Below, in pieces: positions 1 through 64,000 of a stretch of DNA of 64,000 nt. Source of the stretch: Thermoproteota archaeon (GTDB lineage Archaea > Thermoproteota > Nitrososphaeria > Nitrososphaerales > Nitrosopumilaceae); contig QQVN01000003.1 in the NCBI GenBank assembly GCA_003352285.1, positions 248,001 to 312,000 on the forward strand. The letters run 5' to 3'. A program made the translations under genes and the position numbers. A model generated the notes under the pieces. It worked only from the letters and a program-made list of their open reading frames with translations, was not told the DNA's origin and did not search any database. How positions within the stretch are numbered: the first letter of the stretch is position 1; the number at the start of each line of letters is the position of its first letter.

Positions 1-683
1 ATTAACTGCTCTGATGTAATATCTTCCCTAATGACTACTCTTGCACTGGTCATTCCATAGACATTCAATATGTCCTTTAGAAGTTTCTCAGACATTTTTG
101 TGAGTTTAATCTGTTGTGCAACTGCTATGCCTCCGGTGTGAGTTTTTTCTACAACAATATTTGGGGGGTCTTGATTAAGTCTGATTCCTATATTGCCCAA
201 TTCGTTTACAAGCACATCTTCATGATATGGTTGAAATACATCTAAAACCAAAAGAACCAAATCAGCATTTCTTGCTACTGACAAAATTCTTTTTCCTAAA
301 CCCTTCCCACTTGATGCTCCTTTAATAATTCCAGGTAAATCAAGTACTTGTATGCGTGCACCCTTGTATTCCATCATTCCTGGAACTACTGTTAATGTTG
401 TGAATTGAAATGCACCTACCGCAGATTTTGCACCAGTAATTCGATTCAGTAGGGTTGATTTTCCAACACTTGGTAATCCGATAAACACAACTGTCGCATC
501 ACCAGCTCTTCTTACATCAAACCCATCAGTGGTTGAACCTTTTTTTGATTTACCTTCTTCTTGCTCTCGTTTTAGCTTTGCAATTTTTGCACGTAATAAT
601 CCCAAGTGATGTTCAGTAGCCTTGTTGATCTGAGTCTTTGCCATCTCATCTTGTATGGCTTTGATCTTCTCTGGAATTCCCAT
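1..683 (-). CDS. DRG/Obg-family GTP-binding protein, C-terminus beyond window
   Basis: Reading from the ATG at 683 the frame stays open to the window edge, giving 227 residues of a protein that is normally about 370. An N-terminal basic helical segment (to about residue 50) precedes a G domain with P-loop GLPSVGKS (69-76) and G3 motif DLPG (115-118). This order and the MGIPEKIKAIQ opening are typical of DRG GTPases, ribosome-associated translation GTPases; the C-terminal TGS domain would lie outside the window. The start overlaps the stop of the upstream small gene (TAATG), so the two are probably translationally coupled. Family assignment is firm; the C-terminal part is unseen. Confidence 0.93.
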   Translation of the reverse strand, partial: MGIPEKIKAIQDEMAKTQINKATEHHLGLLRAKIAKLKREQEEGKSKKGSTTDGFDVRRAGDATVVFIGLPSVGKSTLLNRITGAKSAVGAFQFTTLTVVPGMMEYKGARIQVLDLPGIIKGASSGKGLGKRILSVARNADLVLLVLDVFQPYHEDVLVNELGNIGIRLNQDPPNIVVEKTHTGGIAVAQQIKLTKMSEKLLKDILNVYGMTSARVVIREDITSEQL

Positions 684-913
684 TAGTTGTTTGACCTCCT
701 TTGAAATACTATTTTGGATTTTCGAATCACTGCTTTTATCCTTGATGCAGGAATTGATTGAAAATTATTTGATTCTAAAACAAAATCATCTAAATTCATC
801 TCTATATCCTGATTGTAATCTCTGTAAATCACTTTGTAAATGGAAGGTTCATCTGAAAACCTAGCTTTACTAAAAACTTCATCAAGAATTCCTTTTTTTG
901 TCATGTTAAACAT
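683..913 (-). CDS. UPF0248/DUF504-like small protein
   Basis: A 76-residue protein. The opening GILDEVFSKARF and the closing IPASRIKAVIRKSKIVFQRR match the pattern of the archaeal UPF0248 (DUF504) family, in which an I-P-x-x-R-I core is followed by a short strand ending in W/F-x-R. Function is uncertain. Methionine 4 (at 904) is an equally plausible start. The stop overlaps the DRG start by one base, so the pair forms a two-gene operon. Family recognition is by motif only. Confidence 0.7.
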   Translation of the reverse strand: MFNMTKKGILDEVFSKARFSDEPSIYKVIYRDYNQDIEMNLDDFVLESNNFQSIPASRIKAVIRKSKIVFQRRSNN

Positions 914-980
914 ATCTTTTTTTTAGTTTTGAATATTTCTTTACGTAGCAAATATTATCTTCTTTAATTTTAGTCATCCT

Positions 981-1673
981 ATGACTCGAAAAACTTTTGC
1001 AGTAGACATTGACGGAACTATTACTGAAAATGGAGGTGGAATAATCCATTTGGAGGCACTAAATGCACTTAGGCACCTAAAGAATCAAGGTCATAATGTG
1101 ATCTTTGTATCTGGTCGTTCCTCAGTAGAAGCATATCTTTTATCAGTATTTGGTGGGACGACTAACATTGCTGTAGGAGAAAATGGCGGGTGCATCACAA
1201 CTGGCTCAAATAAGCACATATTGTTAGGTGATATCAAAATATGCAAAGATGCATTGTCATTAATTCAGTCAAAAATTGAAAATGTAGTTGAAAAACCAGT
1301 TTTTCCACGATTAACTGAAGTAGTACTTCAAAGAACATTTGATATAGAATCTGCTAAAAAAATTCTTGCAGAAAATAAGTGTGATGTAATATTATCCGAC
1401 AGCCAATATGCATTTCATATTAATTCACATGGGATAAACAAGGCTACCGGATTTGAGAGGGTTATGAAAGATTTGGGCATTAAACGTAATGATGTAATTG
1501 CAATTGGTGATAGCGAAACCGATATACCGTTATTTGATCTTGCACACACAAGTATAGCATTGGGAAATTCTTCTGAACATGTTAAATCAAAAGCATCAAT
1601 AACGGTGTCTGGGAATGCAGGTGATGGTGTTATTGAGGCATTGGATAAACTAGCGCCAACATTTACGGAGTGA
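981..1673 (+). CDS. Phosphoglycolate phosphatase, archaeal HAD type
   Basis: A 230-residue HAD hydrolase. Motif I is AVDIDGTIT (residues 7-15) with the nucleophile and acid/base aspartates, motif II is VSGRS, and motif IV is AIGDSETDIPLF near residue 175. The cap sits between motifs II and III, as in subclass IIB. Length and motif set fit the archaeal TA0175-type phosphoglycolate phosphatase, which dephosphorylates 2-phosphoglycolate; sucrose-phosphatase-like specificity cannot be excluded from sequence. The stop TGA overlaps the first possible start (GTG 1670) of argS, so the two are probably cotranscribed. Confidence 0.85.
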   Translation: MTRKTFAVDIDGTITENGGGIIHLEALNALRHLKNQGHNVIFVSGRSSVEAYLLSVFGGTTNIAVGENGGCITTGSNKHILLGDIKICKDALSLIQSKIENVVEKPVFPRLTEVVLQRTFDIESAKKILAENKCDVILSDSQYAFHINSHGINKATGFERVMKDLGIKRNDVIAIGDSETDIPLFDLAHTSIALGNSSEHVKSKASITVSGNAGDGVIEALDKLAPTFTE

Positions 1674-1675
1674 TA

Positions 1676-3565
1676 ATGATGTCTATGAGGAAAATCCTTG
1701 AAGAAATTGAATCCAATCTTGGAGTGATTTTAAAAAAACTTGGATTTCCAAATGTTTCATTTAGTGTAGAGCCTGCAAAGCCCGGCTTTGGAGACATTTC
1801 ATCCAATGTGTCTTTCTTGCTAGCAAAGGAGTTGAAAAGAAAACCATTTGAAATATCTCAAGCTATCTCTCAAGAATACAATAATTCTCCGGGAAATTAT
1901 ATATCAAAAGTTGAGCCTCATCCATCTGGTTTTGTTAATTTTTTAATAAAACCAGAGCAACTTTGTAAATTAGTTTTAAAAAATTCAACCACTCCTGATT
2001 ATGGGTATATTGACATCGGAAAGAAGCAACGGATAGTTGTTGAACATACAAGCGTTAATCCAAACAAAGCACTTCACATTGGACATGTTAGAAATATAAT
2101 CATAGGCGATTGTGTTTCTAGGATTCTCAAAAAAGCAAATTATTCCGTAAGTGTTCTTAATTATGTTGATGACTCTGGTCTACAGGTTGCAGATATTGTT
2201 CTTGGGTTTACCAAATTAGGATTTCCAATTGAACCTCCATCTGGGCAGAAATTTGATCATTATTGTGGGGATGAAGTATATGTAAAAACTACAGAAAAAT
2301 ATCAAAATGATCCAAAACTAGAGGAAGAAAGAAAAAACATACTAAAAGAGATTGAAGAGGGTGTATCTGATACTGCTAGCTTTGCTGATTCTGTGACAAA
2401 AAAGGTTCTCGCATGTCAGCTTGAAACATGTTGGAATATGGATGTGTACTATGATTGTCTAAATTTTGAATCACAAATAATTCGTTCAGGTTTATGGAAA
2501 AAAATATTTGAAAAATTACAAGAACTAAAACTAATTGAATATGAAAACGATGGAAAAAACAAAGATTGTTGGGTTATCCGTGGTGATGGTAAGGAAGAAG
2601 ACAAAGTAATAGTAAGAAGTAATGGTACTGCCACATACATTGCAAAAGATATTCCCTATGCTGCATGGAAATTGGGCTTGCTTGATGATCCATTTTACTA
2701 TGAGAAATATCCTGTACCCCAGCCAAATGATAAAGTCTTATGGCAAACTACTCTTTCTAAAAATAATAATCAAAAACCGAGCTTTGCTGGAGATAAAGTA
2801 ATTACAGTAATTGATTCACGACAATCCAGATTACAGAACATAATTACATCACTAATGTCACAATTCAAATCAAATCCTGATGCATATGTTCATCTGGGTT
2901 ATGAATCGGTGACATTAAGCTCTGATACTGCAAAAATCTTGGGAATTGATACCCAAGGAAAACAAACACAGATGTCAGGCCGAAAGGGTCTGTATGTTAG
3001 TGCTGATTCTGTATTGGAATTACTCCAGGGCAAAACATTTGAAGAAACAAAAAAGCGAAATCCTGATCTTGATGAGAAAAAACTTGATGAAATCTCTAAA
3101 AGCATTGCCATAGGAACACTGCGGTATGAGATGATTAAGCAGGATCTTGATAAAATCATAACTTTTGATCTTACAAAATCCCTTAGTCTTGAAGGCGACA
3201 CTGCACCATACATCCAGTATGCAAATGCCCGTGCTGTAAGAATTTTAGAAAAGTCCGGTATGGCCCCAGACTTTGATGTCTCTTTTGATGATCTTTCTAG
3301 CCAATATGAGATTGAACTTGTAAAGAAAATTGGAATGTATGATATTCAAGTTCGTGATGCTGCCAAAAACTTTTCACCTAAGGTAATAGCTCGTTATTGC
3401 TACGACTTGGCTGTAACCTTTAATGGCTTTTATGAAAACATCAAAGTCCTTGATTCTCCAGATTCAGGAATAGTAAATCAAAGACTTTGTCTGGTGGAAT
3501 CATTTAGGAACACAATATCAAACGCATTGGGTCTTTTGGGAATGCCTGTTACCCAAAAAATGTAA
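1676..3565 (+). CDS. argS: Arginyl-tRNA synthetase
   Basis: A class I aminoacyl-tRNA synthetase of about 629 residues that charges tRNA-Arg. It has an N-terminal Add-1-like domain (to about 110), the HIGH signature in NPNKALHIGHVRN (about 130-142), a KMSKS-equivalent region around QMSGRKGLYVSAD, and a C-terminal DALR anticodon-binding domain after SLEGDTAPYIQYANARAVRI. The frame is open from a GTG at 1670, but ATGs at 1676, 1679 and 1685 follow, and the first of these is used here. The gene overlaps or abuts the phosphatase gene. The length is normal for the family. Confidence 0.95.
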   Translation: MMSMRKILEEIESNLGVILKKLGFPNVSFSVEPAKPGFGDISSNVSFLLAKELKRKPFEISQAISQEYNNSPGNYISKVEPHPSGFVNFLIKPEQLCKLVLKNSTTPDYGYIDIGKKQRIVVEHTSVNPNKALHIGHVRNIIIGDCVSRILKKANYSVSVLNYVDDSGLQVADIVLGFTKLGFPIEPPSGQKFDHYCGDEVYVKTTEKYQNDPKLEEERKNILKEIEEGVSDTASFADSVTKKVLACQLETCWNMDVYYDCLNFESQIIRSGLWKKIFEKLQELKLIEYENDGKNKDCWVIRGDGKEEDKVIVRSNGTATYIAKDIPYAAWKLGLLDDPFYYEKYPVPQPNDKVLWQTTLSKNNNQKPSFAGDKVITVIDSRQSRLQNIITSLMSQFKSNPDAYVHLGYESVTLSSDTAKILGIDTQGKQTQMSGRKGLYVSADSVLELLQGKTFEETKKRNPDLDEKKLDEISKSIAIGTLRYEMIKQDLDKIITFDLTKSLSLEGDTAPYIQYANARAVRILEKSGMAPDFDVSFDDLSSQYEIELVKKIGMYDIQVRDAAKNFSPKVIARYCYDLAVTFNGFYENIKVLDSPDSGIVNQRLCLVESFRNTISNALGLLGMPVTQKM

Positions 3566-3635
3566 GTGTCCAATCTGTCCAGATTGAACAAACTAGTAGA
3601 TAATATTTGAAATTGGAAATTTATTTTGTTATAAA

Positions 3636-3800
3636 ATGGTGGACATTGGCCAGCTGATGGTGCAAAGAAATTCATCTGTTAAGAGATGCTCATTTTGTAA
3701 TGATTCCTTAGAACTAAAAGAAGGTGTAACGTTTTTTGATAGAAAATGGTACCATGATTTGTGTTGGTCAAAACTTGAGACGGAGCGTGATTCAACTTGA
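3636..3800 (+). CDS. Small zinc-finger protein preceding a response regulator
   Basis: A 54-residue ORF with CSFC near residue 18 and WYHDLC near residue 40. This is a CxxC...HxxC arrangement like half of a LIM or treble-clef finger, with aromatic residues around the second pair. Its TGA stop overlaps the TTG start of the following receiver gene by four bases (TTGA), which is strong support for real, coupled translation. No other domain is visible. It may act as a partner or output module of the receiver, but that is inference from the overlap alone. Confidence 0.65.
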   Translation: MVDIGQLMVQRNSSVKRCSFCNDSLELKEGVTFFDRKWYHDLCWSKLETERDST

Positions 3801-4180
3801 CAAAAGTAATTGTTGTCGATGATGACCTGGACACAGTGGAAGTTTTTTGTGAATATCTTAGCATAAAGGACATTCAAGTATTGGGAAAAGGATTCAGTGG
3901 AAAAGACGCTGTCGCTCTTTACAAAGAGCTAAAACCTGAAGTTGTTTTGCTTGATGTGATGATGCCAGATTATGATGGATTTTATGGATTACGAAATATC
4001 CGTGAATTTGATCCTCAAGCAAAAGTGATCATGGTAACTGCAGATTTGACATCTGATACTGAAAAGAAACTAAAAGAACTAAATGCATCTGCGATTCTGT
4101 ACAAGCCCTATGAAATTGATAGTGTAGTTACTACTATCGATAGAGTGAGCAAAGGCGAAATGTTACTAGAAACAATATAA
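3797..4180 (+). CDS. Single-domain response regulator receiver (CheY-like)
   Basis: A 127-residue receiver domain with no output domain. The acidic cluster is DDD at residues 8-10, the phosphoacceptor is Asp53 in LLDVMMPDYDG, Thr81 lies in the VIMVTADLT strand and Lys103 in LYKPYE. All residues needed for phosphorylation are present. The TTG start is supported by the TTGA overlap with the upstream zinc-finger ORF. No histidine kinase is encoded in the window, so its phosphodonor must lie elsewhere. Confidence 0.9.
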   Translation: MTKVIVVDDDLDTVEVFCEYLSIKDIQVLGKGFSGKDAVALYKELKPEVVLLDVMMPDYDGFYGLRNIREFDPQAKVIMVTADLTSDTEKKLKELNASAILYKPYEIDSVVTTIDRVSKGEMLLETI

Positions 4181-4223
4181 TTAGAAAAATCCTAATATTC
4201 TTGACTAATTTAGTAAAGTAACA

Positions 4224-4736
4224 ATGAAAATTCTCATCGCTGAAGACGAACCCGACTTACTGGTACAGTATAAGACAATTTTAGAAGATAATGGGCATAA
4301 TGTAATTATTGCAGAGGACGGTCAAATCGCAATTGATTTTTACAAAAAAGAATCTAGCAAGTTGTCTTCTGATGATGAGGACCAAACCCCATTTGATGTA
4401 GTAATTTTGGACTATCAAATGCCTGAGAAGAACGGATTGGAAGTGGCACAATACATACTATCATCTCATCCAAATCAACGAATAATATTTGCATCAGCTT
4501 ATGTTCAAGAAACTTTGGTTGATTCTATAAAGAATCTCAAACAGATAGTTGAGCTTCTGCAAAAACCATTTGGATTACAAGCTCTTGTTGATACTATTGA
4601 GGATAAAGAAATCTACGACGAACTTGCAAAGCTTAACGTTGATGTGAAAAACCTAAAGGACCTAAATCCAACTCATGCTCAAATTCGTGATTATTTGACT
4701 GCCTTACAAAAACTCCAGAAAGGTAGAACGTTTTAG
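4224..4736 (+). CDS. Response regulator receiver with C-terminal extension
   Basis: A 170-residue protein with a receiver domain (1 to about 125). It has AEDE at 6-9, Asp63 in VVILDYQMPEKNG and a conserved Lys in LLQKPFG. A serine-rich acidic insert (about 43-56) sits before the phosphoacceptor strand. The roughly 45-residue C-terminal extension is helical (EIYDELAKLNVDVKNL...) and matches no DNA-binding domain I recognise. It lies 43 bp after another receiver gene, suggesting a signalling pair. Confidence 0.88.
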   Translation: MKILIAEDEPDLLVQYKTILEDNGHNVIIAEDGQIAIDFYKKESSKLSSDDEDQTPFDVVILDYQMPEKNGLEVAQYILSSHPNQRIIFASAYVQETLVDSIKNLKQIVELLQKPFGLQALVDTIEDKEIYDELAKLNVDVKNLKDLNPTHAQIRDYLTALQKLQKGRTF

Positions 4737-4779
4737 CACAATCAGTAGGTTCTTATCTAAAAAATAGTGGCAAAAAAAT

Positions 4780-5583
4780 ATGAAGATTAAACAAAAGTCT
4801 TTGGTTTTATTTTATTATAATCCCTCCAAAAAATGGCTGGCAAAAATTTCAAAAAATGAACAACTTCATACTCACATTGGAGTCATAAAGCATGCAGATG
4901 CAATTGGTAAAGAATACGGTGAACGACTAGTCACAAACAAAGACAAGTACGTCTACCTTCTTGAGCCTACCACGCATGATCTTATTATGAAATTTCAGCA
5001 TGGCACACAAATCGTGTATCCCAAGGACCTAGGATACATTGCCGCTCGTTCAGGTCTAAAAGATGGTCAAAAGGTTATTGAAATTGGAACTGGAAGTGGT
5101 GCTCTCACTACATATGCTGCAAGTATAGTAAAACCCCGTGGGCATGTCTATACCTATGATGTAGACGAATCCTTTATGAAAATTGCAGAGAAAAATATCG
5201 TAAAGGCTGGCATGTCAAAGTATGTTACTATGAATAAACTAGATTTGAAGGCAACCAAAAAAGTTCCTGTTATTGATGCTGACCTTGCACTAGTTGACCT
5301 TGGAGATCCTTGGACTGTTATCCCACAAGTAAGAAAGATGCTAAAGGGTAGTGGTGCTGTCTTTTGCATCTGTCCAACCATGAATCAACTTGAAAAGCTT
5401 ACAATGTCATTAGTAGAAAACGAATTTACAGATATTGAATCAAGTGAACATATTTTGCGTACCATTGATGCACGCGAAGGAAAAACAAGACATTCATTTC
5501 AAGGAATTGGTCACACAACATACCTATGTTATGCAAGAAAGGCATTTTTTGGCAGAAAGGTGCGAAAGACTAGCAAAAAGTAA
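4780..5583 (+). CDS. trmI: tRNA (adenine-N1)-methyltransferase, TrmI family
   Basis: A 267-residue class I SAM-dependent methyltransferase. The N-terminal beta domain contains HTHIGVIKHADAIGKEYG, followed by the TrmI-type segment (LLEPTTHDLIMKFQHGTQIVYPKD) and the SAM motif I IEIGTGSGALT (about 107-117). Archaeal TrmI makes m1A at position 57/58 of the T-loop. The C-terminal tail is basic (RKVRKTSKK), compatible with tRNA binding. Length and motif order are normal for archaeal TrmI. Confidence 0.88.
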   Translation: MKIKQKSLVLFYYNPSKKWLAKISKNEQLHTHIGVIKHADAIGKEYGERLVTNKDKYVYLLEPTTHDLIMKFQHGTQIVYPKDLGYIAARSGLKDGQKVIEIGTGSGALTTYAASIVKPRGHVYTYDVDESFMKIAEKNIVKAGMSKYVTMNKLDLKATKKVPVIDADLALVDLGDPWTVIPQVRKMLKGSGAVFCICPTMNQLEKLTMSLVENEFTDIESSEHILRTIDAREGKTRHSFQGIGHTTYLCYARKAFFGRKVRKTSKK

Positions 5584-5667
5584 TCTTTCTTGGAGTTACA
5601 TCATGTCTGTACGATTCAGACAAACTAATCCTAATAGAATTTTATAGGTATTCTATATCAATCCGAA

Positions 5668-6207
5668 TTGTCTGAACAAAAAGATTCTCGTATTGGTTCT
5701 TCTGGTTTATTGACTCAGATTGATCGTAAGATAAAATCACTTGCAAAAACAAAGGAAGAATTAGACAAGAAATCCCAACAAATTCCAAGACCAAGCTTGA
5801 TTACAGCTCGTGATCTGGAAAGAATTGATTTCTCTGATGAATTATCTAAAATAAAAGAAGTTCAAAGAGAGCGACTCTTAGAGGATATGTCTCAAATTCT
5901 CAATGACAAGATTAAGGAGTTGGAACAAAAAGAAAAAGCGGAATTAGAAAAAGAAAAGGTCTTGGAAAACCTAACTAATGCTTTAAATGAAAAAGTTTTC
6001 CAACTTGAAATCTCCAACAGACTCGTTTTGGAGCAAAAAAAACGCTCAGATGAATTAAACTTAGAATTACAAGAAACCATCAAAAAACTCAATGATGCTG
6101 AAAAAGAGCTCAAAATTGAAAGAGACTGGTTAGCAGACCAAGTTGAAAAGAAATCCCTTGAAGTATTGACAACCATTGATCAATTAATCAAGGCTGAAAA
6201 CAAGTAA
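5668..6207 (+). CDS. Coiled-coil protein of unknown function
   Basis: A 179-residue, highly charged protein starting at a TTG. From about residue 60 to the end it is almost continuous heptad-like coiled coil rich in Glu, Lys and Leu. No catalytic motif, membrane segment or cysteine is visible. It sits alone between trmI and nnrD on the same strand. I do not recognise a family; a cytoplasmic structural or scaffold role is possible but unproven. Confidence 0.7.
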   Translation: MSEQKDSRIGSSGLLTQIDRKIKSLAKTKEELDKKSQQIPRPSLITARDLERIDFSDELSKIKEVQRERLLEDMSQILNDKIKELEQKEKAELEKEKVLENLTNALNEKVFQLEISNRLVLEQKKRSDELNLELQETIKKLNDAEKELKIERDWLADQVEKKSLEVLTTIDQLIKAENK

Positions 6208-6247
6208 AAAACAAGATTTATCCGTATACTGTATATTCAAAATACTA

Positions 6248-7111
6248 TTGGTCTCAAAAAACATCCAGGCAGCTACTGTAAAAAAATTCATCCCTGCTAG
6301 AAATTCTAACTCTAGGAAAGGTGATAATGGAACAGTACTAGTCGTTGGGGGAAGTTACATCTATCATGGTGCTCCAATACTGTCTTCACTTGCTGCATTA
6401 CGTTGTGGCACTGATCTAGTTTACACAGCAATTCCAAAAGTTAATGTTCAATCAACCCGAGCAATATCTCCAAATCTCATTGTAATACCATTAGTTGATC
6501 AAAAATTAACTCGCGGTGCTGTAAGAAAACTACTAGGTCAAATTCCAAAGAGTTTGGATTCTGCTACAATTGGAATGGGCTTATCTGTTCAAGACAATGA
6601 GGCACTCAAAATTTTAGTAAAGTCACTTATCGACTCCGATGTAAGATTGTCTCTTGATGCCAGTGCTTTAGTTAGTGATGTTCTTCCATTAATTCCAAAT
6701 ACAAATTCCGTAGTGACTCCGCATGTAGGTGAATTCAAACGACTCTTTGGAGATTCTCCGCCATCTAATCTAAAACAAAGAATAAACATGGTGGAAAAAT
6801 TTGCAAAGGAATTTTCAGTAACCATCCTTCTAAAGGGCTCTACTGATGTAATTTCCGATGGCAAGAACACATACCTAAATCCAAAAAAGACTCCCGCAAT
6901 GACAGTTGGCGGAACCGGTGATGTATTATCTGGTTTAGTAGCAGGAATGCTATCAAAGAACAGAAATTCTTTAGAGTCTGCTGTTGCTGCTACCTACATC
7001 AATGGGCAGGCAGGAAAGATTGTTCAGCGAAAAGTTGGACTACACATGACATCCATGGACCTAATTGATGTATTGCCTCAAGCAATGAAACCATTTGATC
7101 GAATAAAGTGA
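6248..7111 (+). CDS. nnrD: ADP/ATP-dependent NAD(P)H-hydrate dehydratase
   Basis: A 287-residue ribokinase-like protein corresponding to the C-terminal YjeF domain. It repairs hydrated NAD(P)H using ADP or ATP. Evidence: VLVVGGSYIYHGAPILSSLAALR near the N-terminus, NSVVTPHVGEFKRLFG in the middle, and the anion-hole motif MTVGGTGDVLSGLVAGM (about 218-234). The start is a TTG. The NnrE epimerase domain is absent, so it is presumably a separate gene elsewhere. The stop overlaps the next gene by four bases (GTGA). Confidence 0.88.
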   Translation: MVSKNIQAATVKKFIPARNSNSRKGDNGTVLVVGGSYIYHGAPILSSLAALRCGTDLVYTAIPKVNVQSTRAISPNLIVIPLVDQKLTRGAVRKLLGQIPKSLDSATIGMGLSVQDNEALKILVKSLIDSDVRLSLDASALVSDVLPLIPNTNSVVTPHVGEFKRLFGDSPPSNLKQRINMVEKFAKEFSVTILLKGSTDVISDGKNTYLNPKKTPAMTVGGTGDVLSGLVAGMLSKNRNSLESAVAATYINGQAGKIVQRKVGLHMTSMDLIDVLPQAMKPFDRIK

Positions 7112-8472
7112 AGAACATGAAACCAATTTTACAACAAGTTGATTCTGGAATGAATTCATTGATATCTGATTTACAGAAACTAATTCGCCAACCAAGTGTT
7201 TCTGCAAAAAATGAAGGAATAGAAGAATGTGCAAAATTATGCAAAAAAATACTTGAAAAACATGGCATAAAATCTGAGTTATTACGTCTTGGAAAGGAAA
7301 TAGCACCAGTTGTGTTTGGCGAAATTAAATCCAAAAAAAATCCAAAAAAAACACTACTGTTTTACAATCATTATGATGTCCAGCCTGCAGAGCCATTTGA
7401 TTTGTGGGAACATCCTCCATTTAGTGGTAAAAAAATAGGCAACAAAATTTTTGGTCGTGGCTCATCTGACGATAAAGGTGAATTAATCACCCGAATTAAG
7501 GCAGTTGATGCATTTTTAAAAAAAACTGGTGATGTACCTTGTAATATTAAATTCCTAATTGAAGGGGAGGAAGAAACTGGAAGCGCAAACATTGATGCAT
7601 ATCTAAAAAAATTCAAAAAGAAGTTTTCTTGTGATGGTGTAATCTGGGAATTTGGTTATGTTGACTCAAAAGATAGGCCAATTGTCGGACTAGGCATGAA
7701 AGGACTCTTGTATGTAGAACTTTCAGTTAAGGAATCAATTAGAGATGCTCATTCTAGCTTGGCGGTTTTAATAAAAAATCCAGCTTGGAGATTAATTGAA
7801 GCAGTACACTCTTTGCGTGATTCTAATGGAAAAATTCTCATCAAAGATTGGTACAAAGAGGTTGAACCACTTTCAAAGAATGACATCAAATTGATAAATT
7901 CTGAACCATTTGATGAAAATTCCTTTAAGAAGGAATTTGGAATAAAGTCATTTCTGGGAAACAAATCCGGACTTGAAGCAAAAAAGGCTCTTGTTGGTGA
8001 TCCTACCTGTAATGTGGCGGGATTCATATCCGGTTATACTGGGAATGGGGCAAAAACTGTACTGCCAGGTGAGGCAATGGTAAAGATTGATTTTCGACTT
8101 GTTCCAAAGATGAATCCCAAGAAACAAACTCAACGATTAAAATCTCACTTGAAAGCAAAAGGATTCTCAGACATTTCTGTTAAGGTATATCATGGAGAGG
8201 CAGCTGCACGTACGAGCTCATCAGATCCTTTTGTCAGTCAAGTGATTGATGCAGCAAACAAATCTTATGGTAAATCCATTCTAAATGTGTCAAATGCTGG
8301 AACGGGACCTATGTACTCTTTTGTAAATGTGTTAAAGGCACCTTGTATATCCATAGGTAGTACCTACATGTTTGCAAGAATTCATTCGCCAAATGAATTT
8401 ACAAGAATTGATTTGTTAAAAAAGACTACCAAATGCATTTGCCACATAATGGAAAATTTTGGAAAAAATTAA
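7108..8472 (+). CDS. M20-family metallopeptidase (dipeptidase/deacylase)
   Basis: A 454-residue M20 peptidase. Metal and catalytic motifs visible are YNHYDVQPAEP (first His/Asp), GRGSSDDKGEL (bridging Asp), IEGEEETGS (general-base Glu and metal Glu) and the C-terminal IGSTYMFARIHSPNE (metal His). The dimerisation insert lies between about residues 210 and 330. The family includes carnosinase-like dipeptidases, ArgE and DapE; the long YDVQPAEPFDLWEHPPF segment is most like the dipeptidase branch. The GTG start overlaps nnrD, and the C-terminus overlaps the convergent DoxX gene by four bases. Confidence 0.88.
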   Translation: MKNMKPILQQVDSGMNSLISDLQKLIRQPSVSAKNEGIEECAKLCKKILEKHGIKSELLRLGKEIAPVVFGEIKSKKNPKKTLLFYNHYDVQPAEPFDLWEHPPFSGKKIGNKIFGRGSSDDKGELITRIKAVDAFLKKTGDVPCNIKFLIEGEEETGSANIDAYLKKFKKKFSCDGVIWEFGYVDSKDRPIVGLGMKGLLYVELSVKESIRDAHSSLAVLIKNPAWRLIEAVHSLRDSNGKILIKDWYKEVEPLSKNDIKLINSEPFDENSFKKEFGIKSFLGNKSGLEAKKALVGDPTCNVAGFISGYTGNGAKTVLPGEAMVKIDFRLVPKMNPKKQTQRLKSHLKAKGFSDISVKVYHGEAAARTSSSDPFVSQVIDAANKSYGKSILNVSNAGTGPMYSFVNVLKAPCISIGSTYMFARIHSPNEFTRIDLLKKTTKCICHIMENFGKN

Positions 8473-8885
8473 TGGATTGGTCTTGGAATTTTTTTGATAA
8501 TGTTTGCAAGTGATACTCTTCCAGGTCCTGCTACAATAATTACAAGACATGATGCTAATAGGATCAAATCCAATTCAAATCCTCCGTCTCCAGTTAAGCT
8601 CTTTGCTCCTTTGACGTGAAATATTGCACCCATCATGATAATTGATAGCATGCCTGCAGAAATTCTAGATAGCACTCCGATAATCAATAGTATTCCTGGA
8701 ACCACTTCAGCTAGTGCAATTGGAATTTGCATCTCTGCTGGCAATCCCATGTTTCCTAAGAATCCGGCAAAACCCGGATTGAATTTCATCATTCCATGAG
8801 CGATGAAGATCACTCCAATTGCAGATCTGAGGCCCATGAAGGCAATATCTGCAAGCTTGTTTTCACGAAATGCTGCATCTGTCAT
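8469..8885 (-). CDS. DoxX-family membrane protein
   Basis: A 138-residue integral membrane protein with about four hydrophobic helices. The first carries the DoxX signature R-x-x-x-G-x-x-F-x-x-H-G (LRSAIGVIFIAHGMMKF), followed by the typical LAEVVPGILLIIGVLSRISAG segment. The family includes thiosulfate:quinone oxidoreductase subunits and oxidative-stress membrane proteins; specific function is not evident here. It converges on the M20 peptidase gene. Confidence 0.82.
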   Translation of the reverse strand: MTDAAFRENKLADIAFMGLRSAIGVIFIAHGMMKFNPGFAGFLGNMGLPAEMQIPIALAEVVPGILLIIGVLSRISAGMLSIIMMGAIFHVKGAKSLTGDGGFELDLILLASCLVIIVAGPGRVSLANIIKKIPRPIH

Positions 8886-8990
8886 TAATCTGCTAACGAG
8901 TTTACAATCTATAAACCATTACTACTATTATTTTGGAAATTCTAAAAAAATGTAGAAAACCCTTTATTATGCTCCAAAATCACTTGTGTC

Positions 8991-9590
8991 ATGTCATACA
9001 TGTACATGCCAGGCGCTACTGCCGTTGGAATTACTTATGATTCTGGTGTCGTTTTTGCTAGCGAGAGAAGGATCGCTTATGGTAACTTTCTAGTCAGCAA
9101 AACTACAAAGAAGACATTCCAAATTACTCCAAAAGTTGGGGCAGCATGTGCAGGATTGGTTGCTGACATGCAAATTTTATCATTACAAATATCTGCATTA
9201 GCAAAGATTCGCAAGATGGAACTGAAACGAGACGTTCCTCCAAACTCTATTGCAAAGATGATGTCAAATATGATGTATGAGAGAAGATTCTTTCCATTAT
9301 TGACACAAGTAATCGTTGGTGGTGTTGTGGATAAACCAATCATCTATACTCTTGATCCATTAGGTTCAGTATTGCCAGATGAATATGCCGCAGTTGGTAC
9401 TGGTGCAGAGATGGCACTCGGTGTTTTGGACCCACAATTTAAAGAAAACATGTCAGAGCAAGAAGCAGTTGATCTAGCTGTTAAAGCAGTTCGTTCCGCA
9501 ACAATGCGTGATTCATTTAGCGGTGATGGAATTGACGTCTTGGTAATTAACGCAGAAGGCTCAAAAGAGATTCAACATAAAGCAAACTAG
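8991..9590 (+). CDS. psmB: Proteasome beta subunit, probably non-catalytic
   Basis: A 199-residue Ntn-hydrolase-fold beta subunit of the archaeal 20S proteasome. A short prosequence (MSYMYMPG) precedes ATAVGITYDSGVVFASERR. Aligned by G5, E17, R19 and K33 with Thermoplasma beta (mature TTTVGI...), the position of the catalytic Thr1 is Ala9, and only the next residue is Thr. Glu17- and Lys33-equivalents, the AGLVAD segment and the GDGIDV C-terminal motif are all present, so the fold is intact. If the alignment is right, it cannot self-process in the usual way and is a structural beta subunit paired with an active paralogue elsewhere. Confidence 0.9.
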   Translation: MSYMYMPGATAVGITYDSGVVFASERRIAYGNFLVSKTTKKTFQITPKVGAACAGLVADMQILSLQISALAKIRKMELKRDVPPNSIAKMMSNMMYERRFFPLLTQVIVGGVVDKPIIYTLDPLGSVLPDEYAAVGTGAEMALGVLDPQFKENMSEQEAVDLAVKAVRSATMRDSFSGDGIDVLVINAEGSKEIQHKAN

Positions 9591-10066
9591 TTTTTTATCG
9601 CAGTTTTTCCAATTTCCCAGTACTTGTCAGAGATGTAATGAATGTTTTTTACAACTTCTCCTTTCTTCATTGATTCCATTTCTGCGCTGTCTACTAGAGC
9701 TTTTCCTACTGCAAGAAACTTGTGCTGTGATTCTTCTATCACGCAAACAATTCTATCTTTTTGAAATTCACTGTAACTTCTAATCCCTGGTCGCATGACG
9801 TTTGCTCCATTACACATGAACTTGACTGCCCCCATATCGACCATCACATGTGGGAATTTTTCTAAAATTGACGTCTCTGATAGGAATGGTAGATACTCAT
9901 TACCTATCTTTAGTGCTACAAATCCTTCACCTGAAATTAGATGTGCATCATCCTGAATTTCATAAACTCGAAGGTTTTTTGATTTTGGAATGTCTATGTT
10001 CCATTTCTCTCTGATATCTGTCAGGATATCATTTGTTTCACTTTTGGATACTAGGTTTGACTTCAA
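9587..10066 (-). CDS. PUA-domain RNA-binding protein (MCT-1/Tma20-like)
   Basis: A 159-residue protein with an N-terminal segment (about 1-80) and a C-terminal PUA domain (about 75-150). The PUA signature is VMVDMGAVKFMCNGANVMRPGI followed by FQKDRIVCVIEE and FLAVGKALVDS. This architecture is shared with archaeal/eukaryotic MCT-1-like translation factors. Its start overlaps the stop of homoserine dehydrogenase by four bases, so it is the distal gene of that operon. Confidence 0.8.
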   Translation of the reverse strand: MKSNLVSKSETNDILTDIREKWNIDIPKSKNLRVYEIQDDAHLISGEGFVALKIGNEYLPFLSETSILEKFPHVMVDMGAVKFMCNGANVMRPGIRSYSEFQKDRIVCVIEESQHKFLAVGKALVDSAEMESMKKGEVVKNIHYISDKYWEIGKTAIKN

Positions 10067-11073
10067 GCCTTTACAATCTCTTTTCTAATGTCTATCAGGT
10101 CCCTTAAGATAGAACTAGCAGTCTCGATTCCTCCTGCTCCTTTTCCAATGATTGTCTGTGTTCCAGAATGCTCAGAGGTAAATGCTATTGCGTTTAGAGT
10201 TCCATTCACGCACAAAGGATCATCTGTTGATATCTCAATTGGGGCTACTTTCAAATCATTATCACATGATGCAATCAATTTTACAGCGCAGTTCTTTTTC
10301 TCTGCATTTTTGATGTCTTGCGTTGTCACGTTGCGAATTCCTGTCCTATTTACATCTGGTAATGTTACCTTCATTCCCATTATCCAATTTGCCAGTATCA
10401 CAAGTTTTGCTGCTGCATCTAATCCATCCAAATCCAAGGACTCATCTGCTTCTACGTACCCCTTTGATTTTGCGTCTTTTAATGCGGTATCAAATGACAT
10501 TCCATTTGCCATGTTTGTCAAAATGTAATTTGTAGTTCCGTTTAAGATTCCTGCAAATGATGTAATTCTTTCACCCCTGAGACTATTTTTTGCATAATCT
10601 AGAATTGGTGTGCCACCACCTACGGTTCCACTAAACTTTAGTGATACTTGATTAAATGTTGCAAGCTCTAAGAGTGAAGGAAATGCGAGTGCTAAAGGTC
10701 CTTTATTGACAGATATTACGTGCATTTTATGCTTCATTGCAGAAATTATGTGGGACATACCCGGTTCTGCATCTTTGTAATTACTTGCAGTAGTCTCAAT
10801 CATTACATCTGCATCTAAGCTTGAAATCAGATCTAATCCAGAAAGATTGTTTTTTGTTTTACCATAATTTTTTACTGTTCCAAATTTCTTTTTTGTTTCG
10901 ACAAGCTTACTCAAATTTAATCCTGCAGAATCCACTGCACTTCCTTTACTATCAAATACTCCAACAATTCTTGGTTTTAATCCATATTTTGCGTAAAGAT
11001 CATCTGCACGTGATTCAAATAATTTCGCTAAGCTCTGCCCCACTACTCCAAATCCACACAAAATTATTCGCAT
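10063..11073 (-). CDS. hom: Homoserine dehydrogenase
   Basis: A 336-residue NAD(P)-dependent oxidoreductase reducing aspartate semialdehyde to homoserine in Thr/Met synthesis. The Rossmann motif GFGVVGQSLAKLFE lies at the N-terminus. The catalytic-domain segments VSVNKGPLA, FSGTVGGGTPILDYAKN, GILNGTTNYILT and KGYVEADESLDLDGLDAAAKLVILAN are all characteristic. No C-terminal ACT domain is present, so feedback control through ACT is not expected. It is translationally coupled to the downstream PUA gene. Confidence 0.94.
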   Translation of the reverse strand: MRIILCGFGVVGQSLAKLFESRADDLYAKYGLKPRIVGVFDSKGSAVDSAGLNLSKLVETKKKFGTVKNYGKTKNNLSGLDLISSLDADVMIETTASNYKDAEPGMSHIISAMKHKMHVISVNKGPLALAFPSLLELATFNQVSLKFSGTVGGGTPILDYAKNSLRGERITSFAGILNGTTNYILTNMANGMSFDTALKDAKSKGYVEADESLDLDGLDAAAKLVILANWIMGMKVTLPDVNRTGIRNVTTQDIKNAEKKNCAVKLIASCDNDLKVAPIEISTDDPLCVNGTLNAIAFTSEHSGTQTIIGKGAGGIETASSILRDLIDIRKEIVKA

Positions 11074-11128
11074 TATGTCACAAAATTATATCGCATTAAT
11101 TAAGATTAACAACGCATCATTGTTCTGA

Positions 11129-11521
11129 TTAATCTTTTTTCTCTAAATCCAAGGATGCAGAGTTGATACAATATCGAAGATTTGTTGGATTGGGACCATC
11201 ATCAAATACATGTCCTAAATGAGCCCCACATTTCTTACAATTTACTTCAGTACGTACCATTCCATAAGATGTATCTGAAATATACTCGATATTCTCATCA
11301 GATACTGGTTTCCAAAAACTTGGCCATCCAGTTCCTGAATCAAATTTGGTATCAGAATCAAATAGTTTTTCCCCACAACAAATGCATCTGTACATTCCTT
11401 TATCTTTACAATCAAAATATTTGCCAGTAAATGGTGGCTCTGTTCCTTTGTTTACACATACATCATATTGTTCTGGTGTGAGTTTTTCTTTGAGATCTTT
11501 TGGTGGGATCTTTACGGTCAT
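11129..11521 (-). CDS. msrB: Peptide methionine-R-sulfoxide reductase
   Basis: A 130-residue MsrB that repairs methionine-R-sulfoxide in proteins. Two structural zinc CxxC pairs are visible (CICCGEKLF and [12 protein letters not shown]), with [12 protein letters not shown] and the catalytic cysteine in [11 protein letters not shown] near the C-terminus. It is full length and has no signal peptide, so it is cytoplasmic. It lies on the minus strand between hom and the ThyX-like gene. Confidence 0.95.
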
Positions 11522-11542
11522 GTTTGTAATTTGTTAATAATT

Positions 11543-13159
11543 TTATTTAATGTTTTTTCGTTTTTCTTCTGTTCTTTTTTCTGATTCAAATCTTTCTAAT
11601 TCGTATTCATTCATGTCTGCAAATTTAATTATATTAGAAAGTGTTGGATGAGCTTTGTTAATTTGTTTGAACATGTCTTGAGCTACCTTTCTATAATCTA
11701 CATGTCCTTGTGGAACCGTTCTTAGTTCTATTAGATGAGTTGCCTCTCTAAGATTTAATCTCATAAAGTATGGATAGTTATATGCAAAATTTACCACGTA
11801 CTGAGCTTGTTCTGGATGCTTTATTCTGATTTTATTAAAAACATTTTTTGTTTTATCCATGCATTCTTTGTATTCTCTTTCCATGTTTAGAATTGAAATC
11901 TCTTTTGGTGTGACAAATCCGTGATCTGTAGTCAAGAGTTGTCTTTCAAGAGTTAATGCACGATGCCTGTGAAAATCTCTGAACATTCCAAAATTGTTTA
12001 TCAGATCAAACGTATAGTTTGTCATCTCAAATGCTCTAGATGGTCTATGACGCCTATTTTTTCTTAATTTTGCTAAATATTCTATGATCTTTTTCTTTTT
12101 TGTGATGGGCATCTTCTTTACTGCATCAAGTATTGTTTTGTATGTCAAACTTGGTGATTGCTCGTATAATGATGCAGAGATGATTTTATTCATTGCACCA
12201 GTCTCTGATTCATACTCTACAAGTTTTGTAATTGATTTTGTTGAGATATTTTTTCTAGCTAACTCATTTGCATTTTTCTTTGCTAATTTCTTTATGTCAT
12301 TTAGATAATCTTGCAGTGCCTTACCATACTTGTCATTTGAGCGTCTGACAAAAGATTTGATTGTAGTATCCAATTCTACCTTGATTTTTGAGGCTAAATC
12401 TTGCTCTTCTTTGAGATTTGAGCTATAAAGAATTGTCAATAGATATTCAAATGCTCGTCCGTTTCCAGTAATTCCAACATTTGTTAGTGTTGATGCTGGC
12501 AGCAGTCCTCTAAGTATGTCAAGTGCTTTAGCTTTTGTAGAGCCATTGTAAATCATATTTGCAGATTTTATGTCTTGTTCGTTTTTTAATTTTGAAAATA
12601 ATTTTTCTTTTCCATCATTGGAATCTTTGAATGTGTATTTCTCAATTGGAAATTTTTCTCTAACGTATTTTATCATTGGCTCAATACTTTTGGAATACAC
12701 ATCAAATGAAAAATTACATGCATCAATGTAATCATCAGCAAATTTTGTTTTCATTAAATCTGGATCTCGATAAAATCTGTATTCTCCATTTACTTTTTTA
12801 TTCCATGTTACATATCGTGAAGATTTTTCCAAGTATGACAAACCGATTCTTCTATCTTCAATTTTTTTAACTGCAATATTTGATAGACCTTCAATTGCAA
12901 TCTGTGCCTCACCAAGCTCTGCAACTGAATCGTCTCCATACTCAATTAGTACTCTATTGTAAAATTCCTCTCCTCTGTTTTCATTTTTTAAAAACTCATC
13001 AAGAAAGACACGTCGCATGTTTTTGTCCGTTCTACTATACCTTGACATTAGTGCACCGCGATCAACTTGTCTTGGGGTAATTATTGCAAAAACAGAATCG
13101 TCCGTGTTTGAGAAATGATCAGCTAGGATCTTTTTTTCTTTATCAGAAAACTCAGACAA
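11543..13159 (-). CDS. Double-domain ThyX-like (FAD-dependent thymidylate synthase family) protein
   Basis: A 538-residue protein, about twice the length of ordinary ThyX. The N-half has [19 protein letters not shown] followed by [19 protein letters not shown], resembling the ThyX core and the tail of its RHRxxSxNExSxRY motif. The C-half has [20 protein letters not shown], which keeps the R-H-R element, and [24 protein letters not shown], like the ThyX C-terminal R-x-P-Q-G-H segment. Together this is a tandem ThyX arrangement in which each half carries only part of the canonical motif. Whether it makes dTMP or is a divergent paralogue cannot be decided from sequence. Confidence 0.82.
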
Positions 13160-13190
13160 TACGACTTGAGAGTAATCTAATTATTAATTT

Positions 13191-13472
13191 CTATTTCTTT
13201 CCTATCTGGATCAGATCTGGTGCTTTTGTGCTTTGCATTCCTTTTGATTGCCATCTTAGTAATACTTCTTTGAATGCATTTGCATCTTCTTCGCTTTCAG
13301 TATACATTAGCATAGTTACCCATCTTCCCTCGCCAGCTTTTCCGCCAACTGAGTTCATCCAAAACTTGCTTGGTAATGTCTGCATAGCTTTGTTGTCTGC
13401 ATCTTTGGAAATCTCTTTCCACCGATTTGCAACAAAATCCAGAATCTGGACTAGTCCATTTCTATCTATCAT
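13191..13472 (-). CDS. Small conserved-looking protein of unknown function
   Basis: A 93-residue soluble protein. Visible features are an N-terminal helix (NGLVQILDFVANRWKEISK), a central WVTMLMYTESEEDANAFKEVLLRW segment resembling an alpha/beta sandwich strand-helix, and a polar C-terminus. There are no cysteines, membrane helix or catalytic motif. It lies 31 bp upstream of the ThyX-like gene on the same strand, so it may be cotranscribed. I do not recognise the family. Confidence 0.6.
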   Translation of the reverse strand: MIDRNGLVQILDFVANRWKEISKDADNKAMQTLPSKFWMNSVGGKAGEGRWVTMLMYTESEEDANAFKEVLLRWQSKGMQSTKAPDLIQIGKK

Positions 13473-13597
13473 GGTTCATCTAAAACATCAAGGATTTTAA
13501 TATCTTGCAGAAATTTTGATTTAGTTAAATTATTCTTACTAAAACTAGAAACCTTACTAACACAGTCTTGGTTATATGTACAACTAGAGTTTTGCGC

Positions 13598-14440
13598 ATG
13601 AGCAATGACGATATCGAGATAATCGGTAAACAAGTCAAAGACATGTACGGTACCTCCATGGGAAAGGTAATCGGAACAATAACTGACATTGATGGAAGCA
13701 TTCAGACAGTTGGCGTAGACTGTGGTTCACAAGGGCTCCAGCAAATTCCTTATGAACAATTGGTTGCACAAGGCAATGTTGTTATTTTCATACCAAAATG
13801 GAGACTCGATTCACAAAGACTATTGCGCGAAAAAGGTCTAACACTGCGTCGCCTCAAAGCTCTGATGGAAATTGTTTCACAAAACGATGAAATGAAGGAT
13901 GATGCCGAAGTCATTCATGAAAAGTACAAGGCAAAACTTTTCACATTGGGTGAGACAGAACACGAAATCACAGCTAAACTAGAAGCAAGACTTGCAGAGT
14001 TAGATGAGCAAATGAAGGCAGTAAAGATGCTGGTCTTCGATGCTAAAGTGCAATACAAGAGCAACGAAATTTCTGAATCTGTGTTTGAATCAGTAAAGCG
14101 CGAAACTACTGATCTAATCGAACACATAACTCATGAGAACGCAGAAATTTCAAATGTTCAAAGAAGAATCAATGATCTTGAAATGGAGGTTCAACAAACA
14201 TTAGAATCTCCAAAGCAACATTTGCAAGATTCAGCCGTCTCATATCTTGATGATAGCTCCAACATAGAGTCAAAGCTTCCTGAAGCACCAACACATGAAC
14301 CAACAACTGCACCCTCAGATACACCAAAAGAAGCTGAGCGTGCACCACAAATACCACAACCACCCCAACAGGTGACACCAATCACATCTCAACCAAAAGC
14401 ACCCCAAGACGACTGGCTTGCTAGAATGGAAGCACAATAG
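13598..14440 (+). CDS. cdvA: Cell division protein CdvA
   Basis: About 280 residues. An N-terminal PRC-barrel-like beta domain (about 5-75; VKDMYGTSMGKVIGTITDIDG) is followed by a long coiled coil (about 85-205), a Pro/Thr-rich linker and a short conserved-looking tail (DDWLARMEAQ). This domain order is that of CdvA, the DNA/membrane-associated scaffold that recruits the ESCRT-III homologue CdvB; the C-terminal tail would be the ESCRT-III-binding (E3B) site. The frame is open from 13568, but the ATG at 13598 (MSNDDIEIIGKQV) starts the conserved barrel. No cdvB or cdvC lies alongside, as is common in thaumarchaea. Confidence 0.8.
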   Translation: MSNDDIEIIGKQVKDMYGTSMGKVIGTITDIDGSIQTVGVDCGSQGLQQIPYEQLVAQGNVVIFIPKWRLDSQRLLREKGLTLRRLKALMEIVSQNDEMKDDAEVIHEKYKAKLFTLGETEHEITAKLEARLAELDEQMKAVKMLVFDAKVQYKSNEISESVFESVKRETTDLIEHITHENAEISNVQRRINDLEMEVQQTLESPKQHLQDSAVSYLDDSSNIESKLPEAPTHEPTTAPSDTPKEAERAPQIPQPPQQVTPITSQPKAPQDDWLARMEAQ

Positions 14441-14463
14441 TTTTTTTTTAAACTATTTTTTTT
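14441..14463 (+). terminator. Poly-T terminator after cdvA
   Basis: Two T-tracts of about eight residues each, separated by AAACTA, follow the cdvA stop directly. Archaeal RNA polymerase terminates intrinsically in such U-rich stretches without a hairpin. This separates cdvA from the acetyl-CoA synthetase gene. Confidence 0.55.
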
Positions 14464-14496
14464 AACATTTAGATAGTTTATTCTATAATCGATTTC

Positions 14497-16410
14497 ATGG
14501 CTGAGACATTTAACATTGGTCTTGGAAATAACGACACTCAAACACGTAAACGAGCCGAATTTGATTTTACTTCTTTTTGGGCAGAACAGGCAAAGAAACT
14601 GGATTGGTTTGAAGACTGGGATGTTACACTTGACTGGAATCCTCCATTTGCAAAATGGTTTGTTGGAGGAAAAATTAATGCATCGTACAATGCGTTAGAC
14701 GTTCATCAAAAGACCAAATCCAAAAAGACTGCAATTTTTTGGGAGGGCGAAGATGGAACTTCAAGAAATATCACCTATGAGGAGATGTGGATTACGGTTC
14801 AAAAATTTGCAAATGCCCTAAAATCACTTGGCGTCAAAAAAGGTGATAGAGTCACAATTTACTTGCCAATGGTGCCTGAATTACCAATATCCATGCTTGC
14901 ATGTGCAAGAATTGGGGCAACTCACACTGTAGTCTTTTCTGGGTTTTCTGCAACGTCTCTTGCAGACAGAATTGAGGACTCTAAATCAAAGATTGTAATT
15001 ACTGCTGATGGTGGTTTTAGAAGAGGCTCTGTTGTTGAGCTAAAATCTGTAGTTGATGAGGCAATTACAAATAATGACTCTGTTCAAAATGTCATCGTTT
15101 TAGAGAGAACAAAAACTCCCATCCAAAAAAATCCTAGAGATTTACTATGGAGTGATCTGTTAGAGTCCTCATCAGCCGACTGTCCTGCTGAAAAACTAGA
15201 CAGCACTCATCCTCTGTTTATTCTATACACTTCTGGCACTACTGGAAAACCCAAGGGAGTTCTGCATGGAACTGGGGGGTATCTTACTCACATTCACTCT
15301 ACATTTGGGTGGGCATTTGACATCAAAGACTCTGATGTCTTTTTCTGTACTGCTGATATTGGATGGGTTACAGGACACAGCTATGTTGCATATGGTCCCT
15401 TGTTACATGGGGCAACTCAAGTAATCTATGAGGGTGCACCTGATTATCCATCTCCATCACGAATGTGGGAGATTCTACAAAAATACAAAGTTACAATATT
15501 TTACACCACTCCTACTGCATTGAGAATGTTTATGAAATTTGGAGATGACATCCCAAATTCTTTTGATCTTTCTTCTTTGAGATTACTTGGAACTGTAGGT
15601 GAGCCAATTAATCCTGAAGTTTGGAAGTGGTACTACAAAACTATTGGAAAGCAAAAATGTCCAATCATTGATACATGGTGGCAAACTGAAACTGGCGGTA
15701 TGCTTATCTCTCCGTTGCCTGGTCTAGAAACTATTCCGCTAAAACCTGGTTCTGGAACCTTACCAATTCCAGGAGTTGACATTGCAGTTGTTAATGAAGA
15801 AGGCAACGATGTAAAACCAAACACAAAAGGATACTTGATAATTCGCAAACCTTGGCCTGGAATGCTACTGACTCTTTGGGGTGATGATACAAAATATCAA
15901 ACAGTCTATTGGTCAAAATACAAAAACTGTTACTATCCTGGGGATTATGCGATAAAAGATGAGGATGGATACTTTTGGTTGCTTGGACGAGCAGATGACG
16001 TCCTCAAAGTTGCAGGACATAGAATTGGTACTGCTGAGCTTGAGAGCAGCATAGTTGCACACCATGATGTAGCTGAATCTGCCGTATGTGGAATTCCAGA
16101 TACAATAAAGGGTGAGGTAATCATTGCATTTGTTGTCCTAAAAGAAGGAATTTCAAAATCACACGATACATTGAGAAAAGAGATAGTATCTGAGATTCGA
16201 AATGGAGTAGGGCCTATTGCTACTCCTGAGCAGATTTACTTTGTTTCAAAATTACCAAAGACTCGCAGTGGGAAAATCATGCGTAGATTACTAAAGGCAA
16301 TAGCTAGTAAGGAGAAGATCGGCGATGTAAGTACCCTTGAGGATGGGGCCGCAGTAAATGAAGTTCAATCAGCATTTGATGAGCTTCAAAAATCAATTAA
16401 CAAAAATTAA
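14497..16410 (+). CDS. acs: Acetyl-CoA synthetase (AMP-forming)
   Basis: A 637-residue ANL-superfamily ligase. Motifs: P-loop LYTSGTTGKPKGVLHGTGGY, DIGWVTGHSYVAYGPL, DTWWQTETGG (A5 region), the hinge YFWLLGRADDVLKVAGHRIG, and the acetylatable C-terminal lysine region LPKTRSGKIMRR. The N-terminal ACAS extension (SYNALDVH) is present and the length is typical of acetate-CoA ligase. It would activate acetate, or possibly propionate or 3-hydroxypropionate, to the CoA thioester; the exact acyl substrate cannot be fixed by eye. Confidence 0.9.
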   Translation: MAETFNIGLGNNDTQTRKRAEFDFTSFWAEQAKKLDWFEDWDVTLDWNPPFAKWFVGGKINASYNALDVHQKTKSKKTAIFWEGEDGTSRNITYEEMWITVQKFANALKSLGVKKGDRVTIYLPMVPELPISMLACARIGATHTVVFSGFSATSLADRIEDSKSKIVITADGGFRRGSVVELKSVVDEAITNNDSVQNVIVLERTKTPIQKNPRDLLWSDLLESSSADCPAEKLDSTHPLFILYTSGTTGKPKGVLHGTGGYLTHIHSTFGWAFDIKDSDVFFCTADIGWVTGHSYVAYGPLLHGATQVIYEGAPDYPSPSRMWEILQKYKVTIFYTTPTALRMFMKFGDDIPNSFDLSSLRLLGTVGEPINPEVWKWYYKTIGKQKCPIIDTWWQTETGGMLISPLPGLETIPLKPGSGTLPIPGVDIAVVNEEGNDVKPNTKGYLIIRKPWPGMLLTLWGDDTKYQTVYWSKYKNCYYPGDYAIKDEDGYFWLLGRADDVLKVAGHRIGTAELESSIVAHHDVAESAVCGIPDTIKGEVIIAFVVLKEGISKSHDTLRKEIVSEIRNGVGPIATPEQIYFVSKLPKTRSGKIMRRLLKAIASKEKIGDVSTLEDGAAVNEVQSAFDELQKSINKN

Positions 16411-16488
16411 TTTCTGATCTCTGAGAATTTTTAGAGCTGTTCGTTCTGCACAAACATCATGTTAAACTTTTAGGGGTTACTAGAAAAT

Positions 16489-16803
16489 ATGAAAGTCATT
16501 TTGGTCCTCTTATTGGTTACCGGAATGATTTTCATACCTGGAACAGCATTTGGGTGGAAATCATTATCGTATGAAAAAGAGTACTGTTCGATAGAATGCA
16601 GTACTTCTATTCAAAGCATTGATCATGCTGCACCTATGAATTTCATTTTATTGGGAGTATTTTCAGTAATAGGCCTTGGCATATTCTATAAAATTTCTAG
16701 AACTGGCAAGTTTGATGTATTTACCCTCAATTGTGATGAATGTGGAAGAAAGACAAATGGCCTAAAATGCCCATACTGTGAGACAACAAAACAAAGACTA
16801 TGA
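16489..16803 (+). CDS. Membrane protein with C-terminal zinc ribbon
   Basis: A 104-residue protein. It has an N-terminal signal/anchor helix (about 1-22), an extracytoplasmic stretch containing CSIECS, a second membrane helix (about 45-65; FILLGVFSVIGLGIFYKI) and a C-terminal cytoplasmic zinc ribbon CDECGRKTNGLKCPYC. The two cysteines in CSIEC could form a disulfide. No family is recognised. The C-terminus overlaps the convergent gene by six bases. Confidence 0.65.
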   Translation: MKVILVLLLVTGMIFIPGTAFGWKSLSYEKEYCSIECSTSIQSIDHAAPMNFILLGVFSVIGLGIFYKISRTGKFDVFTLNCDECGRKTNGLKCPYCETTKQRL

Positions 16804-17043
16804 GAAATTTCTTATCTCAAATGCCAACTCTCTAGATTTTTTAATCGCTTGTCTTAACTCTGAATGAATTTTTGATAATTCCTCTTCTGGGGCATCGTAT
16901 TTTTTCTTCATCTGGTACTTTTCTGCCAAAAACTCTACTTCTTCTATACTTCTTCGTAATTCCCACTTTAATCCCATAATCTTGTGCTTTATCCACTCTT
17001 TACCGTCTGCATCTGGGTTGACAAAATAATCCCCAATATCCAT
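16798..17043 (-). CDS. Small helical protein of unknown function
   Basis: An 81-residue charged protein. After a short N-terminal segment (MDIGDYFVNPDADGKEW) the remainder is predicted helical and heptad-like (KWELRRSIEEVEFLAEKY and onward), suggesting a coiled-coil hairpin. It has no cysteines or membrane segment. It converges on and overlaps the zinc-ribbon membrane gene, and lies 33 bp upstream of the glycosyltransferase gene on the same strand. Function unknown. Confidence 0.55.
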   Translation of the reverse strand: MDIGDYFVNPDADGKEWIKHKIMGLKWELRRSIEEVEFLAEKYQMKKKYDAPEEELSKIHSELRQAIKKSRELAFEIRNFS

Positions 17044-17076
17044 TAGATGTAATTTGGAATAATTTGATTTAAGTAA

Positions 17077-18225
17077 TTAAGCCCAGACTTTTTCTCTAAA
17101 GGTCCATCTCTTATTTAGAATAAAGTTGCTAAATGCAGCAGTAATTACAGCTAATATCAGTGCAATTGGATATGATAATCCATTACTGTCTACAAGATAA
17201 AACACCATTCCAAGCTGAACTAGTGCACCAAATGAGCTAAATGCAACAAACTTGCCATATTGCGTTAATGTTCTCTTTATTCCAAAGTCCCTATCTCCAA
17301 ATGTCCATGCTTTGTTAAGAACAAAGTTTGATGTCATGGATAATGCAATTCCAATCATGTTTGCATGAAGATACCAAAGCTCTGATGGGCCACTTGCAAA
17401 CAAGAGTGATGCGATAAAGTTTACTGCAAGTCCTGATGCTCCAACAGTGAAAAACCTCGCAGCTTTTGAGAGGAATTTTACTGATGCTCTCTTTTCATTG
17501 ACTCTTTCTGGTTTTCCAAATCGGTATAGCTTCCAAACATCACGAAGATAATTCAAAATTGTAGATGTACCAAGCTTGCTTGAGCCAAATTCTCTATCAA
17601 TAAACGTGTAAGGAATTTCATGAATTTTTACTCCTCTTCGTTTAACCAAAATTTCTAAGAGCATTTTGTAACCTTTTGTATCAAATTTTAATCCGTTAAT
17701 GATGTTTTTTCTAAATGCAAAGAATCCTGACATTGGATCTTGTGCATCAACTCCAAGTCCTGATTTTGCAATCTTTGTTGCAATTTTGCTCATAAGCTTT
17801 CTTTTGATTGACCAACCTTGAATTCTGCCACCTTTGGTGTATCGTGATGCGACAACTAAATCATATTGTGATTTTATTGATTCTATCATTTTTGGAATCA
17901 AGCTTGGTGGGTGAGAAAAATCACTATCCATTACTACGATGGTTTCTCCTCTCGCTTGCTGGATTCCGTTTAAGACTGCAGAGCTTAATCCTTCTTTTGC
18001 TTTTCTATGAATCACATTTATTGTATAATTTGTAAAACCCTTAATTGACTTCCAATAGTCCTCGACAATTTTACCAGTACCATCCGGTGAATTATCATCA
18101 ACTACGATTGCTTCAGTTAGCACATTTTTTGGGATATGCTCGCCAATGGACTTTAGAATTTGTTTAATGTTTTGCGATTCATTATAAGTTGGAATAATGA
18201 TTGATACTTGCGTTTCCTGAGCCAT
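17077..18225 (-). CDS. GT2 polyprenyl-phosphate glycosyltransferase fused to GtrA-like domain
   Basis: 382 residues. The N-terminal GT2 domain (about 5-235) resembles dolichol-phosphate mannosyltransferase: SIIIPTYNESQNI, AIVVDDNSPDGTG, MDSDFSHPPSLIP (DxD) and the GSSKLGTSTILNYLRDVWKLYRFG linker. The C-terminal part (about 250-375) is a GtrA-type domain with about four membrane helices (FFTVGASGLAVNFIASLLF..., FVLNKAWTFGDR, FILNKRWTFREK). It probably transfers a sugar to a polyprenyl phosphate and helps present it across the membrane for surface glycosylation. Confidence 0.9.
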   Translation of the reverse strand: MAQETQVSIIIPTYNESQNIKQILKSIGEHIPKNVLTEAIVVDDNSPDGTGKIVEDYWKSIKGFTNYTINVIHRKAKEGLSSAVLNGIQQARGETIVVMDSDFSHPPSLIPKMIESIKSQYDLVVASRYTKGGRIQGWSIKRKLMSKIATKIAKSGLGVDAQDPMSGFFAFRKNIINGLKFDTKGYKMLLEILVKRRGVKIHEIPYTFIDREFGSSKLGTSTILNYLRDVWKLYRFGKPERVNEKRASVKFLSKAARFFTVGASGLAVNFIASLLFASGPSELWYLHANMIGIALSMTSNFVLNKAWTFGDRDFGIKRTLTQYGKFVAFSSFGALVQLGMVFYLVDSNGLSYPIALILAVITAAFSNFILNKRWTFREKVWA

Positions 18226-18338
18226 CCTGTTATTTTGATGAGATTTTGAATAGAATTTAAACTGTTAATTTATCGATATGATGCAAAAGGTTGCAATTTT
18301 CAAACAATTTATGCGTGATTTTATCTGATCTGAGTAAT

Positions 18339-19739
18339 TTACTCTACAAAATGAGTCCTAACTAGCTGGTCATAATATCTAATTGATTTCATGTTGACAA
18401 ACTCTAGCATTCCATATCTTGACAGCTCTCGTCCAAAACCGCTCTTTTTTACTCCTCCAAATGGAATTCGTGGATCAGAGACTAGAACGTTGTTAACTGA
18501 GACCATTCCTGATTCAATTAATCTAGAATACTTGTCTGCCTTTACAAGATCCTGTGTCCAAAGACTTGCACCTAATCCAAAGCATGTATCATTAGCATAC
18601 TTGATTGCATTTCTTTCATCTTCCACTACTGTGATTGCGGCAACTGGTCCAAAGGTTTCCTCGTATCCTACCTTCATCTCTTTTGTAACTCCACCAACAA
18701 TTGTTGGCTTGTAGAAGAATCCTTTATCTCCAATTCTTTCTCCACCAGTCAAAATTTGTGCGTTATGTTTTCTTGCATCATCAACTTGCTCATCTATTGT
18801 TTCAAGACCTCCTTTGTTAACCAGTGGCCCGATATCTGTGTCTTCAGATAATGGGTCCCCGACCTTTAGCTTTTCAGTATTTTTTACAAACTTTTCAATG
18901 AAACTGTCTGCAACATTTTTTGCAACAAAGAATCTTTTGGATGCAACACAGCTTTGGCCACAGTTAATGAAACGTCCCTTTACTGCACCTTCTGCTGCTT
19001 TGTCCACATCTGCATCACTACAAACTATGAAAGGATCACTTCCTCCAAGCTCAAGAACACATTTCTTTAATCCTCCAGCTGCTTTCTGACCTACTTTGAT
19101 TCCAACTTCAGTACTACCGGTAAATGTAATACCTGAAACATCTGAATCCAATATGTGTCCTGCAACTGACGAATTTCCAACTGCAGTCTGAAATACTCCT
19201 GATGGTACACCAGCTTCAGCAAGAATGTTTTCTATTTCTATACCACACTGTAATGTTGCACTAGCTGGCTTTAGGACAATTGTATTTCCTGCAGCAAGTG
19301 AAGGTGCTGCAAATCTAAGAGCTTGCCAATAAGGAAAGTTCCATGGCATGATGCTGCCAATTACTCCTAATGGCTCAAATGCAATGATACTTTTTCGCGC
19401 ATCTGTGTTTAGGACTTCATCATTAAGAAAGACCTGACCATTATCTGCGTAAAACTCCATTGCCCAAGAACATTTTATTAATTCAGAACGTGATTCTTTG
19501 ATTGGCTTTCCCATTTCCTTTGTAGCAACTTCAGCTAGCTTGTTAGATTGCTTTCTTAATTCCTGGGAGACTATCTGTAAGATTTCCGTTCTTCTCTTCC
19601 AGTCCTTCTTCCATTCTCGAAAAGCATCTTTTGATTTTTTAATGATATGTGTAACTTGATCCTTTGAAATTGTTTCATATGTTGCTAGTTCTTCTCCAGT
19701 GGCTGGATTAATTGTAGTAACGTTTTGCGCTTGACTCAT
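18339..19739 (-). CDS. NAD(P)-dependent aldehyde dehydrogenase, succinate-semialdehyde-dehydrogenase-like
   Basis: A 466-residue ALDH. Visible motifs are IMPWNFPYWQALRFAAPSLAAGNTIVLKPA (cofactor binding), FTGSTEVG, the general base in CVLELGGSDPFIV, the nucleophile in INCGQSCVASKRFFV and the closing PFGGVKKSGFGRELS. The short length and motif spelling are closest to the GabD/YneI type, acting on succinate semialdehyde. That specificity is an inference, and a role in carbon metabolism linked to the hydroxypropionate/hydroxybutyrate cycle is possible. A helical small gene lies 14 bp upstream on the same strand. Confidence 0.88.
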   Translation of the reverse strand: MSQAQNVTTINPATGEELATYETISKDQVTHIIKKSKDAFREWKKDWKRRTEILQIVSQELRKQSNKLAEVATKEMGKPIKESRSELIKCSWAMEFYADNGQVFLNDEVLNTDARKSIIAFEPLGVIGSIMPWNFPYWQALRFAAPSLAAGNTIVLKPASATLQCGIEIENILAEAGVPSGVFQTAVGNSSVAGHILDSDVSGITFTGSTEVGIKVGQKAAGGLKKCVLELGGSDPFIVCSDADVDKAAEGAVKGRFINCGQSCVASKRFFVAKNVADSFIEKFVKNTEKLKVGDPLSEDTDIGPLVNKGGLETIDEQVDDARKHNAQILTGGERIGDKGFFYKPTIVGGVTKEMKVGYEETFGPVAAITVVEDERNAIKYANDTCFGLGASLWTQDLVKADKYSRLIESGMVSVNNVLVSDPRIPFGGVKKSGFGRELSRYGMLEFVNMKSIRYYDQLVRTHFVE

Positions 19740-19753
19740 TGTGGGAATTTGTA

Positions 19754-20191
19754 CTACTTTGATTTAGTCATATTAGTCTTGTTAAACTCTGCTAACATCT
19801 TGGCATAGTTTTCCATCATCATTTTCATGAAGCTATCCCAAGTTCGTATTGTGTCTAATCTAACCTGGAGATGGTTCTTGAATAAGTTACCATACACATC
19901 GATCTGAGCTGTCATCAAGTTTGTGAAAGTTTTGTTTGCCTCACTAAACATCTTTAACACATTTTTATCTAAATTTAGATTATCAAAGAACTCTTTTTCA
20001 GAGATATAGCATGTCCCAAAAACATTATCAAGTGAATGAAGATATTCTCTGTAATAATCTGAATACATCTGAATGTATAATGGAACTTGAGACTCTGCCT
20101 TCTGAATAATCTCTGAAGTGCTACTTTTCATTACATCACAGATTGAGATTTTATCCTCTTTTGGTTTTGATGTTGGTTTGTCTGTTACCAA
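19754..20191 (-). CDS. Helical protein upstream of aldehyde dehydrogenase (phasin/PhaE-like?)
   Basis: A 145-residue protein, almost entirely alpha-helical after a charged 20-residue N-terminus. It has repeated aromatic-rich helices (YIQMYSDYYREYLHSLDNVF; ANKTFTNLMTAQIDVYGNLFKN). Such amphipathic bundles occur in phasins and PhaE-type polyhydroxyalkanoate synthase subunits, and the 14 bp spacing to a semialdehyde dehydrogenase would suit hydroxyacyl metabolism. The assignment rests on composition and context only. No signal peptide, membrane helix or catalytic motif is present. Confidence 0.6.
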   Translation of the reverse strand: MVTDKPTSKPKEDKISICDVMKSSTSEIIQKAESQVPLYIQMYSDYYREYLHSLDNVFGTCYISEKEFFDNLNLDKNVLKMFSEANKTFTNLMTAQIDVYGNLFKNHLQVRLDTIRTWDSFMKMMMENYAKMLAEFNKTNMTKSK

Positions 20192-20313
20192 GATATCTAA
20201 TACCTCAAGATAATATTTAAGGTGGTGTCCAAACTTGCAAGACGAAATTGGAACAAATCTGTTTTACTCATCCGATTCATTGATAAGATAAAGAATACTA
20301 TACAAAATGGGGA

Positions 20314-20898
20314 ATGGGCATGAATAATGATTCCAACATTGAAGATATTGATGAAGAGTTTAGGCTATTAGCTGAAAAACGAAAAAAACTTGCAGAATTA
20401 ACAAGGGGATTATCCAGCTCTGAAATTCCTGCAGCAGAATCTAATCCAAATCCAGACTCTATACAAGAACCTCTTTCCGAACCTGAACCACTAGAGGAGC
20501 CAGTTGAGGAAATTACTTCTAGCGTTGAAGAAAAAGAGACCTTTGAAAAAATTGAGAATGAAGAGGTTGCCAGAAAACCCACCAAAGAAGCTCCATCTGA
20601 GGATGATTCTGAAAAATATGATGACGGTAAACTTGCATTATCAAAAGATGAAATTCTAGAGTTTTGTGACCGAATAATCACAAAATGGCAAAATGATCCA
20701 ACAAAGGATGCAAGACATATTTTTGCAATGAATGCTGTAAAGACCAGCGTCATCTGGACTGAGGAGGAAACCCTCAAAGAGATATGGAAGGAGATATTCA
20801 CATGGGCCTTTGATATTTTATACAAAAATGCTATCGCTCAAGCAAAGGGTGAAAACATGAAGTGGTCTCAAATTTTAGATCAGATTGGAAAGAGCTAA
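20314..20898 (+). CDS. Acidic two-part protein of unknown function
   Basis: 194 residues. A short N-terminal helix (EEFRLLAEKRKKLAELTRGL) is followed by a long Glu/Pro/Ser-rich disordered region (about 40-105) and an ordered C-terminal domain (about 108-194; DEILEFCDRIITKWQNDPTKDARHIF...) rich in Trp. The arrangement suggests an interaction module tethered by a flexible acidic linker. A second ATG lies two codons downstream. No family is recognised. Confidence 0.6.
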   Translation: MGMNNDSNIEDIDEEFRLLAEKRKKLAELTRGLSSSEIPAAESNPNPDSIQEPLSEPEPLEEPVEEITSSVEEKETFEKIENEEVARKPTKEAPSEDDSEKYDDGKLALSKDEILEFCDRIITKWQNDPTKDARHIFAMNAVKTSVIWTEEETLKEIWKEIFTWAFDILYKNAIAQAKGENMKWSQILDQIGKS

Positions 20899-20903
20899 AA
20901 TAT

Positions 20904-21014
20904 CTAACTTGTAACTGAACCTGCAAGCATCTTTTCTACTTCTTCTTTGTGCTCTTTGCAGTATAGTCCTGACTCCTTGCATTTTGGGCAATTAAGATAC
21001 TTTGTAAAGTCCAT
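20904..21014 (-). CDS. Zinc-binding microprotein
   Basis: A 36-residue ORF with CPKC near residue 9 and YCKEH near residue 18, a compact C-x2-C...C-x2-H finger, followed by a helical tail. An in-frame TTG three codons upstream is an alternative start, and the open frame extends further without a start codon. It converges on the preceding gene with a five-base gap. The zinc motif is the only support. Confidence 0.45.
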   Translation of the reverse strand: MDFTKYLNCPKCKESGLYCKEHKEEVEKMLAGSVTS

Positions 21015-21140
21015 ATCGCCCAATTTTTGATGATAGGATATAGATCTTTCTAATGATTCATCAGTATGTGAAACTTTTTAAAAATTGTCTACTTTGAGAA
21101 TTAAGAAACTCATTAAATAAAAGAAGAAAACGGTTACTGT

Positions 21141-21422
21141 ATGGATGCACCTGTCGATGACACTTATCACTTGATCATCCGAACAAAAAATTCCGATGAT
21201 CTTCCTGATGTTGAAAATTATATTCGTGATCTAGATAGAAAAGGATTCTTTAGAGATTTGATTAAACAGGGGAAACTAACAGTTGAGGAAGTACAGAAAT
21301 TACCTTTTGCAAAAATGTGTGAAATTTTCTTTAGACGAGAGCATCAAACTCTAAAGAGTGGGGACATTAGAATCTTCAAAAATACCGGTGACTATTCAAT
21401 ATACTTTGATTCTGGTGAGTAG
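21141..21422 (+). CDS. Small protein of unknown function
   Basis: A 93-residue soluble protein, beginning with a strand-like DTYHLIIRTKNSDDLPDVENYIRDLDRKGFF, a central helix (LTVEEVQKLPFAKMCEIFFRRE) and a short beta C-terminus (GDIRIFKNTGDYSIYFDSG). It has one cysteine and no membrane segment. It faces the DUF6659-like gene convergently 18 bp away. I do not recognise it. Confidence 0.55.
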   Translation: MDAPVDDTYHLIIRTKNSDDLPDVENYIRDLDRKGFFRDLIKQGKLTVEEVQKLPFAKMCEIFFRREHQTLKSGDIRIFKNTGDYSIYFDSGE

Positions 21423-21440
21423 TCAAAAAATAAAAACAGA

Positions 21441-21839
21441 TTACCCGACTGTGTAATCTGCATAGTTGACTTCATTGAGAATTCTATCAATGATCTGTTT
21501 TTGACCTCCTTTGTTGTCAATTGTGACTAGCAGCAAGTTTCCACTTGAGAGTGGAATTGTTACTCTTCGAAGCTTTTCATAAACTGCTAATGTGTACAAT
21601 CCTTTTCCAATCTTGTCATAGTGACGCATTCTTGATTTCCATGCCTTTGCTGCATGCAGTAGTGTTTCTTGGGTTTCTTCTGGTGACAAATAAAGTTCAG
21701 AGTTGCCTTTTGATTTTGACGTCAATACCTTTCCTTCCATGTCGCACACTGCCGCATACCTGATATTCTCGTCTAATGCCAAAACTCTTCCTAATTTTGT
21801 TTCATAATCAAGTTTCTGGGACATTAATTTAGGTATCAT
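21441..21839 (-). CDS. DUF6659-like (roadblock/profilin-like) protein, paralogue 1
   Basis: 132 residues. The core IRYAAVCDMEGKVLTSKSKGNSE is followed by a helix (SPEETQETLLHAAKAWKSRM) and strands VTIPLSSGNLLLVTIDNKG. The same pattern (I/VRFAA...GxI/V...G) recurs in the genes at 31267 and 42780, so the three are distant paralogues of a thaumarchaeal family I believe corresponds to DUF6659. The alternation of strand, helix and strand resembles roadblock/profilin-like sensory folds. Function is unknown. An alternative start is Met6. Confidence 0.65.
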   Translation of the reverse strand: MIPKLMSQKLDYETKLGRVLALDENIRYAAVCDMEGKVLTSKSKGNSELYLSPEETQETLLHAAKAWKSRMRHYDKIGKGLYTLAVYEKLRRVTIPLSSGNLLLVTIDNKGGQKQIIDRILNEVNYADYTVG

Positions 21840-21926
21840 TTACGTTAAAGATAAAATGCAACTCAAAGATAATTAAAATTCGTTTATTATTTTCTCAAAT
21901 TTCTCTCAAGTTTTTACTCTGAAACT

Positions 21927-22151
21927 CTATGGTAATTTTCCGCCTAGTTTGTATGATAATTCCTCTTTTTCTTCTTCTATCAATTTGAGCATCATGTCTT
22001 CTGATTCTTGATACTTTTTGATATTCTCTTCGGCAATCTTTTGAACTCCTGACTCTTCTTCGGAAAATGGGAGTGCCATCAATGATGCCACAGCTACAAT
22101 AACTGCTACTCCTAGTATTACTCCAATCATGGTCTTTTTTGATGTCTCCAT
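21927..22151 (-). CDS. Small single-pass membrane protein
   Basis: About 74 residues with an N-terminal membrane helix (about 7-28; MIGVILGVAVIVAVASLMAL) and a charged helical C-terminal region rich in Glu/Lys that should lie outside the membrane. The ATG at 22151 is preceded by GGAG at good spacing, so it is preferred over the TTG at 22154. Function is unknown. Confidence 0.6.
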   Translation of the reverse strand: METSKKTMIGVILGVAVIVAVASLMALPFSEEESGVQKIAEENIKKYQESEDMMLKLIEEEKEELSYKLGGKLP

Positions 22152-22313
22152 CAAGTCTCCTATTGGTAAATTTTGAGATTAATCCTATGTTGATCATTTC
22201 GCACAAATCTGCTACTGCTTGTAGGGCTTGAATTGATAATTTTCCTATGAGACATGGCAAAATCGACATTTTTTAGCACATAAAATAAAATACTCTGTTA
22301 AAGAATTATCATT

Positions 22314-23285
22314 ATGAAGAGTCTTGTTCTAGTTATTGCACTTTCAATAATTTTTAGTGCCGTCCCACTATCCTATTCTCAATCAATTGCATACTTTCCA
22401 CCGCCAATGAAACAAATTCAAGATGGAGTGTTACCATCAAGCATTACTTGCACTGAGGGATTAGAATTAATCTTCAAACTATCTAATGGTAGCCCTGCAT
22501 GTGTAAAACCTTCTAGTGTAGTAATATTGTTAGAGCGTGGTTGGGGTGCTCATTCATTACCTGATGTAGTCCCAGATGCAATTCAAAATTCTGATGAGAC
22601 AAAATACGGAGAATACAAAGTTACAACCAGTATGGTAAACTATGATGAATACTCTGGATTCCTTGCAAAACCAACTTCATCTGAATCATTTCCTGGAGTA
22701 ATTCTAATTCATGAATGGTGGGGCCTAAATGAAAACATCAAAGATACTGCAGAAAAACTTGCATCATATGGATATGTGGTTTTAGCAGTTGACCTCTTTG
22801 ATGGAAGTGTAGCTACCAATGCTCAAACTGCAATGGCTCAGGTAAGTGCGTTTGACCAAGAAAAGGCAATCATGAACATGAATTCTGCAGTAGAGTATCT
22901 TAAGACATCAAATGATGCTCAAATGATTGGTTCTATTGGTTGGTGCTTTGGTGGTGCACAGTCACTAAACCTTGCATTGGAGAATCCAGAAGTTGATGCC
23001 ACTGTAATCTATTATGGTAGACTAGTTACTGATTCTGATTCTTTGTCTGTGTTATCTGCACCAGTGCTTGGAATCTTTGGAGAATTAGACCAAGGAATTC
23101 CACCAAGTGTGGTAAATGAGTTTGAATCTGCACTTGATTCACTGGAAGTGCCAAATGACATCTACATTTATCCAAACGTGGATCATGCATTTGCTAATCC
23201 TACAGGTGAGCGATATGCTCCTGAAGAAGCAGACGATGCATGGGATAAGACTTTGGAATTTTTAGAGTCAAATCTCAAATTGTAA
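22314..23285 (+). CDS. Secreted dienelactone-hydrolase-family enzyme with thaumarchaeal N-terminal module
   Basis: 323 residues. A signal peptide (1 to about 22, ending SYS) is followed by a small module (about 32-80) containing CTEGLELIFK...GSPACVKP...LERGWG, which I recall at the ends of many thaumarchaeal secreted proteins. An alpha/beta-hydrolase domain follows: nucleophile cysteine in GSIGWCFGGAQ, acid in GELDQGIPPS and histidine in NVDHAFANPTG. The C/D/H triad is that of dienelactone hydrolases. The substrate is unknown. It presumably acts outside the cytoplasmic membrane. Confidence 0.85.
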   Translation: MKSLVLVIALSIIFSAVPLSYSQSIAYFPPPMKQIQDGVLPSSITCTEGLELIFKLSNGSPACVKPSSVVILLERGWGAHSLPDVVPDAIQNSDETKYGEYKVTTSMVNYDEYSGFLAKPTSSESFPGVILIHEWWGLNENIKDTAEKLASYGYVVLAVDLFDGSVATNAQTAMAQVSAFDQEKAIMNMNSAVEYLKTSNDAQMIGSIGWCFGGAQSLNLALENPEVDATVIYYGRLVTDSDSLSVLSAPVLGIFGELDQGIPPSVVNEFESALDSLEVPNDIYIYPNVDHAFANPTGERYAPEEADDAWDKTLEFLESNLKL

Positions 23286-23345
23286 TTTTTTAATAAAAAA
23301 AGTGTGGAGGAAAAGGACAACTCCACACGGGATTTTTCTCTCGAA

Positions 23346-23549
23346 TCACCTTGTGCTCAGACTAGTAACATGTCCCTGTGTAATGTCTTTTGAAAACTGC
23401 TCAAATCCTAGAGCACAGTCTGCGTGAATCCTCTCTAGTGTTGCATAGTTGCAGTTTCCACAAAGCTGTTGTATTGGCTGTCTGCATTCTGAGCACCAAG
23501 ATTCAACTTGTAACTCATTTCCACAGTTCCGACATAGCTCGTCTGGCAT
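23346..23549 (-). CDS. Zinc-ribbon protein
   Basis: A 67-residue protein with three or more metal-binding pairs: CRNCG, CSECR and CGNC...C, enough for two zinc sites. The C-terminus is polar and short. It follows a 47-codon ORF and the Hsp20 gene on the same strand, with GGTG upstream of its ATG as a possible ribosome-binding site. The three probably form an operon. No catalytic domain is present; it may be a regulatory or assembly factor. Confidence 0.7.
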   Translation of the reverse strand: MPDELCRNCGNELQVESWCSECRQPIQQLCGNCNYATLERIHADCALGFEQFSKDITQGHVTSLSTR

Positions 23550-23559
23550 TTCTTTTCAC

Positions 23560-23703
23560 CTATGGGAAATTTCTTCTACCGATTCTCCACTTGCTAATTT
23601 TTGTCGGTGTATGCGAAAACTTTTCTAGCGACGTCTTGACCGACTTTATTGATTCCTTGATGTGGGAGATAGGTTGTTCTGTTAGTGATGATAAATCCTT
23701 CAC
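23560..23703 (-). CDS. Basic 47-residue ORF between Hsp20 and zinc-ribbon genes
   Basis: A GTG-initiated ORF preceded by AGGAGGTG about 7 bp upstream, a strong match to a Shine-Dalgarno site. The product is helical and basic, ending in RIGRRNFP, with no cysteines. Its placement in the 168 bp gap between two same-strand genes and its good ribosome-binding site support translation. No homology is recognised. Confidence 0.45.
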   Translation of the reverse strand: MKDLSSLTEQPISHIKESIKSVKTSLEKFSHTPTKISKWRIGRRNFP

Positions 23704-23716
23704 TTGACTTCACCTC

Positions 23717-24211
23717 CTACTCCACTGAGACCATCTTGCCTTTTGGTTTCTCTTCGGCAAGGGTCAGTTCTACTTCAAGAATTCCGTTTTTGTAAACTGC
23801 TTTTGCAGAATTCTCATCCACTTCGTACTTTAGTGGAACTGTAGTGCTGTATCTTCTGTCTCCGTGTTCTGCTGAAATTGAGACCGCATTATCCACTACA
23901 TTGACCTTGATGTCTGACTTTTCAATTCCCGGCATCTCAGTCGTGAGTTTCAGCTTGCGTTCTTTTTCATTTAATATCTCATCAACAAATGGCTCTCTTA
24001 CGCTAGAATCTGCAATTGCAGTTGTTGGTCTAACGTTTCCCCATTCGTTAATTCGGGGTTTGCCATCAGGACCAATGGTCATCTGATAGCCATAGTAATA
24101 TGGACCGAATGTCTGAATACGGTCTGCTGGTCCTTCGAAGACGTCATCGGCGGTAAAAAAGCGATTCGACAATCTTCGAAATGTCTTTTCGAATTGGTCA
24201 TCAAACCACAT
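23717..24211 (-). CDS. Small heat-shock protein Hsp20
   Basis: A 164-residue alpha-crystallin-type chaperone. After a 75-residue N-terminal arm the crystallin domain runs from about 80 to 160: LKLTTEMPGIEKSDIKVNVV, AVSISAEHGDRRYSTTVPL and the characteristic AVYKNGILEVELTLAEEKP. It prevents aggregation of unfolded proteins. Unusually, the N-terminal arm carries a YYGYQMTIGPDGKPRINEWGNV segment, found in a subset of archaeal Hsp20s. It is divergent from the thermosome gene. Confidence 0.92.
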   Translation of the reverse strand: MWFDDQFEKTFRRLSNRFFTADDVFEGPADRIQTFGPYYYGYQMTIGPDGKPRINEWGNVRPTTAIADSSVREPFVDEILNEKERKLKLTTEMPGIEKSDIKVNVVDNAVSISAEHGDRRYSTTVPLKYEVDENSAKAVYKNGILEVELTLAEEKPKGKMVSVE

Positions 24212-24346
24212 ATGTTGTTCACCGGATATGTAATATCTATGACATTATTTAAGAATTTGTGTGTTTCAATTGATTAATTACATAATGTCTCATATATTAC
24301 AAATCTTAAAATATTGGATTACACATAATGCGCACTTGATGGAATA
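24212..24346. promoter_or_regulatory. Shared divergent promoter region of Hsp20 and thermosome genes
   Basis: This 135 bp AT-rich region holds TATA-like elements for both genes: CTTAAATAATG on the minus strand about 30-40 bp before the Hsp20 ATG, and TCTTAAAATATT on the plus strand about 40 bp before the thermosome ATG. A partly symmetric ATTGATTAATTACATAAT lies between them and is a candidate shared regulator site. Confidence 0.5.
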
Positions 24347-25984
24347 ATGACATCACAACCACAAGTTATCCTTCTAAAAGAAGGAACAACTCAAACAAAA
24401 GGTAATGATGCCCAAAAAAATAACATCCAAGCTGCCAAGCTAATTTCTGAAATAGTTAGAACCAGTCTTGGTCCAAGAGGAATGGACAAGATGCTAGTAG
24501 ACTCACTTGGAGATGTTACCATTACAAACGATGGTGCAACAATTCTCAAAGAGATTGATGTACAGCATCCTGCCGCAAAGATAATGGTTGAGACAAGTAA
24601 AGCAACTGACACCGAAGTCGGTGACGGTACAACTTCAACTGTTGTGTTGGCCGGTGCACTATTAGAAAAAGCAGAAGAACTAATAGCAAAAAATGTACAT
24701 CCAACTATTGTAGTTGATGGGTTCAAAAAAGCATCTGAGAAAGCAATTCAGATGTTAAAAGAAATTGGCATAAAGGTAGATCCACAAGATAAGAAATTTT
24801 TGAAAAAAGTAGCAACAACAACTTTGTCATCAAAGCTAGTATCCAATGATGCAGATACACTTGCAGACATTATAGTTGATTCTGTACTTTCCGTAGCTGA
24901 AAAACAAAGTGATGGATACAAAGTAGACATTGACAACATCAAAGTGGAAAAGAAAGGTGGCTCCTCCATCAGAAACACTAAACTTGTTCACGGGATAATT
25001 CTTGACAAAGAAGTAGTTCATGGTGGAATGCCAAAAAGAGTTGAAAATGCAAAGATTGCACTCATTAACTCTCCACTAGAGATAGAAAAAACCGAGTTTG
25101 ATGCAAAGATTAACATCAACTCCCCAGAGCAAATTCAAAACTTTATTGATGAAGAAAATAGAATGCTCAAAAACTTAGTTGACAAGGTTTCTAATTCTGG
25201 GGCAAACATAGTCTTGTGTCAAAAAGGAATTGATGATATGGCACAATACTATCTTGCAAAAGCAGGAATTATGGCCGTTAGAAGAATCAAAGAAAGTGAC
25301 ATGACAAAACTTGCAAAAGCAACCGGTGCAAGAGTTGTTACAAACATCAATGAACTTTCAGAAAAAGATCTTGGCCATGCAAATCTTGTTGATGAAAGAC
25401 AAGTTGAATCAGACAAATGGGTATTCATTGAAGGATGCAAAAATCCAAAAGCTGTGACCATCCTTGCAAGAGGTGGTTCACAAAGAGTAGTCGACGAAGT
25501 TGAGCGTTCAATTCACGATGCTCTAATGTCAGTAAAAGACGTCGTAGAATACCCATATGTTCTAGTTGGAGGTGGTGCCGCAGAAGCACATGTTGCAAAC
25601 AAACTTCGAGAATGGACCAACTCCCTTGATGGACGACCTCAATTGGCAGCACAAAGATTTGCAGAAGGAATCGAGACTATTCCTCTAGTCTTGGCTGAAA
25701 ATGCAGGAATGGACCCACTTGACACTCAGGTTCAACTGAGAGCAAGAAGTTCCAAAGGAAAGGCTTCGTTTGGTATAGATGTAATCAACACCAAAGTTGC
25801 CGATCTTGAATCTGAAAACATCTTTGAGCCCCTAGCCGTAAAAGAACAAGTAATCAATGCGGCTACAGAGGCAGCCTGCATGATTCTGCGAATAGATGAT
25901 GTTATTGCAGCATCAAAATCCCATAGTTCTCCACCACCGGGAGGACCTCCTGGAATGGGTGGAATGCCAGGAATGGATATGTAA
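24347..25984 (+). CDS. Thermosome subunit (group II chaperonin)
   Basis: A 545-residue CCT/thermosome subunit, an ATP-dependent folding machine of the archaeal cytosol. Motifs: LGPRGMDKMLVDSLGDVTITNDGATIL, the ATPase GDGTTSTVVLAGALL, the apical-domain region VHGGMPKRVENAKIALI and the C-terminal equatorial AGMDPLDTQVQLRA with flexible tail PPGGPPGMGGMPGMDM pointing into the chamber. It is full length. Divergent transcription from an Hsp20 gene suggests joint stress control. Confidence 0.97.
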   Translation: MTSQPQVILLKEGTTQTKGNDAQKNNIQAAKLISEIVRTSLGPRGMDKMLVDSLGDVTITNDGATILKEIDVQHPAAKIMVETSKATDTEVGDGTTSTVVLAGALLEKAEELIAKNVHPTIVVDGFKKASEKAIQMLKEIGIKVDPQDKKFLKKVATTTLSSKLVSNDADTLADIIVDSVLSVAEKQSDGYKVDIDNIKVEKKGGSSIRNTKLVHGIILDKEVVHGGMPKRVENAKIALINSPLEIEKTEFDAKININSPEQIQNFIDEENRMLKNLVDKVSNSGANIVLCQKGIDDMAQYYLAKAGIMAVRRIKESDMTKLAKATGARVVTNINELSEKDLGHANLVDERQVESDKWVFIEGCKNPKAVTILARGGSQRVVDEVERSIHDALMSVKDVVEYPYVLVGGGAAEAHVANKLREWTNSLDGRPQLAAQRFAEGIETIPLVLAENAGMDPLDTQVQLRARSSKGKASFGIDVINTKVADLESENIFEPLAVKEQVINAATEAACMILRIDDVIAASKSHSSPPPGGPPGMGGMPGMDM

Positions 25985-26020
25985 TTTTCATATCCTTTTT
26001 TTCTTATTTTTTCTCAAATA

Positions 26021-26052
26021 GCATACCACAAGTTGCCCGTCATATACTAATA
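26021..26052 (+). promoter_or_regulatory. Conserved promoter element, copy 1
   Basis: GCATACCACAAGTTG starts here, and CTAATA begins exactly 26 bp downstream of its first base (26047). The ATG at 26074 is 27 bp beyond the CTAATA, as expected for a TATA element and a leaderless transcript. Seven copies of this arrangement occur in the window. Confidence 0.7.
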
Positions 26053-26073
26053 ATTCAAACGTGTATAGATATC

Positions 26074-26229
26074 ATGCCACTAACAGTGCTAAAACATAAC
26101 GACTCCATAGGACAAAACCTAGTTGAAAGTGAGGCCAAAAACCCTCTTTCAACTATTGGTTCAAAGACTAATTGGACATATGTTGCAGGATTATCATGGA
26201 TATTATTAGATGACGAGTTTGAATACTAA
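26074..26229 (+). CDS. 51-residue microprotein with conserved promoter
   Basis: An ORF of 51 codons directly downstream of promoter copy 1. The product has a polar N-terminal half and a Trp-rich C-terminal part (NWTYVAGLSWILLDDEFEY), possibly a short amphipathic or membrane-associated segment. It ends 50 bp before a large secreted fibronectin-III protein on the same strand, so the two may be cotranscribed. No family is recognised; the promoter position is the main evidence. Confidence 0.6.
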   Translation: MPLTVLKHNDSIGQNLVESEAKNPLSTIGSKTNWTYVAGLSWILLDDEFEY

Positions 26230-26279
26230 TGATATCAATCATTAGAAAATACTAAATAGAAAAACAGGTTTCATAAACA

Positions 26280-27962
26280 ATGCAAAAAACTCTCTTTACA
26301 CTTATCATATTATTTTCACTGTCCTTTATGATACTAAATAATCCAGTATACGCTCAATCATCAGCACCGGATCCAATTACAAATCTTGCAGCAGTTCCAG
26401 GTAATGGCTCAGTGCATCTTGTATGGTCGGCACCAGATAACAATGGCTCTCCAATTACAAGCTACAAAGTAATTCAATGGGTTACGGGTTCTGATACCTT
26501 TACGACATTTCCAAATTTGAGTAATACTGCATCAGTTACTGTAACTGGTTTAAAAAATAATGTATCATACAGCTTTAAAGTTTACGCAATCAACTCTGCA
26601 GGTACAAGTCTTGATTCAAATATTGTATCTGTCACCCCTACAGCTTCTGCACCTGCAACTGATGTTCCCGATGCAGTAACAAATCTTCAGGCAACAAGGG
26701 GAAATGGTAAAGTCAATTTGTCATGGACCACTCCTAACAGTAATGGCTCGCCAATCATAGGATACACTGTAACATATTGGCAAGTTGGTACCGATGCATT
26801 CAAAACTAAAAAAATTGATGGTGTAGCAACATCTACACAAATCACTGGTTTATCAAATGGTGTTCCATATGCTTTTAGAATAAATGCATTAAACAATATT
26901 GGAACTGGTCCTGATTCAAACGTTGACTCTGCAACCCCGTCTGAATCTGTAACTGCTTCTGCACCAAACCAAGTAAGGGGTCTTGTTGCTGTGCCAAGTA
27001 ATGGTCAAGTATTATTGTCATGGATAGAGCCCTCTGATAACGGCTCACCAATTACAAGCTATAAGGTAATAGCCAACGAAAAAGGCTCTAACACATTTAC
27101 AACTTATCCAAACCTAGGTGATTCTACCAAAGTCACCATTACAGGATTAAGAAACGATGTAACCTATGAATTCAAAGTGGTTGCAATAAATGCAATAGGC
27201 CAAAGTAAAGACTCCAATAAGGTATCTGCATCCCCAAATACCCGTGTTCCTATTGCAATAACAAATCTCAAGGCTACTCCTGGGGATGGAATGGTAACTC
27301 TAAACTGGTCAGTCTCATCTTCTGTTTTGGATTCTATTAGCAGCTATCGTGTACGTGAATACAGGCCAGGTGTAAGCACTTTTGTCACACATGAGATATT
27401 GGGAAAAGCAACTACTGCAACAATTGATGGTCTTACAAATGGAATCCCATATGGATTTAGAATTGTAGCTGTCAACTCTGAAGGAATTGGACCTGATTCT
27501 AGTACTGTTTATGCAACACCAATGCCAAAACCTGATGTATCAAAGACACCAAGTCAGGTTTTAAATCTCAAGGCAACCCCTGGAGATAAACAAGTTACTT
27601 TAACTTGGAACAAGCCTTTTGATAATGGTTCGCCAATAACTGGTTACAACATTATTCAATTCAAGACTGGATCTAACACATTTACAACAATTCCAAAGTC
27701 TGATGTCTCGACAAGTGCCGTTGTAACTGGACTAGTAAACAGTGTAAGTTACAACTTTAAAGTTTCAGCAATTAATGCAAACGGTGAAGGACTAGAATCA
27801 ACTGCAGTTTCTGTCGTACCATCTGCTCCTCAATCTAATCTGCAATTGCCTTCTTGGATAAAAAATAATGCTTTACTGTGGGCTGAAGGAAAGATTTCTG
27901 ACAAGGAATACGTTCAATCAATTGAATACTTGATTAACAATAAAATCATCAAGATAAAATAA
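26280..27962 (+). CDS. Secreted protein with five fibronectin type III domains and WIKN-type C-terminal module
   Basis: 560 residues. A signal peptide (1 to about 25, ending VYA) is followed by five FN3 repeats of about 95 residues, each opening P-x-x-V/I-x-x-L-x-A-x-x-G (near 33, 132, 230, 325 and 425). A closing module (about 525-560; WIKNNALLWAEGKISDKEYV) is shared with PstS in this window. It is probably a cell-surface adhesion or matrix protein. The FN3 repeats are similar enough to suggest internal duplication. Confidence 0.9.
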   Translation: MQKTLFTLIILFSLSFMILNNPVYAQSSAPDPITNLAAVPGNGSVHLVWSAPDNNGSPITSYKVIQWVTGSDTFTTFPNLSNTASVTVTGLKNNVSYSFKVYAINSAGTSLDSNIVSVTPTASAPATDVPDAVTNLQATRGNGKVNLSWTTPNSNGSPIIGYTVTYWQVGTDAFKTKKIDGVATSTQITGLSNGVPYAFRINALNNIGTGPDSNVDSATPSESVTASAPNQVRGLVAVPSNGQVLLSWIEPSDNGSPITSYKVIANEKGSNTFTTYPNLGDSTKVTITGLRNDVTYEFKVVAINAIGQSKDSNKVSASPNTRVPIAITNLKATPGDGMVTLNWSVSSSVLDSISSYRVREYRPGVSTFVTHEILGKATTATIDGLTNGIPYGFRIVAVNSEGIGPDSSTVYATPMPKPDVSKTPSQVLNLKATPGDKQVTLTWNKPFDNGSPITGYNIIQFKTGSNTFTTIPKSDVSTSAVVTGLVNSVSYNFKVSAINANGEGLESTAVSVVPSAPQSNLQLPSWIKNNALLWAEGKISDKEYVQSIEYLINNKIIKIK

Positions 27963-27968
27963 TCTACA

Positions 27969-28919
27969 TTAAGCAAAGAACAACGCAAAGAAAATAATTA
28001 TAATTATTATTGGCATCATCTTTCTCATCTTTGAATTAATTCTCTCTGCTTCTTTTTCCTTTTTGTGATCAATGTAACGCATCTGAATAACCATTGATAG
28101 TAAATTATTCAAAAAGAGCGAATATGCAATTATCATGATTTTATCCATCAGTGTGAGATATCCTATGGGTGGAAGTTGACCTGCAGCATTTAGATGTGCA
28201 GCAACTGCAGCTAAGAGAGTTGATGCCCCAAGTCCAATTCTTGCAGTAAAGTTTGTCGGACTCATCCAAAATGCTAGCATGGCAATTGTTGTAATTATTA
28301 GAACCGGAAATATGGTCTTCAAAAATGATGATAGGGGAAATCTCTCAATGTCTAATGCAAAGACATATCTTGAAAAAGTTGTGTTATCAGAATATTCATG
28401 CTCAGTAACATGGGCTTGACTTCCTTTTAGATTCCAGCCTGGAATGTTGACTAGCCCATCTATTCCAGTCTCAGCATCATCTACGACAAATTGTAATTTG
28501 TCGATTTCTTTGATTCCCTCAATTTCAATAGTTAATTGCAACTGCTCAAATGGATAATTTTTAAAATTCATATTTTTTTGAAAATTTCCTTTTATTCTTA
28601 CTTCATAATAATTTGGTTCAATCTTAATTGGGTCTACAGTTGCTTTACCATTCATGAATTCGATCTTTGGTGGTGACTCTACAAAGTTTTCATCATCTGA
28701 ACTAATCCATAGATAAAAATCCAAATCATATGTGCCCGTTTGCAGATCAATTTTTCCAACATTTAGTATGTATGTTCCAACTTTGTAGATTTTTGGATCT
28801 TCTGAATTATCATCTTCTGATTGGGCAAAAGAGTCATTTACAAATAGTGACAAAGAGATCACACAAAAAATCAAACCTACGAAAAAGTAATCATTTTTCT
28901 TTAATGTTGGTCTTGTCAA
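27969..28919 (-). CDS. Pentameric ligand-gated ion channel homologue (Cys-loop superfamily, prokaryotic)
   Basis: 316 residues. A signal peptide (to about 33) precedes an extracellular beta domain (about 40-205) with DLDFYLWISSDDENF and the diagnostic NYPFEQLQLTIEIEG, the prokaryotic Cys-loop-equivalent (F-P-F-D-x-Q-x-L). Four membrane helices follow: M1 FLKTIFPVLIITTIAMLAFW, M2 near RIGLGASTLLAAVAAHLNA, M3 LMDKIMIIAYSLFLNNLLSM and a C-terminal hydrophobic M4. Topology and order match ELIC/GLIC-type channels. The ligand and ion selectivity are unknown. Confidence 0.85.
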   Translation of the reverse strand: MTRPTLKKNDYFFVGLIFCVISLSLFVNDSFAQSEDDNSEDPKIYKVGTYILNVGKIDLQTGTYDLDFYLWISSDDENFVESPPKIEFMNGKATVDPIKIEPNYYEVRIKGNFQKNMNFKNYPFEQLQLTIEIEGIKEIDKLQFVVDDAETGIDGLVNIPGWNLKGSQAHVTEHEYSDNTTFSRYVFALDIERFPLSSFLKTIFPVLIITTIAMLAFWMSPTNFTARIGLGASTLLAAVAAHLNAAGQLPPIGYLTLMDKIMIIAYSLFLNNLLSMVIQMRYIDHKKEKEAERINSKMRKMMPIIIIIIFFALFFA

Positions 28920-28993
28920 TGCTCAGAGACGTGACAACTATCTGAGAATATTATTTTATCTTTTTTAACGAAAAGAAACCTTGAAAAAAAATA

Positions 28994-29025
28994 GCACGCC
29001 ACAAACTGCCCGTCATAGACTAATA
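28994..29025 (+). promoter_or_regulatory. Conserved promoter element, copy 2
   Basis: GCACGCCACAAACTGCCCG begins here, and CTAATA begins 26 bp later at 29020. The ATG at 29048 is 28 bp past that. It shares CTGCCCGTCATA (or TTGCCCGTCATA) with copy 1 in addition to the core. Confidence 0.7.
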
Positions 29026-29047
29026 TTCATCTGACAGTGGCTTTCTA

Positions 29048-29137
29048 ATGACTATAACAAGAATTCAAAACGAATCAATCAAAACATTCAATGTTGTTGT
29101 TGATCGTCTCACACGTGCATGGAACGAAATATTCTGA
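29048..29137 (+). CDS. 29-residue microprotein with conserved promoter
   Basis: A 29-codon ORF placed at the leaderless position behind promoter copy 2. The product is a single amphipathic helix ending RLTRAWNEIF. Its stop is six bases before the ATG of a secreted repeat protein, so it may act as an upstream coupled ORF as well as, or instead of, a functional peptide. Confidence 0.5.
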   Translation: MTITRIQNESIKTFNVVVDRLTRAWNEIF

Positions 29138-29143
29138 TAAAAG

Positions 29144-30178
29144 ATGACTAGAACCATTCTATTAGCAATTTTTGCTACAGTAATTTTACTCACCGGCACA
29201 GTGGCTACTCCATTAGGAATGTATCAAACAGCTGATGCTGTAAAATCCAAAGGAAATGAATCCACCGTAATAAACTCAAAAAAAGTTTGCGGTGACCGAT
29301 TATGCTCTGATCCTAAAGCACCAGTTGTAAAAAAATCTGAAAAGAAAGAAGAAACCAAAACAGTGCAAAAAGCAAAAGAAGAGTCTAAAGCTACTACAGT
29401 ACCTCCTACCAAAGATAACAAGGCAGAAGTAATGAAAGAAGCAAAAATGTCAGAAAAGACAGTATCTCTTACAAAAACTGTTACTGGTACTATGAAATCT
29501 TCCAAAGATCCTGGACTTGGACATGAAAATCATCAGTTAGCAATAATTCTCCCTCCAAGCGATAAAGTATATCGTGGGCATCTAACATACACTGCATCTG
29601 AACCCGTTCAACTAGTTGCCCTACATGGGCCATTAAAGACTGGAAAGGATAGAGGTCAGCCAATTTGGTCTACTGATGGAACTACAAAATATGGAATGAC
29701 GTTTGTTGATGACCAACGAGCATCTGGTGTATGGCAATTTGCTGGAAATGCACTTGCAGTACATACCATGAAAAAGGAGCCCTTCACTGTAACCTATTCT
29801 GTTACATATACAGAAAATGTTGTTGACAATGTAAAGGCCTTTAGAGGAACCATTTCTTCTGAAAAAGATCCTGGACTTGGACATGAAAATCATCAACTAG
29901 CAATGATACTTCCACCAAGTGATAAGGCGTATCGTGGAACATTAACATATGATGCATCTGAGCCGATTCAATTGATCTCATTGATTGGACCAATTAAGGA
30001 AGGCGAAATTCATCCTCCAACAACTTGGTCTCCAGATGGAAAGACAATTTATGGTATGATCTTTGTTGATCCAAAGAAATCAGCAGGAACTTGGATTTTC
30101 TCAGGTAATGCGTTAGCTGTTCATACAACAAAGACAACACCATTCACTGTAAGTTACTCAGTTGTCTTAACTGAGTGA
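29144..30178 (+). CDS. Secreted protein with two tandem approximately 108-residue domains
   Basis: 344 residues. A signal peptide (to about 32) is followed by KKVCGDRLC, a Lys/Glu-rich linker (about 60-110), and two near-identical domains (about 120-228 and 235-344). Each opens KDPGLGHENHQLA, continues ILPPSDK.YRG.LTY.ASEP and ends GNALAVHT...PFTV.YSV. The His/Asn-rich GHENHQ motif could bind metal, which is inference. The VCGxxxC motif recurs in the secreted protein at 57466, which also follows a microORF and the same promoter element. Confidence 0.8.
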   Translation: MTRTILLAIFATVILLTGTVATPLGMYQTADAVKSKGNESTVINSKKVCGDRLCSDPKAPVVKKSEKKEETKTVQKAKEESKATTVPPTKDNKAEVMKEAKMSEKTVSLTKTVTGTMKSSKDPGLGHENHQLAIILPPSDKVYRGHLTYTASEPVQLVALHGPLKTGKDRGQPIWSTDGTTKYGMTFVDDQRASGVWQFAGNALAVHTMKKEPFTVTYSVTYTENVVDNVKAFRGTISSEKDPGLGHENHQLAMILPPSDKAYRGTLTYDASEPIQLISLIGPIKEGEIHPPTTWSPDGKTIYGMIFVDPKKSAGTWIFSGNALAVHTTKTTPFTVSYSVVLTE

Positions 30179-30204
30179 TTTTTTTATTTTTTAAAATATA
30201 ATTA

Positions 30205-30270
30205 GAGCAATACTGGTTATACCGCTTTGGTTCGAGGGTACCTATACAGCATGTTATACCAGTTATGCTC
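30205..30270. repeat. Imperfect long inverted repeat downstream of a secreted-protein gene
   Basis: Arms 30205-30222 (GAGCAATACTGGTTATAC) and 30253-30270 (GTTATACCAGTTATGCTC) pair at 13 of 18 positions around a 30 bp loop containing GGTACC. It could form an RNA hairpin at the 3' end of the upstream mRNA or be a protein-binding site. Confidence 0.5.
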
Positions 30271-30333
30271 GGATGGTTGTTTTATGTGAAATTTTTATTT
30301 ATTGATAGCGTAACAATTGTGGAGTGCCTAAAG

Positions 30334-30365
30334 GCATGCCACAAGTTGTTATCAAATTCCAAATA
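30334..30365 (+). promoter_or_regulatory. Conserved promoter element, copy 3
   Basis: GCATGCCACAAGTTG begins here and CAAATA begins 26 bp downstream at 30360, 30 bp before the ATG at 30390. It lies inside the longest open frame, so it argues that the real gene starts at 30390 and not at 30324. Confidence 0.65.
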
Positions 30366-30389
30366 ATTCCTGATTATACACTGTCTAAT

Positions 30390-31172
30390 ATGCCTAAAAC
30401 AGAAAAATTCATCGGCAAAAACGCAAACATCGAAAGAATAGCAACACGAATAGAGAATTACCTCACAGAAAACAAGTTTGAAGTGGCATTTTCCCGTGAT
30501 GTCTCCGGCGAAAGCCACACCTACCTCATCCAGGCCAGAAAATCTGGATTAATCCGAACCGTTTCAGGTTCAAGAAGAAGTACAGATATCACCATATCTG
30601 GCCAACCAAATAACTTTGAGATAAAAGTTGGAACAGGGGAGTGGGGTAAAAACTTGGTAACTTCTGCACCATTGTTTGTGATTCCTTTAGTGGGGATTGC
30701 AACTACTGTAACAAAACTATACACTGCAAAGAAGTTTGAAGACAATCTGTGGTCTTTTGTAAAAGATCAAGTAAAATACCTAGAAAATACTCACACAAAG
30801 GATCAAACAAATCTTAAAGAATACCCATGTGAATATGTAGAGGGATATTCTGAATGGAAGTCTCCTATCCGTGATTGCAAGTTGTTTCTTGAATATAACT
30901 CTGGTAACAGTTGTATTATACTCAAGACTTCAATTGAACAAGGACTAAAAATTCCAGCAACAAAAATTGAGAGTGCAAAGATTATCATGAAAAGATCAAA
31001 AGAAAATACTGATGATCGCATGATTCAGATCACTTTTAGAGATGATCATGACAAAAAGCGCAGCCCAATCTTTAACTTTGATGATGATATCATCAGAGGA
31101 GTATTAGCTGGAATTGATGAGCTAGTTAGTGAGACAAAACTTCAACAAATGACACTAGCAATTAAACACTAG
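30390..31172 (+). CDS. Hypothetical protein, 260 residues
   Basis: The open frame begins at 30324, but conserved promoter copy 3 lies within its first codons and positions the start at ATG 30390 (MPKTEKFIGKNANIERIATR). The product has an N-terminal alpha/beta region (IENYLTENKFEVAFSRDVSGESHTYLIQARK), a short hydrophobic segment (SAPLFVIPLVGIATTV, about 95-112) that could insert in a membrane, and a soluble C-terminal half. No catalytic motif is recognised. Poly-T tracts at 31173-31200 probably terminate it. Confidence 0.65.
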   Translation: MPKTEKFIGKNANIERIATRIENYLTENKFEVAFSRDVSGESHTYLIQARKSGLIRTVSGSRRSTDITISGQPNNFEIKVGTGEWGKNLVTSAPLFVIPLVGIATTVTKLYTAKKFEDNLWSFVKDQVKYLENTHTKDQTNLKEYPCEYVEGYSEWKSPIRDCKLFLEYNSGNSCIILKTSIEQGLKIPATKIESAKIIMKRSKENTDDRMIQITFRDDHDKKRSPIFNFDDDIIRGVLAGIDELVSETKLQQMTLAIKH

Positions 31173-31200
31173 TTCTTTTCTTTTTTATTTTTATTTTTTT
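31173..31200 (+). terminator. T-rich terminator
   Basis: Runs of T (TTTTCTTTTTTATTTTTATTTT) directly after the stop, just ahead of the next promoter element. This is the usual form of archaeal intrinsic termination. Confidence 0.5.
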
Positions 31201-31205
31201 TCAAG

Positions 31206-31237
31206 GCATGCCACATTTACTACGACATCATCAAATA
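31206..31237 (+). promoter_or_regulatory. Conserved promoter element, copy 4
   Basis: GCATGCCACATTT begins here, and CAAATA begins 26 bp downstream (31232). The downstream TTG start at 31267 is 35 bp beyond, leaving a short leader. The core is less complete after CCACA than in other copies. Confidence 0.6.
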
Positions 31238-31266
31238 ATATTTTCATTACGTTACCTTGATAACAT

Positions 31267-31632
31267 TTGATAAAGGTACAACAAATCTCAAAATATCAAA
31301 ACGGTTGTGAAAAAATTCTACAAATACCTGGAGTACGTTTTGCAGCCTTGATAAACAACAAAGGAAGAATAATCAGTGGAGGGATAAGCGAGAAAGTGAT
31401 TCCATACGAAAAAGACGAAGAAAAGAGAAATGTTTTGTTTATGGAAATTGCACTTGATCTAACAATGCGAAAAGAATTCACAAATACCTTGGGCAGCATA
31501 CATGCTATAGTATCATATCGTGACAGAGTCAACATTATAACAATCCCTCATGATGAGAACTTCATTCTTTTGTCTGTAGAGCCAGAATTAGATTCTCAAA
31601 AAATTATAGAACTAGTTAGAGAATTAGTATAA
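31267..31632 (+). CDS. DUF6659-like protein, paralogue 2
   Basis: 121 residues starting at TTG. The family core VRFAALINNKGRIISGGISEKV is followed by a helix with EEKRNVLFMEIALDLTMRKEF, a strand pair HAIVSYRDRVNIITIPHDENFILLSVEP and a closing helix. It is most similar in pattern to the gene at 42780 (shared E/D-x-x-R-K...VRTRQ/LTMRKEF block). It is driven by promoter copy 4. Function unknown; a roadblock-like signalling fold is plausible. Confidence 0.7.
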   Translation: MIKVQQISKYQNGCEKILQIPGVRFAALINNKGRIISGGISEKVIPYEKDEEKRNVLFMEIALDLTMRKEFTNTLGSIHAIVSYRDRVNIITIPHDENFILLSVEPELDSQKIIELVRELV

Positions 31633-31697
31633 TTCTGGAATTTTCTTTTTTTCATGCCTAATTTTAGTATTTTTTAGGCATCATTTAGTCAATTAAG

Positions 31698-31729
31698 GCA
31701 TACCACAAGTTGCACGGTATGCACTAATA
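31698..31729 (+). promoter_or_regulatory. Conserved promoter element, copy 5
   Basis: GCATACCACAAGTTGCACGG begins here, CTAATA begins 26 bp downstream (31724), and the ATG at 31751 lies 27 bp further. This is the closest copy to copy 1. Confidence 0.7.
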
Positions 31730-31750
31730 TTTTCTTCACGTAATAGTACC

Positions 31751-31975
31751 ATGAGCCAACTACTCTTTAAATCAAGGCAACCCCAGCATAAAGAAACTCT
31801 GGTTGAAAGCATACCAGTAAAAGAAGGGCAAAAACTTTACAATAAATGCGTACTTTGTTCAGGCCTAAAACATGTCATGTTGACATGTGGTATATGTAAC
31901 AAATCAATAACACTGCAATGTGGACGTTGTGGTAAAGGATCTTGGTCTGAAGAAAACCACAGTAATTGTGTGTAA
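31751..31975 (+). CDS. Zinc-ribbon protein with conserved promoter
   Basis: 74 residues. A polar N-terminal half is followed by CVLC...CGIC...CGRC with a closing H-x-x-x-C (HSNC), enough ligands for two zinc sites. The ATG is exactly at the leaderless position behind promoter copy 5. Likely a small cytoplasmic regulatory or adaptor protein; no DNA-binding domain is visible. Confidence 0.7.
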   Translation: MSQLLFKSRQPQHKETLVESIPVKEGQKLYNKCVLCSGLKHVMLTCGICNKSITLQCGRCGKGSWSEENHSNCV

Positions 31976-32063
31976 ACAAAGCAAAACGTGTTGAATAGAA
32001 TTGGTTTCGATTTTTCAAGAAACCATCTTCAGTACGTTGAAAATTTTATAATTCGTGATTTAA

Positions 32064-32090
32064 ATAGAAATTGAAATAGAAATTGAAATA
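32064..32090. repeat. Short tandem repeat, 12 bp unit
   Basis: ATAGAAATTGAA is present twice in tandem followed by a partial third copy, inside a 332 bp gene-free stretch (31976-32307) that otherwise holds only AT-rich sequence and promoter copy 6. Confidence 0.6.
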
Positions 32091-32241
32091 TTTTAAACAA
32101 AAATAACATCTGAACTAGTAACCTAATCAATTCATGTGCTAGTCTAGAATTATTTCTGACATACAAATTTCCACAACATTGATTTATAACAATTCAATCA
32201 GGCACGATGAATTAATTATAACGAAATCATAATACATCTAA

Positions 32242-32273
32242 GCATACCGCAACATCAAAATAATTTTTTAATA
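32242..32273 (+). promoter_or_regulatory. Conserved promoter element, copy 6
   Basis: GCATACCGCAACATC begins here, and TTAATA begins 26 bp downstream (32268). The ATG at 32308 is 40 bp beyond, so a short leader is expected. The core differs at one position (CCGCA for CCACA). Confidence 0.55.
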
Positions 32274-32307
32274 ATTTTTTATCCATATGCGCAATCGGTG
32301 AATTACA

Positions 32308-32979
32308 ATGTACGACACGACCGTATATCAAAACATCTCTGGTTCATCAGATTCTTTTTTAAAAAAATTTGATGGATATAGAAAACTTACCAAACCAAAT
32401 CATAAAAAATCTATACCTGTTTTGTTTGGTATGATTATGTCCCTGATGGTAGGGGGCATGACCATCCTGCCTGAGAATGCCTACTCCGAAGAGCAAAGTT
32501 CAATTGACCAAATACGACTAGAAGCAGAAGCAGAATTTGCAAATGAAATACAAAAAGCCAAATCAATCCTTAATGAAATTAAAAACAATCCCAACTCTAA
32601 TGAGCAAGACATAGAGCTAGCAATGATTGAATACAAAAAATCCGTAGCAATTGCAAAACAGATTAGAGACGAAAAAATTCAAAATGCTCAATTGACTCTG
32701 GAAAAGATTTCTACCGTCCCTAAAATTAGCCTTGCAGATGCACGAAAACAACTAAAATTAACCGTGGATACTGCCCATGAGCAATTACAAAAAGCAATAG
32801 AATCTGCCAAGTCTGCTTATGATTCTGCAATTAGAGATGCATTGGGAGACAAAGGTCTTGAAAAACAAGCTGAATTAGAATATGAATCAGCACTCAAAAC
32901 TGCCAAAGAGACATACAACAAAATAGTGTATGAGGCAACCAAGCAATATCAGAAAATGAGAGACGTCATCAATGTATGA
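32308..32979 (+). CDS. Exported or anchored coiled-coil protein
   Basis: 223 residues. A 35-residue basic N-terminus precedes a hydrophobic helix (about 37-55; VLFGMIMSLMVGGMTIL) ending at AYSEE, so it could be a signal or an anchor with an unusually long n-region. The rest is coiled coil rich in Ala, Glu and Lys with internally repetitive segments (YKKSVAIAKQIRDEKIQNAQ; YESALKTAKETYNKIVYEA). It is likely extracytoplasmic and filamentous. No catalytic motif. Confidence 0.7.
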   Translation: MYDTTVYQNISGSSDSFLKKFDGYRKLTKPNHKKSIPVLFGMIMSLMVGGMTILPENAYSEEQSSIDQIRLEAEAEFANEIQKAKSILNEIKNNPNSNEQDIELAMIEYKKSVAIAKQIRDEKIQNAQLTLEKISTVPKISLADARKQLKLTVDTAHEQLQKAIESAKSAYDSAIRDALGDKGLEKQAELEYESALKTAKETYNKIVYEATKQYQKMRDVINV

Positions 32980-33004
32980 GATACCTCTCTCATCTTTTCA
33001 CTTT

Positions 33005-33145
33005 TTATGATATGGATTTTGTTTCATACCAAAATTTCTTACAATTATAACATTGCATCTTCCATTTGCTAGAATCATCCTGTCTTTTCATATCTAGCAT
33101 CCCAAAATCCCTTGATCCGCATGTAGGACAACCCTCATCTCTCAT
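33005..33145 (-). CDS. 46-residue zinc-ribbon microprotein
   Basis: An ORF with CPTCG near residue 6 and CYNCKKFW near residue 34, a two-pair zinc ribbon like those of transcription elongation factors. Its ATG overlaps the stop of the upstream flavin-oxidase-like gene by four bases (ATGA), supporting translation in an operon. Function unknown. Confidence 0.6.
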   Translation of the reverse strand: MRDEGCPTCGSRDFGMLDMKRQDDSSKWKMQCYNCKKFWYETKSIS

Positions 33146-33579
33146 TTAGAATCCCTCATTCTTTTTGAATAATCATAGGAGAAAATTCTCTTTGGGGTAA
33201 TCTCTATTGCTACTTCATTCTCAGCGTTTTTTCTCAAAAATTTTGCCAACTTTGATTCTTTATTCTCCAAGTATCTATCAATTAATTTATTCAAAATTTC
33301 GACTCCAATATCACTCCTAATTTTTGCTACTCCGTATCCTCTAATTCCTCTGTATGGAGGAGTATCAGCAGCAATCTCAAATGCACATGAGCTATTATTT
33401 TTCAAATATTTGACAATCTTTGCTGATTCTTGTGTAGCACAACACAACTTGCCGTCTACACAAATAAACCATAATGAAAGTACACAAGGAAATCCATTTG
33501 GCATTATACAGGATAGTCGTACTGGTATCTTTGTACTGTTTATCAGAGAATCAACATCTTTCTGAACTAAAATTTGCAA
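33142..33579 (-). CDS. Pyridoxamine 5'-phosphate oxidase-like FMN-binding split-barrel protein
   Basis: About 145 residues from the TTG at 33579 (QILVQKDVDSLINSTKIPVRLSCI). The longer frame to 33645 is rejected because a zinc microORF occupies that DNA in another frame and ends one base before this TTG. The sequence shows the split-barrel pattern: ...GFPCVLSLWFICVDGKLCCATQESAKIVKYLKNNSSCAFEI, and YRGIRGYGVAKI. The family binds FMN, F420 or haem and reduces small substrates; the cofactor cannot be told here. The high cysteine content is unusual. Confidence 0.75.
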   Translation of the reverse strand: MQILVQKDVDSLINSTKIPVRLSCIMPNGFPCVLSLWFICVDGKLCCATQESAKIVKYLKNNSSCAFEIAADTPPYRGIRGYGVAKIRSDIGVEILNKLIDRYLENKESKLAKFLRKNAENEVAIEITPKRIFSYDYSKRMRDSK

Positions 33580-33580
33580 T

Positions 33581-33679
33581 CTAATCCTCCAAAACTCTCC
33601 TAGAGTAACAGTAATCACAGGACCAATCTTCAAAACTTTTTCCACATTCTTTGCATCTTTGAATTGTTATCAGGCTCAT
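33581..33679 (-). CDS. 32-residue zinc microprotein, first gene of a three-gene operon
   Basis: ORF beginning MSLITIQRCKECGKSF, with a second pair in CDYCYSRR. The two CxxC pairs spaced about 12 residues apart are consistent with one zinc knuckle. The stop TAG lies one base before the TTG of the split-barrel gene, so the two would be coupled. Confidence 0.5.
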   Translation of the reverse strand: MSLITIQRCKECGKSFEDWSCDYCYSRRVLED

Positions 33680-33725
33680 GAATAAACAACTCCGTTCTAG
33701 TATATCAATAGTGATAAAACAAGTA

Positions 33726-33734
33726 ACTAGTGCC
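33726..33734. promoter_or_regulatory. CTAGTGCC box between divergent genes
   Basis: ACTAGTGCC lies about 53 bp before the ATG at 33787 and 47 bp before the divergent start at 33679. The same box (or its complement GGCACTAG) recurs at 36053-36073, 38864, 39361, 39380 and 41532. Confidence 0.45.
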
Positions 33735-33786
33735 AACTTTGATTCATTTCTTTTTCATATATTAACTAAAAATACAATTTTACAGT

Positions 33787-34458
33787 ATGAACATGAAGAT
33801 TCTTGTTTTACTCATAGTTTTGTTTGGTTTTGCCCTCCAACCTGCATATTCTCACAAACCGATTCCTTCTACTGATCAAAATACTACATTAGAAAACGCA
33901 CTATTCATATCAGATCATAAGATATCCTGGGTAATTTTTGAGACTCTAAATGCTAATCAGAAAAAATTCTATACGTTTGAAGCAAAAAGTGGCGAGTCGT
34001 TTTATTCAAGCATAGTAATTCCAAATCTTAAACAATATGAGAATTACAAACCAAATCTTGCTTTGATCAGTGCCACAGAAATTCCCGACTCTGATGACAT
34101 TGTTAAAATAATTCAAAATGCAGGATTGGTTTCAAAGTACGAGGGACCAATACCTGCAAATGAATTCTATGAGCCATTTGGCCAAGCAACATATTGGGAA
34201 CGTCAAGAAATTAACATTACAATTCCACAGGATGGAAAATACTATCTAATAGTCTATGATACGCAGGGGATGAAGGGCAAATATGCACTAGCTGTTGGAA
34301 CTATAGAGGATTTTTCAGCCGTTGATTTTTTTACCGTATTGCCAATGGGTTGGTTTGAGACAAAATATTTCTTTGAAGATTACCTGTCCCTGTTGATTCC
34401 TATTCCGATAATTTTGTTTATTCCGGCACTGTATCTTGTAAAAAAAAGAATTAGCTAA
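33787..34458 (+). CDS. Secreted protein anchored by a C-terminal membrane helix
   Basis: 223 residues. Signal peptide (to about 22, ending AYS), an extracytoplasmic domain with IKWVIFETLNANQKKFYTFEA-like beta strands and INITIPQDGKYYLIVYDTQGMKGKYALAVG, and a C-terminal membrane helix (about 198-218) followed by KKRIS. The beta domain resembles bacterial pre-peptidase C-type jelly-roll domains in its closing G-K-Y-x-L-x-V-G pattern, which is tentative. The 'IKWV' region reads as ISWV in the sequence. Confidence 0.65.
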   Translation: MNMKILVLLIVLFGFALQPAYSHKPIPSTDQNTTLENALFISDHKISWVIFETLNANQKKFYTFEAKSGESFYSSIVIPNLKQYENYKPNLALISATEIPDSDDIVKIIQNAGLVSKYEGPIPANEFYEPFGQATYWERQEINITIPQDGKYYLIVYDTQGMKGKYALAVGTIEDFSAVDFFTVLPMGWFETKYFFEDYLSLLIPIPIILFIPALYLVKKRIS

Positions 34459-34488
34459 ATTCAAAGAATTTTATAATTTAGACTTTGA

Positions 34489-35850
34489 TTAATTGGAAAG
34501 TTTTTTGAATACTTGTTTTGTATGTTCTGATTCTTCTCTATGATCAAGCATCGGTAATGGATATGAATTTTTTATCTCTGATTTGTCCCAATTATGAATG
34601 TCTTTTTCAGAAATATCCTCAAGTTCTGGAATCCATTTTTTGATGTACTTGCAATCTGGATCGAATTTTTTTTGTTGCATCCATGGATTGAAAATTCGAA
34701 ACCATGGTTGGGAATCACATCCGGTTGACGCTGCCCATTGCCAATTTCCAACATTTACTGATGGGTCGTAATCGATGAGCTTTTCTGCAAAGTATCTTTC
34801 CCCCCACTTCCAATTAATGTGAAGATCCTTTGTTAAAAATGACGCAACAATCATTCTAACTCGATTGTGCATGTATCCAGTTGCATTCAACTCTCTCATT
34901 CCTGCATCAACAATTGGAAACCCAGTCATACCATTAGCCCATTTTTCAAAACTCTTCTTATTGGTACTCCATGGAATTTTTGAATACTTTTTCCTAAATG
35001 ATGAGCCAAATGTGTAAGGATAATAATACATTATACTAATGAAAAAATCCCTCCAGAATAACTCACTGATTAATGTATGATCCTTTCCTAACTCATCTGC
35101 AATTTTATGATAAATCTCCCTTATGGAAATTGTTCCAAATTTGTTATGAGCAGATAGGTGTGTTGTGGCATCCAGATACGGATAGTTTCTATCTTTACCA
35201 TAATTTTTGAATTTTGACATGTTTTTTAGAATTTTTCTTCCTTCATATGTTCCGCCCTTTATAGGAGAATCTGTCTTAGGATGCTTTTGTGAAATTTCTT
35301 CCAATGATAATTCTGACTTTTTGGAAATGAAATTCTTATGTGTGAATTTTTGAGGCTTTCTTACTTGGAGTAAATTTGCTTTTCTAAAAAACTGAGTAAA
35401 AACTTTGTAGGGCGTTCCTTGTGCAGTTCTAATATGTTCAAAATTCTGTATTGTCAAATCAGCTAAGGAATTAAACTTGACATTTGTTTTCTTGCAAATG
35501 CCATTGACTATGCTGTCTCTTTTTTTACTTGATTTAGTATAATCTGAATTCACAAATACTGCATCAATGTCATTTTCTTTGAGTAATTTTTGAATGATCT
35601 GTGGATATGTTCCCTCAAAAATATGCAGTTGAGTTCTTTTCTTCTTTAACTGAGCATCTAAATCAATTAACGACTCTATCAAAAATCTTAATCTGAACCT
35701 TGATTTTTTAAAGTTCTTCAAAATTTTTGTATCAAAGATAAAACATGGTAATACGGAATCTGATTCTTTGCATGCTGCCAAAAGAGCTGTATTATCATCC
35801 AGTCTAAGATCCCTTCTAAAAAGAAAAAGTGTTTTTTTAAAATTTTTCAT
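34489..35850 (-). CDS. phr: Deoxyribodipyrimidine photolyase
   Basis: A 453-residue class I cryptochrome/photolyase. The N-terminal alpha/beta antenna domain begins KTLFLFRRDLRLDDNTALLAA. The FAD domain contains ELFWRDFFISIMYYYP, WANGMTGFPIVDAGMREL, TGYMHNRVRMIVASFLTKDLHINWKWGERYFAEKLIDYD and NVGNWQWAASTGCDSQPWFRIFNP. It repairs UV-induced pyrimidine dimers with blue light. The active-site Trp and Asn residues are intact. Presence suits a surface or mesophilic, light-exposed habitat. Confidence 0.96.
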   Translation of the reverse strand: MKNFKKTLFLFRRDLRLDDNTALLAACKESDSVLPCFIFDTKILKNFKKSRFRLRFLIESLIDLDAQLKKKRTQLHIFEGTYPQIIQKLLKENDIDAVFVNSDYTKSSKKRDSIVNGICKKTNVKFNSLADLTIQNFEHIRTAQGTPYKVFTQFFRKANLLQVRKPQKFTHKNFISKKSELSLEEISQKHPKTDSPIKGGTYEGRKILKNMSKFKNYGKDRNYPYLDATTHLSAHNKFGTISIREIYHKIADELGKDHTLISELFWRDFFISIMYYYPYTFGSSFRKKYSKIPWSTNKKSFEKWANGMTGFPIVDAGMRELNATGYMHNRVRMIVASFLTKDLHINWKWGERYFAEKLIDYDPSVNVGNWQWAASTGCDSQPWFRIFNPWMQQKKFDPDCKYIKKWIPELEDISEKDIHNWDKSEIKNSYPLPMLDHREESEHTKQVFKKLSN

Positions 35851-35893
35851 TTTATATTCCTGGGTTTTTGAAATAAAAAAAATTACCGTGTAC

Positions 35894-36004
35894 CTACAAA
35901 AAATTTGTAAATAACACTAGGCCAGCAATTAGAGTTCCAATCATAACTGCTGCAATTACTCCAAAGAGTTTCTTTCCACTTATTGGTTCTTTTTGTTTTT
36001 GCAT
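35894..36004 (-). CDS. 36-residue single-pass membrane microprotein
   Basis: ORF with a polar N-terminus (MQKQKEPISGKKL) and one hydrophobic helix (FGVIAAVMIGTLIAGLVLF) reaching the C-terminus. An in-frame ATG at 36016 would add four residues. Located upstream of and on the same strand as the photolyase. Only the helix and the coding-like composition support it. Confidence 0.45.
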   Translation of the reverse strand: MQKQKEPISGKKLFGVIAAVMIGTLIAGLVLFTNFL

Positions 36005-36052
36005 ACATCTGTGCATTTTTCATTGCATATATACTGGTGACCAATATTACAT

Positions 36053-36073
36053 CTAGTGCCAAATTAGCACTAG
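36053..36073. promoter_or_regulatory. Perfect CTAGTGC/GCACTAG inverted repeat
   Basis: Seven-base arms CTAGTGC (36053-36059) and GCACTAG (36067-36073) are separated by seven bases. The TATA-like TTAAATATT follows about 20 bp later and the ATG at 36122 about 50 bp later. This is the best-formed example of the box. Confidence 0.6.
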
Positions 36074-36121
36074 TCTATGTTCATTCCTTTTCTTAAATAT
36101 TGAAAAATTCTTTTTGAAACC

Positions 36122-36307
36122 ATGGCAGAAGAACAAGAGTGGGCAAATTTGCTAGCAGAAGTTTTTGACAAACTAACTGAGAAACATGCCGCTATCACCT
36201 ACGTATTTGATGATCTTGAGATGTCAGGTAAGGTAGAGCGCGGAGGCAAACATGTCCCAACAGGAACAGTTTCTCTCAAAGGGAAGCTAACTATTACAAC
36301 AAAGTAG
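36122..36307 (+). CDS. Small protein of unknown function
   Basis: 61 residues: an N-terminal helix (EEQEWANLLAEVFDKLTEKHAAI) followed by strands (TYVFDDLEMSGKV, TGTVSLKGKLTIT). No cysteines or membrane segment. It is followed closely by a second small gene, and the two resemble each other in ending with beta-strand-rich segments. Probably a two-gene operon behind the inverted-repeat box. Confidence 0.6.
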   Translation: MAEEQEWANLLAEVFDKLTEKHAAITYVFDDLEMSGKVERGGKHVPTGTVSLKGKLTITTK

Positions 36308-36319
36308 GTGAAGGAGAAA

Positions 36320-36685
36320 ATGACAAAATCTAATCTCCAAGCCAATTTTTTGATATCTCTATCAAAGGGTGATCTCAAAATTCAGTGTGATGATCAACCT
36401 GCGATTAATTTTTCATCTTCAAAAAATATCAGAACAATTGATATTCTTGATATCCCGATTAAGGTCTCGGGAAAGCCCGGTGTAATAAAGCAATTAAGCG
36501 AAGCAAAAAGCCTTGCAAAAAAACTACGTGAAGAAAAGGTTACTTTGGATATAAAATACAAGGGTGATTTGGTCTTAAGATTAGGGGAAAAGGCAAATCC
36601 AAAGCTTGCAAGAATTGTTACACTCAGCAAAGACATTGAAATCACAGATTTGAAAAAACTCAAAGAACTTGGTAAAGCATTTTAA
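36320..36685 (+). CDS. Hypothetical protein
   Basis: About 121 residues from ATG 36320, which has GGTGAAGGAG upstream; a GTG at 36308 is also in frame. Strand-rich N-terminus (NFLISLSKGDLKIQCDD), middle with VIKQLSEAKSLAKKLREEKVTLDIKYKGDLVLRLG and a Lys-rich end. No recognised domain; the fold looks like a small alpha/beta protein. Confidence 0.6.
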   Translation: MTKSNLQANFLISLSKGDLKIQCDDQPAINFSSSKNIRTIDILDIPIKVSGKPGVIKQLSEAKSLAKKLREEKVTLDIKYKGDLVLRLGEKANPKLARIVTLSKDIEITDLKKLKELGKAF

Positions 36686-36692
36686 AAATAAT

Positions 36693-37466
36693 TTATGACC
36701 AAGTTAAAATTTCATTTTTTCCCGGTAAAAATCCACCAAACATGTTCAAAGTAATTCGTGTTTTTTTACCTGATACTGGCTGTATTCTATGATAGAAATT
36801 TGGGTTGATAATTATCAAATCTCCTTTGATTGGTTTGATTTTGACTGATCCCGTATTTGGTTTTATGACTCTATCATAGTATCCAAAATCTATTTTTCTG
36901 AACCTTTCATCTGTTTTTTCCCACTTTTGATGAAATACTTGTAATTCTCCTCCTTTATCTGATGACTGAAACGGTAAAACAAATGATATTTGATTTTCAA
37001 GACTGCATACATCAAATCCCGGTGCCTCAAAACTTACATTGTCTCTATGTAGGGATGAATTTGATTCATTGTTATGAGTCCTAATTATCCCACATGCATA
37101 TTTTGAATCATTTTCCTTTGCAATGTCTATGCTGTTGATTTTGCCAATTTTTTTTATTTCTTCATGGATTTTTTTTCTAGGATCTTCAATGCCTTCAAAA
37201 ATACTTTGAATTAAATTCCGAATAGAATCTGCTCTCCTAAAGTATTCTTCTTTATCATTACGTAAAGAAACCAACGATACCCCGATTTTACTATTATAAA
37301 ATTTCTTTTTTGAAAAATGATCTAAAACTCTAGTTGAAACGATATCACACAATTCTTTTGAATAAAAATTTTTTAGAATCAATGCAGGAGTTTTCCCTTC
37401 TTTCACTAGGCATAATGCTCTTTCTGAGTCTTCATCATCCATCGATTGAATTATGGGATTCCACAA
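36693..37466 (-). CDS. 2-oxoglutarate/Fe(II)-dependent oxygenase
   Basis: 257 residues. A double-stranded beta-helix with HxD in SSLHRDNVS (His140, Asp142) and the distal histidine in NPNFYHRIQPV, followed by the arginine in KKTRITLNMFGG that would bind 2-oxoglutarate. The GGELQVFHQKW strand also fits prolyl-4-hydroxylase-like enzymes. Possible substrates are proteins or metabolites. It is the last gene of a minus-strand operon containing TFB, two bases after the 94-residue gene. Confidence 0.78.
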   Translation of the reverse strand: MWNPIIQSMDDEDSERALCLVKEGKTPALILKNFYSKELCDIVSTRVLDHFSKKKFYNSKIGVSLVSLRNDKEEYFRRADSIRNLIQSIFEGIEDPRKKIHEEIKKIGKINSIDIAKENDSKYACGIIRTHNNESNSSLHRDNVSFEAPGFDVCSLENQISFVLPFQSSDKGGELQVFHQKWEKTDERFRKIDFGYYDRVIKPNTGSVKIKPIKGDLIIINPNFYHRIQPVSGKKTRITLNMFGGFLPGKNEILTWS

Positions 37467-37468
37467 TT

Positions 37469-37753
37469 CTAGTATCCGCCTTGTCCGGAATGTGACACAT
37501 CTGCAACAAGTAAATTGTCTTTCTTTTCTTTTATTTCACATTTTACAAATTGGTTCATCAGATTTTGTTCTAAAGTGGCAACGGATCTCTGATCTGATTC
37601 AACAGGAATACTTACAATATCTGTCTTGTCAATTTCTACTATCTGAATTTCCGGGTAACCTTCTTTGTTAGAGTCTTTTTGATGGGTCACATTTAGCTCA
37701 AAAGTATTGTCTGACAAAATTTTTACAACATTTCCCCAAATTATATCTGTCAA
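37469..37753 (-). CDS. Small protein in TFB operon
   Basis: 94 residues, beta-rich: WGNVVKILSDNTFELNVTHQ resembles the thermonuclease/SNase-like or OB-type strand pattern, and the C-terminal half contains NQFVKCEIKEKKDNLLVADV. Its start overlaps the TFB stop by four bases and its stop lies two bases before the oxygenase, so it is tightly embedded in the operon. SNase-like identity is only suggested. Confidence 0.6.
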   Translation of the reverse strand: MTDIIWGNVVKILSDNTFELNVTHQKDSNKEGYPEIQIVEIDKTDIVSIPVESDQRSVATLEQNLMNQFVKCEIKEKKDNLLVADVSHSGQGGY

Positions 37754-38646
37754 TTCCTTGCCTCCATTTTATCTGCGACTTGTTTTAGTAATTTAGCTCT
37801 CTCTCTAATTGTTACTGCACTTATTCCAGATGCATTTGAAATATCTGTTTGGGATACTGATTCTGCATATTTTGCAGTAGCCAAGTACACCGAAGCTGAG
37901 GCCAGTCCAACTGGGTTTTTGCCTTCACACATTCCTAATTTCATTGACTCTGCTAGGATGTCTATTGCAAGTCTTCTTGATTGCTCTGATGCGTTTACCT
38001 GATAGGATATTTTGTTGACAAAGTCAGTTGGACTAAAAGTCTCTGGTTTGATGTCAAGCTCCCTTAGTAGCATTCTGTATATTCTCTGCAATGACTTCTT
38101 CTTGATATTTGCGGCTTCAGAAATATCCTGAATAGAGCGAGGAGTATTGCTTAATCTGCAGGCCAAATATACCAACGAGCAAAGAATCTCTGCAGTAGAT
38201 CTTCCAACAAGTATCTTTTTTGTAACACTCTTTCGATACATGAGGGCAGATTTCTGGACAACAGACTCTGGGAGTGATAATTTTGTCTTGAGTGAATCTA
38301 AAAGAGTAAATGCCTTAGAGTATGATGCGTTATGTGATTTACTGACTGAGCGTTTGTCCCAAATTCTTAGTCTGTGAAATATTCTTTTATTCTCTCCATT
38401 AAGAAATTTTCCAGTAGAGTCTTTATTTACACTCCCAATTAATGTAGAAAGTCCCATATCTGCAAATTTAATACTTGTGGGTGGACCGGTTTGATTTATT
38501 TCAACTCCATCATCATTTGTTTTAAAACTAGAAATTACTTCCATAGGCTTTTCATTAATGACAGAGCCACAGTTTTTACAGTTGACTTCGCCTGTACCGT
38601 AATCTGTAATTAATTCTAATCTGCCACAGTCTTCTTTGTGAATCAT
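37750..38646 (-). CDS. tfb: Transcription initiation factor B (TFB)
   Basis: 298 residues. An N-terminal zinc ribbon (about 1-30), B-reader/linker region, and two cyclin-like repeats (about 105-195 and 205-295; RSTAEILCSLVYLACRL and NPVGLASASVYLATAKYAE). TFB binds the BRE and TBP-TATA complex and recruits RNA polymerase. The first zinc pair is unusual: HKEDCG replaces the usual CPxCG, so His3 and Cys7 would pair with CKNC. Thaumarchaea carry several TFBs; this variant may serve a subset of promoters. Confidence 0.92.
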   Translation of the reverse strand: MIHKEDCGRLELITDYGTGEVNCKNCGSVINEKPMEVISSFKTNDDGVEINQTGPPTSIKFADMGLSTLIGSVNKDSTGKFLNGENKRIFHRLRIWDKRSVSKSHNASYSKAFTLLDSLKTKLSLPESVVQKSALMYRKSVTKKILVGRSTAEILCSLVYLACRLSNTPRSIQDISEAANIKKKSLQRIYRMLLRELDIKPETFSPTDFVNKISYQVNASEQSRRLAIDILAESMKLGMCEGKNPVGLASASVYLATAKYAESVSQTDISNASGISAVTIRERAKLLKQVADKMEARN

Positions 38647-38655
38647 TTTTTTGCC

Positions 38656-38838
38656 TCACTCAAAAAACATAGTCGTTCCACAGTTTTCACACGACAAACT
38701 AAATTCTGTTTTGTCCACCTCGTCATATCCACAATTGATACAGATTTTTACAGATCTGTTAACAACAACATGATCCTCATCATCGTATTTTTGTGCGAAA
38801 ACATGTGACGTGCTCATACTTCCATAATGCTCTTTCAT
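38656..38838 (-). CDS. Zinc-ribbon protein upstream of TFB
   Basis: 60 residues with CINCGYDEVD and CENCGTTMFF, a standard two-pair zinc ribbon at the C-terminus after a polar N-terminal half. It ends nine bases before the TFB gene and is the first gene of the four-gene operon. A CACTAGTGCC box lies 26 bp upstream of its ATG. Confidence 0.7.
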   Translation of the reverse strand: MKEHYGSMSTSHVFAQKYDDEDHVVVNRSVKICINCGYDEVDKTEFSLSCENCGTTMFFE

Positions 38839-38863
38839 TTATTTAAAACAGAATCAATTTTTT

Positions 38864-38873
38864 CACTAGTGCC
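38864..38873. promoter_or_regulatory. CACTAGTGCC box upstream of the TFB operon
   Basis: Read on the minus strand it is GGCACTAGTG, followed by TTTTAAATAA before the ATG. Contains the palindrome CACTAGTG. Confidence 0.45.
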
Positions 38874-39006
38874 AAAATAATAATTCTTGATGATTTTTTC
38901 TTCCTGATTTTTTTAGTTTCATTACTTTGTTGGCAGCATGAATTCCTAACAAATTATTTTAAAACTATGAAGTACCCAGATTCTTTATGAAAGGTTGTGA
39001 AAAGTA

Positions 39007-39357
39007 TTGCCTCATGTAGTATTTGATAAAAAAATTAACCTAGAAGAACTATTTGAAAAATTTAACCCCATAATGCAAAAAGAACCATGTTTGATAAAAA
39101 TTACAGAGATGTATATTGATAATGAAAAGCGAAAGATGCTTCTTCCAACTGTTGTTATTGATGAAAAGCACCAGGATTTTCTAATTGAGATTTCAACCAA
39201 TGAGCAAAAGACCACTGTACGCTTGTACCCTAGGACAGATCCTGAAAAGACTGATGGAGTAAAATCCTCATTGGGGCTTGTTGCATCATTCATTGATAAA
39301 ACAATTCCTGGATTGAATGTTTCAAAGACAAATATCTCCGATTTTATTCCTAATTAG
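39007..39357 (+). CDS. Hypothetical protein
   Basis: 116 residues starting at TTG. A helix (INLEELFEKFNPIM) is followed by strands (CLIKITEMYIDN, LLPTVVIDEKHQDFLIEIST, KTTVRLYPRTDP) and a C-terminal helix. No cysteine pair or membrane helix. It stands alone after the divergent TFB operon. Function unknown. Confidence 0.6.
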   Translation: MPHVVFDKKINLEELFEKFNPIMQKEPCLIKITEMYIDNEKRKMLLPTVVIDEKHQDFLIEISTNEQKTTVRLYPRTDPEKTDGVKSSLGLVASFIDKTIPGLNVSKTNISDFIPN

Positions 39358-39360
39358 TTA

Positions 39361-39397
39361 GGCACTAGATACATTTATTGGCACTAGTTTATATAAA
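39361..39397 (+). promoter_or_regulatory. Tandem GGCACTAG boxes and TATA element
   Basis: GGCACTAG occurs at 39361-39368 and again at 39380-39387, 19 bp apart, immediately followed by TTTATATAAA. The TATA centre is about 26 bp before the ATG at 39418, which predicts a leaderless transcript there. Confidence 0.6.
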
Positions 39398-39417
39398 ATA
39401 AACGCAAAATTTCATCC

Positions 39418-39474
39418 ATGAAACAAAAACACATCCAAAAAAATCCTCTGACTAAACATGGGGGGCAAATTTAG
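39418..39474 (+). CDS. 18-residue leader ORF
   Basis: MKQKHIQKNPLTKHGGQI followed by TAG, abutting the ATG at 39475. It sits at the expected transcript start behind a strong TATA box, so ribosomes initiating leaderless would translate it first. It may be a coupling leader or an extra microprotein. Confidence 0.35.
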   Translation: MKQKHIQKNPLTKHGGQI

Positions 39475-39675
39475 ATGGACAAGATGCTAATTGGCTCTGG
39501 AACTGCACTCTTGGGACTTGGCGCAGGCTTTTTTGCTGCAGGAGCATTTGATCCCAATCTAATATCTGCATTCCAAACCGGAGGAGTACTTTGGTTAGTA
39601 ATCGGTGGAATAACTGCTGGTCTAGGACTAAAGGCTAGGAAAACAAAGATTGCAAAACTTGATGCGATGAGATAA
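39475..39675 (+). CDS. Small two-helix membrane protein
   Basis: 66 residues with two hydrophobic segments (LIGSGTALLGLGAGFFAAGAF and GGVLWLVIGGITAGLGL) rich in glycine, ending in a basic tail KARKTKIAKLDAMR. Begins directly after the 18-codon ORF and ends two bases before the SDR-membrane fusion gene, so the three form an operon. Function unknown. Confidence 0.65.
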   Translation: MDKMLIGSGTALLGLGAGFFAAGAFDPNLISAFQTGGVLWLVIGGITAGLGLKARKTKIAKLDAMR

Positions 39676-39677
39676 AA

Positions 39678-41054
39678 ATGGAGCTACAGTCTACCCAGCA
39701 ACACATGCAAACAAAGCCTTACAACATTCTTGTTACTGGGGCAACTGGATTTATTGGTGCCCGACTCATCAAATCTCTTTCTGAAAATAATTATACCGTC
39801 AAGGGAATGTCTAGAAGAAAACTTTCTGATGAAAAAAATGTAAAGTATGTACAGGCAGATGTCTTTGATATTGATTCTCTAACAAGTGCTATGCAAGGAA
39901 TTGAAGTTGCATTTTATCTGCTTCATTCAATGGAGGGAAGCAAATCTGATTGGATGGATTTTATCAAACGTGAAAAAACTCAAGCACAAAACTTTCTAAA
40001 AGCTGCAACTCGTGCAGGAGTAAAAAGAATAATTTATCTTGGTGGACTTGTAAATGACAGTCTTGATTTGTCCCCTCACATGCGAAGTAGAAAAGAAGTA
40101 GGGGAAATTTTAGCATCTGGAAGCATTCCTGTAACTGAGCTTAGGGCGTCTTTGATTATTGGGGCCGGTGGAGGCTCATATGCAATGCTGCGATATTTAG
40201 TCGAACGACTTCGAATAATGGTCTGCCCAAAATGGGTAAAATCACTTGCACAGCCAATTGCAGTAGATGATGTGGTATCCTACTTAGTTGGATGTATGGA
40301 GCATCCTGAAACTGCAGGAAAGATTTACGAGATTGGTGGACCTGACTTGATGACATACGAGGAAATAATGAGATCATACTCTGCGTATTTGAACAAAAAC
40401 TTGTTTGTAATTCAAATTCCATTTTTAACAACAAGACTTTCATCTTATTGGGTGGATTTGATTACTCCAGTAAAGGCTTCTTTGGCAAGGCCCCTAATTG
40501 ATAGTCTTGTTCACGATACTGTCGTTCAGGATGATTCTATTACCAAAATTATCCCATTGCGTCTAAAATCCGTTCGTGAATCTATAGATATTGCAACAAA
40601 GGATATGGCAAAAAATCCTCCAACTGCTGAAATAATTGAAGAGCGTTCCAGTTTTAAGATTAATCAAAACATTCTTGTGGTTTCCCTAATTGCACTTGCA
40701 ATTGTTGGCTCAAGTTATTATTGGCTAGATGACAGGGCAGATGTCTTTAATCCAATGTGGCTGCTTGGCTCTACAATCTGGTATGTTACAATTATTGCAG
40801 CAATAATTTTTGTTAGAAACAAAACTAGGCTTGGCTATTTTATTGCAGGTGTCTTGTCTTGGGTTACGTTGGCATTTTGGTTGTTTGATAACTATTATGT
40901 CGTCTTTCAAATGTCGTTAATAGCTCAACAACCAAATGAAATGATGACAATTAGGAACTTTATTGGAATCGCAATAGCTTCACTGACAGTTGTTGCCTCA
41001 CATAATCTATTCCATAAAGTAATCCGACATCAGTATCGTGGGAAACCCATCTAA
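39678..41054 (+). CDS. NAD(P)-binding SDR/NmrA-like protein fused to a membrane domain
   Basis: 458 residues. The N-terminal atypical SDR domain (about 15-300) has the Rossmann motif VTGATGFIGARLIKSL, the RRKLSDEKNVKYVQADVFD strand and the extended SDR-a5-like LHSMEGSKSDWMDFIKREKTQAQNF. It has been seen in proteins annotated as NAD-dependent epimerases or DUF2867-type. From about 325 to 450 four membrane helices follow (ILVVSLIALAIVGSSYYWLD, WLLGSTIWYVTIIAAIIF, LGYFIAGVLSWVTLAFWLF, and a last one), a region resembling TspO/DUF2834-like domains in outline. Lacks a clear catalytic YxxxK. Likely membrane-bound redox or isoprenoid-lipid-related; unproven. Confidence 0.75.
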   Translation: MELQSTQQHMQTKPYNILVTGATGFIGARLIKSLSENNYTVKGMSRRKLSDEKNVKYVQADVFDIDSLTSAMQGIEVAFYLLHSMEGSKSDWMDFIKREKTQAQNFLKAATRAGVKRIIYLGGLVNDSLDLSPHMRSRKEVGEILASGSIPVTELRASLIIGAGGGSYAMLRYLVERLRIMVCPKWVKSLAQPIAVDDVVSYLVGCMEHPETAGKIYEIGGPDLMTYEEIMRSYSAYLNKNLFVIQIPFLTTRLSSYWVDLITPVKASLARPLIDSLVHDTVVQDDSITKIIPLRLKSVRESIDIATKDMAKNPPTAEIIEERSSFKINQNILVVSLIALAIVGSSYYWLDDRADVFNPMWLLGSTIWYVTIIAAIIFVRNKTRLGYFIAGVLSWVTLAFWLFDNYYVVFQMSLIAQQPNEMMTIRNFIGIAIASLTVVASHNLFHKVIRHQYRGKPI

Positions 41055-41132
41055 TACCTAATTTTTTCAATTTTATGTATGTAATCGAATTACAAACATC
41101 TAGATATTATTTTAAAATCTTAATTCGATTCA

Positions 41133-41525
41133 TTGACTAGTGTGATACTAATTGATGACGAACCTGCCATAACTGAAACATGGGAACAGCTATTTCATGC
41201 AAAAGGCTTTGATGTTTTGGGCCATGCACGAAATGGGGATGAAGCCTTTTGTCTCTATAAAAAATCCATGCCTGATTTTGTAATTATGGATATCATGATG
41301 CCTAAGTTTGATGGTGGATACGGGATCGAAAAAATAAAAACTTATGATCCTGATGCAAAAATAATTGTAGTTACTGCCCATCATGAAATGCAACTTGCAG
41401 AAAAAATTCTTCGTTATGAACCTGTAGCTGTAATCTTCAAGCCCAACGAGATGGATTTTCTTTTTGAAATAATTAAAAAATCAAAATACGGTAAAGCAAT
41501 GTTACAAGACAGAATTTATTATTAA
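41133..41525 (+). CDS. Single-domain response regulator receiver
   Basis: 130 residues beginning at TTG. Acidic residues IDDE (7-10), phosphoacceptor Asp53 in VIMDIMMPKFDG, threonine in IIVVTAHHE and the lysine in IFKPNEMD are all present. No output domain. Its sequence pattern (LYKKSMPDFVIMDIMMPKFDGGYGIEKI) is close to the receiver at 3797, suggesting paralogy. Confidence 0.88.
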   Translation: MTSVILIDDEPAITETWEQLFHAKGFDVLGHARNGDEAFCLYKKSMPDFVIMDIMMPKFDGGYGIEKIKTYDPDAKIIVVTAHHEMQLAEKILRYEPVAVIFKPNEMDFLFEIIKKSKYGKAMLQDRIYY

Positions 41526-41531
41526 TTTTTT

Positions 41532-41540
41532 TAGCACTAG
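41532..41540. promoter_or_regulatory. TAGCACTAG box upstream of dps
   Basis: TAGCACTAG followed about 20 bp later by ATAAATATG and about 50 bp later by the dps ATG (41588). Spacing is similar to that of the box before 33787 and 36122. Confidence 0.45.
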
Positions 41541-41587
41541 ATTGTTTTCATATAATGCATAAATATGAAAATTGCAGCTAGTACATT

Positions 41588-42091
41588 ATGGCACAAAAAA
41601 TAGACAAAATGATTGAAGATGACGTAAACATCGGACTGCAAGAAAACGACCGTGAAGCAGTGATATCAATGCTGACAAAACTTTTAGCTGACGAATACGT
41701 TTTAGTTACAAAGACTAGAAACTATCACTGGAATGTAATTAGTCCACACTTTAATGACTATCACAAATTCTTTGAGGGTCAGTATGATCAGCTTGCAGTA
41801 TTCATAGATGATGTGGCAGAACGAATCAGACAACTTGGCGGAAAAGCAATTGGAACATTGGAAGAGATGAAGTCTCATTCAAGATTGCAAGAACAGCCAG
41901 GCGTTTATCCTTCTGATACTCAGATGGTAAAGAATTTGATTACTGATCACGAGTCAATCATTCAATCCTTAAGAAAAGACCTTGCAAGATGTGACGAAGA
42001 ATTCAACGACATGGGAACAAGTGACTTTCTTACGGGTCTTATGGAAAACCATGAAAAGATGGCTTGGATGCTTCGAGCAACCATTCCATAA
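41588..42091 (+). CDS. dps: Dps-type ferritin-like DNA-protection protein
   Basis: 167 residues. A four-helix bundle with the Dps ferroxidase residues in TRNYHWNVISPHFNDYHKFFEGQYDQL (His and Asp/Glu ligands) and VAERIRQLGG. It oxidises and stores iron using peroxide, protecting DNA. The neighbouring convergent VIT/CCC1-like transporter and the GCACTAG box suggest an iron/oxidative stress unit. Confidence 0.93.
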   Translation: MAQKIDKMIEDDVNIGLQENDREAVISMLTKLLADEYVLVTKTRNYHWNVISPHFNDYHKFFEGQYDQLAVFIDDVAERIRQLGGKAIGTLEEMKSHSRLQEQPGVYPSDTQMVKNLITDHESIIQSLRKDLARCDEEFNDMGTSDFLTGLMENHEKMAWMLRATIP

Positions 42092-42099
42092 TCATTTTT

Positions 42100-42783
42100 T
42101 TATTTTACAATAAGATGTAATCCATATCCTACAATATATGCAACAAATGCCGCACTTCCACCAATCAACAAAGTAAACAACCCTGAACTCCAGATTGATT
42201 TTTTGACTATTCTTCCTTTAATCATGCCTACTAGAAAAAAAGCAACTCCTGTAGATATCACTGAAGCCAAAAATGCCAACCCGTCAACTTGCCAATCTAA
42301 AATTAAAAAGAAAACAAATGGCAATAACGGAATCAATCCTATTACATTAAAGCCAAAGAATGTACTAAGAGCAGAATCAAGAGGTTTTTTATCATCATCA
42401 ACAAGGCCCAGCTCTTCTCTCATCATAGTATCCACCCAAACCTTTCTTCTTGATGTGATCATTCTAACAATTTCTTCTAAAAGCTCATCCTTGAATCCTT
42501 TTTTTGAGTAAATATCCCTGATTTCCTGTCTCTCTTGTTCCTCCAAGTTATCAATTGACCACTCTTCCTTTTTTCTCATCATTGCAATGTACTCTTTGTG
42601 AGCCTTTGATGCTTGATAATTTGATACTGCCATCGAAAAACCATCCCCAAACAAATTTGCAAACCCTAGAATTAGTATAATGTTTGGCGATAATGACGCT
42701 CCCACTACTCCTGCAACAATTGCAAATGTGGTTACTGCGCCATCAATTGAACCATAAATAAAATCCTGAAAATGCCATCTCAT
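42100..42783 (-). CDS. VIT1/CCC1-family iron/manganese transporter
   Basis: 227 residues with about five membrane helices. The N-terminus FIYGSIDGAVTTFAIVAGVVGASLSP and GFANLFGDGFSMAVSNYQASK are the family signature. A cytoplasmic Glu-rich segment (about 70-110; EEQERQEIRDIYSKKGFKDELLEEIV) corresponds to the metal-binding helices. Probably moves Fe2+ or Mn2+ out of the cytoplasm. Its start overlaps the stop of the DUF6659-like gene by four bases. Confidence 0.88.
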   Translation of the reverse strand: MRWHFQDFIYGSIDGAVTTFAIVAGVVGASLSPNIILILGFANLFGDGFSMAVSNYQASKAHKEYIAMMRKKEEWSIDNLEEQERQEIRDIYSKKGFKDELLEEIVRMITSRRKVWVDTMMREELGLVDDDKKPLDSALSTFFGFNVIGLIPLLPFVFFLILDWQVDGLAFLASVISTGVAFFLVGMIKGRIVKKSIWSSGLFTLLIGGSAAFVAYIVGYGLHLIVK

Positions 42784-43160
42784 GATTGACTCTCATTACA
42801 AGCCTGCACTATCTTTTGACCCATTTGATCAATATTGATGTCTTCTTCAAGTGATAGAAACAATACGTGTTTCTTAAAAGGAAGAGTCATTGTTACAACA
42901 TTTTTTCTTCTTGCAGCAGCATATGATACTGGGCCCAAGTTCTCATCAAAGTCTTGTCTAGTCCTGACCCTTAGTACTGCTTCGATAAACATCTTTTTGC
43001 GCTCAGCGTCATCCTTTAGTGGTTCCACATCTTTTCTGAATCCTCCTGCAACAAGATTTCCCATGTAATCCAGAAAGCCTGCAAATCTAATGCTTCTGCT
43101 CTTTAGCAGTTTGTCACAGACTAACTGTAAATTTGACTTTGATTCTTCCATGTGATTCAT
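42780..43160 (-). CDS. DUF6659-like protein, paralogue 3
   Basis: 126 residues. Family core IRFAGFLDYMGNLVAGGFRKDV, then DAERKKMFIEAVLRVRTRQDFDENLG, VSYAAARRKNVVTMTLPFKKHVLFLSLEE and a C-terminal helix. It matches the gene at 31267 along the whole length. It is translationally coupled to the VIT-like transporter, so at least this member may be linked with metal transport. Confidence 0.7.
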   Translation of the reverse strand: MNHMEESKSNLQLVCDKLLKSRSIRFAGFLDYMGNLVAGGFRKDVEPLKDDAERKKMFIEAVLRVRTRQDFDENLGPVSYAAARRKNVVTMTLPFKKHVLFLSLEEDINIDQMGQKIVQACNESQS

Positions 43161-43318
43161 ACTTGTTTTTTTTAAATAAATACAAACTCACAATTTCCAG
43201 ATATGATAATATGAAAATTTCCAAAATCATTAAAATCATCTAATATAGTTTGATAAAATTAGCTCGTTTATTGTGTAACCAATCCGCCATAAATAATCTA
43301 AAAAAATCAAAAGAGTGA

Positions 43319-44314
43319 TTGTCTATCACCGATTCAAATGTTCTAATAATAGAGCACAGTATTCCCGTAAACTTACTACTCACACAGTATCTGAAAAGAA
43401 TGGGGTTTTCCAAAATCCTTGTATGCGAAACGGCCGAATCGGGAATCAAGACATTTGAAGGATTGGCATTAGAAAAGCGAGATCCTATTGTCTTTCTTGG
43501 GTATCACTTACCAGATAATACTGCTGCTGGATTGATCTCCAAGCTATTTGCCATAGCACCTGACGTCAAAATTATAATTGAAACTTCGTTGGATAGGAAG
43601 GATCCAAAGATTAGGCAATTATTCTCAATGGGCGTATTTCATTATCTGCAAAAACCACTTCGCCTATCAAGCGTGAATCACGTTTTAGAAACCATTCAAA
43701 AAGAGGTTGATGAATTTAACAACATTGGAATTGATGGAAGACGAGTCTTAGAAATGCTACGTTCGTTAAAAAAGGCAAGCGTGGTTAGACTTGCAGAATA
43801 CTGTAGCTACGACCCAAAATCTTTACTTCCATTTTTGAGAAGACAACAAGAAAAATCTGTCATTTACGAAGTAAGCAAGATTAGGGAAATTGGATGCAGA
43901 GACTGCAATTCTGTAAATAACATTTCTCTCTTTTCATGTGATTCATGTGATGGACAAAATTTTCGGAGGGATACCTTGATTGAGCACTATGATTGTGGAA
44001 ACATCAGCACCCATGATACATACGATAACGAGCAATGCCCAAAGTGTAATAAAAGAATCAAAATTATTGGTGGTGATTATCGCGTAATGAATGACTTTTA
44101 CATTTGCAATGAATGTGATCAACGATTTCAAATCCCACATCAGAATTTTATATGTAGTAAATGCGGTTCAAAATTTAGCCTTGATGAAGCAAACTGGATA
44201 GAATCCAAAGTATTTTGCTTTACTAACAATCAAAACGAAACAAAGCCATTTGAAGAACAATCAGAATTTAGCGAGATTGATACATCCGAAGATCTAACAA
44301 TTATTCAAAAATGA
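43319..44314 (+). CDS. Degenerate receiver domain fused to multiple zinc ribbons
   Basis: 331 residues, TTG start. The receiver-like domain (about 5-130) keeps the fold pattern and Lys112 (YLQKPL) but has Gly61 (VFLGYHLPD) in place of the phosphoacceptor aspartate and IEHS in place of the acidic pair. A helical segment (about 135-185) includes a winged-helix-like LRSLKKASVVRLAEYCSYDP. From about 190 to 300 there are cysteine pairs CRDC, CDSC, CPKC, CNEC and CSKC plus single Cys, enough for two or three zinc sites. It looks like a phosphorylation-independent regulator with a nucleic-acid- or protein-binding zinc module. Confidence 0.8.
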   Translation: MSITDSNVLIIEHSIPVNLLLTQYLKRMGFSKILVCETAESGIKTFEGLALEKRDPIVFLGYHLPDNTAAGLISKLFAIAPDVKIIIETSLDRKDPKIRQLFSMGVFHYLQKPLRLSSVNHVLETIQKEVDEFNNIGIDGRRVLEMLRSLKKASVVRLAEYCSYDPKSLLPFLRRQQEKSVIYEVSKIREIGCRDCNSVNNISLFSCDSCDGQNFRRDTLIEHYDCGNISTHDTYDNEQCPKCNKRIKIIGGDYRVMNDFYICNECDQRFQIPHQNFICSKCGSKFSLDEANWIESKVFCFTNNQNETKPFEEQSEFSEIDTSEDLTIIQK

Positions 44315-44318
44315 TATC

Positions 44319-45167
44319 TTAGTCAATAAACGCTAGTGCCTTGATAATGTCTGTTTTACTTAGCACTCCTATCAACGAACCGTTTTTCGACAATACTCCG
44401 ACACCATGAATTCTGTTTTCATTTAAAACAGAACATGCTTTTGCAAGGTCATCATCATAGTTTACCGTGATGATTTCATCTTTCATTATCTCTTTTGCAT
44501 TTGTAGTTCCTCCAAATCCTGTTTCGGATAGAAATCCCTTTCTTGCAAATACCACAGATATTGCAGGATCTGCATTATCAAGTACGTCTTTTTCTTGTCC
44601 TGCTAGCAGTGCTGTTCTAAATAGGTCCCTAAATGACAATACTCCGACAGGATTTTCATTATGATCACGAAGGATTACTCTTGAGATCTTCTCATCAATC
44701 ATCTTTTTTACAATTATGTATAGAGGAGTGTCATCATATGCCCAGGCATAATATGGTGACATATACTCACCAACAATTTTTCTCTGGGAATAAGTTTCTT
44801 GAAAGTATCTTGCAAGGTCTGTTTTTGTTATGACTCCTATGATTTTTGTTCCATCTGAAACTCCAATTGAGCCAAATTGATTTTCGAGCATAAATTGAGC
44901 ACATTCATTAATACTGGCTGATTTTTGAATTGATTTTAGTGGCTTTATGATCTCCTTGAGGGGTATTTGCTCAAGATTCCTATCTGTTGTATCTTTTAGA
45001 AGAAACAACCCAATGTCCTTTTGTGTAACAATCCCTGTGATGTTATCTTCATCCTCAACTAGCAGTCTACTGATTTTTTTATCAAGTAAAGCCCTGATTG
45101 CGTCATAGCAGTTTGCACTTTTTTTAATTGTGATAGGTGGTTTCATTAGATCATTAACTGTGGACAA
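44319..45167 (-). CDS. Four-CBS-domain protein
   Basis: 282 residues made of four CBS motifs in two Bateman pairs (near 1-60, 70-130, 135-195 and 225-282). Recurrent signatures are ITGIVTQKDIGLF, IIGVITKTDLARY, PVGVLSFRDLFRT and LIGVLSKTDIIKA. CBS pairs bind adenosine nucleotides and regulate partners. No enzymatic domain is attached. It is divergent from a universal stress protein gene. Confidence 0.88.
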   Translation of the reverse strand: MSTVNDLMKPPITIKKSANCYDAIRALLDKKISRLLVEDEDNITGIVTQKDIGLFLLKDTTDRNLEQIPLKEIIKPLKSIQKSASINECAQFMLENQFGSIGVSDGTKIIGVITKTDLARYFQETYSQRKIVGEYMSPYYAWAYDDTPLYIIVKKMIDEKISRVILRDHNENPVGVLSFRDLFRTALLAGQEKDVLDNADPAISVVFARKGFLSETGFGGTTNAKEIMKDEIITVNYDDDLAKACSVLNENRIHGVGVLSKNGSLIGVLSKTDIIKALAFID

Positions 45168-45201
45168 GATGAACTGACATTTTTTTTACATTATAAAAAA
45201 C

Positions 45202-45220
45202 ACCAGCTGATTACCAGCTG
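45202..45220. repeat. Tandem ACCAGCTG direct repeat in divergent promoter region
   Basis: ACCAGCTG at 45202-45209 and 45213-45220, 11 bp apart (one helical turn), each containing the palindrome CAGCTG. Lies between the divergent CBS and UspA genes, 12 bp after TTATAAAAAA. Candidate operator for one or both. Confidence 0.5.
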
Positions 45221-45266
45221 TGAAATTTGCTGTCATCTTAATAATTGGGAATAATTGCATGATGTC

Positions 45267-45689
45267 ATGGCAAATCAATTTAAGAAAATTCTAGTTCCTT
45301 TGGATGGTTCTAGTCAATCATTAAAGGCATTTGATAATGCACTAAACCTTGCAAGTCTTACCGATGGAGTAATTACTGGATTACATGTAATTCCACATGT
45401 ACCTGCAGGTGGACCAAGAACAAAGGCATATGATAAGCAGCTTTTACAGGAAGGAAAAATTATCACACAAAATGCAAAAAAGATTGCAGACAAGAAAGGA
45501 ATCAAATTTAATTCTAGAGTTGTACGAGGTTGGCCTGGTCTAGAAACAGTAAAGATTGCAAAGAGTGGAAAATATGATCATATAGTTATGAGTACAACAG
45601 GAACAGGTTCTGCAAAAGGTGACATGCTGGGAAGTGTCTCAAATTATGTTTTACACAAATCCCATATACCCGTGTACCTCATTAAATAA
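45267..45689 (+). CDS. Universal stress protein (UspA family)
   Basis: About 140 residues from ATG 45267 (MANQFKKILVPLDGS); an in-frame ATG at 45255 is possible. Typical Usp alpha/beta fold: KILVPLDGSSQSLKAFDNAL at the start and DHIVMSTTGTGSAKGDMLGSVSNYVLHKSHIPVYLI at the end. The nucleotide motif is G-x-G-rather-than G-x2-G-x9-G(S/T), so ATP binding is uncertain. Followed six bases later by a two-CBS gene. Confidence 0.85.
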   Translation: MANQFKKILVPLDGSSQSLKAFDNALNLASLTDGVITGLHVIPHVPAGGPRTKAYDKQLLQEGKIITQNAKKIADKKGIKFNSRVVRGWPGLETVKIAKSGKYDHIVMSTTGTGSAKGDMLGSVSNYVLHKSHIPVYLIK

Positions 45690-45695
45690 CCGACA

Positions 45696-46145
45696 TTGAG
45701 TACTGATTCCAAGTCAAATACAGTTCCTGTTAGGGAATTTATGATAAAGGAGATAATCACTGTTCAATCTTATGACACCATTAAAGACGTCTGCAAAAAA
45801 ATGTACGCAAAAAATATCAGCTCTGCAATAATCATCAAAGATAACAAACCTTTTGGAATAGTAACATACACTGATATCGCAATTGCGGTAACAAATTTTG
45901 AAAAATCGCCCAACTTACAAATATCTGAAATAATGTCCTCAAAGCTAGTCTCTGTTGGTCCAGAAGAATCAATTCTTAGCGTCGCTGAAAAAATGACTAA
46001 AACTAATACACATCACATGCTTGTGCTGGAAAACGATAGTATCCTTGGAGTTATCTCCTCTGCAGACCTTGTAGTTATCCTATCCATGTTAGATGAGGAC
46101 TATCTGTTTGAGAAGGTAAAGCGATATTTTCATTCTCAAGGTTAA
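45696..46145 (+). CDS. Two-CBS-domain protein
   Basis: 149 residues starting at TTG, one Bateman module: FMIKEIITVQSYDTIKDVCKKMY with PFGIVTYTDIAIAV, then IMSSKLVSVGPEESILSVAEKM with ILGVISSADLVVILS. Adenosine-nucleotide sensing is the family property. Forms an operon with the preceding UspA gene, giving a stress-sensing pair. Confidence 0.87.
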   Translation: MSTDSKSNTVPVREFMIKEIITVQSYDTIKDVCKKMYAKNISSAIIIKDNKPFGIVTYTDIAIAVTNFEKSPNLQISEIMSSKLVSVGPEESILSVAEKMTKTNTHHMLVLENDSILGVISSADLVVILSMLDEDYLFEKVKRYFHSQG

Positions 46146-46190
46146 ATTCTGATTTAATCAAAGGTTATAATTTCACCCGATATCTGCCAA

Positions 46191-47030
46191 TTGACCAAAA
46201 ATATGTCACAAATACAAAGACGAAAAAAACCAGCCTTGATAGCAGCTAGCGTTAGTGTCATAGCTGCACTTGCAATTGGTCTCTATGCGGTTCCTGCATT
46301 AAGCACAGAAACCTCAGAACTAGTTGTAACGGCAAACAAAGACGAAGAAAAAGCAATTGAGATTGCCCAAAAATTTGTGCGCTCTAGTCCAACCTACTCT
46401 TTTGATGGAATTGATGGAACACTGGATCTTATTTCAGTGGATGTCCTGGAGTCACTTCCAGTTCAATACCACATTAAGGTTGCATTTGAATCCTCACAGG
46501 GTGGGTTTGGAAACAGAGATGGACAAATGCTTACACAAGTGATTACACCACATGTGATGAGCATCCTAGTAACTGAAGGACAAGTAATTTCTGCAGTTAC
46601 TGATGAAACATGGGATGAGCTCAACCACCAATACATACTCAAAAAACTTCCATCAAGTAATGAACCCGTTCAATATTTTGATGGCATAGTTAATGACTAT
46701 GTGACATTTCTTGAAGCAATTAACTCACGAGGTTTAACTTTTGAGCTAATCGAGACAGTTGATGACTCTTCATTTTCTGTCCCAATGAAAACACTCTCAA
46801 TTAGTGGTATTGAAACACATGTCTATGAGTTTGAAACAGAACAAGATGCACAAATGGCAAGCAAAACAGTTTCTTCAGACGGCACCCAAATCGGCAATAA
46901 TGTAATTCGCTGGATGGATACTCCGCACTTTTACACACAAGGCAAGATAATCGTCCTATACGTAGGACAGAATCCAGAGATAACGAGTTTGCTTGATTCA
47001 TTACTTGGCAGTCAATTTGCCGGAATGTAA
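46191..47030 (+). CDS. Membrane-anchored extracytoplasmic protein
   Basis: 279 residues from TTG 46191, or from ATG 46203. A basic N-terminus (RRKKP) and one hydrophobic helix (about 14-35; LIAASVSVIAALAIGLYAVPAL) anchor a large soluble domain. The domain has a PepSY-like opening (EEKAIEIAQKFVRSSPTYSFDG...) and a second half with FYTQGKIIVLYVGQNPEITSLL. A TATA-like TTATAAT lies about 25 bp before the TTG. No family is assigned with confidence. Confidence 0.65.
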   Translation: MTKNMSQIQRRKKPALIAASVSVIAALAIGLYAVPALSTETSELVVTANKDEEKAIEIAQKFVRSSPTYSFDGIDGTLDLISVDVLESLPVQYHIKVAFESSQGGFGNRDGQMLTQVITPHVMSILVTEGQVISAVTDETWDELNHQYILKKLPSSNEPVQYFDGIVNDYVTFLEAINSRGLTFELIETVDDSSFSVPMKTLSISGIETHVYEFETEQDAQMASKTVSSDGTQIGNNVIRWMDTPHFYTQGKIIVLYVGQNPEITSLLDSLLGSQFAGM

Positions 47031-47042
47031 ATCAGCAAAACT

Positions 47043-47459
47043 CTATTTTTTTATTTTATGAATTATTTTGAAGACTGTTTTTCCTATTTTGATCTGTTTT
47101 ACAATCTTCAATGTTATCTTTAGTAACTTAAAACCAACAAAAATTGGCATTAAGACCAGCATGATAATCTCTAACCAGTATTTTCTTAGAAATTCTTTGG
47201 AGTTTCGCACCTTGAGATAACTAATGAACAACTCTACACTAAACAGGCCAACAATTGCCCAGAAGATCACATCTAAAATGAGAACGTAATTGTCTGTAAT
47301 TGTCAAAAAGGGATGCTCTAAACCAATTGCCTTGTATTCTAGGTTTATCAGTCCTACAAGGTAAACTATTACAAGAACAAAGGCTGAATAACTAACAATA
47401 TTTTTCACAGAATTTGGAACTTTACTCGGTTCGTTACCTTCCATTCTGAGTGTTTTCAT
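47043..47459 (-). CDS. Voltage-sensor-like membrane protein
   Basis: 138 residues with three clear helices (about 23-43, 58-80, 90-110) and a basic amphipathic tail with Lys at every third or fourth position (LLKITLKIVKQIKIGKTVFKII). The IFWAIVGLFSVELFISYLKV helix with its acidic residue resembles S2 of ion-channel voltage sensors, and the tail resembles an S4/S4-S5 element, but no pore helix follows. Could be a truncated ion-channel-like sensor; other small membrane proteins can look similar. Confidence 0.55.
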   Translation of the reverse strand: MKTLRMEGNEPSKVPNSVKNIVSYSAFVLVIVYLVGLINLEYKAIGLEHPFLTITDNYVLILDVIFWAIVGLFSVELFISYLKVRNSKEFLRKYWLEIIMLVLMPIFVGFKLLKITLKIVKQIKIGKTVFKIIHKIKK

Positions 47460-47571
47460 GCAATGTCATATCTTTGTGTTGATCAAAAGGCTTGGTAAGC
47501 TTGAAAGCTTACTTCTATCAGATCTGATAAGCAAGGTATCTGTTTATTATCTAAACCTGTATCTGTTACTT

Positions 47572-48045
47572 ATGTACAAAACCATTCTAGTACCTCACGC
47601 AGGAACTCCTGCAGGTGATGAAGCATTAAAACATGCAATTCATGCAGCAAAAGGAACTTCTGCAAAAATTATTCTACTGCATGTGGTTGAAGAGATACAG
47701 CACCCAATGACATTTGGTTTGGCTGAATCTGAAAGAAATCAGCTTCTATCTGGTATACGTGATGCAAACGAATCAATTCGGAAAGAAATGGGAAAAGAGA
47801 TGGAAAAAAGAATCGCTAAATGCAAGGAGAGTAATGTTACTTGCGAAGTAAGAGTTCAGGTTGGTGATGCTGCAGAAAAGATTCTTGATGCTGTGGCAAA
47901 TGACAATGTAGATCTAATTGTTATGGCAAAGAGAAGAAAACTCAAAGGAATGAAAAAACTTTTTTCACTAGGTAGTGTTTCAAGGAAAATCGTAGAAAAC
48001 GTAACCTGTCCTGTCAATTTGATCGATATTGAATCACTAAAATGA
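47572..48045 (+). CDS. Universal stress protein (UspA family), divergent nucleotide motif
   Basis: 157 residues from ATG 47572 (MYKTILVPHAGTPAGDEALKHA); the frame is open from 47458 but the Usp fold begins at the inner ATG. The C-terminus VDLIVMAKRRKLKGMKKLFSLGSVSRKIVENVTCPVNLI keeps the LGSVS part but lacks the first glycines of the ATP motif. Probably a non-ATP-binding or altered Usp. Lies just upstream of pstS. Confidence 0.85.
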   Translation: MYKTILVPHAGTPAGDEALKHAIHAAKGTSAKIILLHVVEEIQHPMTFGLAESERNQLLSGIRDANESIRKEMGKEMEKRIAKCKESNVTCEVRVQVGDAAEKILDAVANDNVDLIVMAKRRKLKGMKKLFSLGSVSRKIVENVTCPVNLIDIESLK

Positions 48046-48051
48046 TTTTGA

Positions 48052-48072
48052 TTTCTATATAGTATATAGAAA
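48052..48072. promoter_or_regulatory. Perfect palindrome upstream of pstS (candidate Pho box)
   Basis: TTCTATATA-G-TATATAGAA flanked by T and A gives a 21 bp symmetric site around 48062, about 54 bp before the pstS ATG. The CTATATAG core recurs at 49428 and 51258 within the same phosphate locus. Confidence 0.6.
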
Positions 48073-48125
48073 ATACATAATCTATGCCTAACATTTGTAA
48101 ATAAATCATAGAGTGACTTGAATTA

Positions 48126-49376
48126 ATGAAAACAAAGACATCGTTGCTTATCCTAACGACTATCATAGCTTCAGTTTTGTTGCCACAAGCATATGCTGCA
48201 ACACAGCCTGATGCTCCTGACCAATCAAAGCAATTTCAAATCAATGCTGCAGGTGCAACATTTCCATTTCCACTAATTGATCTATGGAGGGTAGAAATCA
48301 ATAAAGAATTTCCAAATGTTAACCTCAATTATCAGTCCATTGGTAGTGGTGGGGGTGTTAAACAACACATCGAAAAAACTGTAAATTTTGCCGCCTCTGA
48401 TGCACCACTAAAAAAATCAGAGAGTGATTTGGCTCCTGGAACATTACATATTCCAGAAGCAATTGGCGGTGTTGTAGTGGCATACAATATCCCAGAAGTT
48501 CCTAACAAAGGACTAAAGCTTACTGGTGATGAAATCGCAGACATTTACCTTGGCAAGATTACAAAATGGAATGATCCAAGAATTGCAGCACATAATTCTG
48601 GCTTAACACTTCCTAATGCTGAAATAATTGTAGCAAAGCGTTCTGATGGCTCTGGTACAACATTTGTGTTTACTGACTATCTGACAAAAGTTAGTTCAGA
48701 ATTTGATGAAAAGGTTGGTAGCGGTAAAAGTGTTCCATGGCCTGTAGGTGTTGGAGCTGCTGGAAACGAAGGAGTCGCAGGAATTGTTAGAAGCACTCCG
48801 TATTCAATTGGTTACATAGAGCTTGCATACGCATTTCAAACTGGAATGTCATATGCATTTATTCAAAATGGAGACAAGACTGCATTCATAGAGCCAACGT
48901 TGGATACTATATCTGCTGCATCAGCTGGTGTTGCAAAGAGTTTGCCCTCTCCCGCTGGAGATTGGAGTAAAGTTACTCTAGTAAATGCACCTGGTAAAAA
49001 TTCGTATCCTATTGCAAGCTTTACGTATCTGCTAGTCTATGATGATATTTCAAAGACTACAAAATCTCTTGAAGAGGCTAAAGCCGTAATTCATATGATA
49101 CACTGGATGATTACTGATGGACAAAGTTTCTCGCCCTCATTACTGTATGTTCCATTGTCTGACTCTGTTGTGGAATTAGGAAAGCAAGGACTAGCTATGG
49201 TAAAATACAAAGATACTAAACTCTTTGATTATCAAGCTGCACAAGCAAAAAGCTCACTTGAAATTCCTGAATGGATTAAGAACGTAGCAAAGCTATGGGC
49301 TGATGGAGAAATATCAAATGAAGAATATGTTGCAAGTATTCAGTATTTGATATCACAAGGAATAATCAAAATTTAA
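48126..49376 (+). CDS. pstS: Phosphate ABC transporter substrate-binding protein PstS with WIKN module
   Basis: 416 residues. Signal peptide (to about 25, ending AYA), then the PstS fold: INAAGATFPFPLIDLW, YQSIGSGGGVKQ (phosphate-binding Ser/Gly), AASDAPL, GVVVAYNIPEV and RSDGSGTTFVFTDYLTKVS. A C-terminal module (about 379-416; EIPEWIKNVAKLWADGEISN) is shared with the FN3 protein at 26280 and is not part of ordinary PstS. It captures phosphate outside the membrane. Separated from pstC by two other genes. Confidence 0.93.
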   Translation: MKTKTSLLILTTIIASVLLPQAYAATQPDAPDQSKQFQINAAGATFPFPLIDLWRVEINKEFPNVNLNYQSIGSGGGVKQHIEKTVNFAASDAPLKKSESDLAPGTLHIPEAIGGVVVAYNIPEVPNKGLKLTGDEIADIYLGKITKWNDPRIAAHNSGLTLPNAEIIVAKRSDGSGTTFVFTDYLTKVSSEFDEKVGSGKSVPWPVGVGAAGNEGVAGIVRSTPYSIGYIELAYAFQTGMSYAFIQNGDKTAFIEPTLDTISAASAGVAKSLPSPAGDWSKVTLVNAPGKNSYPIASFTYLLVYDDISKTTKSLEEAKAVIHMIHWMITDGQSFSPSLLYVPLSDSVVELGKQGLAMVKYKDTKLFDYQAAQAKSSLEIPEWIKNVAKLWADGEISNEEYVASIQYLISQGIIKI

Positions 49377-49411
49377 TTTTATTATTTTTTTAATTTTTAT
49401 TTATTTTTTCC
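49377..49411 (+). terminator. T-rich terminator after pstS
   Basis: Repeated T tracts (ATTTTATTATTTTTTTAATT and following TTTATTTATTTTTTC) directly after the stop, consistent with archaeal termination. Confidence 0.5.
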
Positions 49412-49424
49412 AGCTTCTTGTTTT

Positions 49425-49445
49425 CACTATATAGAACTATGAATT
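49425..49445. promoter_or_regulatory. Candidate Pho box before the secreted unknown gene
   Basis: CACTATATAGAACTATGAA shares CTATATAGAACTAT with the site at 51248-51290 and CTATATAG with the palindrome at 48052. It lies about 75 bp before ATG 49518. Confidence 0.5.
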
Positions 49446-49517
49446 AATGTAACACTTTGTTCTTTACAAAAAAAATGATCACACAAGTTATTATGAAAAA
49501 TTCTTTTATTGTACTCA

Positions 49518-50159
49518 ATGACTTCAATCAAAACAAAAGCAATAACTCTTAGTGTTGCAGCAATTCTTTCTGTAACTATGATTGCAGGATTTCAATTAAA
49601 TGAAATCGTTGCAGAAAAAGGAGAAGACAAAGGATACACATTTGCTGAAGGAACACAACTTTTAGCTGTTTTTACATACAAAAACGGTATTGAAGAACAG
49701 GTTTCTTTTGAGGCAATTAATCAAATGCAATCCTTTGATAACACAAAGCCTCCGATCTTTAAGCTAGAAAAAATTGTGAGTGATAACTCTCCTTATCTGT
49801 ACAAGCACGCTGATGAATTTCACAATCTTGTAGGCCAAAGTAATACTAGATCAGAAGAATCAAACAAGATGGATATTGACGTATTGTTCATAAAACATGA
49901 TGATGTTGTACGCTCATTTTCTTATCAAACCTGTAAAATCACTGACTACAAGATAGAGACTCTATATGACAAAGAGGAAGGTTGGAATTCTGACAAAGGA
50001 TTTGCCCACCTGGAACAATTTGAGTTTTCATGCTATGACTATTCTCCAGTAAATCCTGTCTATGAGATAATCACAAATGGTCATCCTGTAGCCAAGACTA
50101 AGAGTAGTGTAGAGTATCAAAAGGAACAAACCCTTAGGGAACAACTATACAATCAATAA
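49518..50159 (+). CDS. Secreted protein in the phosphate locus
   Basis: About 213 residues from ATG 49518; TTG 49509 is also in frame. Signal peptide (to about 30; AITLSVAAILSVTMIAGF). The mature part has no transmembrane helix, two or three cysteines (SYQTCKITDY, FEFSCYDYSP) probably forming a disulfide, and a polar C-terminal tail. No enzyme family is recognised. Context and the Pho-like box suggest phosphate-regulated expression. Confidence 0.65.
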   Translation: MTSIKTKAITLSVAAILSVTMIAGFQLNEIVAEKGEDKGYTFAEGTQLLAVFTYKNGIEEQVSFEAINQMQSFDNTKPPIFKLEKIVSDNSPYLYKHADEFHNLVGQSNTRSEESNKMDIDVLFIKHDDVVRSFSYQTCKITDYKIETLYDKEEGWNSDKGFAHLEQFEFSCYDYSPVNPVYEIITNGHPVAKTKSSVEYQKEQTLREQLYNQ

Positions 50160-50173
50160 TTTTTTTTCTTTTT

Positions 50174-51211
50174 TTATTTTGATATTACACTATTGATGTT
50201 CTCATCAATAACAACTTCGACAATATCTCTTGTGTATTCTGCAATTCTTCTAATATCTTCTAAAATCAATTTTGTAGTGGCATTATTTGGATCAGAGTCA
50301 CTTAGATTTTTCATTATCATTTTTTCTTTTTCAATGATATTTTGAATGTTTGATGCAATATTTTCTGCCTTTTCATAATCTCTTTTAATTAACGTTTGAA
50401 TAGATTCTTCAAAAACTTTAACTGATGCTTCACTTGCTTCTGCAATTTCTTTTAGTGTTTTAGTATTTAATGGGCCCTCAAGAAATTTTATCTTTTTTGC
50501 AATCAATGCAGCATGATCTGCAATTCTTTCTACACATTTTACAACAGTTCTATGTCCTATGCACTCTGCAGGATTTTCTAATCCGGAGTCATATAACACT
50601 TGGACGTCTTGTAAAGCTAAATTAAGATTTCTTCTCATGTATAAGCTAAATCTATCTACCTCATCATCCATTTTGATAATCTCTTGTGCGTATCCTAAAT
50701 CTTGATTTTTTAATGCATCCATTACTTCACGATGCATATTTGATGTAGTATCATACATTCTGTTTAATGCGATTCCAAACGATAACTGTGAGAGTCTAGT
50801 TAGTACTTGAAGAGTAATCTTTTCAGAGCTAGATTCAATTATTTCAGTACCGATAAGAGTATTTCTTACTAATTCTGTTATGACTTTTGAATGTGTTATC
50901 GGAATTTTTATTCCTCTTGTTTTTATTTGTATGATGTTATATCCAGAAAGATACATTGCAATAATTTTTCTTCTAATTGATTCTGTGGAGTCATCTTTAC
51001 CAATAAACACTATTGGTTGACTAGATTCTTTGTTAATTCCCTCCTCTTGGTATATTGTAATGGAATTGTTGGGATTTTTTACAAGGGAAACTGTGCTGTT
51101 TTGTTTAAGATTCATTTCTATGATCCAATTTTTTGGAAGAGAAACGACATATGTTGAACCTCCGACAATTTGTAATCTTCGTGTTTGTTTCCCATTGTTT
51201 GTCTTTTGCAA
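50174..51211 (-). CDS. AbrB/SpoVT-PhoU fusion protein
   Basis: 345 residues. An N-terminal AbrB-like swapped-hairpin DNA-binding domain (about 10-60; RRLQIVGGSTYVVSLPKNWI) is followed by PhoU-type helical bundles (about 100-340; SFGIALNRMYDTTSNMHREVMDAL, AECIGHRTVVKCVERIADHAALIAKKI). The archaeal fusion would let a phosphate-signalling protein bind DNA directly. It is divergent from pstCAB, and the intergenic region contains the multi-half-site Pho-like element. Confidence 0.88.
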   Translation of the reverse strand: MQKTNNGKQTRRLQIVGGSTYVVSLPKNWIIEMNLKQNSTVSLVKNPNNSITIYQEEGINKESSQPIVFIGKDDSTESIRRKIIAMYLSGYNIIQIKTRGIKIPITHSKVITELVRNTLIGTEIIESSSEKITLQVLTRLSQLSFGIALNRMYDTTSNMHREVMDALKNQDLGYAQEIIKMDDEVDRFSLYMRRNLNLALQDVQVLYDSGLENPAECIGHRTVVKCVERIADHAALIAKKIKFLEGPLNTKTLKEIAEASEASVKVFEESIQTLIKRDYEKAENIASNIQNIIEKEKMIMKNLSDSDPNNATTKLILEDIRRIAEYTRDIVEVVIDENINSVISK

Positions 51212-51247
51212 TTGATTAATGATTAGTTACTCTGATTATACTGTTTT

Positions 51248-51290
51248 AGAACATATTCTATATAGAACTATATTCTGTTCATATTCTATG
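51248..51290. promoter_or_regulatory. Clustered TTCTATATAGAA half-sites between phoU-like gene and pstC
   Basis: The perfect palindrome TTCTATATAGAA (51257-51268) is flanked by further AGAA/TTCT half-sites (AGAACATATTCT on the left; GAACTATATTCTG and TTCATATTCT on the right). Divergent regulation of AbrB-PhoU and pstCAB from this site is plausible. Confidence 0.6.
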
Positions 51291-51338
51291 TAATTTATGG
51301 CCGTTTTTTAGATAACTCATGTTTTGACGCTTTAATTT

Positions 51339-52310
51339 GTGGCTAAAGTCGTAAGTAATCCCCCAAAAAGGAGACTAAATACAGATAAAATTTTCAAAAT
51401 TGGCGCTACCATAGCTGGAGTCTATGTTTTAGTAATTATTGCATTGATGATCTTTCAACTTACTGCAGAATCGTATCCTATATGGGAGGAAGAAGGCTTT
51501 TCATTTGTTACTAGCACTGATTGGAATGCCGTAGAAGGAAGAGAATCATTTGGAGCGTTGCCGTATATTTTAGGAACACTAGTTACAGCAGCACTCGCAA
51601 TGGCAATTGGAGTTCCACTTAGTATTGGAATTGCAATGTTCATTTCAGACGCACCTCCAAAAATTGGAAATCCTTTGGGCTTTGTTGTAGAATTGCTTGC
51701 AGCAGTGCCAAGTGTAATTTACGGTTTGTGGGGACTTTTTGTATTTAGAGAATATTTTCGTGATTTTATTGAAAAACCATTGCACTCAGCATTTGGTGAC
51801 ACTATTTGGTTTTTTTCAGGTACTCCATTTGGTTTGGATATCTTTACTGCAAGTATAATTTTAGCAATAATGATCATTCCTACCGTATCTGCAGTGTCTA
51901 GAGAAATAATGAAGGCAGTACCACAACAGCAAAAGGAAGCAGCATACATGCTTGGTGCAACAAAATGGGAGATGTTCAAACTTGCTGTATTCCCATATGC
52001 AAAAACAGGATTAATCGGTGCATCAATTTTAGGACTGGGAAGAGCAGTTGGCGAGACAATGGCTGTAACAATGTTAATTGGTAATGCAACAGGATTAAGT
52101 GCAATTCCATCTTCATTATTCAAACCAAGTCAAACCATGTCAAGTATTATTGCAAATGAATTTGTAGAAGCATCCCCGGCATCATTACATCTTCCTGCAT
52201 TAATTGGAATTGCCCTCGTTCTTTTGGGAATTGCAATTTGTATCAATATTGTAGCACACATTCTTGTATCGCGAATGTTAAAAATCAAAGAGGGAGCTAT
52301 TAACAATTGA
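51339..52310 (+). CDS. pstC: Phosphate ABC transporter permease PstC
   Basis: 323 residues, GTG start. Six membrane helices of the ABC type I importer fold, with the EAA loop EAAYMLGATKWEMFKLAVFPYAKTGLIGASILGLGRAVGETMA. An extracytoplasmic loop after the first helix carries the PstC-typical EEEGFSFVTSTDWN. Forms the channel with PstA. Its stop overlaps the pstA start by four bases. Confidence 0.95.
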   Translation: MAKVVSNPPKRRLNTDKIFKIGATIAGVYVLVIIALMIFQLTAESYPIWEEEGFSFVTSTDWNAVEGRESFGALPYILGTLVTAALAMAIGVPLSIGIAMFISDAPPKIGNPLGFVVELLAAVPSVIYGLWGLFVFREYFRDFIEKPLHSAFGDTIWFFSGTPFGLDIFTASIILAIMIIPTVSAVSREIMKAVPQQQKEAAYMLGATKWEMFKLAVFPYAKTGLIGASILGLGRAVGETMAVTMLIGNATGLSAIPSSLFKPSQTMSSIIANEFVEASPASLHLPALIGIALVLLGIAICINIVAHILVSRMLKIKEGAINN

Positions 52311-53233
52311 CTAGCATACAACGAAGACAAGAGTATAGAACTCTCTTTAAACAAAATGTTGAACGCAGATTAATTGTTGATAAAATTGTAAGATTGATAG
52401 TTATCGCGTGTGTTATTACTGCTATAGTTCCACTTGGCAGCATACTGCTTGAAGTTTTTAAAAATGGTGCAGCAGCTATTAGCATAGAATTTCTTACTCA
52501 AGTTCCAGGTTCCATAGGTACTGGGGATGGCGGTATTGGACCTGCAATTCAGGGTACTTTGATAATTATTGGCATGGCAAGCCTAATTGGCGTACCAATA
52601 GGTGTTCTCTCAGGTGTATTCTTGTCTGAATTTGGAGATAATCGTTTGGCAAAATCTATTCGATTTTTTAATGATGTGTTTATGGAATTTCCATCTATTG
52701 TTCTCGGTATTTTTGCCTTTTTGGTTATAGTGTTGGTACTAGGTCACTTTTCAGTATGGGCTGGTGCATTTGCATTATCCCTTATCATGTTTCCAATAGT
52801 AGCTAGAACCACTGAAGAATCACTCAAAATGGTTCCAGTGACATACCGTGAAGCTGGTATGGCGTTAGGACTGAAAAGATGGGTTGTCATCATGAGAATT
52901 GTTTTATCAGCTGCAAAAAGTGGATTGGTAACCGGCGTCTTGTTATCTGTCTCTCGAATCGGAGGGGAAACTGCTCCATTAATCATGACAATTCTCGGAA
53001 GCAGTCAATTCTTCAGTGACTTTGATACACCTATGGATGCACTACCTCTAAGAATATGGCGTCTTTCTTTACTTCCATATGATAGCGCACAGCTACAGGG
53101 TTGGGGAGCAGCACTTGTTTTGATTTTGATTATTCTTGCAGTAAATGTTGGTGTTCGATACTTTGTTCTAAATAAACAAGGTGGAGGCCTAGTTGGAAGA
53201 TTGATCAAACAGGATAGAGGTGTAAAACAATGA
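52307..53233 (+). CDS. pstA: Phosphate ABC transporter permease PstA
   Basis: 308 residues, TTG start overlapping pstC. Six helices, with the ABC EAA loop [45 protein letters not shown]. The segment [20 protein letters not shown] is PstA-typical. Overlaps pstB by four bases at its end. Confidence 0.95.
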
Positions 53234-54063
53234 GTACATTGACTACGAAAGCAACAAACTCAGAAGCAAAAAAATCAACTTCAAAACATATTGATGAATC
53301 AAATGAAAAATTCAAAATGATTGCTGAAAATGTTACGATCAGTTACAGTGGAATTGCTGCAGTAAAAAACATCACAATGAAGTTTAAAGAAAAATCTGTA
53401 ACTGCATTAATTGGACCTTCCGGATGTGGAAAGACTACTTTCCTGAGATGCTTAAACAGAATGCATGACATGACAAAAAATGCCAAAGTTGTAGGCAAAG
53501 TAATGATTGATGGAATTGATCTGTATTCTAAGAATATCGACCCAATTTATCATAGGCGAAAAGTTGGAATGGTTTTTCAAAAGCCAAATCCGTTTCCTAC
53601 AATGTCAATTTATGATAATGTCACAGCAGGTCTTCGATTAAATGGCGTAAAAGACAAAAAAATTCTAGAAGAAATTGTAGAGGATTCTCTAAAAATGGCC
53701 TATCTTTGGGATGAGGTCAAAGACAATCTCAAAAAGCCTGCAATAGAGCTCTCCGGAGGACAACAACAAAGATTATGCATCGCTAGAGCACTAGCTATTC
53801 AGCCTGAAGTACTCTTGATGGATGAGCCTGCATCTGCCCTTGACCCTATAGCCACTCAGAAAATTGAAGAAACTATTACTGAATTAAAGAAGGAATTTAC
53901 GATAATTATCGTTACCCATAACATGCAACAAGCCGTACGCGTTTCTGATTATACTGGTTTCATGTATCTTGGTGATTTGATAGAATTTAGAGAAACAAAG
54001 AAGCTTTTCACTGATCCAAAAAATGAATTAACCGCAAAATATGTTCAGGGGCAGTTTGGTTAA
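53230..54063 (+). CDS. pstB: Phosphate ABC transporter ATPase PstB
   Basis: 277 residues. Walker [18 protein letters not shown]-loop [19 protein letters not shown] signature [15 protein letters not shown], Walker [14 protein letters not shown] and the H-loop THNMQQ are all present. A 35-residue polar N-terminal extension precedes the ABC domain. The stop overlaps the phoU start by one base (TAATG). Confidence 0.97.
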
Positions 54064-54734
54064 TGCCGCGTCTAATTGATCCTTCACTTGAAAAATTATC
54101 TCTGATAATGTCAGAGATGGGGGATATGGCAATTGAATGCATATCTCTTGCAGTTGATTCGTATCTTGAAGGAAAAAATACTACAGATAAGGTTAGAGCA
54201 CTATCTGATTCAATTCGTAACAAATACTTTGAAGTTGAAGATTTGATCTTTGATATGTTACTAAAGTATCAGCCAGTAGCTGATGACTTTAGATTGATTC
54301 GCTCCTCTACTGAAATTTCCTATGCGTTTTCAAGATTTGGAAGATATGCATATGATATTACACAAGTTCGAGATTTGTTTGGTGATATCTCTGAATGCAC
54401 AAACGCATCACTGTTTGAAATTACAAAAAAAGTAAAACACATGATAAAAGAAGCCGTTTTGTCATTTGCAGAGCTTGATGTTAGAAAAGCAGTCAAGATT
54501 CAGGAAGACGAAGCTTTCATAGATAAAATCTACAAAGAGAGATTACCAAAATTAATTGAATCAGAAAATACAAAATGTGCTTTAGCTGAAGCTCTTCTAT
54601 TGCGATACCTAGAGCGAATAGGTGATCATGCTGTGTTTATGAGTGATGCAATAAACTACATCGTTACTGGAAAGCACAAGCCTAGTGAGCAGCGAATTGC
54701 TGATCACACAAAAGATTCTAAACCAACTTTGTGA
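54063..54734 (+). CDS. phoU: PhoU-family phosphate regulator
   Basis: 223 residues with two three-helix PhoU repeats: LEKLSLIMSEMGDMAIECISLAVDSY and RYLERIGDHAVFMSDAINYIVTGK at the end. The typical metal-binding E/D-x-x-R-IGD motifs are visible. PhoU restrains phosphate uptake when phosphate is plentiful. Lies in the pstCAB operon and is the second PhoU of the locus; it lacks the AbrB domain of the other. Confidence 0.93.
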   Translation: MPRLIDPSLEKLSLIMSEMGDMAIECISLAVDSYLEGKNTTDKVRALSDSIRNKYFEVEDLIFDMLLKYQPVADDFRLIRSSTEISYAFSRFGRYAYDITQVRDLFGDISECTNASLFEITKKVKHMIKEAVLSFAELDVRKAVKIQEDEAFIDKIYKERLPKLIESENTKCALAEALLLRYLERIGDHAVFMSDAINYIVTGKHKPSEQRIADHTKDSKPTL

Positions 54735-54757
54735 TTGTAGTTCTTTATGTCAATAAC

Positions 54758-54874
54758 CTATAGAGTTAATGATAACATAATTACTGCAAGTATTGAAATT
54801 CCGTAAATTCCATAGTATGCTTTTTTGTGACGTGGTAGCGTTTGCTCTAGTTTTTGTTTAATCTGATACATCAT
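54758..54874 (-). CDS. 38-residue single-pass membrane microprotein
   Basis: ORF beginning MMYQIKQKLEQ with a basic middle and one C-terminal hydrophobic helix (GIYGISILAVIMLSLTL). AGGAGGTG at 54877-54884 precedes the ATG by a few bases, one of the best Shine-Dalgarno sites in the window, which strongly supports translation. Function unknown. Confidence 0.55.
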   Translation of the reverse strand: MMYQIKQKLEQTLPRHKKAYYGIYGISILAVIMLSLTL

Positions 54875-55045
54875 TACACCTCCTAAGTGAATTATGCGAG
54901 AACATTGTGAATGCCAATTCGTCATTCCTGTCTGGTCTGGGAAAAAGCTGTTCTCGCATTTGTTATGTACGTAATCCTAGATCATAAATTCTGGTCAGCT
55001 ATACAGCTTACCAAAATCTATCTAATTCTTCTGTGTAGCATATGT

Positions 55046-55189
55046 ATGAACACTCAAAACACATGGAACAAAATGGTTCACGCCCCATTCAAAAAGGTCG
55101 TAAAGTTTGACCTCATCTGCATGGCATTAGGTGCAGTTATGGGAATGGGTGCAGGAGCATATTTTGTTGCTAGCGGTTTATTTGGCTAG
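55046..55189 (+). CDS. Small single-pass membrane protein
   Basis: 47 residues from ATG 55046 (MNTQNTWNKMVHAP). The frame is open from 54911, but the upstream part is low-complexity hydrophobic and probably non-coding. The C-terminal helix DLICMALGAVMGMGAGAYFVASGLF is glycine-rich. Resembles small thaumarchaeal membrane peptides of unknown role, possibly respiratory subunits. Confidence 0.5.
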   Translation: MNTQNTWNKMVHAPFKKVVKFDLICMALGAVMGMGAGAYFVASGLFG

Positions 55190-55229
55190 CAACAATATTT
55201 TTTTTAAAACACGTACAAAACCCAGATTA

Positions 55230-55325
55230 TCAGGATATCTCAACAGAACACTTTGTTGAACATACTGGGGAATCAAACATGCTTTGAAATTCCCTGCCAC
55301 AATGAACACACTTTCTAAAATTCAC
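55230..55325 (-). CDS. 31-residue zinc-finger microprotein
   Basis: GTG-initiated ORF with CVHCG and VCSTKC, a treble-clef-like arrangement of two Cys pairs. Lies alone in a 265 bp intergenic stretch with an ATTTAAGTAA element upstream on the same strand. Supported by the zinc motif only. Confidence 0.4.
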   Translation of the reverse strand: MNFRKCVHCGREFQSMFDSPVCSTKCSVEIS

Positions 55326-55453
55326 TCTATAATTATGTCCTCATGTTACTTAAATCCACGGTAAAAGGTCTATTGTTATTACAAAATTTTAGAATCAGAA
55401 TCGGAAAAATTTTTTAATTTTGGAGCAAAACTGTATCTCCAACTTATATTACT

Positions 55454-55609
55454 ATGATGATTAGGTTACGCATGGTACAGCTTCAAATTTCAAATGAGAC
55501 GATGAAACGTATGGAGAAGATTACTGGCATAAATCACGCACGCGATGGGGATTTTCTTGTCAACGAACTCATTGACGTTTTAGAAAAAAAGATTCGAGAA
55601 AAATACTAG
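55454..55609 (+). CDS. Ribbon-helix-helix-like small protein
   Basis: 51 residues from ATG 55454, or 45 from ATG 55472 (MVQLQISNETMKRMEKITG). A short strand followed by two helices matches the ribbon-helix-helix pattern of CopG/Arc DNA-binding proteins: MVQLQIS strand, NETMKRMEKI helix, DGDFLVNELIDVLEKKIR helix. Precedes a 102-residue gene on the same strand by 18 bp. A small regulator is plausible. Confidence 0.55.
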   Translation: MMIRLRMVQLQISNETMKRMEKITGINHARDGDFLVNELIDVLEKKIREKY

Positions 55610-55627
55610 GTCATATTATTCCAAGAC

Positions 55628-55936
55628 ATGAATGATCAAGAATTTTTAGAATACATCAAGTATGATCTAAAAAGAATTGAAAGTGATCTAAATGGATTCT
55701 TGGAAGTTTACTACCCGATGCTGAGAAGCTCATGGAACCCAAAAAATGAGTCTGATTTTATCCTTGGATGGATTCTTGGAAGCAAGGAAGGTGAGTACTC
55801 AGAAGGGTATCGCAAAAAGTATGGACAAGCTTGGGGACAAGAGTTTCTTTTTCTAGTGCATCAGGAAATTAGAAGCAAAAAAAGCATTCTGGAAAAAGAG
55901 ATTACAAAATACTTGGAAGAAAAATCCTCAAAGTAA
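55628..55936 (+). CDS. Hypothetical protein
   Basis: 102 residues, helical and charged: QEFLEYIKYDLKRIESDLNGFLEVYYPML, then WILGSKEGEYSEGYRKKYGQAWGQEFLFLVHQEI. No cysteine or membrane helix. The C-terminus overlaps the convergent CorA gene by nine bases. May be cotranscribed with the RHH-like gene. Function unknown. Confidence 0.6.
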   Translation: MNDQEFLEYIKYDLKRIESDLNGFLEVYYPMLRSSWNPKNESDFILGWILGSKEGEYSEGYRKKYGQAWGQEFLFLVHQEIRSKKSILEKEITKYLEEKSSK

Positions 55937-56989
55937 TTTCTTTTTCTTAAAATAAACAATCATGGAAACACCTATTCCAATCATAACTCCAAGCACAATT
56001 GGATATCCAAAGGGTGATGATAACTCTGGCATAAACTCAAAGTTCATACCATACACTCCTGCCAAAAACGTCACTGGAATGAATATGGTTGCAATCAATG
56101 CTAATATCTTCATTGCATCGTTTGTCTTTTGATTTAGAACTGATAGGTAAAGATTGTTCATTGTAGAAAGCTTGTTGTTTGTAGCATCAATAGTATCTGT
56201 TATCTGAATAATGTGATCACTGAGGTCTCTAAAGAAAATTGCACTGGATGTGGAAATGAGTGGAGTTTTGAGATGCTCTAGTGTAGGAATAAACTTGCGA
56301 AGCGGTTGAAGAGATTTTTGGATAACTAACATCTCGTCTTGCATTTTATGTAGTGTGTTGAGGTAAACTTGCTTTGGATTTTGAACAATCTTCTTTTCTA
56401 AATCTTCTATTTTTTCTCCCATATTTTCAAGTACTATGAAATAATTATCTACAATTGCATCTAGTAACGCATACATAAGATAGTCTGACTTGCTTTCCCT
56501 CATTGTTTTTCTGCCTTCTCTTATTCTTACGCACACTGGTTCAAAGACATCATCTGCAGATTCCATAAATGATAGAATGTAGTTTTTACCACAAACTATG
56601 CTAATGTGTTCCATCTCAAGCTCGCTATTAGAATTCTTAAACTCAAACATCTTTAGTGCAACAAAGATAAACTCATCATAATCTTCTACCTTTGGATGCT
56701 GGTCTGTATTTGCAATGTCTTCTAAAACTAGTGGATGTATTCCAAGACGCATTCCTATTTTTTCGATAGATTTAACCTCATGTAATCCGACAATGTTGAC
56801 CCATGTGATGGTTGGATTCTCAAAAAATGGAAAAGACTCTTCAATGGTTTTGACTTCTTTTTCTAATAACTCTTTTTTATCAAAATCTACAATCTGAATT
56901 TTTGTAACATCTGTTTTTTTGCCAAGATGAGTGATTGTACCTGGGGCACTGCCTGGTTTTCTGCCTGATTTTTTGAAAAGCTTAACCAT
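55928..56989 (-). CDS. corA: CorA-type magnesium/divalent cation transporter
   Basis: 353 residues. A large cytoplasmic N-terminal alpha/beta domain (to about 240), a long helix, and two C-terminal membrane helices. The first ends in the signature YGMN (VYGMNFEFMPEL), the Mg2+ selectivity loop. The tail ends in a basic KKKKL. The family transports Mg2+, Co2+ or Ni2+. Converges on the preceding gene. Confidence 0.95.
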   Translation of the reverse strand: MVKLFKKSGRKPGSAPGTITHLGKKTDVTKIQIVDFDKKELLEKEVKTIEESFPFFENPTITWVNIVGLHEVKSIEKIGMRLGIHPLVLEDIANTDQHPKVEDYDEFIFVALKMFEFKNSNSELEMEHISIVCGKNYILSFMESADDVFEPVCVRIREGRKTMRESKSDYLMYALLDAIVDNYFIVLENMGEKIEDLEKKIVQNPKQVYLNTLHKMQDEMLVIQKSLQPLRKFIPTLEHLKTPLISTSSAIFFRDLSDHIIQITDTIDATNNKLSTMNNLYLSVLNQKTNDAMKILALIATIFIPVTFLAGVYGMNFEFMPELSSPFGYPIVLGVMIGIGVSMIVYFKKKKLL

Positions 56990-57122
56990 GCTCTGACTGA
57001 TTACTCTAATTGATAATTAAAGTAACCTGCAAATAGGTCAAAATCTAGACACAACAAAAATTGATAATTACACAAATAGAATTGAAATCAAAATTAATTA
57101 ATGCTAAATAAAAAACGAAATC

Positions 57123-57206
57123 ATGGATGATACCAATAAAGCCATAGGAATATGCCTTATCTTCCTTGTTGCTATAGTTACTGGATATTCCCTCTTGGGA
57201 TTATAG
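57123..57206 (+). CDS. 27-residue membrane microprotein
   Basis: ORF beginning MDDTNKAIG and continuing as a single hydrophobic helix (ICLIFLVAIVTGYSLLGL). The composition is that of a membrane peptide, but there is no independent promoter or ribosome-binding site evidence. Confidence 0.35.
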   Translation: MDDTNKAIGICLIFLVAIVTGYSLLGL

Positions 57207-57270
57207 TTATTGAAATCTCGTGGGTTATTCTAATCAACTGCTACTTTTTTGGCAAATTTACCAAAAATAG

Positions 57271-57301
57271 GCATGCCACAATTTCTTAGTTATTCCTAAT
57301 A
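57271..57301 (+). promoter_or_regulatory. Conserved promoter element, copy 7
   Basis: GCATGCCACAATTTC begins here, and CTAATA begins 25 bp downstream at 57296; the ATG at 57324 is 28 bp further. This copy lies 25 kb away from the other six. Confidence 0.65.
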
Positions 57302-57323
57302 CTTTATCAGTTCTAGTTATTTC

Positions 57324-57458
57324 ATGTATGAAAATAAAATAAAAACAGAATATTCTGTTAGAAAAGCATGGGATAAGCTAGAAGGCATTCCACTAGAAGA
57401 GATTGAACACTTTGATAATTTTATGAAAGATTATCAAAGTACAAGAAAAAACAAGTAG
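57324..57458 (+). CDS. 44-residue microprotein with conserved promoter
   Basis: ORF of 44 codons at the leaderless position of promoter copy 7. The product is charged and helical (VRKAWDKLEGIPLEEIEHFD), with no cysteines. Its stop is seven bases before the start of the secreted protein at 57466, the same layout as at 29048/29144. Confidence 0.5.
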   Translation: MYENKIKTEYSVRKAWDKLEGIPLEEIEHFDNFMKDYQSTRKNK

Positions 57459-57465
57459 CTATACG

Positions 57466-57783
57466 GTGACCATTTTGAAAAAGATTCTCTTGACCTCTAC
57501 GGCAATGATTCTTGCACTGTCCTTGGTTTTTCCCACTTTTAATGCCTGGGCATATCTCATTACTCCAGATGGTTTTCTTGTAATGAAAAAAAGTAAAGGA
57601 GTTACTACCAATGATTTTGGGAAGAAAACTTACCATAAGGTATGCGGCAGTGAGGTCTGTAAGGAAGAAATTGTTAATCAAACTGAAAAGTCATTAAAAA
57701 ATGAACAAATAAAAAATATCAAAAAGATTACAGCAAGTGACAAAGCAGCAGAATTCATGAAGGTGTATTACCGATTAAAGTAA
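57466..57783 (+). CDS. Small secreted protein with VCGxxxC motif
   Basis: 105 residues from GTG. Signal peptide (to about 30; ILLTSTAMILALSLVFPTFNAWA). The mature part contains HKVCGSEVCKEE, the motif also found as KKVCGDRLCSD in the protein at 29144, and a Lys-rich helical C-terminus. The cysteine pair may be a disulfide or metal/haem site. Function unknown. Confidence 0.65.
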   Translation: MTILKKILLTSTAMILALSLVFPTFNAWAYLITPDGFLVMKKSKGVTTNDFGKKTYHKVCGSEVCKEEIVNQTEKSLKNEQIKNIKKITASDKAAEFMKVYYRLK

Positions 57784-57819
57784 AACTTTGTACATCTACT
57801 CTTTTATCTTCGATTGTTC

Positions 57820-58044
57820 ATGATTGAGTCAAAGAACATGGAAATGGAAGCAGATGAAATTTGTGAGTTTTGTACCAAACCACGGGCAGATCATGATTCA
57901 GAAGAAAAACAAAACTGTTCAAGAAATCTTATTGAGATGGGAATAATGCGATACTGTGGTCTTTGTGGTGTATCAAAACCTGCAAAGGGCTCCCATGACA
58001 GATGTGGAAAATGCGGAGAAAAATACTCTTTCATTAACCATTGA
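57820..58044 (+). CDS. Zinc-binding small protein
   Basis: About 74 residues from ATG 57820 (TTG 57814 is in frame). CEFC with H-x-x-x...C (DHDSEEKQNC) and then CGLCG and CGKCG, giving two zinc sites. Ends KYSFINH. No additional domain. Same strand as the preceding secreted protein, about 40 bp apart. Confidence 0.65.
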   Translation: MIESKNMEMEADEICEFCTKPRADHDSEEKQNCSRNLIEMGIMRYCGLCGVSKPAKGSHDRCGKCGEKYSFINH

Positions 58045-58108
58045 CGATAAATATGATGTATCTAGTGGTTGACGCATGTGTAAAATTAAGATTAAAGATG
58101 TGCTAAAT

Positions 58109-59527
58109 TTAGATTAGAATTTTACTGGAGATACATATCGTGACTCCAGAAATTAATGCAATTGCAATCATGTTTAGGACTATGCCATGTTTGATCATTG
58201 CCTTTATTGGAATCTGTGCTTTTTCATAAATTAGAGCATTTGGAGGTGTACCCATCGGGAGCAAAAAGGCAAATGATGTTGCAACGGTAATTGCAAACAA
58301 TACTGGTAATGGCGACCATCCATTTAGCATCGCCATAGTTCCCACAATTGGAATGAAAATTGCTGCTGTAGCTGTGTTAGATTTTACATTAGTTAGAAAC
58401 ATAATCATTGCAACTAGAATTATAATTATTAACTCAAATGGGTAGTTGCTGACAAATGACAATGAATGGGCAATCCAATCTGCTAATCCAGAATCCACAA
58501 ATGCTAAGGATAATGCAAATCCACCCCCTAGCAAGAATAACAAACCAAATGGAAGTCTTTCAATTCCTGCCCAATTCATCAAACTCTCAGAGCGAGTTTT
58601 TGGTAAAATAAAAAGTGATATTCCTCCCAAAATTGCAATTACTGAATTTGTAATCAATGAACCTTCTGATTGCCACAACGGGATTGTAAACATTAGCAAT
58701 AACACTCCTAAAAGAACTCCAAGTACAGTTTTTTGCTCTACTGTGATCTTTCCTATTTGGGATTTTTCTAATAGTATAGTGTGCCTAATTTCTGATGTAA
58801 TTTGGGGAGATCCTTTTCCAATTTGTGAATTCATGTACATGCCACAAAGCACCAACATTGAAAATGCTAAGGGAGTTCCAAGCATAGACCATTCTGCAAA
58901 TGTAACTCTATGAGAGAACATCTCCATAACGGTTGCCGCATAAAGTAGATTTGGCGGGGCTCCAATTAAAGTGGCCACACTACCAATTGAAGACGAATAT
59001 GCTATAGACAACATGAAAACAACTTTGAACTTTGTTGTTACAAAATTTGTTTTCGCTAAAGATGATAAAATAATCCCTGCAATTGGCAATAATATCAAAA
59101 CAACTGTGGTGCTCATTACAACTGTAGAAATTAACGCAGTTGTTATCATAAAGCCCCAGACTATTCGCCTTGGAGAATATCCAAATACTGAAATTAATTC
59201 AAATGCAATTTTTTTATGCAGACCTGATTTTTCAATTGAAAGTGCTATCATGAACATTCCAAGTAACAAGACAATGATTGGATGCATATACTCTGATGCA
59301 ATTTGCTTTACGGGTAGTACTCCTAGCAGAGGAATTAATCCTAGTGGAAGTAGTGCGGTTGCATAAACCGGAATGGCCTCAGTTATCCACCATACAATCA
59401 TCCATACGGAAATAGCCAATACTGGCTTTGCAGTTTCTGGCATTCCTTCGGGTGTGGGGATTAGTAAAATTATAAAAAACAGCAGTGGACCTAAAATCAT
59501 CCCTGCAATTTTCAGATTAAAATTCAT
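58109..59527 (-). CDS. SLC13/DASS-family anion:sodium symporter
   Basis: 472 residues, about 11-12 membrane helices. Typical DASS features are MPETAKPVLAISVWMIVWWITEAIPVYATALLP near the N-terminus, the SNT-like substrate motifs SYSSSIGSVATLIGAPPN and the later SNTATAAIF (LTNVKSNTATAAIFIPI) and PMGTPPNALIY. The family moves di/tricarboxylates, sulfate or phosphate with Na+. The substrate is not decidable by eye. Confidence 0.92.
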   Translation of the reverse strand: MNFNLKIAGMILGPLLFFIILLIPTPEGMPETAKPVLAISVWMIVWWITEAIPVYATALLPLGLIPLLGVLPVKQIASEYMHPIIVLLLGMFMIALSIEKSGLHKKIAFELISVFGYSPRRIVWGFMITTALISTVVMSTTVVLILLPIAGIILSSLAKTNFVTTKFKVVFMLSIAYSSSIGSVATLIGAPPNLLYAATVMEMFSHRVTFAEWSMLGTPLAFSMLVLCGMYMNSQIGKGSPQITSEIRHTILLEKSQIGKITVEQKTVLGVLLGVLLLMFTIPLWQSEGSLITNSVIAILGGISLFILPKTRSESLMNWAGIERLPFGLLFLLGGGFALSLAFVDSGLADWIAHSLSFVSNYPFELIIIILVAMIMFLTNVKSNTATAAIFIPIVGTMAMLNGWSPLPVLFAITVATSFAFLLPMGTPPNALIYEKAQIPIKAMIKHGIVLNMIAIALISGVTICISSKILI

Positions 59528-59616
59528 TCGATTTTCCTTGTTTGATGCGTTGGCCTCATTTTAGATCTTGTTTACAAATTATGTGTTTTTGAAATTCAAT
59601 TCTAATTGGTTTACGT

Positions 59617-60060
59617 TCAGCGTTTTTTTGGTTTTTTTACTATCATAACTGGACAATTTGATTTTGTTATGATTCCAGACGCTATACTTCCTAGAACCAA
59701 TTTTTTAAATCCGGATCTTCCATGTGAGCCCATAACAATCAAATCTACATTGTTTGATTCAGCATAGGCGAGGATTCCATCTATTGATGATGAATGATGT
59801 ATGATCTTCACTGAAATCTCTATTTCTTCCATCTTCTTTGCATCCTTCATTTTGTTAAGACCATCTTTTGCCTTTGATTCTGCTTCATCATGGGCTTCCT
59901 GTGCCCTAGAAAACGACATCCCCGATGTGTCTGTATCGCTTCCAAGAACAGTAATCAATGTTACTTTTGAATCAAATTTCTTTGCAATCTCGATTGCTTT
60001 CTCAAATGCTAAATCTGCAAAATTTGTAAAATCATAGGGAACCAAAATGTGTGATATCAT
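59617..60060 (-). CDS. Universal stress protein (UspA family), ATP-binding type
   Basis: 147 residues. Starts SHILVPYDFTNFADLAFEKAIEIA and ends VDLIVMGSHGRSGFKKLVLGSIASGIITKSNCPVMIVKKPKKR. The G-x2-G-x9-G-S/T ATP-binding pattern is canonical, unlike the other two Usps in the window. About 90 bp downstream of the SLC13 gene's start on the same strand. Confidence 0.92.
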   Translation of the reverse strand: MISHILVPYDFTNFADLAFEKAIEIAKKFDSKVTLITVLGSDTDTSGMSFSRAQEAHDEAESKAKDGLNKMKDAKKMEEIEISVKIIHHSSSIDGILAYAESNNVDLIVMGSHGRSGFKKLVLGSIASGIITKSNCPVMIVKKPKKR

Positions 60061-60225
60061 ACATTAACCAATTTGAGATTCAAATATTAAGATTGATTAA
60101 AAAATCACGAATGATAATCTGAATTTTTGTCTTTTGGCAAAAACTTTAGGCAAAATATGAAAATATTACTTGTGTATTTTAAACATCTATTTTCTTATCT
60201 ACCAAAAATTCTAAAATTTTCTTAA

Positions 60226-60699
60226 ATGAAGTTTAAGGAAGGGTTTTTTAGAATTTTGATAGTGGATGATAGTCTTTCAATGCGGCAACTGCTTCACAAA
60301 TTAATAGATATGAACGATATTACTCCCTATGTTTTTGATGCAAAAAATGGCAAAGAAGCATTAACTAAATTCCAGAAAATTCTACCAGATCTAGTTCTAC
60401 TTGATTTACAAATGCCTGAGATGGATGGAATCACGACATTAAGACTAATGAAAAAAATGGATCCATCCGTTAAAGTAATGATGATGAGTCTGTCTGGTTC
60501 TAAAAATGATACACAGGATGCGATAAAATACGGGGCATGTGATTTTCTTCTAAAGCCATTTGATAGAAACGAATTTGCATTCAAAGTAATAAAAAATCTA
60601 AGAGAAAAGGCAAACGAGGACAAAATAACTGAATTACAAAATACCACCGAAATGTTAGATGAAAAATTTTCCAAAATGTCTAAAATGATAAAAAAATAA
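60226..60699 (+). CDS. Response regulator receiver with coiled-coil tail
   Basis: 157 residues. Receiver with DDS at 14-16, Asp60 in LVLLDLQMPEMDG, serine/threonine region MMMSLSGSKNDTQ and Lys in FLLKPFDRNE. The roughly 30-residue C-terminal tail (KANEDKITELQNTTEMLDEKFSKMSKMIKK) is coiled-coil-like. CheY-like with LSMRQLLHKLI. No kinase nearby. Confidence 0.9.
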   Translation: MKFKEGFFRILIVDDSLSMRQLLHKLIDMNDITPYVFDAKNGKEALTKFQKILPDLVLLDLQMPEMDGITTLRLMKKMDPSVKVMMMSLSGSKNDTQDAIKYGACDFLLKPFDRNEFAFKVIKNLREKANEDKITELQNTTEMLDEKFSKMSKMIKK

Positions 60700-60862
60700 A
60701 AATTTCCTTTTTAATTCAAACCATTGCTTACCTTGTTTTCCACCTTGCCTATCTTTTGGGATAAAACTAGATAGACTGCTTAAAAAATGAGTGATACCTG
60801 TCCTCAATTCTTCTCAATATGTCTAAATACATGGTATCATCTTGGACATCGATTAAGCCTAC

Positions 60863-61849
60863 ATGGAAGCAAGTACCGCTCCAACGAGTTTATGGATTAT
60901 CTTCATTGCCATAGTCAGTGTAACTCTTTCAATAGATCTTTTTTCAGACCACTTTCATAGATTCTTTAAAAGAAAAAAACTACAAGATGGCAAAACATCA
61001 CAGCCATTTTTGACTGACTCTATATGGACAATCATCTGGATTGGACTTGGTGGCATCTTTGCAGTTTTGATTTATTTTGTAATGGGTTCTCAAAAAGCAA
61101 TAGAATACGCTACAGGTTATGCCCTAGAAAAATCACTCAGTGTTGATAACATGCTTGTCTTTGTTTTGATATTTACATCCCTAGGAATTTCCCACATTCA
61201 TCAACATCGTGTTTTGATGTGGGGTATAATCGGTGCAATTGTAATGAGAATTGGTTTTATTCTTGCCGGTGTATCTTTACTGGAATCTTTTCATTGGATG
61301 GTGTATGTGCTTGGGGCAGTTCTGATTTTTACTAGCATTAGAATGATTACAAAAAAAGAAAAGGAAAAGTTAGAGATTGAAAAAAGCATTGTAGTAAGAA
61401 TTTTAAATAAATTTACATCCGTTGATTCCACATCAAATGATCACAGATTCATCAAGAGAGTTAATGGCAAGTTTGTCGTCACCCCTCTCTTAGTTGCTTT
61501 ATTGTCAGTAGAGATGACAGACCTTGTATTTGCACTGGATTCAATTCCCGCAGTTCTTTCAATTACACGGGACTCTTTTATCATAATTTCCTCAAATATT
61601 TTTGCTATACTAGGTCTTCGAAGTCTGTACTTTGTTGTTGGCTCTGGAATTGAAAAACTGTATTATCTAAAGTATGGCTTGACAATCATACTTGGATTTA
61701 TTGGAGTAAAAATGCTCCTTTCTGAATTTATTCATATTGAGGTCATACATTCATTGGTTGTGGTTTTTTCACTTTTGGGAGTTACCTTTACTGCATCAAT
61801 TATCCGAGCAAGAAAACAAAAAAATGAGAAACAAGAAAAATTAACTTAA
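60863..61849 (+). CDS. TerC-family integral membrane protein
   Basis: 328 residues, seven to nine helices. TerC signature AIEYATGYALEKSLSVDNMLVFVLIF and the second acidic repeat SVEMTDLVFALDSIPAVLSITRDSFIIISSNIFAILGLRSLYF. TerC proteins are implicated in tellurite resistance and Mn2+/Ca2+ export. The cytosolic loop (about 175-200) is charged. Function here likely metal efflux. Confidence 0.93.
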   Translation: MEASTAPTSLWIIFIAIVSVTLSIDLFSDHFHRFFKRKKLQDGKTSQPFLTDSIWTIIWIGLGGIFAVLIYFVMGSQKAIEYATGYALEKSLSVDNMLVFVLIFTSLGISHIHQHRVLMWGIIGAIVMRIGFILAGVSLLESFHWMVYVLGAVLIFTSIRMITKKEKEKLEIEKSIVVRILNKFTSVDSTSNDHRFIKRVNGKFVVTPLLVALLSVEMTDLVFALDSIPAVLSITRDSFIIISSNIFAILGLRSLYFVVGSGIEKLYYLKYGLTIILGFIGVKMLLSEFIHIEVIHSLVVVFSLLGVTFTASIIRARKQKNEKQEKLT

Positions 61850-62019
61850 CCTGTTATTTAGAAATTCTGGGATGTTTTTTGATGTTTTTCTAACCTAGTA
61901 TGCTGAGTGTTAAAACTCCCGACAAATTAGGTTTAAGCACAACCGCGCAATATTCTAAAATCTGAATCAATTAAGTATAATAGACGAATTCTGATGGGTC
62001 CCAATAACGTTAATCATTT

Positions 62020-62916
62020 ATGAATAATTTTAAATCCATACATTTGGACAAGTCCAAAGCATTTGAAGAGGCACGAAAAATAGCCTGGGGCTCAATATGG
62101 GTTCTGGCGGGTATTGGCGTTGCAGAAATTCTCATTTCTACGTTTACTGGCAGTTTGACACTTTTTGCCGATGGACTTGATTCTATTGCAGATGGTCTAG
62201 TCTCATTTATTGTCTGGTTTGGAATTAGAATGATTCACAGACCTCGTTCTGATAGTTTTCATTTTGGATATGCAAAAATCGAAAGTCTAGCTGCATTCAT
62301 TGCTGCAATAGCTATTCTGATCTTAGGTGCATTCATTGTGTACCATGCATATGAGAGAATCATTCATCCATCTGAAACCACCAATCCAGAAATTACAATG
62401 GTTACCCTTTTGGCAGCAGGAAGCATTTCTCTATATCGTGCATTTCAAGTTAGAAGAGTAGCAAAAAAATTCAATCTTGTCTCATTAACACTTGATGCAA
62501 AAAATTCCATAAAAGATGGTAGCGCATCATTTGTTGGTTTTGGAAGTGTCTTACTTGGATACTTTGGAATCCAATACATGGATGCAATTGGAGGAATAAT
62601 CATAGCCGGTTACATCTTTTACATGGCATATACTGCAATCAAGGAATCTTCACTTGTCTTACTTGATGCTGTCAAAGACCCTGACTTGCATGATGAAATC
62701 AAAGAACACATTACAACAAGTTTCAACGTTGATGTACAAGATGTCCAAATTCGGCCACTAGGTCACGGCTCTTATGCTCAAATACATGTGATTTTAGATC
62801 AAAAAATGACTTTGGATAATGTCTATGAAATTGTAGAGAAAATAAAATCATCAGTTGCAGAAAAATTCAGCATTGATGAAATAGTTATAGAGCCAACTCC
62901 AAAGAGTGGCTCTTAA
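62020..62916 (+). CDS. Cation diffusion facilitator (CDF) metal transporter
   Basis: 298 residues. Six membrane helices in the N-terminal two-thirds, with the first metal-site helix SLTLFADGLDSIADGLVSFIVWFG and the second SLTLDAKNSIKDGSASFVG. A cytoplasmic C-terminal domain (about 215-298; DVQIRPLGHGSYAQIHVILDQ) follows. The site residues (D-x-x-x-D and D-x-x-x-D/K) point to a divalent metal such as Zn, Fe or Mn; one site position reads as Asn-Ser-Ile-Lys-Asp. Confidence 0.93.
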   Translation: MNNFKSIHLDKSKAFEEARKIAWGSIWVLAGIGVAEILISTFTGSLTLFADGLDSIADGLVSFIVWFGIRMIHRPRSDSFHFGYAKIESLAAFIAAIAILILGAFIVYHAYERIIHPSETTNPEITMVTLLAAGSISLYRAFQVRRVAKKFNLVSLTLDAKNSIKDGSASFVGFGSVLLGYFGIQYMDAIGGIIIAGYIFYMAYTAIKESSLVLLDAVKDPDLHDEIKEHITTSFNVDVQDVQIRPLGHGSYAQIHVILDQKMTLDNVYEIVEKIKSSVAEKFSIDEIVIEPTPKSGS

Positions 62917-63188
62917 AATCAAAATCATTCTTGACACATTTCTAAATTATACAATACTAGTTCGACTAACTTTTATGCATAGATTGACTGAGTTTTCTCT
63001 TAACTAAACCACTGATTGAGTCAAAATTTAGCAGCAATGTTTCTGAGTCAACACCACAAATGATGTACTTTATGATGATGAATTTTGAGTTAAGATGCTT
63101 GGCATACTAAAAAAATACTGACTTTGGCAAAGAGTTTTGACTAGATATCCCAATAATCTGCTGCCAGAAAGAAGCAAAAAGAGTCATC
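62917..63188. other. 272 bp intergenic stretch, no gene seen
   Basis: AT-rich sequence between the CDF gene and the antiporter. I found no ORF with family features, no repeat and no tRNA-like element; the short ORF starting at 63137 reads in the wrong frame of the antiporter. Confidence 0.5.
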
Positions 63189-64000
63189 TTGGAGATTGGG
63201 GCAGAATTAATAGGAGATTTAGGGTATCTGCTGATTATATCTGCCGGTGTCGGCATTGTTGCCTACCTATTAAGACAACCACTGGTATTGGGATTTTTAG
63301 TTGCAGGAATTCTGATTGGACCATTTGGCCCATTTAGCCTGATAGATGACGTTTCAATACTTCATAATTTCTCTGACATTGCAATTGTCTTGCTTTTATT
63401 TGGTGTAGGGCTAACTTTTCCGATATCCCAATTTCGATCAATTGGAAAGATTGGCAGTGTAATTGCAATAATCGAAGTAGCTGTAATGTTAGCTATTGGT
63501 TTTGGAGTGGCACAAGCATTTGGTTGGTCAATAATTGACTCTATGTTTTTAGCAGCAGCGTTATCAATTAGCTCAACTGCAATAATTGTTAAAGTCTTAG
63601 AAGAGATGGATGTTGTACAGGAACCCTCATCCCAACTCATAATCGGAATACTGATAATTGAGGATTTGATTGCAGCCGTACTCATTTCTATGCTACATTC
63701 TACCATCTTGCTAGATACTTTCAGCCTTGATAACACGCTTTGGTTGATAGCTCAAATTGGTATGTTCATTGGACTAACGGCCTTAATTGGGTGTCTTTCT
63801 ATTCCGAAATTGTTTTCTTTTCTTTCTAACTTTGAACGATACGAGTTTATGATATTAGCAGCTTTGGGATTGGCATTTGGTTTGTCATATTTGTCATATA
63901 GTTTGGGATTCTCAGCTGCTACTGGGGCATTTCTTGCTGGTGTAATATTAGCTGGCACAAGATTTTCTGATGATATTTCTACCCTCATAGCCCCAACAAG
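63189..64000 (+). CDS. Monovalent cation:proton antiporter (CPA2/KefB-like), truncated by window end
   Basis: About 270 residues are visible from TTG 63189, the first start codon after an in-frame stop. The Na_H_Exchanger pattern is clear: YLLRQPLVLGFLVAGILIGPFGP, ISDIAIVLLLFGVGLTFPISQF-like segment, LAAALSISSTAIIVKVLEEM, GILIIEDLIAAVLISML (the transport Asp/Glu region) and GFSAATGAFLAGVILA. The remaining helices and any TrkA-N domain lie beyond 64000. The frame shows no frameshift. Confidence 0.88.
   Translation, partial: MEIGAELIGDLGYLLIISAGVGIVAYLLRQPLVLGFLVAGILIGPFGPFSLIDDVSILHNFSDIAIVLLLFGVGLTFPISQFRSIGKIGSVIAIIEVAVMLAIGFGVAQAFGWSIIDSMFLAAALSISSTAIIVKVLEEMDVVQEPSSQLIIGILIIEDLIAAVLISMLHSTILLDTFSLDNTLWLIAQIGMFIGLTALIGCLSIPKLFSFLSNFERYEFMILAALGLAFGLSYLSYSLGFSAATGAFLAGVILAGTRFSDDISTLIAPT

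Follow-up and report, generated by a model that had tools for sequence, protein, structure and literature searches.

A fixed-spacing promoter element of Nitrosopumilaceae and its probable regulator, a predicted winged-helix protein encoded with a histidine kinase and a stand-alone receiver

Approximately 75% of thaumarchaeal response regulators consist of a REC domain only, and some of them adjoin HTH genes (Galperin et al. 2018; PMC5847659). The interaction of these stand-alone receivers with the neighbouring HTH proteins remains to be shown; the output of archaeal two-component systems has been argued to be mostly not transcriptional, and how most stand-alone receivers of ammonia-oxidizing archaea act could not be explained there (PMC5847659). 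In the pairs described there, the genes are divergent, the HTH protein is of the ArsR type (arCOG03067) and no target sites are given. The FilI/FilR1 and LtrK/LtrR systems (PMC5847659) exemplify kinase-driven control of transcription with a winged-helix/HTH output, in which the receiver and the HTH are fused.

Regulons and two-component systems are known kinds. The case presented here, from a Nitrosopumilaceae archaeon, resembles the stand-alone receiver systems in that a kinase, a REC-only regulator and a separate predicted DNA-binding protein are encoded together. It differs from the described pairs in that (i) the genes are arranged tail-to-tail, (ii) the predicted DNA-binding protein belongs to a winged-helix family lacking a Pfam model, and (iii) a genome-wide cis element and a gene set can be assigned to it. 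With FilI/FilR1 and LtrK/LtrR it shares kinase-driven control of transcription through a winged-helix/HTH output, here predicted, whereas its components are encoded by separate genes and its targets are small proteins and envelope proteins. The searchable literature yielded no split kinase/receiver/winged-helix system of ammonia-oxidizing archaea for which an operator and a set of targets had been identified. Archaeal activators bound just upstream of the BRE/TATA region are exemplified by Ptr2. The sites described below are similarly placed, about 45-55 bp upstream of the start and adjoining a weak TATA box; they differ from those of Ptr2 in that each promoter carries a single, rigidly spaced, asymmetric site and probably a leaderless start, and no sequence relationship to Ptr2 was found.

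An earlier note on this DNA had listed six copies of a motif in the window (the whole 64,000-nucleotide stretch analysed), at positions 26021, 28994, 30334, 31206, 31698 and 32242. All six coordinates are correct, and a TATA-like hexamer begins exactly 26 bp after the first base of the motif at each of them, as the note had stated. Our inspection added a seventh exact site and a weaker copy, both absent from the earlier list. The predicted regulon promoters are:

26021..26052, plus strand: GCATACCACA, 16-bp spacer, CTAATA (matrix score 31.7)
28994..29025, plus strand: GCACGCCACA, spacer, CTAATA (matrix score 36.4)
30334..30365, plus strand: GCATGCCACA, spacer, CAAATA (matrix score 27.6)
31206..31237, plus strand: GCATGCCACA, spacer, CAAATA (matrix score 27.2)
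31698..31729, plus strand: GCATACCACA, perfect inverted repeat GCATACC-N11-GGTATGC, CTAATA (matrix score 35.7)
32242..32273, plus strand: GCATACCGCA, spacer, TTAATA, the weakest of the six (matrix score 25.5)
57271..57301, plus strand: seventh exact site GCATGCCACA, CTAATA one base closer
30296..30327, minus strand: weaker back-to-back copy GCACTCCACA...AAATA, found with the matrix, no ORF downstream

The pattern GCAYRCCRCA occurs seven times in the 64-kb window, always on the plus strand, against 0.35 matches expected, and none of 100 shuffled windows reached this number. The six sites score 25.5-36.4 with a matrix derived from relatives; reversed, the matrix scores no higher than 10.6 anywhere in the window. 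The element does not correspond to a known RNA, as scans of the region with Rfam and tRNA models gave no matches. The minus-strand copy (30327) and the site at 30334 stand back to back as the inverted repeat TTGTGGAGTGCCTAAAGGCATGCCACAA (30296-30365); since nothing coding lies leftward of them, the minus-strand copy may direct a non-coding transcript or be a relic.

The start codons of the six downstream genes, ATG in all cases except the TTG of the gene at 31267, lie 27, 28, 30, 35, 27 and 40 bp past the first base of the hexamer, i.e. within the 27-40 bp reported before, and 53, 54, 56, 61, 53 and 66 bp from the first base of the motif, respectively. The genes following the seven exact sites are:

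26074..26229, plus strand: 51-aa 'GLSW' microprotein, ATG at +53 from the motif
29048..29137, plus strand: putative 29-aa ORF, ATG at +54
30390..31172, plus strand: 260-aa protein, ATG at +56
31267..31632, plus strand: DUF6659 protein (PF20364, E 8.8e-12), TTG at +61
31751..31975, plus strand: 74-aa zinc-ribbon microprotein, ATG at +53
32308..32979, plus strand: 223-aa coiled-coil protein, ATG at +66
57324..57458, plus strand: 44-aa ORF, ATG at +53 (site 57271)

The 44-aa ORF is also present downstream of the orthologous site in a second genome (G001). The zinc-ribbon protein encoded at 31751 has an N-terminal PVKEGxKL segment common to the GLSW microproteins. Directly after the 29-aa ORF begins a gene (29144-30178, plus strand) for a protein with two tandem DPGLGHENHQLAxxLPPSDKxYRG repeats; the promoter at 28994 may actually serve this gene, as the second one of its transcript. 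Two further genes lie in this part of the window. The first (26280-27962, plus strand) is located between two of the regulon promoters without having one of its own, and encodes a secreted protein with five fibronectin type III domains (PF00041). The product of the second (27969-28919, minus strand) contains the membrane domain of neurotransmitter-gated ion channels (PF02932, E 6e-7) and is likely an archaeal pentameric ligand-gated channel.

We performed the scan of the whole genome and of related genomes that had been proposed together with the regulon; it supports the regulon, the motif, the TATA offset and the start offset being fixed together. When the architecture was defined as the decamer, a gap of 14-18 and AATA, the genome itself yielded 13 matches versus none for the reversed pattern, and 121 genomes of the family yielded 178 versus 23, with about 5-6 per genome in many relatives. 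From 107 distinct sites, the consensus GCATRCCRCAAAYT...ARYTATTGACWAATA was derived. We determined offsets for all 139 decamers present in the fetched loci (773 kb in total), irrespective of the sequence that follows; as many of these loci had been fetched for sites found with the looser spacing (14-18), the counts describe spacing and not genome-wide frequency: AATA begins at +28 in 83 of the 139, every other offset being represented by only a few, and ATG is found at +53 or +54 in 80. Five matches to the strict pattern in genome G031, an apparent counter-example, did not score with the profile and were treated as chance. No report of the motif in archaea was found in the searchable literature, a weak negative given that the coverage lacked most subscription journals.

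Absence of the motif upstream of orthologues had been named in advance as evidence against the regulon, and for the two window genes compared the outcome is mixed. The 32-bp site at 31698, preceding the gene at 31751, is letter-identical in the sister species. In contrast, the site of the gene at 30390 is kept only in the G059 orthologue and is absent at the start of 13 other orthologues examined. The core architecture is conserved and the membership of the regulon turns over.

The reverse complement of GCATRCC recurs at motif positions 19-25 with 3.61 of 7 matches (70 sites), the maximum over offsets in 1000 shuffles being 2.63. This partial dyad points to a dimer occupying a strong half-site and, beside the TATA box, a weak one; covariation between dyad positions 5 and 21 was not significant (Fisher p 0.25). 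The bases of the central spacer are near background, and those adjoining the box are partly conserved. In front of the ordinary large ORFs of these loci, TTATA/TATAT is enriched at -34 to -22, in the light of which CWAATA appears to be a weak box that would need help. As the ATG is located 27 bp past the box, the transcripts of the regulon are probably leaderless.

At the expected distance from the sites begin 102 ORFs of at least 25 aa. A single linked family of small proteins (47-114 aa) accounts for 62 of them, about half of its members containing two CxxC pairs and about half ending in a GLSW motif. The remainder includes (i) a 1748-aa S-layer-like protein (NCBIfam match below the cut-off), (ii) a secreted family of approximately 190 aa, (iii) the 260-aa protein of the window and (iv) a 66-aa protein. 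The predicted products belong mostly to one superfamily of small zinc-ribbon/'GLSW' proteins, to which an S-layer-like protein is added. The description of the window genes as unrelated holds only in part: the products of 26074 and 31751 are members of one widespread small-protein family. In one relative (G037:C62, L223 1282), the gene under the motif encodes a 115-aa HTH-like protein, which raises the possibility that the regulon feeds into another regulator.

That many of these genes are paralogues, and that the sites cluster, would also be expected if the shared sequence stemmed not from regulation but from recent duplication of a promoter together with its gene, or from a small mobile repeat. 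We regard this as very improbable: fixed motif, box and offsets contrast with a central spacer near background, unrelated genes (those of the S-layer-like, 260-aa, DUF6659 and 66-aa proteins) have this layout in front of them as well, and the abundance of the motif depends on the presence of a candidate regulator gene.

This gene, encoding a protein of about 288 aa designated P0001, is part of a conserved module of approximately 3.2 kb, around which the sites cluster in relatives. In the genome studied here, the module lies on a contig other than that of the window:

G000:C5:266450-269670: module comprising the genes of P0001, a 121-aa CheY-like receiver and a membrane histidine kinase
G000:C5:266450-267316 (locus L050:8450-9316), outside the window: P0001 gene

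The receiver gene is tail-to-tail with the P0001 gene, and the histidine kinase gene adjoins. The kinase contains HisKA, HATPase and HAMP domains (and a dCache match below the cut-off); a HisKA/HATPase kinase and a Response_reg receiver are thus encoded together, as is typical of a two-component system. They do not form a fused REC-HTH response regulator, the 121-aa receiver consisting of REC only and P0001 having no REC. In 28 of 30 relatives, close homologues of the kinase and the receiver adjoin the P0001 gene; the two exceptions are a copy in G040 without a kinase match and G094, whose neighbouring genes are only distant homologues.

Searches of P0001 against Pfam and NCBIfam gave no match above the cut-off, and a search of PDB sequences with the profile of the winged-helix protein returned chance matches only. 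AlphaFold2, run on 27 relatives, gave a confident model (pLDDT 87; 87-88 for the predicted fold), in which residues 41-122 form three successive helices followed by a two-strand wing. The full-length model had no significant match in Foldseek, whereas the top matches of the isolated domain were nearly all winged-helix DNA-binding proteins (PadR, LmrR, MarR, HxlR, ArsR-like; E 0.007-0.06). PadR, MarR and LmrR regulators thus possess the folds nearest to the predicted DNA-binding domain; P0001 differs from them in its extra N- and C-terminal helical parts, and in the absence of any significant profile match to PadR, MarR or ArsR the resemblance is one of fold. With a best Foldseek E value of 0.007 and no Pfam match above the cut-off, DNA binding by P0001 is deduced from structure, and is likely. 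Among 296 genomes of the class, the family is almost confined to Nitrosopumilaceae, its named hosts including Nitrosopumilus, Nitrosarchaeum and Nitrosotenuis.

The constant neighbourhood of kinase and receiver is one of four observations that link P0001 with the motif. Another is that presence of P0001 and abundance of the motif go together. At least 3 sites were found in 21 of 24 genomes with a close P0001 relative and in 3 of 97 without one (Fisher 2e-17), and none of 100,000 within-genus permutations reached the observed count. The three low-site genomes with a P0001 relative (G012, G040 and G109) do have profile-level sites, and in G081 strict sites are present, yet a P0001 relative was not detected. 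The motif is therefore conserved across species and tied to the presence of the candidate factor.

The earlier note had offered two kinds of interpretation, a transcription factor site or a TFB-specific one. In the latter case, a TFB (or TBP) paralogue would recognise these promoters and the element would be a special core-promoter signal. TFB genes are indeed numerous (about 9 in this genome, judging from 18 domain matches), the motif keeps a rigid distance from the TATA box and the bases adjoining the box are partly conserved. TFB reads the BRE adjoining the TATA box, and the position of the decamer is beyond its reach: 16 bp separate the end of the decamer from the box, which places it outside the BRE position. 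Moreover, TFB numbers, compared as totals, do not separate the two groups of genomes, the domain matches (12-22 with the motif, 6-20 without it, within the same genera) overlapping, and the winged-helix protein segregates with the motif far better. The gap and the overlap both weaken the TFB-specific interpretation, which we consider improbable; the segregation with P0001 favours a dedicated factor.

A further line of evidence comes from the P0001 gene itself, whose start codon is overlapped by the motif in antisense orientation (TGYGGYATGCC). Nearly all close relatives of P0001 show the same arrangement, as do many paralogues with identities down to 45%; it is missing in about 7 paralogues. 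Since an ATG is embedded in it here, the motif was also considered as a translation or RNA signal; this was rejected, because at other genes the ATG is located 53 bp past the motif. At the embedded sites, base 8 of the motif is A where residue 91 of the protein is A/S and G where it is D/E, and the listed sites of single-type genomes agree in 31/31 (A/S type) and 34/34 (D/E type) cases. Residue 91 is located in the hairpin just past the predicted recognition helix. The proteins of the A/S type form one clade, so that the correlation amounts to a single evolutionary event; it is suggestive of a tie between P0001 and the motif, and is not proof.

An antisense motif at the start codon would equally be expected of a target gene, and zinc-ribbon proteins are encoded beside most modules as well as under the motif. 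Another factor, e.g. one of the small zinc-ribbon proteins encoded beside the module, might accordingly bind the motif, with the winged-helix gene merely one of its targets. Against this, each P0001 orthologue or diverged paralogue carries at its ATG a motif variant of its own, which follows both the protein clade and residue 91; a mere target gene would have no need to diverge together with its operator. The conserved module also shows no other recognised DNA-binding protein. We judge this alternative unlikely.

The sites with their fixed spacing and distribution, the module, and a motif overlapping the P0001 start codon were observed directly. Starting from these, we consider it probable that a dedicated transcription factor, most likely P0001, binds the element, that the six window genes belong to its regulon, and that the whole constitutes an autoregulated split two-component system activating weak-TATA promoters. 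The kinase would sense an extracytoplasmic signal, as suggested by its cache-like region, and phosphorylate the stand-alone receiver, which in turn would tune the winged-helix protein P0001 by contact, a step proposed from the adjacency of the genes. A P0001 dimer would bind GCATRCCRCA and the weaker inverted half-site 11 bp away and, positioned about 26 bp upstream of the weak CWAATA box, recruit the basal machinery, a leaderless mRNA then beginning at or beside the ATG. The output would consist of small zinc-ribbon and GLSW proteins and of envelope proteins, including the S-layer-like protein. Judging from the position of the sites, P0001 would activate rather than repress the promoters of the regulon; at its own gene, where the site covers the start, binding should repress.

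The locus offers a case that is concrete and can be tested, in which kinase, receiver, candidate DNA-binding protein, operator and targets can all be named, in organisms that are hard to manipulate genetically and whose signalling outputs are mostly unknown, and for which it names a likely master regulator. Dozens of small zinc-ribbon and GLSW proteins that lack annotation also receive a likely class of function, and the motif provides a sequence marker for reading existing transcriptomes.

A broader interpretation, whose chances we see as evenly balanced, is that of a Nitrosopumilaceae-specific system in which kinase and stand-alone receiver act through a previously undescribed winged-helix family, duplicated into several modules per genome. 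Each paralogue would have an operator variant across its own start, giving parallel autoregulated regulons that control zinc-ribbon/GLSW proteins and the S-layer via leaderless promoters. The genome studied here encodes a second winged-helix paralogue (locus L112, G000:C2:240001-256000), with the variant motif GCATACCGCATTTGGGTTGGTATTCTGATATA over its own start, and a site at C5:422720 (GCATACC-N11-GGTATGG) may belong to this paralogue.

Follow-up and report, generated by a model that had tools for sequence, protein, structure and literature searches.

Why is the gene for a secreted protein in a Nitrosopumilaceae archaeon preceded, at a distance of 6 nt, by an open reading frame (ORF) of 29 codons, and why does the promoter ahead of this pair recur elsewhere in the window, the 64,000-nucleotide stretch of DNA that we analyzed? 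A preliminary description had proposed a recurring cassette consisting of a conserved promoter, a microORF and a gene for a secreted protein with a VCGxxxC motif. Comparison across genomes reveals that the cassette is real and carries a defined operator. We think it probable that the cassettes are units of a regulon that is governed by R288, an undescribed 288-amino-acid (aa) protein, and that its units share the operator, a leaderless microORF and a gene for a surface protein. The focal arrangement, a 29-codon ORF at 29048 followed by a KKVCGDRLC protein at 29144, had been described correctly, and the third, looser example at 26074/26280 is also present, with an operator, a 51-codon ORF and a 50-nt gap (Table 1). 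At 57324/57466, the 44-codon ORF and the HKVCGSEVC protein stand, but the proposed GTG start at 57466, 7 nt past the microORF, is doubtful. A likelier start is the TTG 16 nt past the microORF and behind GGTGA, since the Nitrosopumilus sp. b1 orthologue (L044) has ATG there.

Table 1. Operators, leaderless ORFs and secreted proteins in the window (positions counted from its first nucleotide)
Feature	Position	Strand	Basis or remark
Focal operator GCACGCCACAA	28994..29004	+	sequence matches
Focal TATA-like AATA, 17 bp past operator	29022..29025	+	sequence, spacing
Focal 29-codon leaderless microORF, ATG at +54	29048..29137	+	
Focal secreted 344-aa protein with KKVCGDRLC, 6 nt past microORF	29144..30178	+	
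Operator GCATACCACAA, AATA at 26049-26052	26021..26031	+	
51-codon leaderless microORF, GLSWI-type microprotein, ATG at +53	26074..26229	+	
Secreted fibronectin type III repeat protein, second cistron or neighbor, 50-nt gap	26280..27962	+	Pfam fn3 9.4e-67
Operator GCATGCCACAA, 16 bp ahead of AATA 57298-57301	57271..57281	+	
44-codon leaderless microORF, conserved in Nitrosopumilus sp. b1	57324..57458	+	
Secreted 102-aa protein with HKVCGSEVC, likely TTG start 57475	57475..57783	+	listed ORF: GTG 57466
Operator GCATACCACAA, AATA at 31726	31698..31708	+	
74-aa leaderless small protein: LVES.PVKEG N-module and Cys-pair (zinc-ribbon-like) part	31751..31975	+	
Operator GCATGCCACAA ahead of 260-aa ORF 30390-31172	30334..30344	+	
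Operator GCATGCCACAT ahead of DUF6659 ORF 31267-31632	31206..31216	+	Pfam DUF6659 8.8e-12
Variant operator GCATACCGCAA ahead of ORF 32308-32979	32242..32252	+	

The operator core, GCATGCCACAA, is an 11-mer that lies 17 bp upstream of a TATA-like AATA, ahead of leaderless ORFs. At the three cassettes of the preliminary description it reads GCAYRCCACAA and is followed by 17 bp (16 bp at 57271), AATA and, 25–26 bp further on, ATG. Since archaeal TATA elements lie ~25 bp ahead of the transcript start, this spacing is the geometry of a leaderless archaeal promoter. Bases outside the searched pattern are also conserved, namely A (0.91), A (0.77) and G (0.84) before the 11-mer and A (0.71) after it, and the extended operator, AAGGCATGCCACAAA, spans ~15 bp at about −53 to −43 of the leaderless start. 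As the operator lies directly upstream of a weak TATA element, it occupies the position of an activator site. It precedes four window ORFs beyond the three cassettes (sites at 30334, 31206, 31698 and 32242), among them the DUF6659 ORF, whose product is presumably Roadblock-like.

Is the recurrence more than chance? We rejected the 11-mer alone as evidence, since with two mismatches it was found 27 times in the window versus 19.6 expected. The spaced pattern, however, has 20 sites in the own genome versus none for a reversed control and, with at most one mismatch, matches 20 of the 76 Nitrosopumilaceae genomes versus 0 of 76 for the control; its distribution within genera g4, g12, g15, g18 and g19 is patchy. 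ATG, which is absent from the search pattern, stands at +53/+54 in 49 of 75 unique sites in the fetched loci versus 1.7% per position (binomial p ~3e-53, a value that counts related sites separately), and the remaining 26 sites have no ATG there. A leaderless transcript would begin just where these first ORFs do, and the shared promoter that had been claimed is supported. Over 96 unspaced 11-mers of the fetched loci, a TATA-like offset of 26 or 27 accounts for 78 counts. Our site totals (75, or 76 with site 57271, which was added by hand because of its 16-bp spacing) refer to unique sites in the fetched loci, not to every family-wide match, and as the genomes are related, p values overstate independence. 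Recurrence of the spaced operator is not due to chance.

An exact-match scan of the genome collection returned 75 stretches, most of them in unrelated bacteria, and we examined 14 of these sites together with two from viruses. Five of the eight sites in records of ammonia-oxidizing archaea lead small ORFs, one encoding a Cys-pair protein and the other four encoding products of the microprotein type, and none of the six examined from other organisms leads an ATG ORF at +50 to +59. The two exact viral matches, from IMG/VR, have a GC content of ~0.5 nearby and lead no ATG ORF, and we take them to be chance. Among the papers listed by literature searches, none deals with the operator or R288, the 11-mer string giving only titles on unrelated subjects, and the accessible portion of an mdRNA-Seq paper offers nothing usable (PMC5069720).

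If the operator marks a regulon, which protein reads it? The preliminary description had named no regulator. Clustering of the island proteins yielded a recurring trio: a histidine kinase (16 proteins in 14 genomes), a receiver (14 in 14) and R288 (14 in 14). We compared 30 R288 loci. The receiver gene is no more than 150 bp from R288 at 28 of them, the two genes are arranged tail to tail at 26, and at 24 the flanking DNA contains a kinase gene on the same strand as the receiver; L242, L249, L250, L251, L254, L255 and L257 depart from this layout. The kinase has a Cache-HAMP-HisKA-HATPase architecture, and the copy beside R288 in the own genome matches HATPase_c (1.7e-22), HisKA (8.7e-14) and HAMP (1.5e-11), as a two-component kinase should. 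The receiver is a stand-alone CheY-like protein of 121 aa, REC only (Response_reg, 1.6e-25, in G032). R288, whose own-genome copy (C5:266450-267313) lies outside the window, has no REC match and is therefore not a REC fused to a DNA-binding domain. Eleven R288 homologues share no Pfam or NCBIfam family, a PDB profile search gave chance-level matches with no credible relative, and an AlphaFold2 model built from two sequences was unusable (pLDDT 44.7). Within the sampled order, R288 was found in family f1 only (13 of 121 genomes).

The link between R288 and the operator comes from DNA sites. The R288 start codon lies inside an operator on the other strand (TTGTGGC-ATG-CC). With the starts of L243 and L254 moved to likelier positions, TTGYGGY directly precedes the R288 start exactly in 16 of 28 cases and with at most one mismatch in 20 of 28, versus 11 exact matches among 325 control ORFs, 10 of which are themselves R288. 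At base 8 of the operator, the self-site and the regulon sites carry the same letter in 14 of 15 genomes (10 A/A, 4 G/G, 1 unreadable), and genus g15 contains both kinds; this comparison used hand-copied site strings and left out G070, G040, G064, G014 and G015, which have a different N terminus or a partial or no close R288. R288 (at least 56% identity) and the operator also occur together: 18 genomes have both, 1 has R288 only, 2 have the operator only and 55 have neither (p 2.8e-14, from a hand-counted table in which the 56% line was chosen after seeing the list and G040 was counted from partial pieces). G014 and G015 have the operator without a close R288, and G045 has R288 with a diverged operator. 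Some genomes contain R288 paralogues with site variants of their own, for example GCATACCGCA followed by GGATTGGTA or similar (G000, G045). On these sites, R288 is likely the controller of the operator and would bind it.

A second R288 system was observed at L286 (G000 C2:252252) and L288 (G045 C1:1143575), with the longer variant operator GCATACCGCAA plus GGATTGGTA. It leads ORFs of 144 and 171 aa that begin MSQTVLTS and MNQQTLTS.

It is also conceivable that another factor, such as a TFB paralogue or an unlinked wHTH protein, reads the operator and that R288 is a fellow regulon member sharing the site. The site is placed where a TFB-adjacent factor would act, wHTH-like ORFs are found in the islands (L140:1335+, which is operator-led, L112 and L131), the operators of G014 and G015 lack a close R288 and, in the accessible text of one study, biofilm genes of N. 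maritimus are tied to a TFB switch (PMC12448741). We nonetheless consider this explanation unlikely. The start-codon site is a family trait of R288, which supplied all but one of the exact control matches; site variant and self-site change together, R288 and operator co-occur tightly, paralogues have their own variants, and the wHTH cluster is present in 3 island genomes versus 14 for R288.

An R288 that acts at the operator would resemble Ptr2 and TFB-RF1, archaeal upstream activators that recruit TBP/TFB and are Lrp/AsnC or small HTH proteins, in having a site at a set position immediately ahead of a weak TATA/BRE. Unlike these proteins, it matches no described family. The pairing of a histidine kinase with a stand-alone REC is like that of other archaeal two-component systems. 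According to the accessible part of a survey, stand-alone REC proteins are the commonest thaumarchaeal response regulators (~75%), DNA-binding archaeal response regulators are rare and many outputs lack identified targets (PMC5847659). The R288 loci differ from the surveyed systems in that, at nearly all of them, the gene next to the REC encodes a further conserved protein for which the DNA holds a matching site.

What does the operator lead? A complete ORF with its ATG at +51 to +62 is found at 61 of the 76 sites and none at the other 15. Of these ORFs, 48 are small (20–130 aa) and fall into GLSW-type microproteins, some with an LVE..PVKEG N-module, Cys-pair proteins of ~70 or ~100 aa, and singletons. 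The ~100-aa Cys-pair family comprises 24 proteins from 16 genomes, and the operator leads 13 of the 24. Four of five first ORFs longer than 130 aa look exported, including a 1748-aa S-layer-like ORF in the own genome. The microproteins had been described as unlike each other, which is true only in part, since the product of 26074 belongs to a family ending GLSWI..D. No relative or Pfam family was found for the focal 29-codon ORF, and its product is absent among the listed matches of a profile built from 14 microproteins, which has matches in 27 of the 76 genomes. Among the 24 of 30 microprotein loci that were read, about 15 have the operator (9 flagged by the script and 6 in which the script had chosen an upstream ATG in or near the operator), 7 do not and 2 have no ATG ORF. 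GLSWI microproteins without operator occur, for example, in G058 and G067, where an SD-like sequence lies behind the microprotein ORF, followed in G067 by a gene start. As the microORF is followed by an SD-like sequence there without an operator, the pairing of microprotein and secreted gene seems to be wider than the operator.

Several microORFs are under purifying selection and evolving as proteins. Compared with Nitrosopumilus sp. b1, the 44-aa microORF has dN 0.10 and dS 0.80 and the 74-aa ORF at 31751 has dN 0.078 and dS 0.39. Three G032/G047 pairs of 57, 70 and 55 aa have dN/dS of 0.052/0.25, 0.025/0.20 and 0.043/0.18; constraint is weaker on a 66-aa ORF (0.19/0.35), and in a 60-aa pair dN approximately equals dS (0.073/0.085). 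These values bear on whether the microORFs could be non-functional leaders, in which an AUG is needed at the leaderless start, the ORF delivers ribosomes and the peptide is inert. Such a role would suit the great diversity of the sequences, the 29-codon ORF without relatives, the unconstrained 60-aa pair and those ORFs whose ends are set by an SD sequence (AAG AGG AGG TGT ATT, encoding KRRCI). For the microORFs in general we find it improbable: dN is below dS in six pairs, the GLSW-ending family is recognizable and also occurs behind other promoters, and among the first ORFs are some that encode Cys-pair proteins and some that group with a protein of the Snf7 type. We therefore prefer the reading in which most families of small ORFs encode proteins.

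Two observations concern individual microORFs. A 52-aa microORF differs by 1 nt between L285:2024 (G000 C5) and L147 (G001 C9), and the gene for its secreted partner by 15 nt; this near-identity may reflect recent transfer or strong constraint. The 66-aa operator-led ORFs (L150:4201 of G000 C5, L148, L117 and L131:1318) fall into one cluster with an L131 protein of 210 aa, which has a match to Snf7 (ESCRT-III) at 1.3e-8. The 66-aa ORF itself has no Pfam match, and its Snf7 link passes through this clustering. Possibly, these ORFs are truncated CdvB-like microproteins in the regulon.

Behind 31 of the 48 small first ORFs, a second ORF of at least 80 aa starts within −30 to +100 nt; the other 17 have none. 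By our own hydrophobicity rule for export-like N termini, which is not a dedicated predictor, 26 of the 31 partners look exported and 5 do not, compared with 18 of 69 window genes (Fisher p 6e-8). The VCGxxxC motif was rejected as the defining feature of the cassette. It is present in 2 of the 26 secreted partners, both in the window, and orthologues of the focal partner occur without an operator. Proteins similar to the fibronectin type III protein at 26280 are the secreted partners in L112 and L119.

Are the two ORFs coupled? The preliminary description had suggested coupled leaders or partners, and for a subset of cassettes, in which the ORFs overlap or abut or the first ORF contains or adjoins an SD, this bicistronic organization is found. 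Stop and start overlap or abut in L116, L126 and L128, and an overlap or an SD within the first ORF is seen in L116, L121, L122 (minus strand), L126, L128, L129, L144 and L087. Among the signals are AGGAGGTG within the last codons of the first ORF and, in a subset, ATGA or TAATG stop-start overlaps. In five cassettes the first ORF ends AAG AGG AGG TGT ATT TGA, so that the codons of its KRRCI tail double as the Shine-Dalgarno signal of the second gene. SD-like sequences are present ahead of 14 of the 26 secreted partners, and the selection on microORFs described above also favors a partnership; the 29-codon ORF, by contrast, is not conserved. In 18 of the 31 pairs (19 with the start at 57475), the second ORF begins −23 to +31 nt from the end of the first, which leaves little room for attenuator hairpins of the trp/his leader type. 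Five of the 12 SD-less partners have a TATA-like hexamer at −34 to −20, and those with wide gaps may have their own promoters, which is the second point that had been named against the cassette. At the focal gene, the 6-nt gap contains no SD and no TATA-like hexamer was found; this fits reinitiation without proving it, and coupling there would be of this kind.

The focal secreted protein belongs to a secreted family that is widespread in relatives. In a comparison that covered 36 of the 44 loci L013-L056 (L041, L042, L045, L049, L051, L052, L054 and L055, mostly duplicate genes or fragments, were left out), its orthologues at L014-L022 lack both operator and microORF, and the sequence immediately ahead of their starts is AT-rich and promoter-like, with a TATA that was read by eye. 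Absence of the microORF from orthologous loci, which the preliminary description had named as a point against the cassette, is thus observed for the 29-codon ORF, at L014-L022 and in Nitrosopumilus sp. b1, where the segment is absent, but not for the 44-codon ORF, which is kept in b1.

Some features of the surrounding DNA should be recorded here. Synteny with Nitrosopumilus sp. b1 (L146) extends over 16016-23279, breaks off there and is seen again from 31698 on. The intervening 8.4 kb (23280-31697), which carries small heat-shock-like and thermosome-like ORFs, two of the three cassettes and further operator-led ORFs, is absent at the syntenic place in b1 (G001). The focal secreted protein contains a repeat, encoded at 29481-29638 and 29841-29998 with 72% DNA identity, and this domain is also present in many other proteins of relatives. 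On the minus strand, 27969-28919 encodes an exported protein with hydrophobic stretches that has a homologue in the R288 island of G049 (L124:7691) and that is reminiscent of a pentameric ligand-gated channel.

Could operators, microprotein genes and secreted genes simply be chance neighbors, each with a separate promoter, in gene-dense, AT-rich islands? The TATA-like hexamers at the right distance ahead of some SD-less partners are what one would expect in this case, as are the apparent promoters of the focal gene's orthologues and the missing segment in b1. Overlapping or near-abutting stop-start pairs with an SD inside the first ORF, the excess of export-like partners and the G067 locus, where such a pair has been kept behind a different promoter, all argue to the contrary, and we regard chance neighborhood as very improbable.

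How might an R288-governed regulon work? The kinase would sense an external signal, and the phosphorylated receiver would alter the activity of R288. R288 would read the ~15-bp operator upstream of the weak TATA and recruit the basal machinery to the regulon promoters; because its own start codon falls inside an operator, it may limit its own synthesis. Transcripts would begin at the AUG of the small first ORF, where ribosomes would load, and in many cassettes these would be passed to the secreted cistron through a stop-start overlap or an SD in or just behind the first ORF. In most families the small ORFs would encode genuine proteins, probably cytosolic, whose production keeps pace with that of the surface protein. 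Overall, such a system would remodel the cell surface, including fibronectin-III proteins, other exported proteins and an S-layer-like protein.

A role at the surface is also suggested by G045, which we take to be N. maritimus SCM1. In this genome the variant ACATGCCGCAA precedes an S-layer-like ORF of 1708 aa, which lies beside two R288 loci. The own-genome 1748-aa ORF is called S-layer-like from its length and from a start that resembles that of the G045 ORF, and a Pfam search with its first 90 residues gave no family, nor did one with the G045 protein. Map position and gene-number arithmetic suggest that the 1708-aa ORF is Nmar_1201, if the strain is as we suppose, in which case the alternative S-layer gene of N. 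maritimus would be the gene behind the variant operator. From the accessible text of two papers, Nmar_1201 is 91% identical to Nmar_1547, the main S-layer protein (PMC11153153), and is up in biofilms, whose genes are linked to a TFB switch (PMC12448741). In that text, neither paper names a regulator of the R288 kind. These findings suggest that R288 systems may govern surface-attached growth.

A small ORF directly ahead of a gene for a surface or membrane protein is also known from Halobacterium salinarum, where, as the accessible part of the report has it, the brz gene lies directly upstream of bop in the same orientation and is needed for high levels of the mRNA of this major membrane protein (PMC2253796). 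Brz is a single zinc-finger regulator at one locus, whereas here many unrelated small ORFs, mostly with exported partners, lie under one operator. The 29-, 44- and 51-codon products contain no Cys and so do not have the Brz form (<70 aa with two C(P)xCG motifs); the product of 31751 has CVLC, CGIC and CGRC pairs but is longer than 70 aa.

We also put forward, tentatively and with more doubt than confidence, a broader proposal: that R288 is the founding member of a new archaeal family of proteins that bind operators as outputs of stand-alone receivers, and that it acts as a surface-lifestyle switch in ammonia-oxidizing archaea. An external signal would bring about exchange of the S-layer (including the alternative S-layer of N. 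maritimus) and of exported proteins, each exported protein having a dedicated GLSW-type micro-partner in the cytosol that would affect how the surface protein is made or timed or would provide feedback on it.

Stand-alone receivers are numerous in thaumarchaeal genomes, and many such archaeal outputs have unidentified targets according to the accessible part of the survey cited above (PMC5847659). R288 is a candidate output: it is a conserved neighbor of such a receiver, and the DNA site that matches it is found both at its own start codon and at a set of promoters that can be counted. The cassettes further reveal leaderless promoters that are organized as pairs of microORF and secreted-protein gene across a family, and the system as a whole may connect a signal from outside the cell with the surface of archaea that rank among the most abundant.
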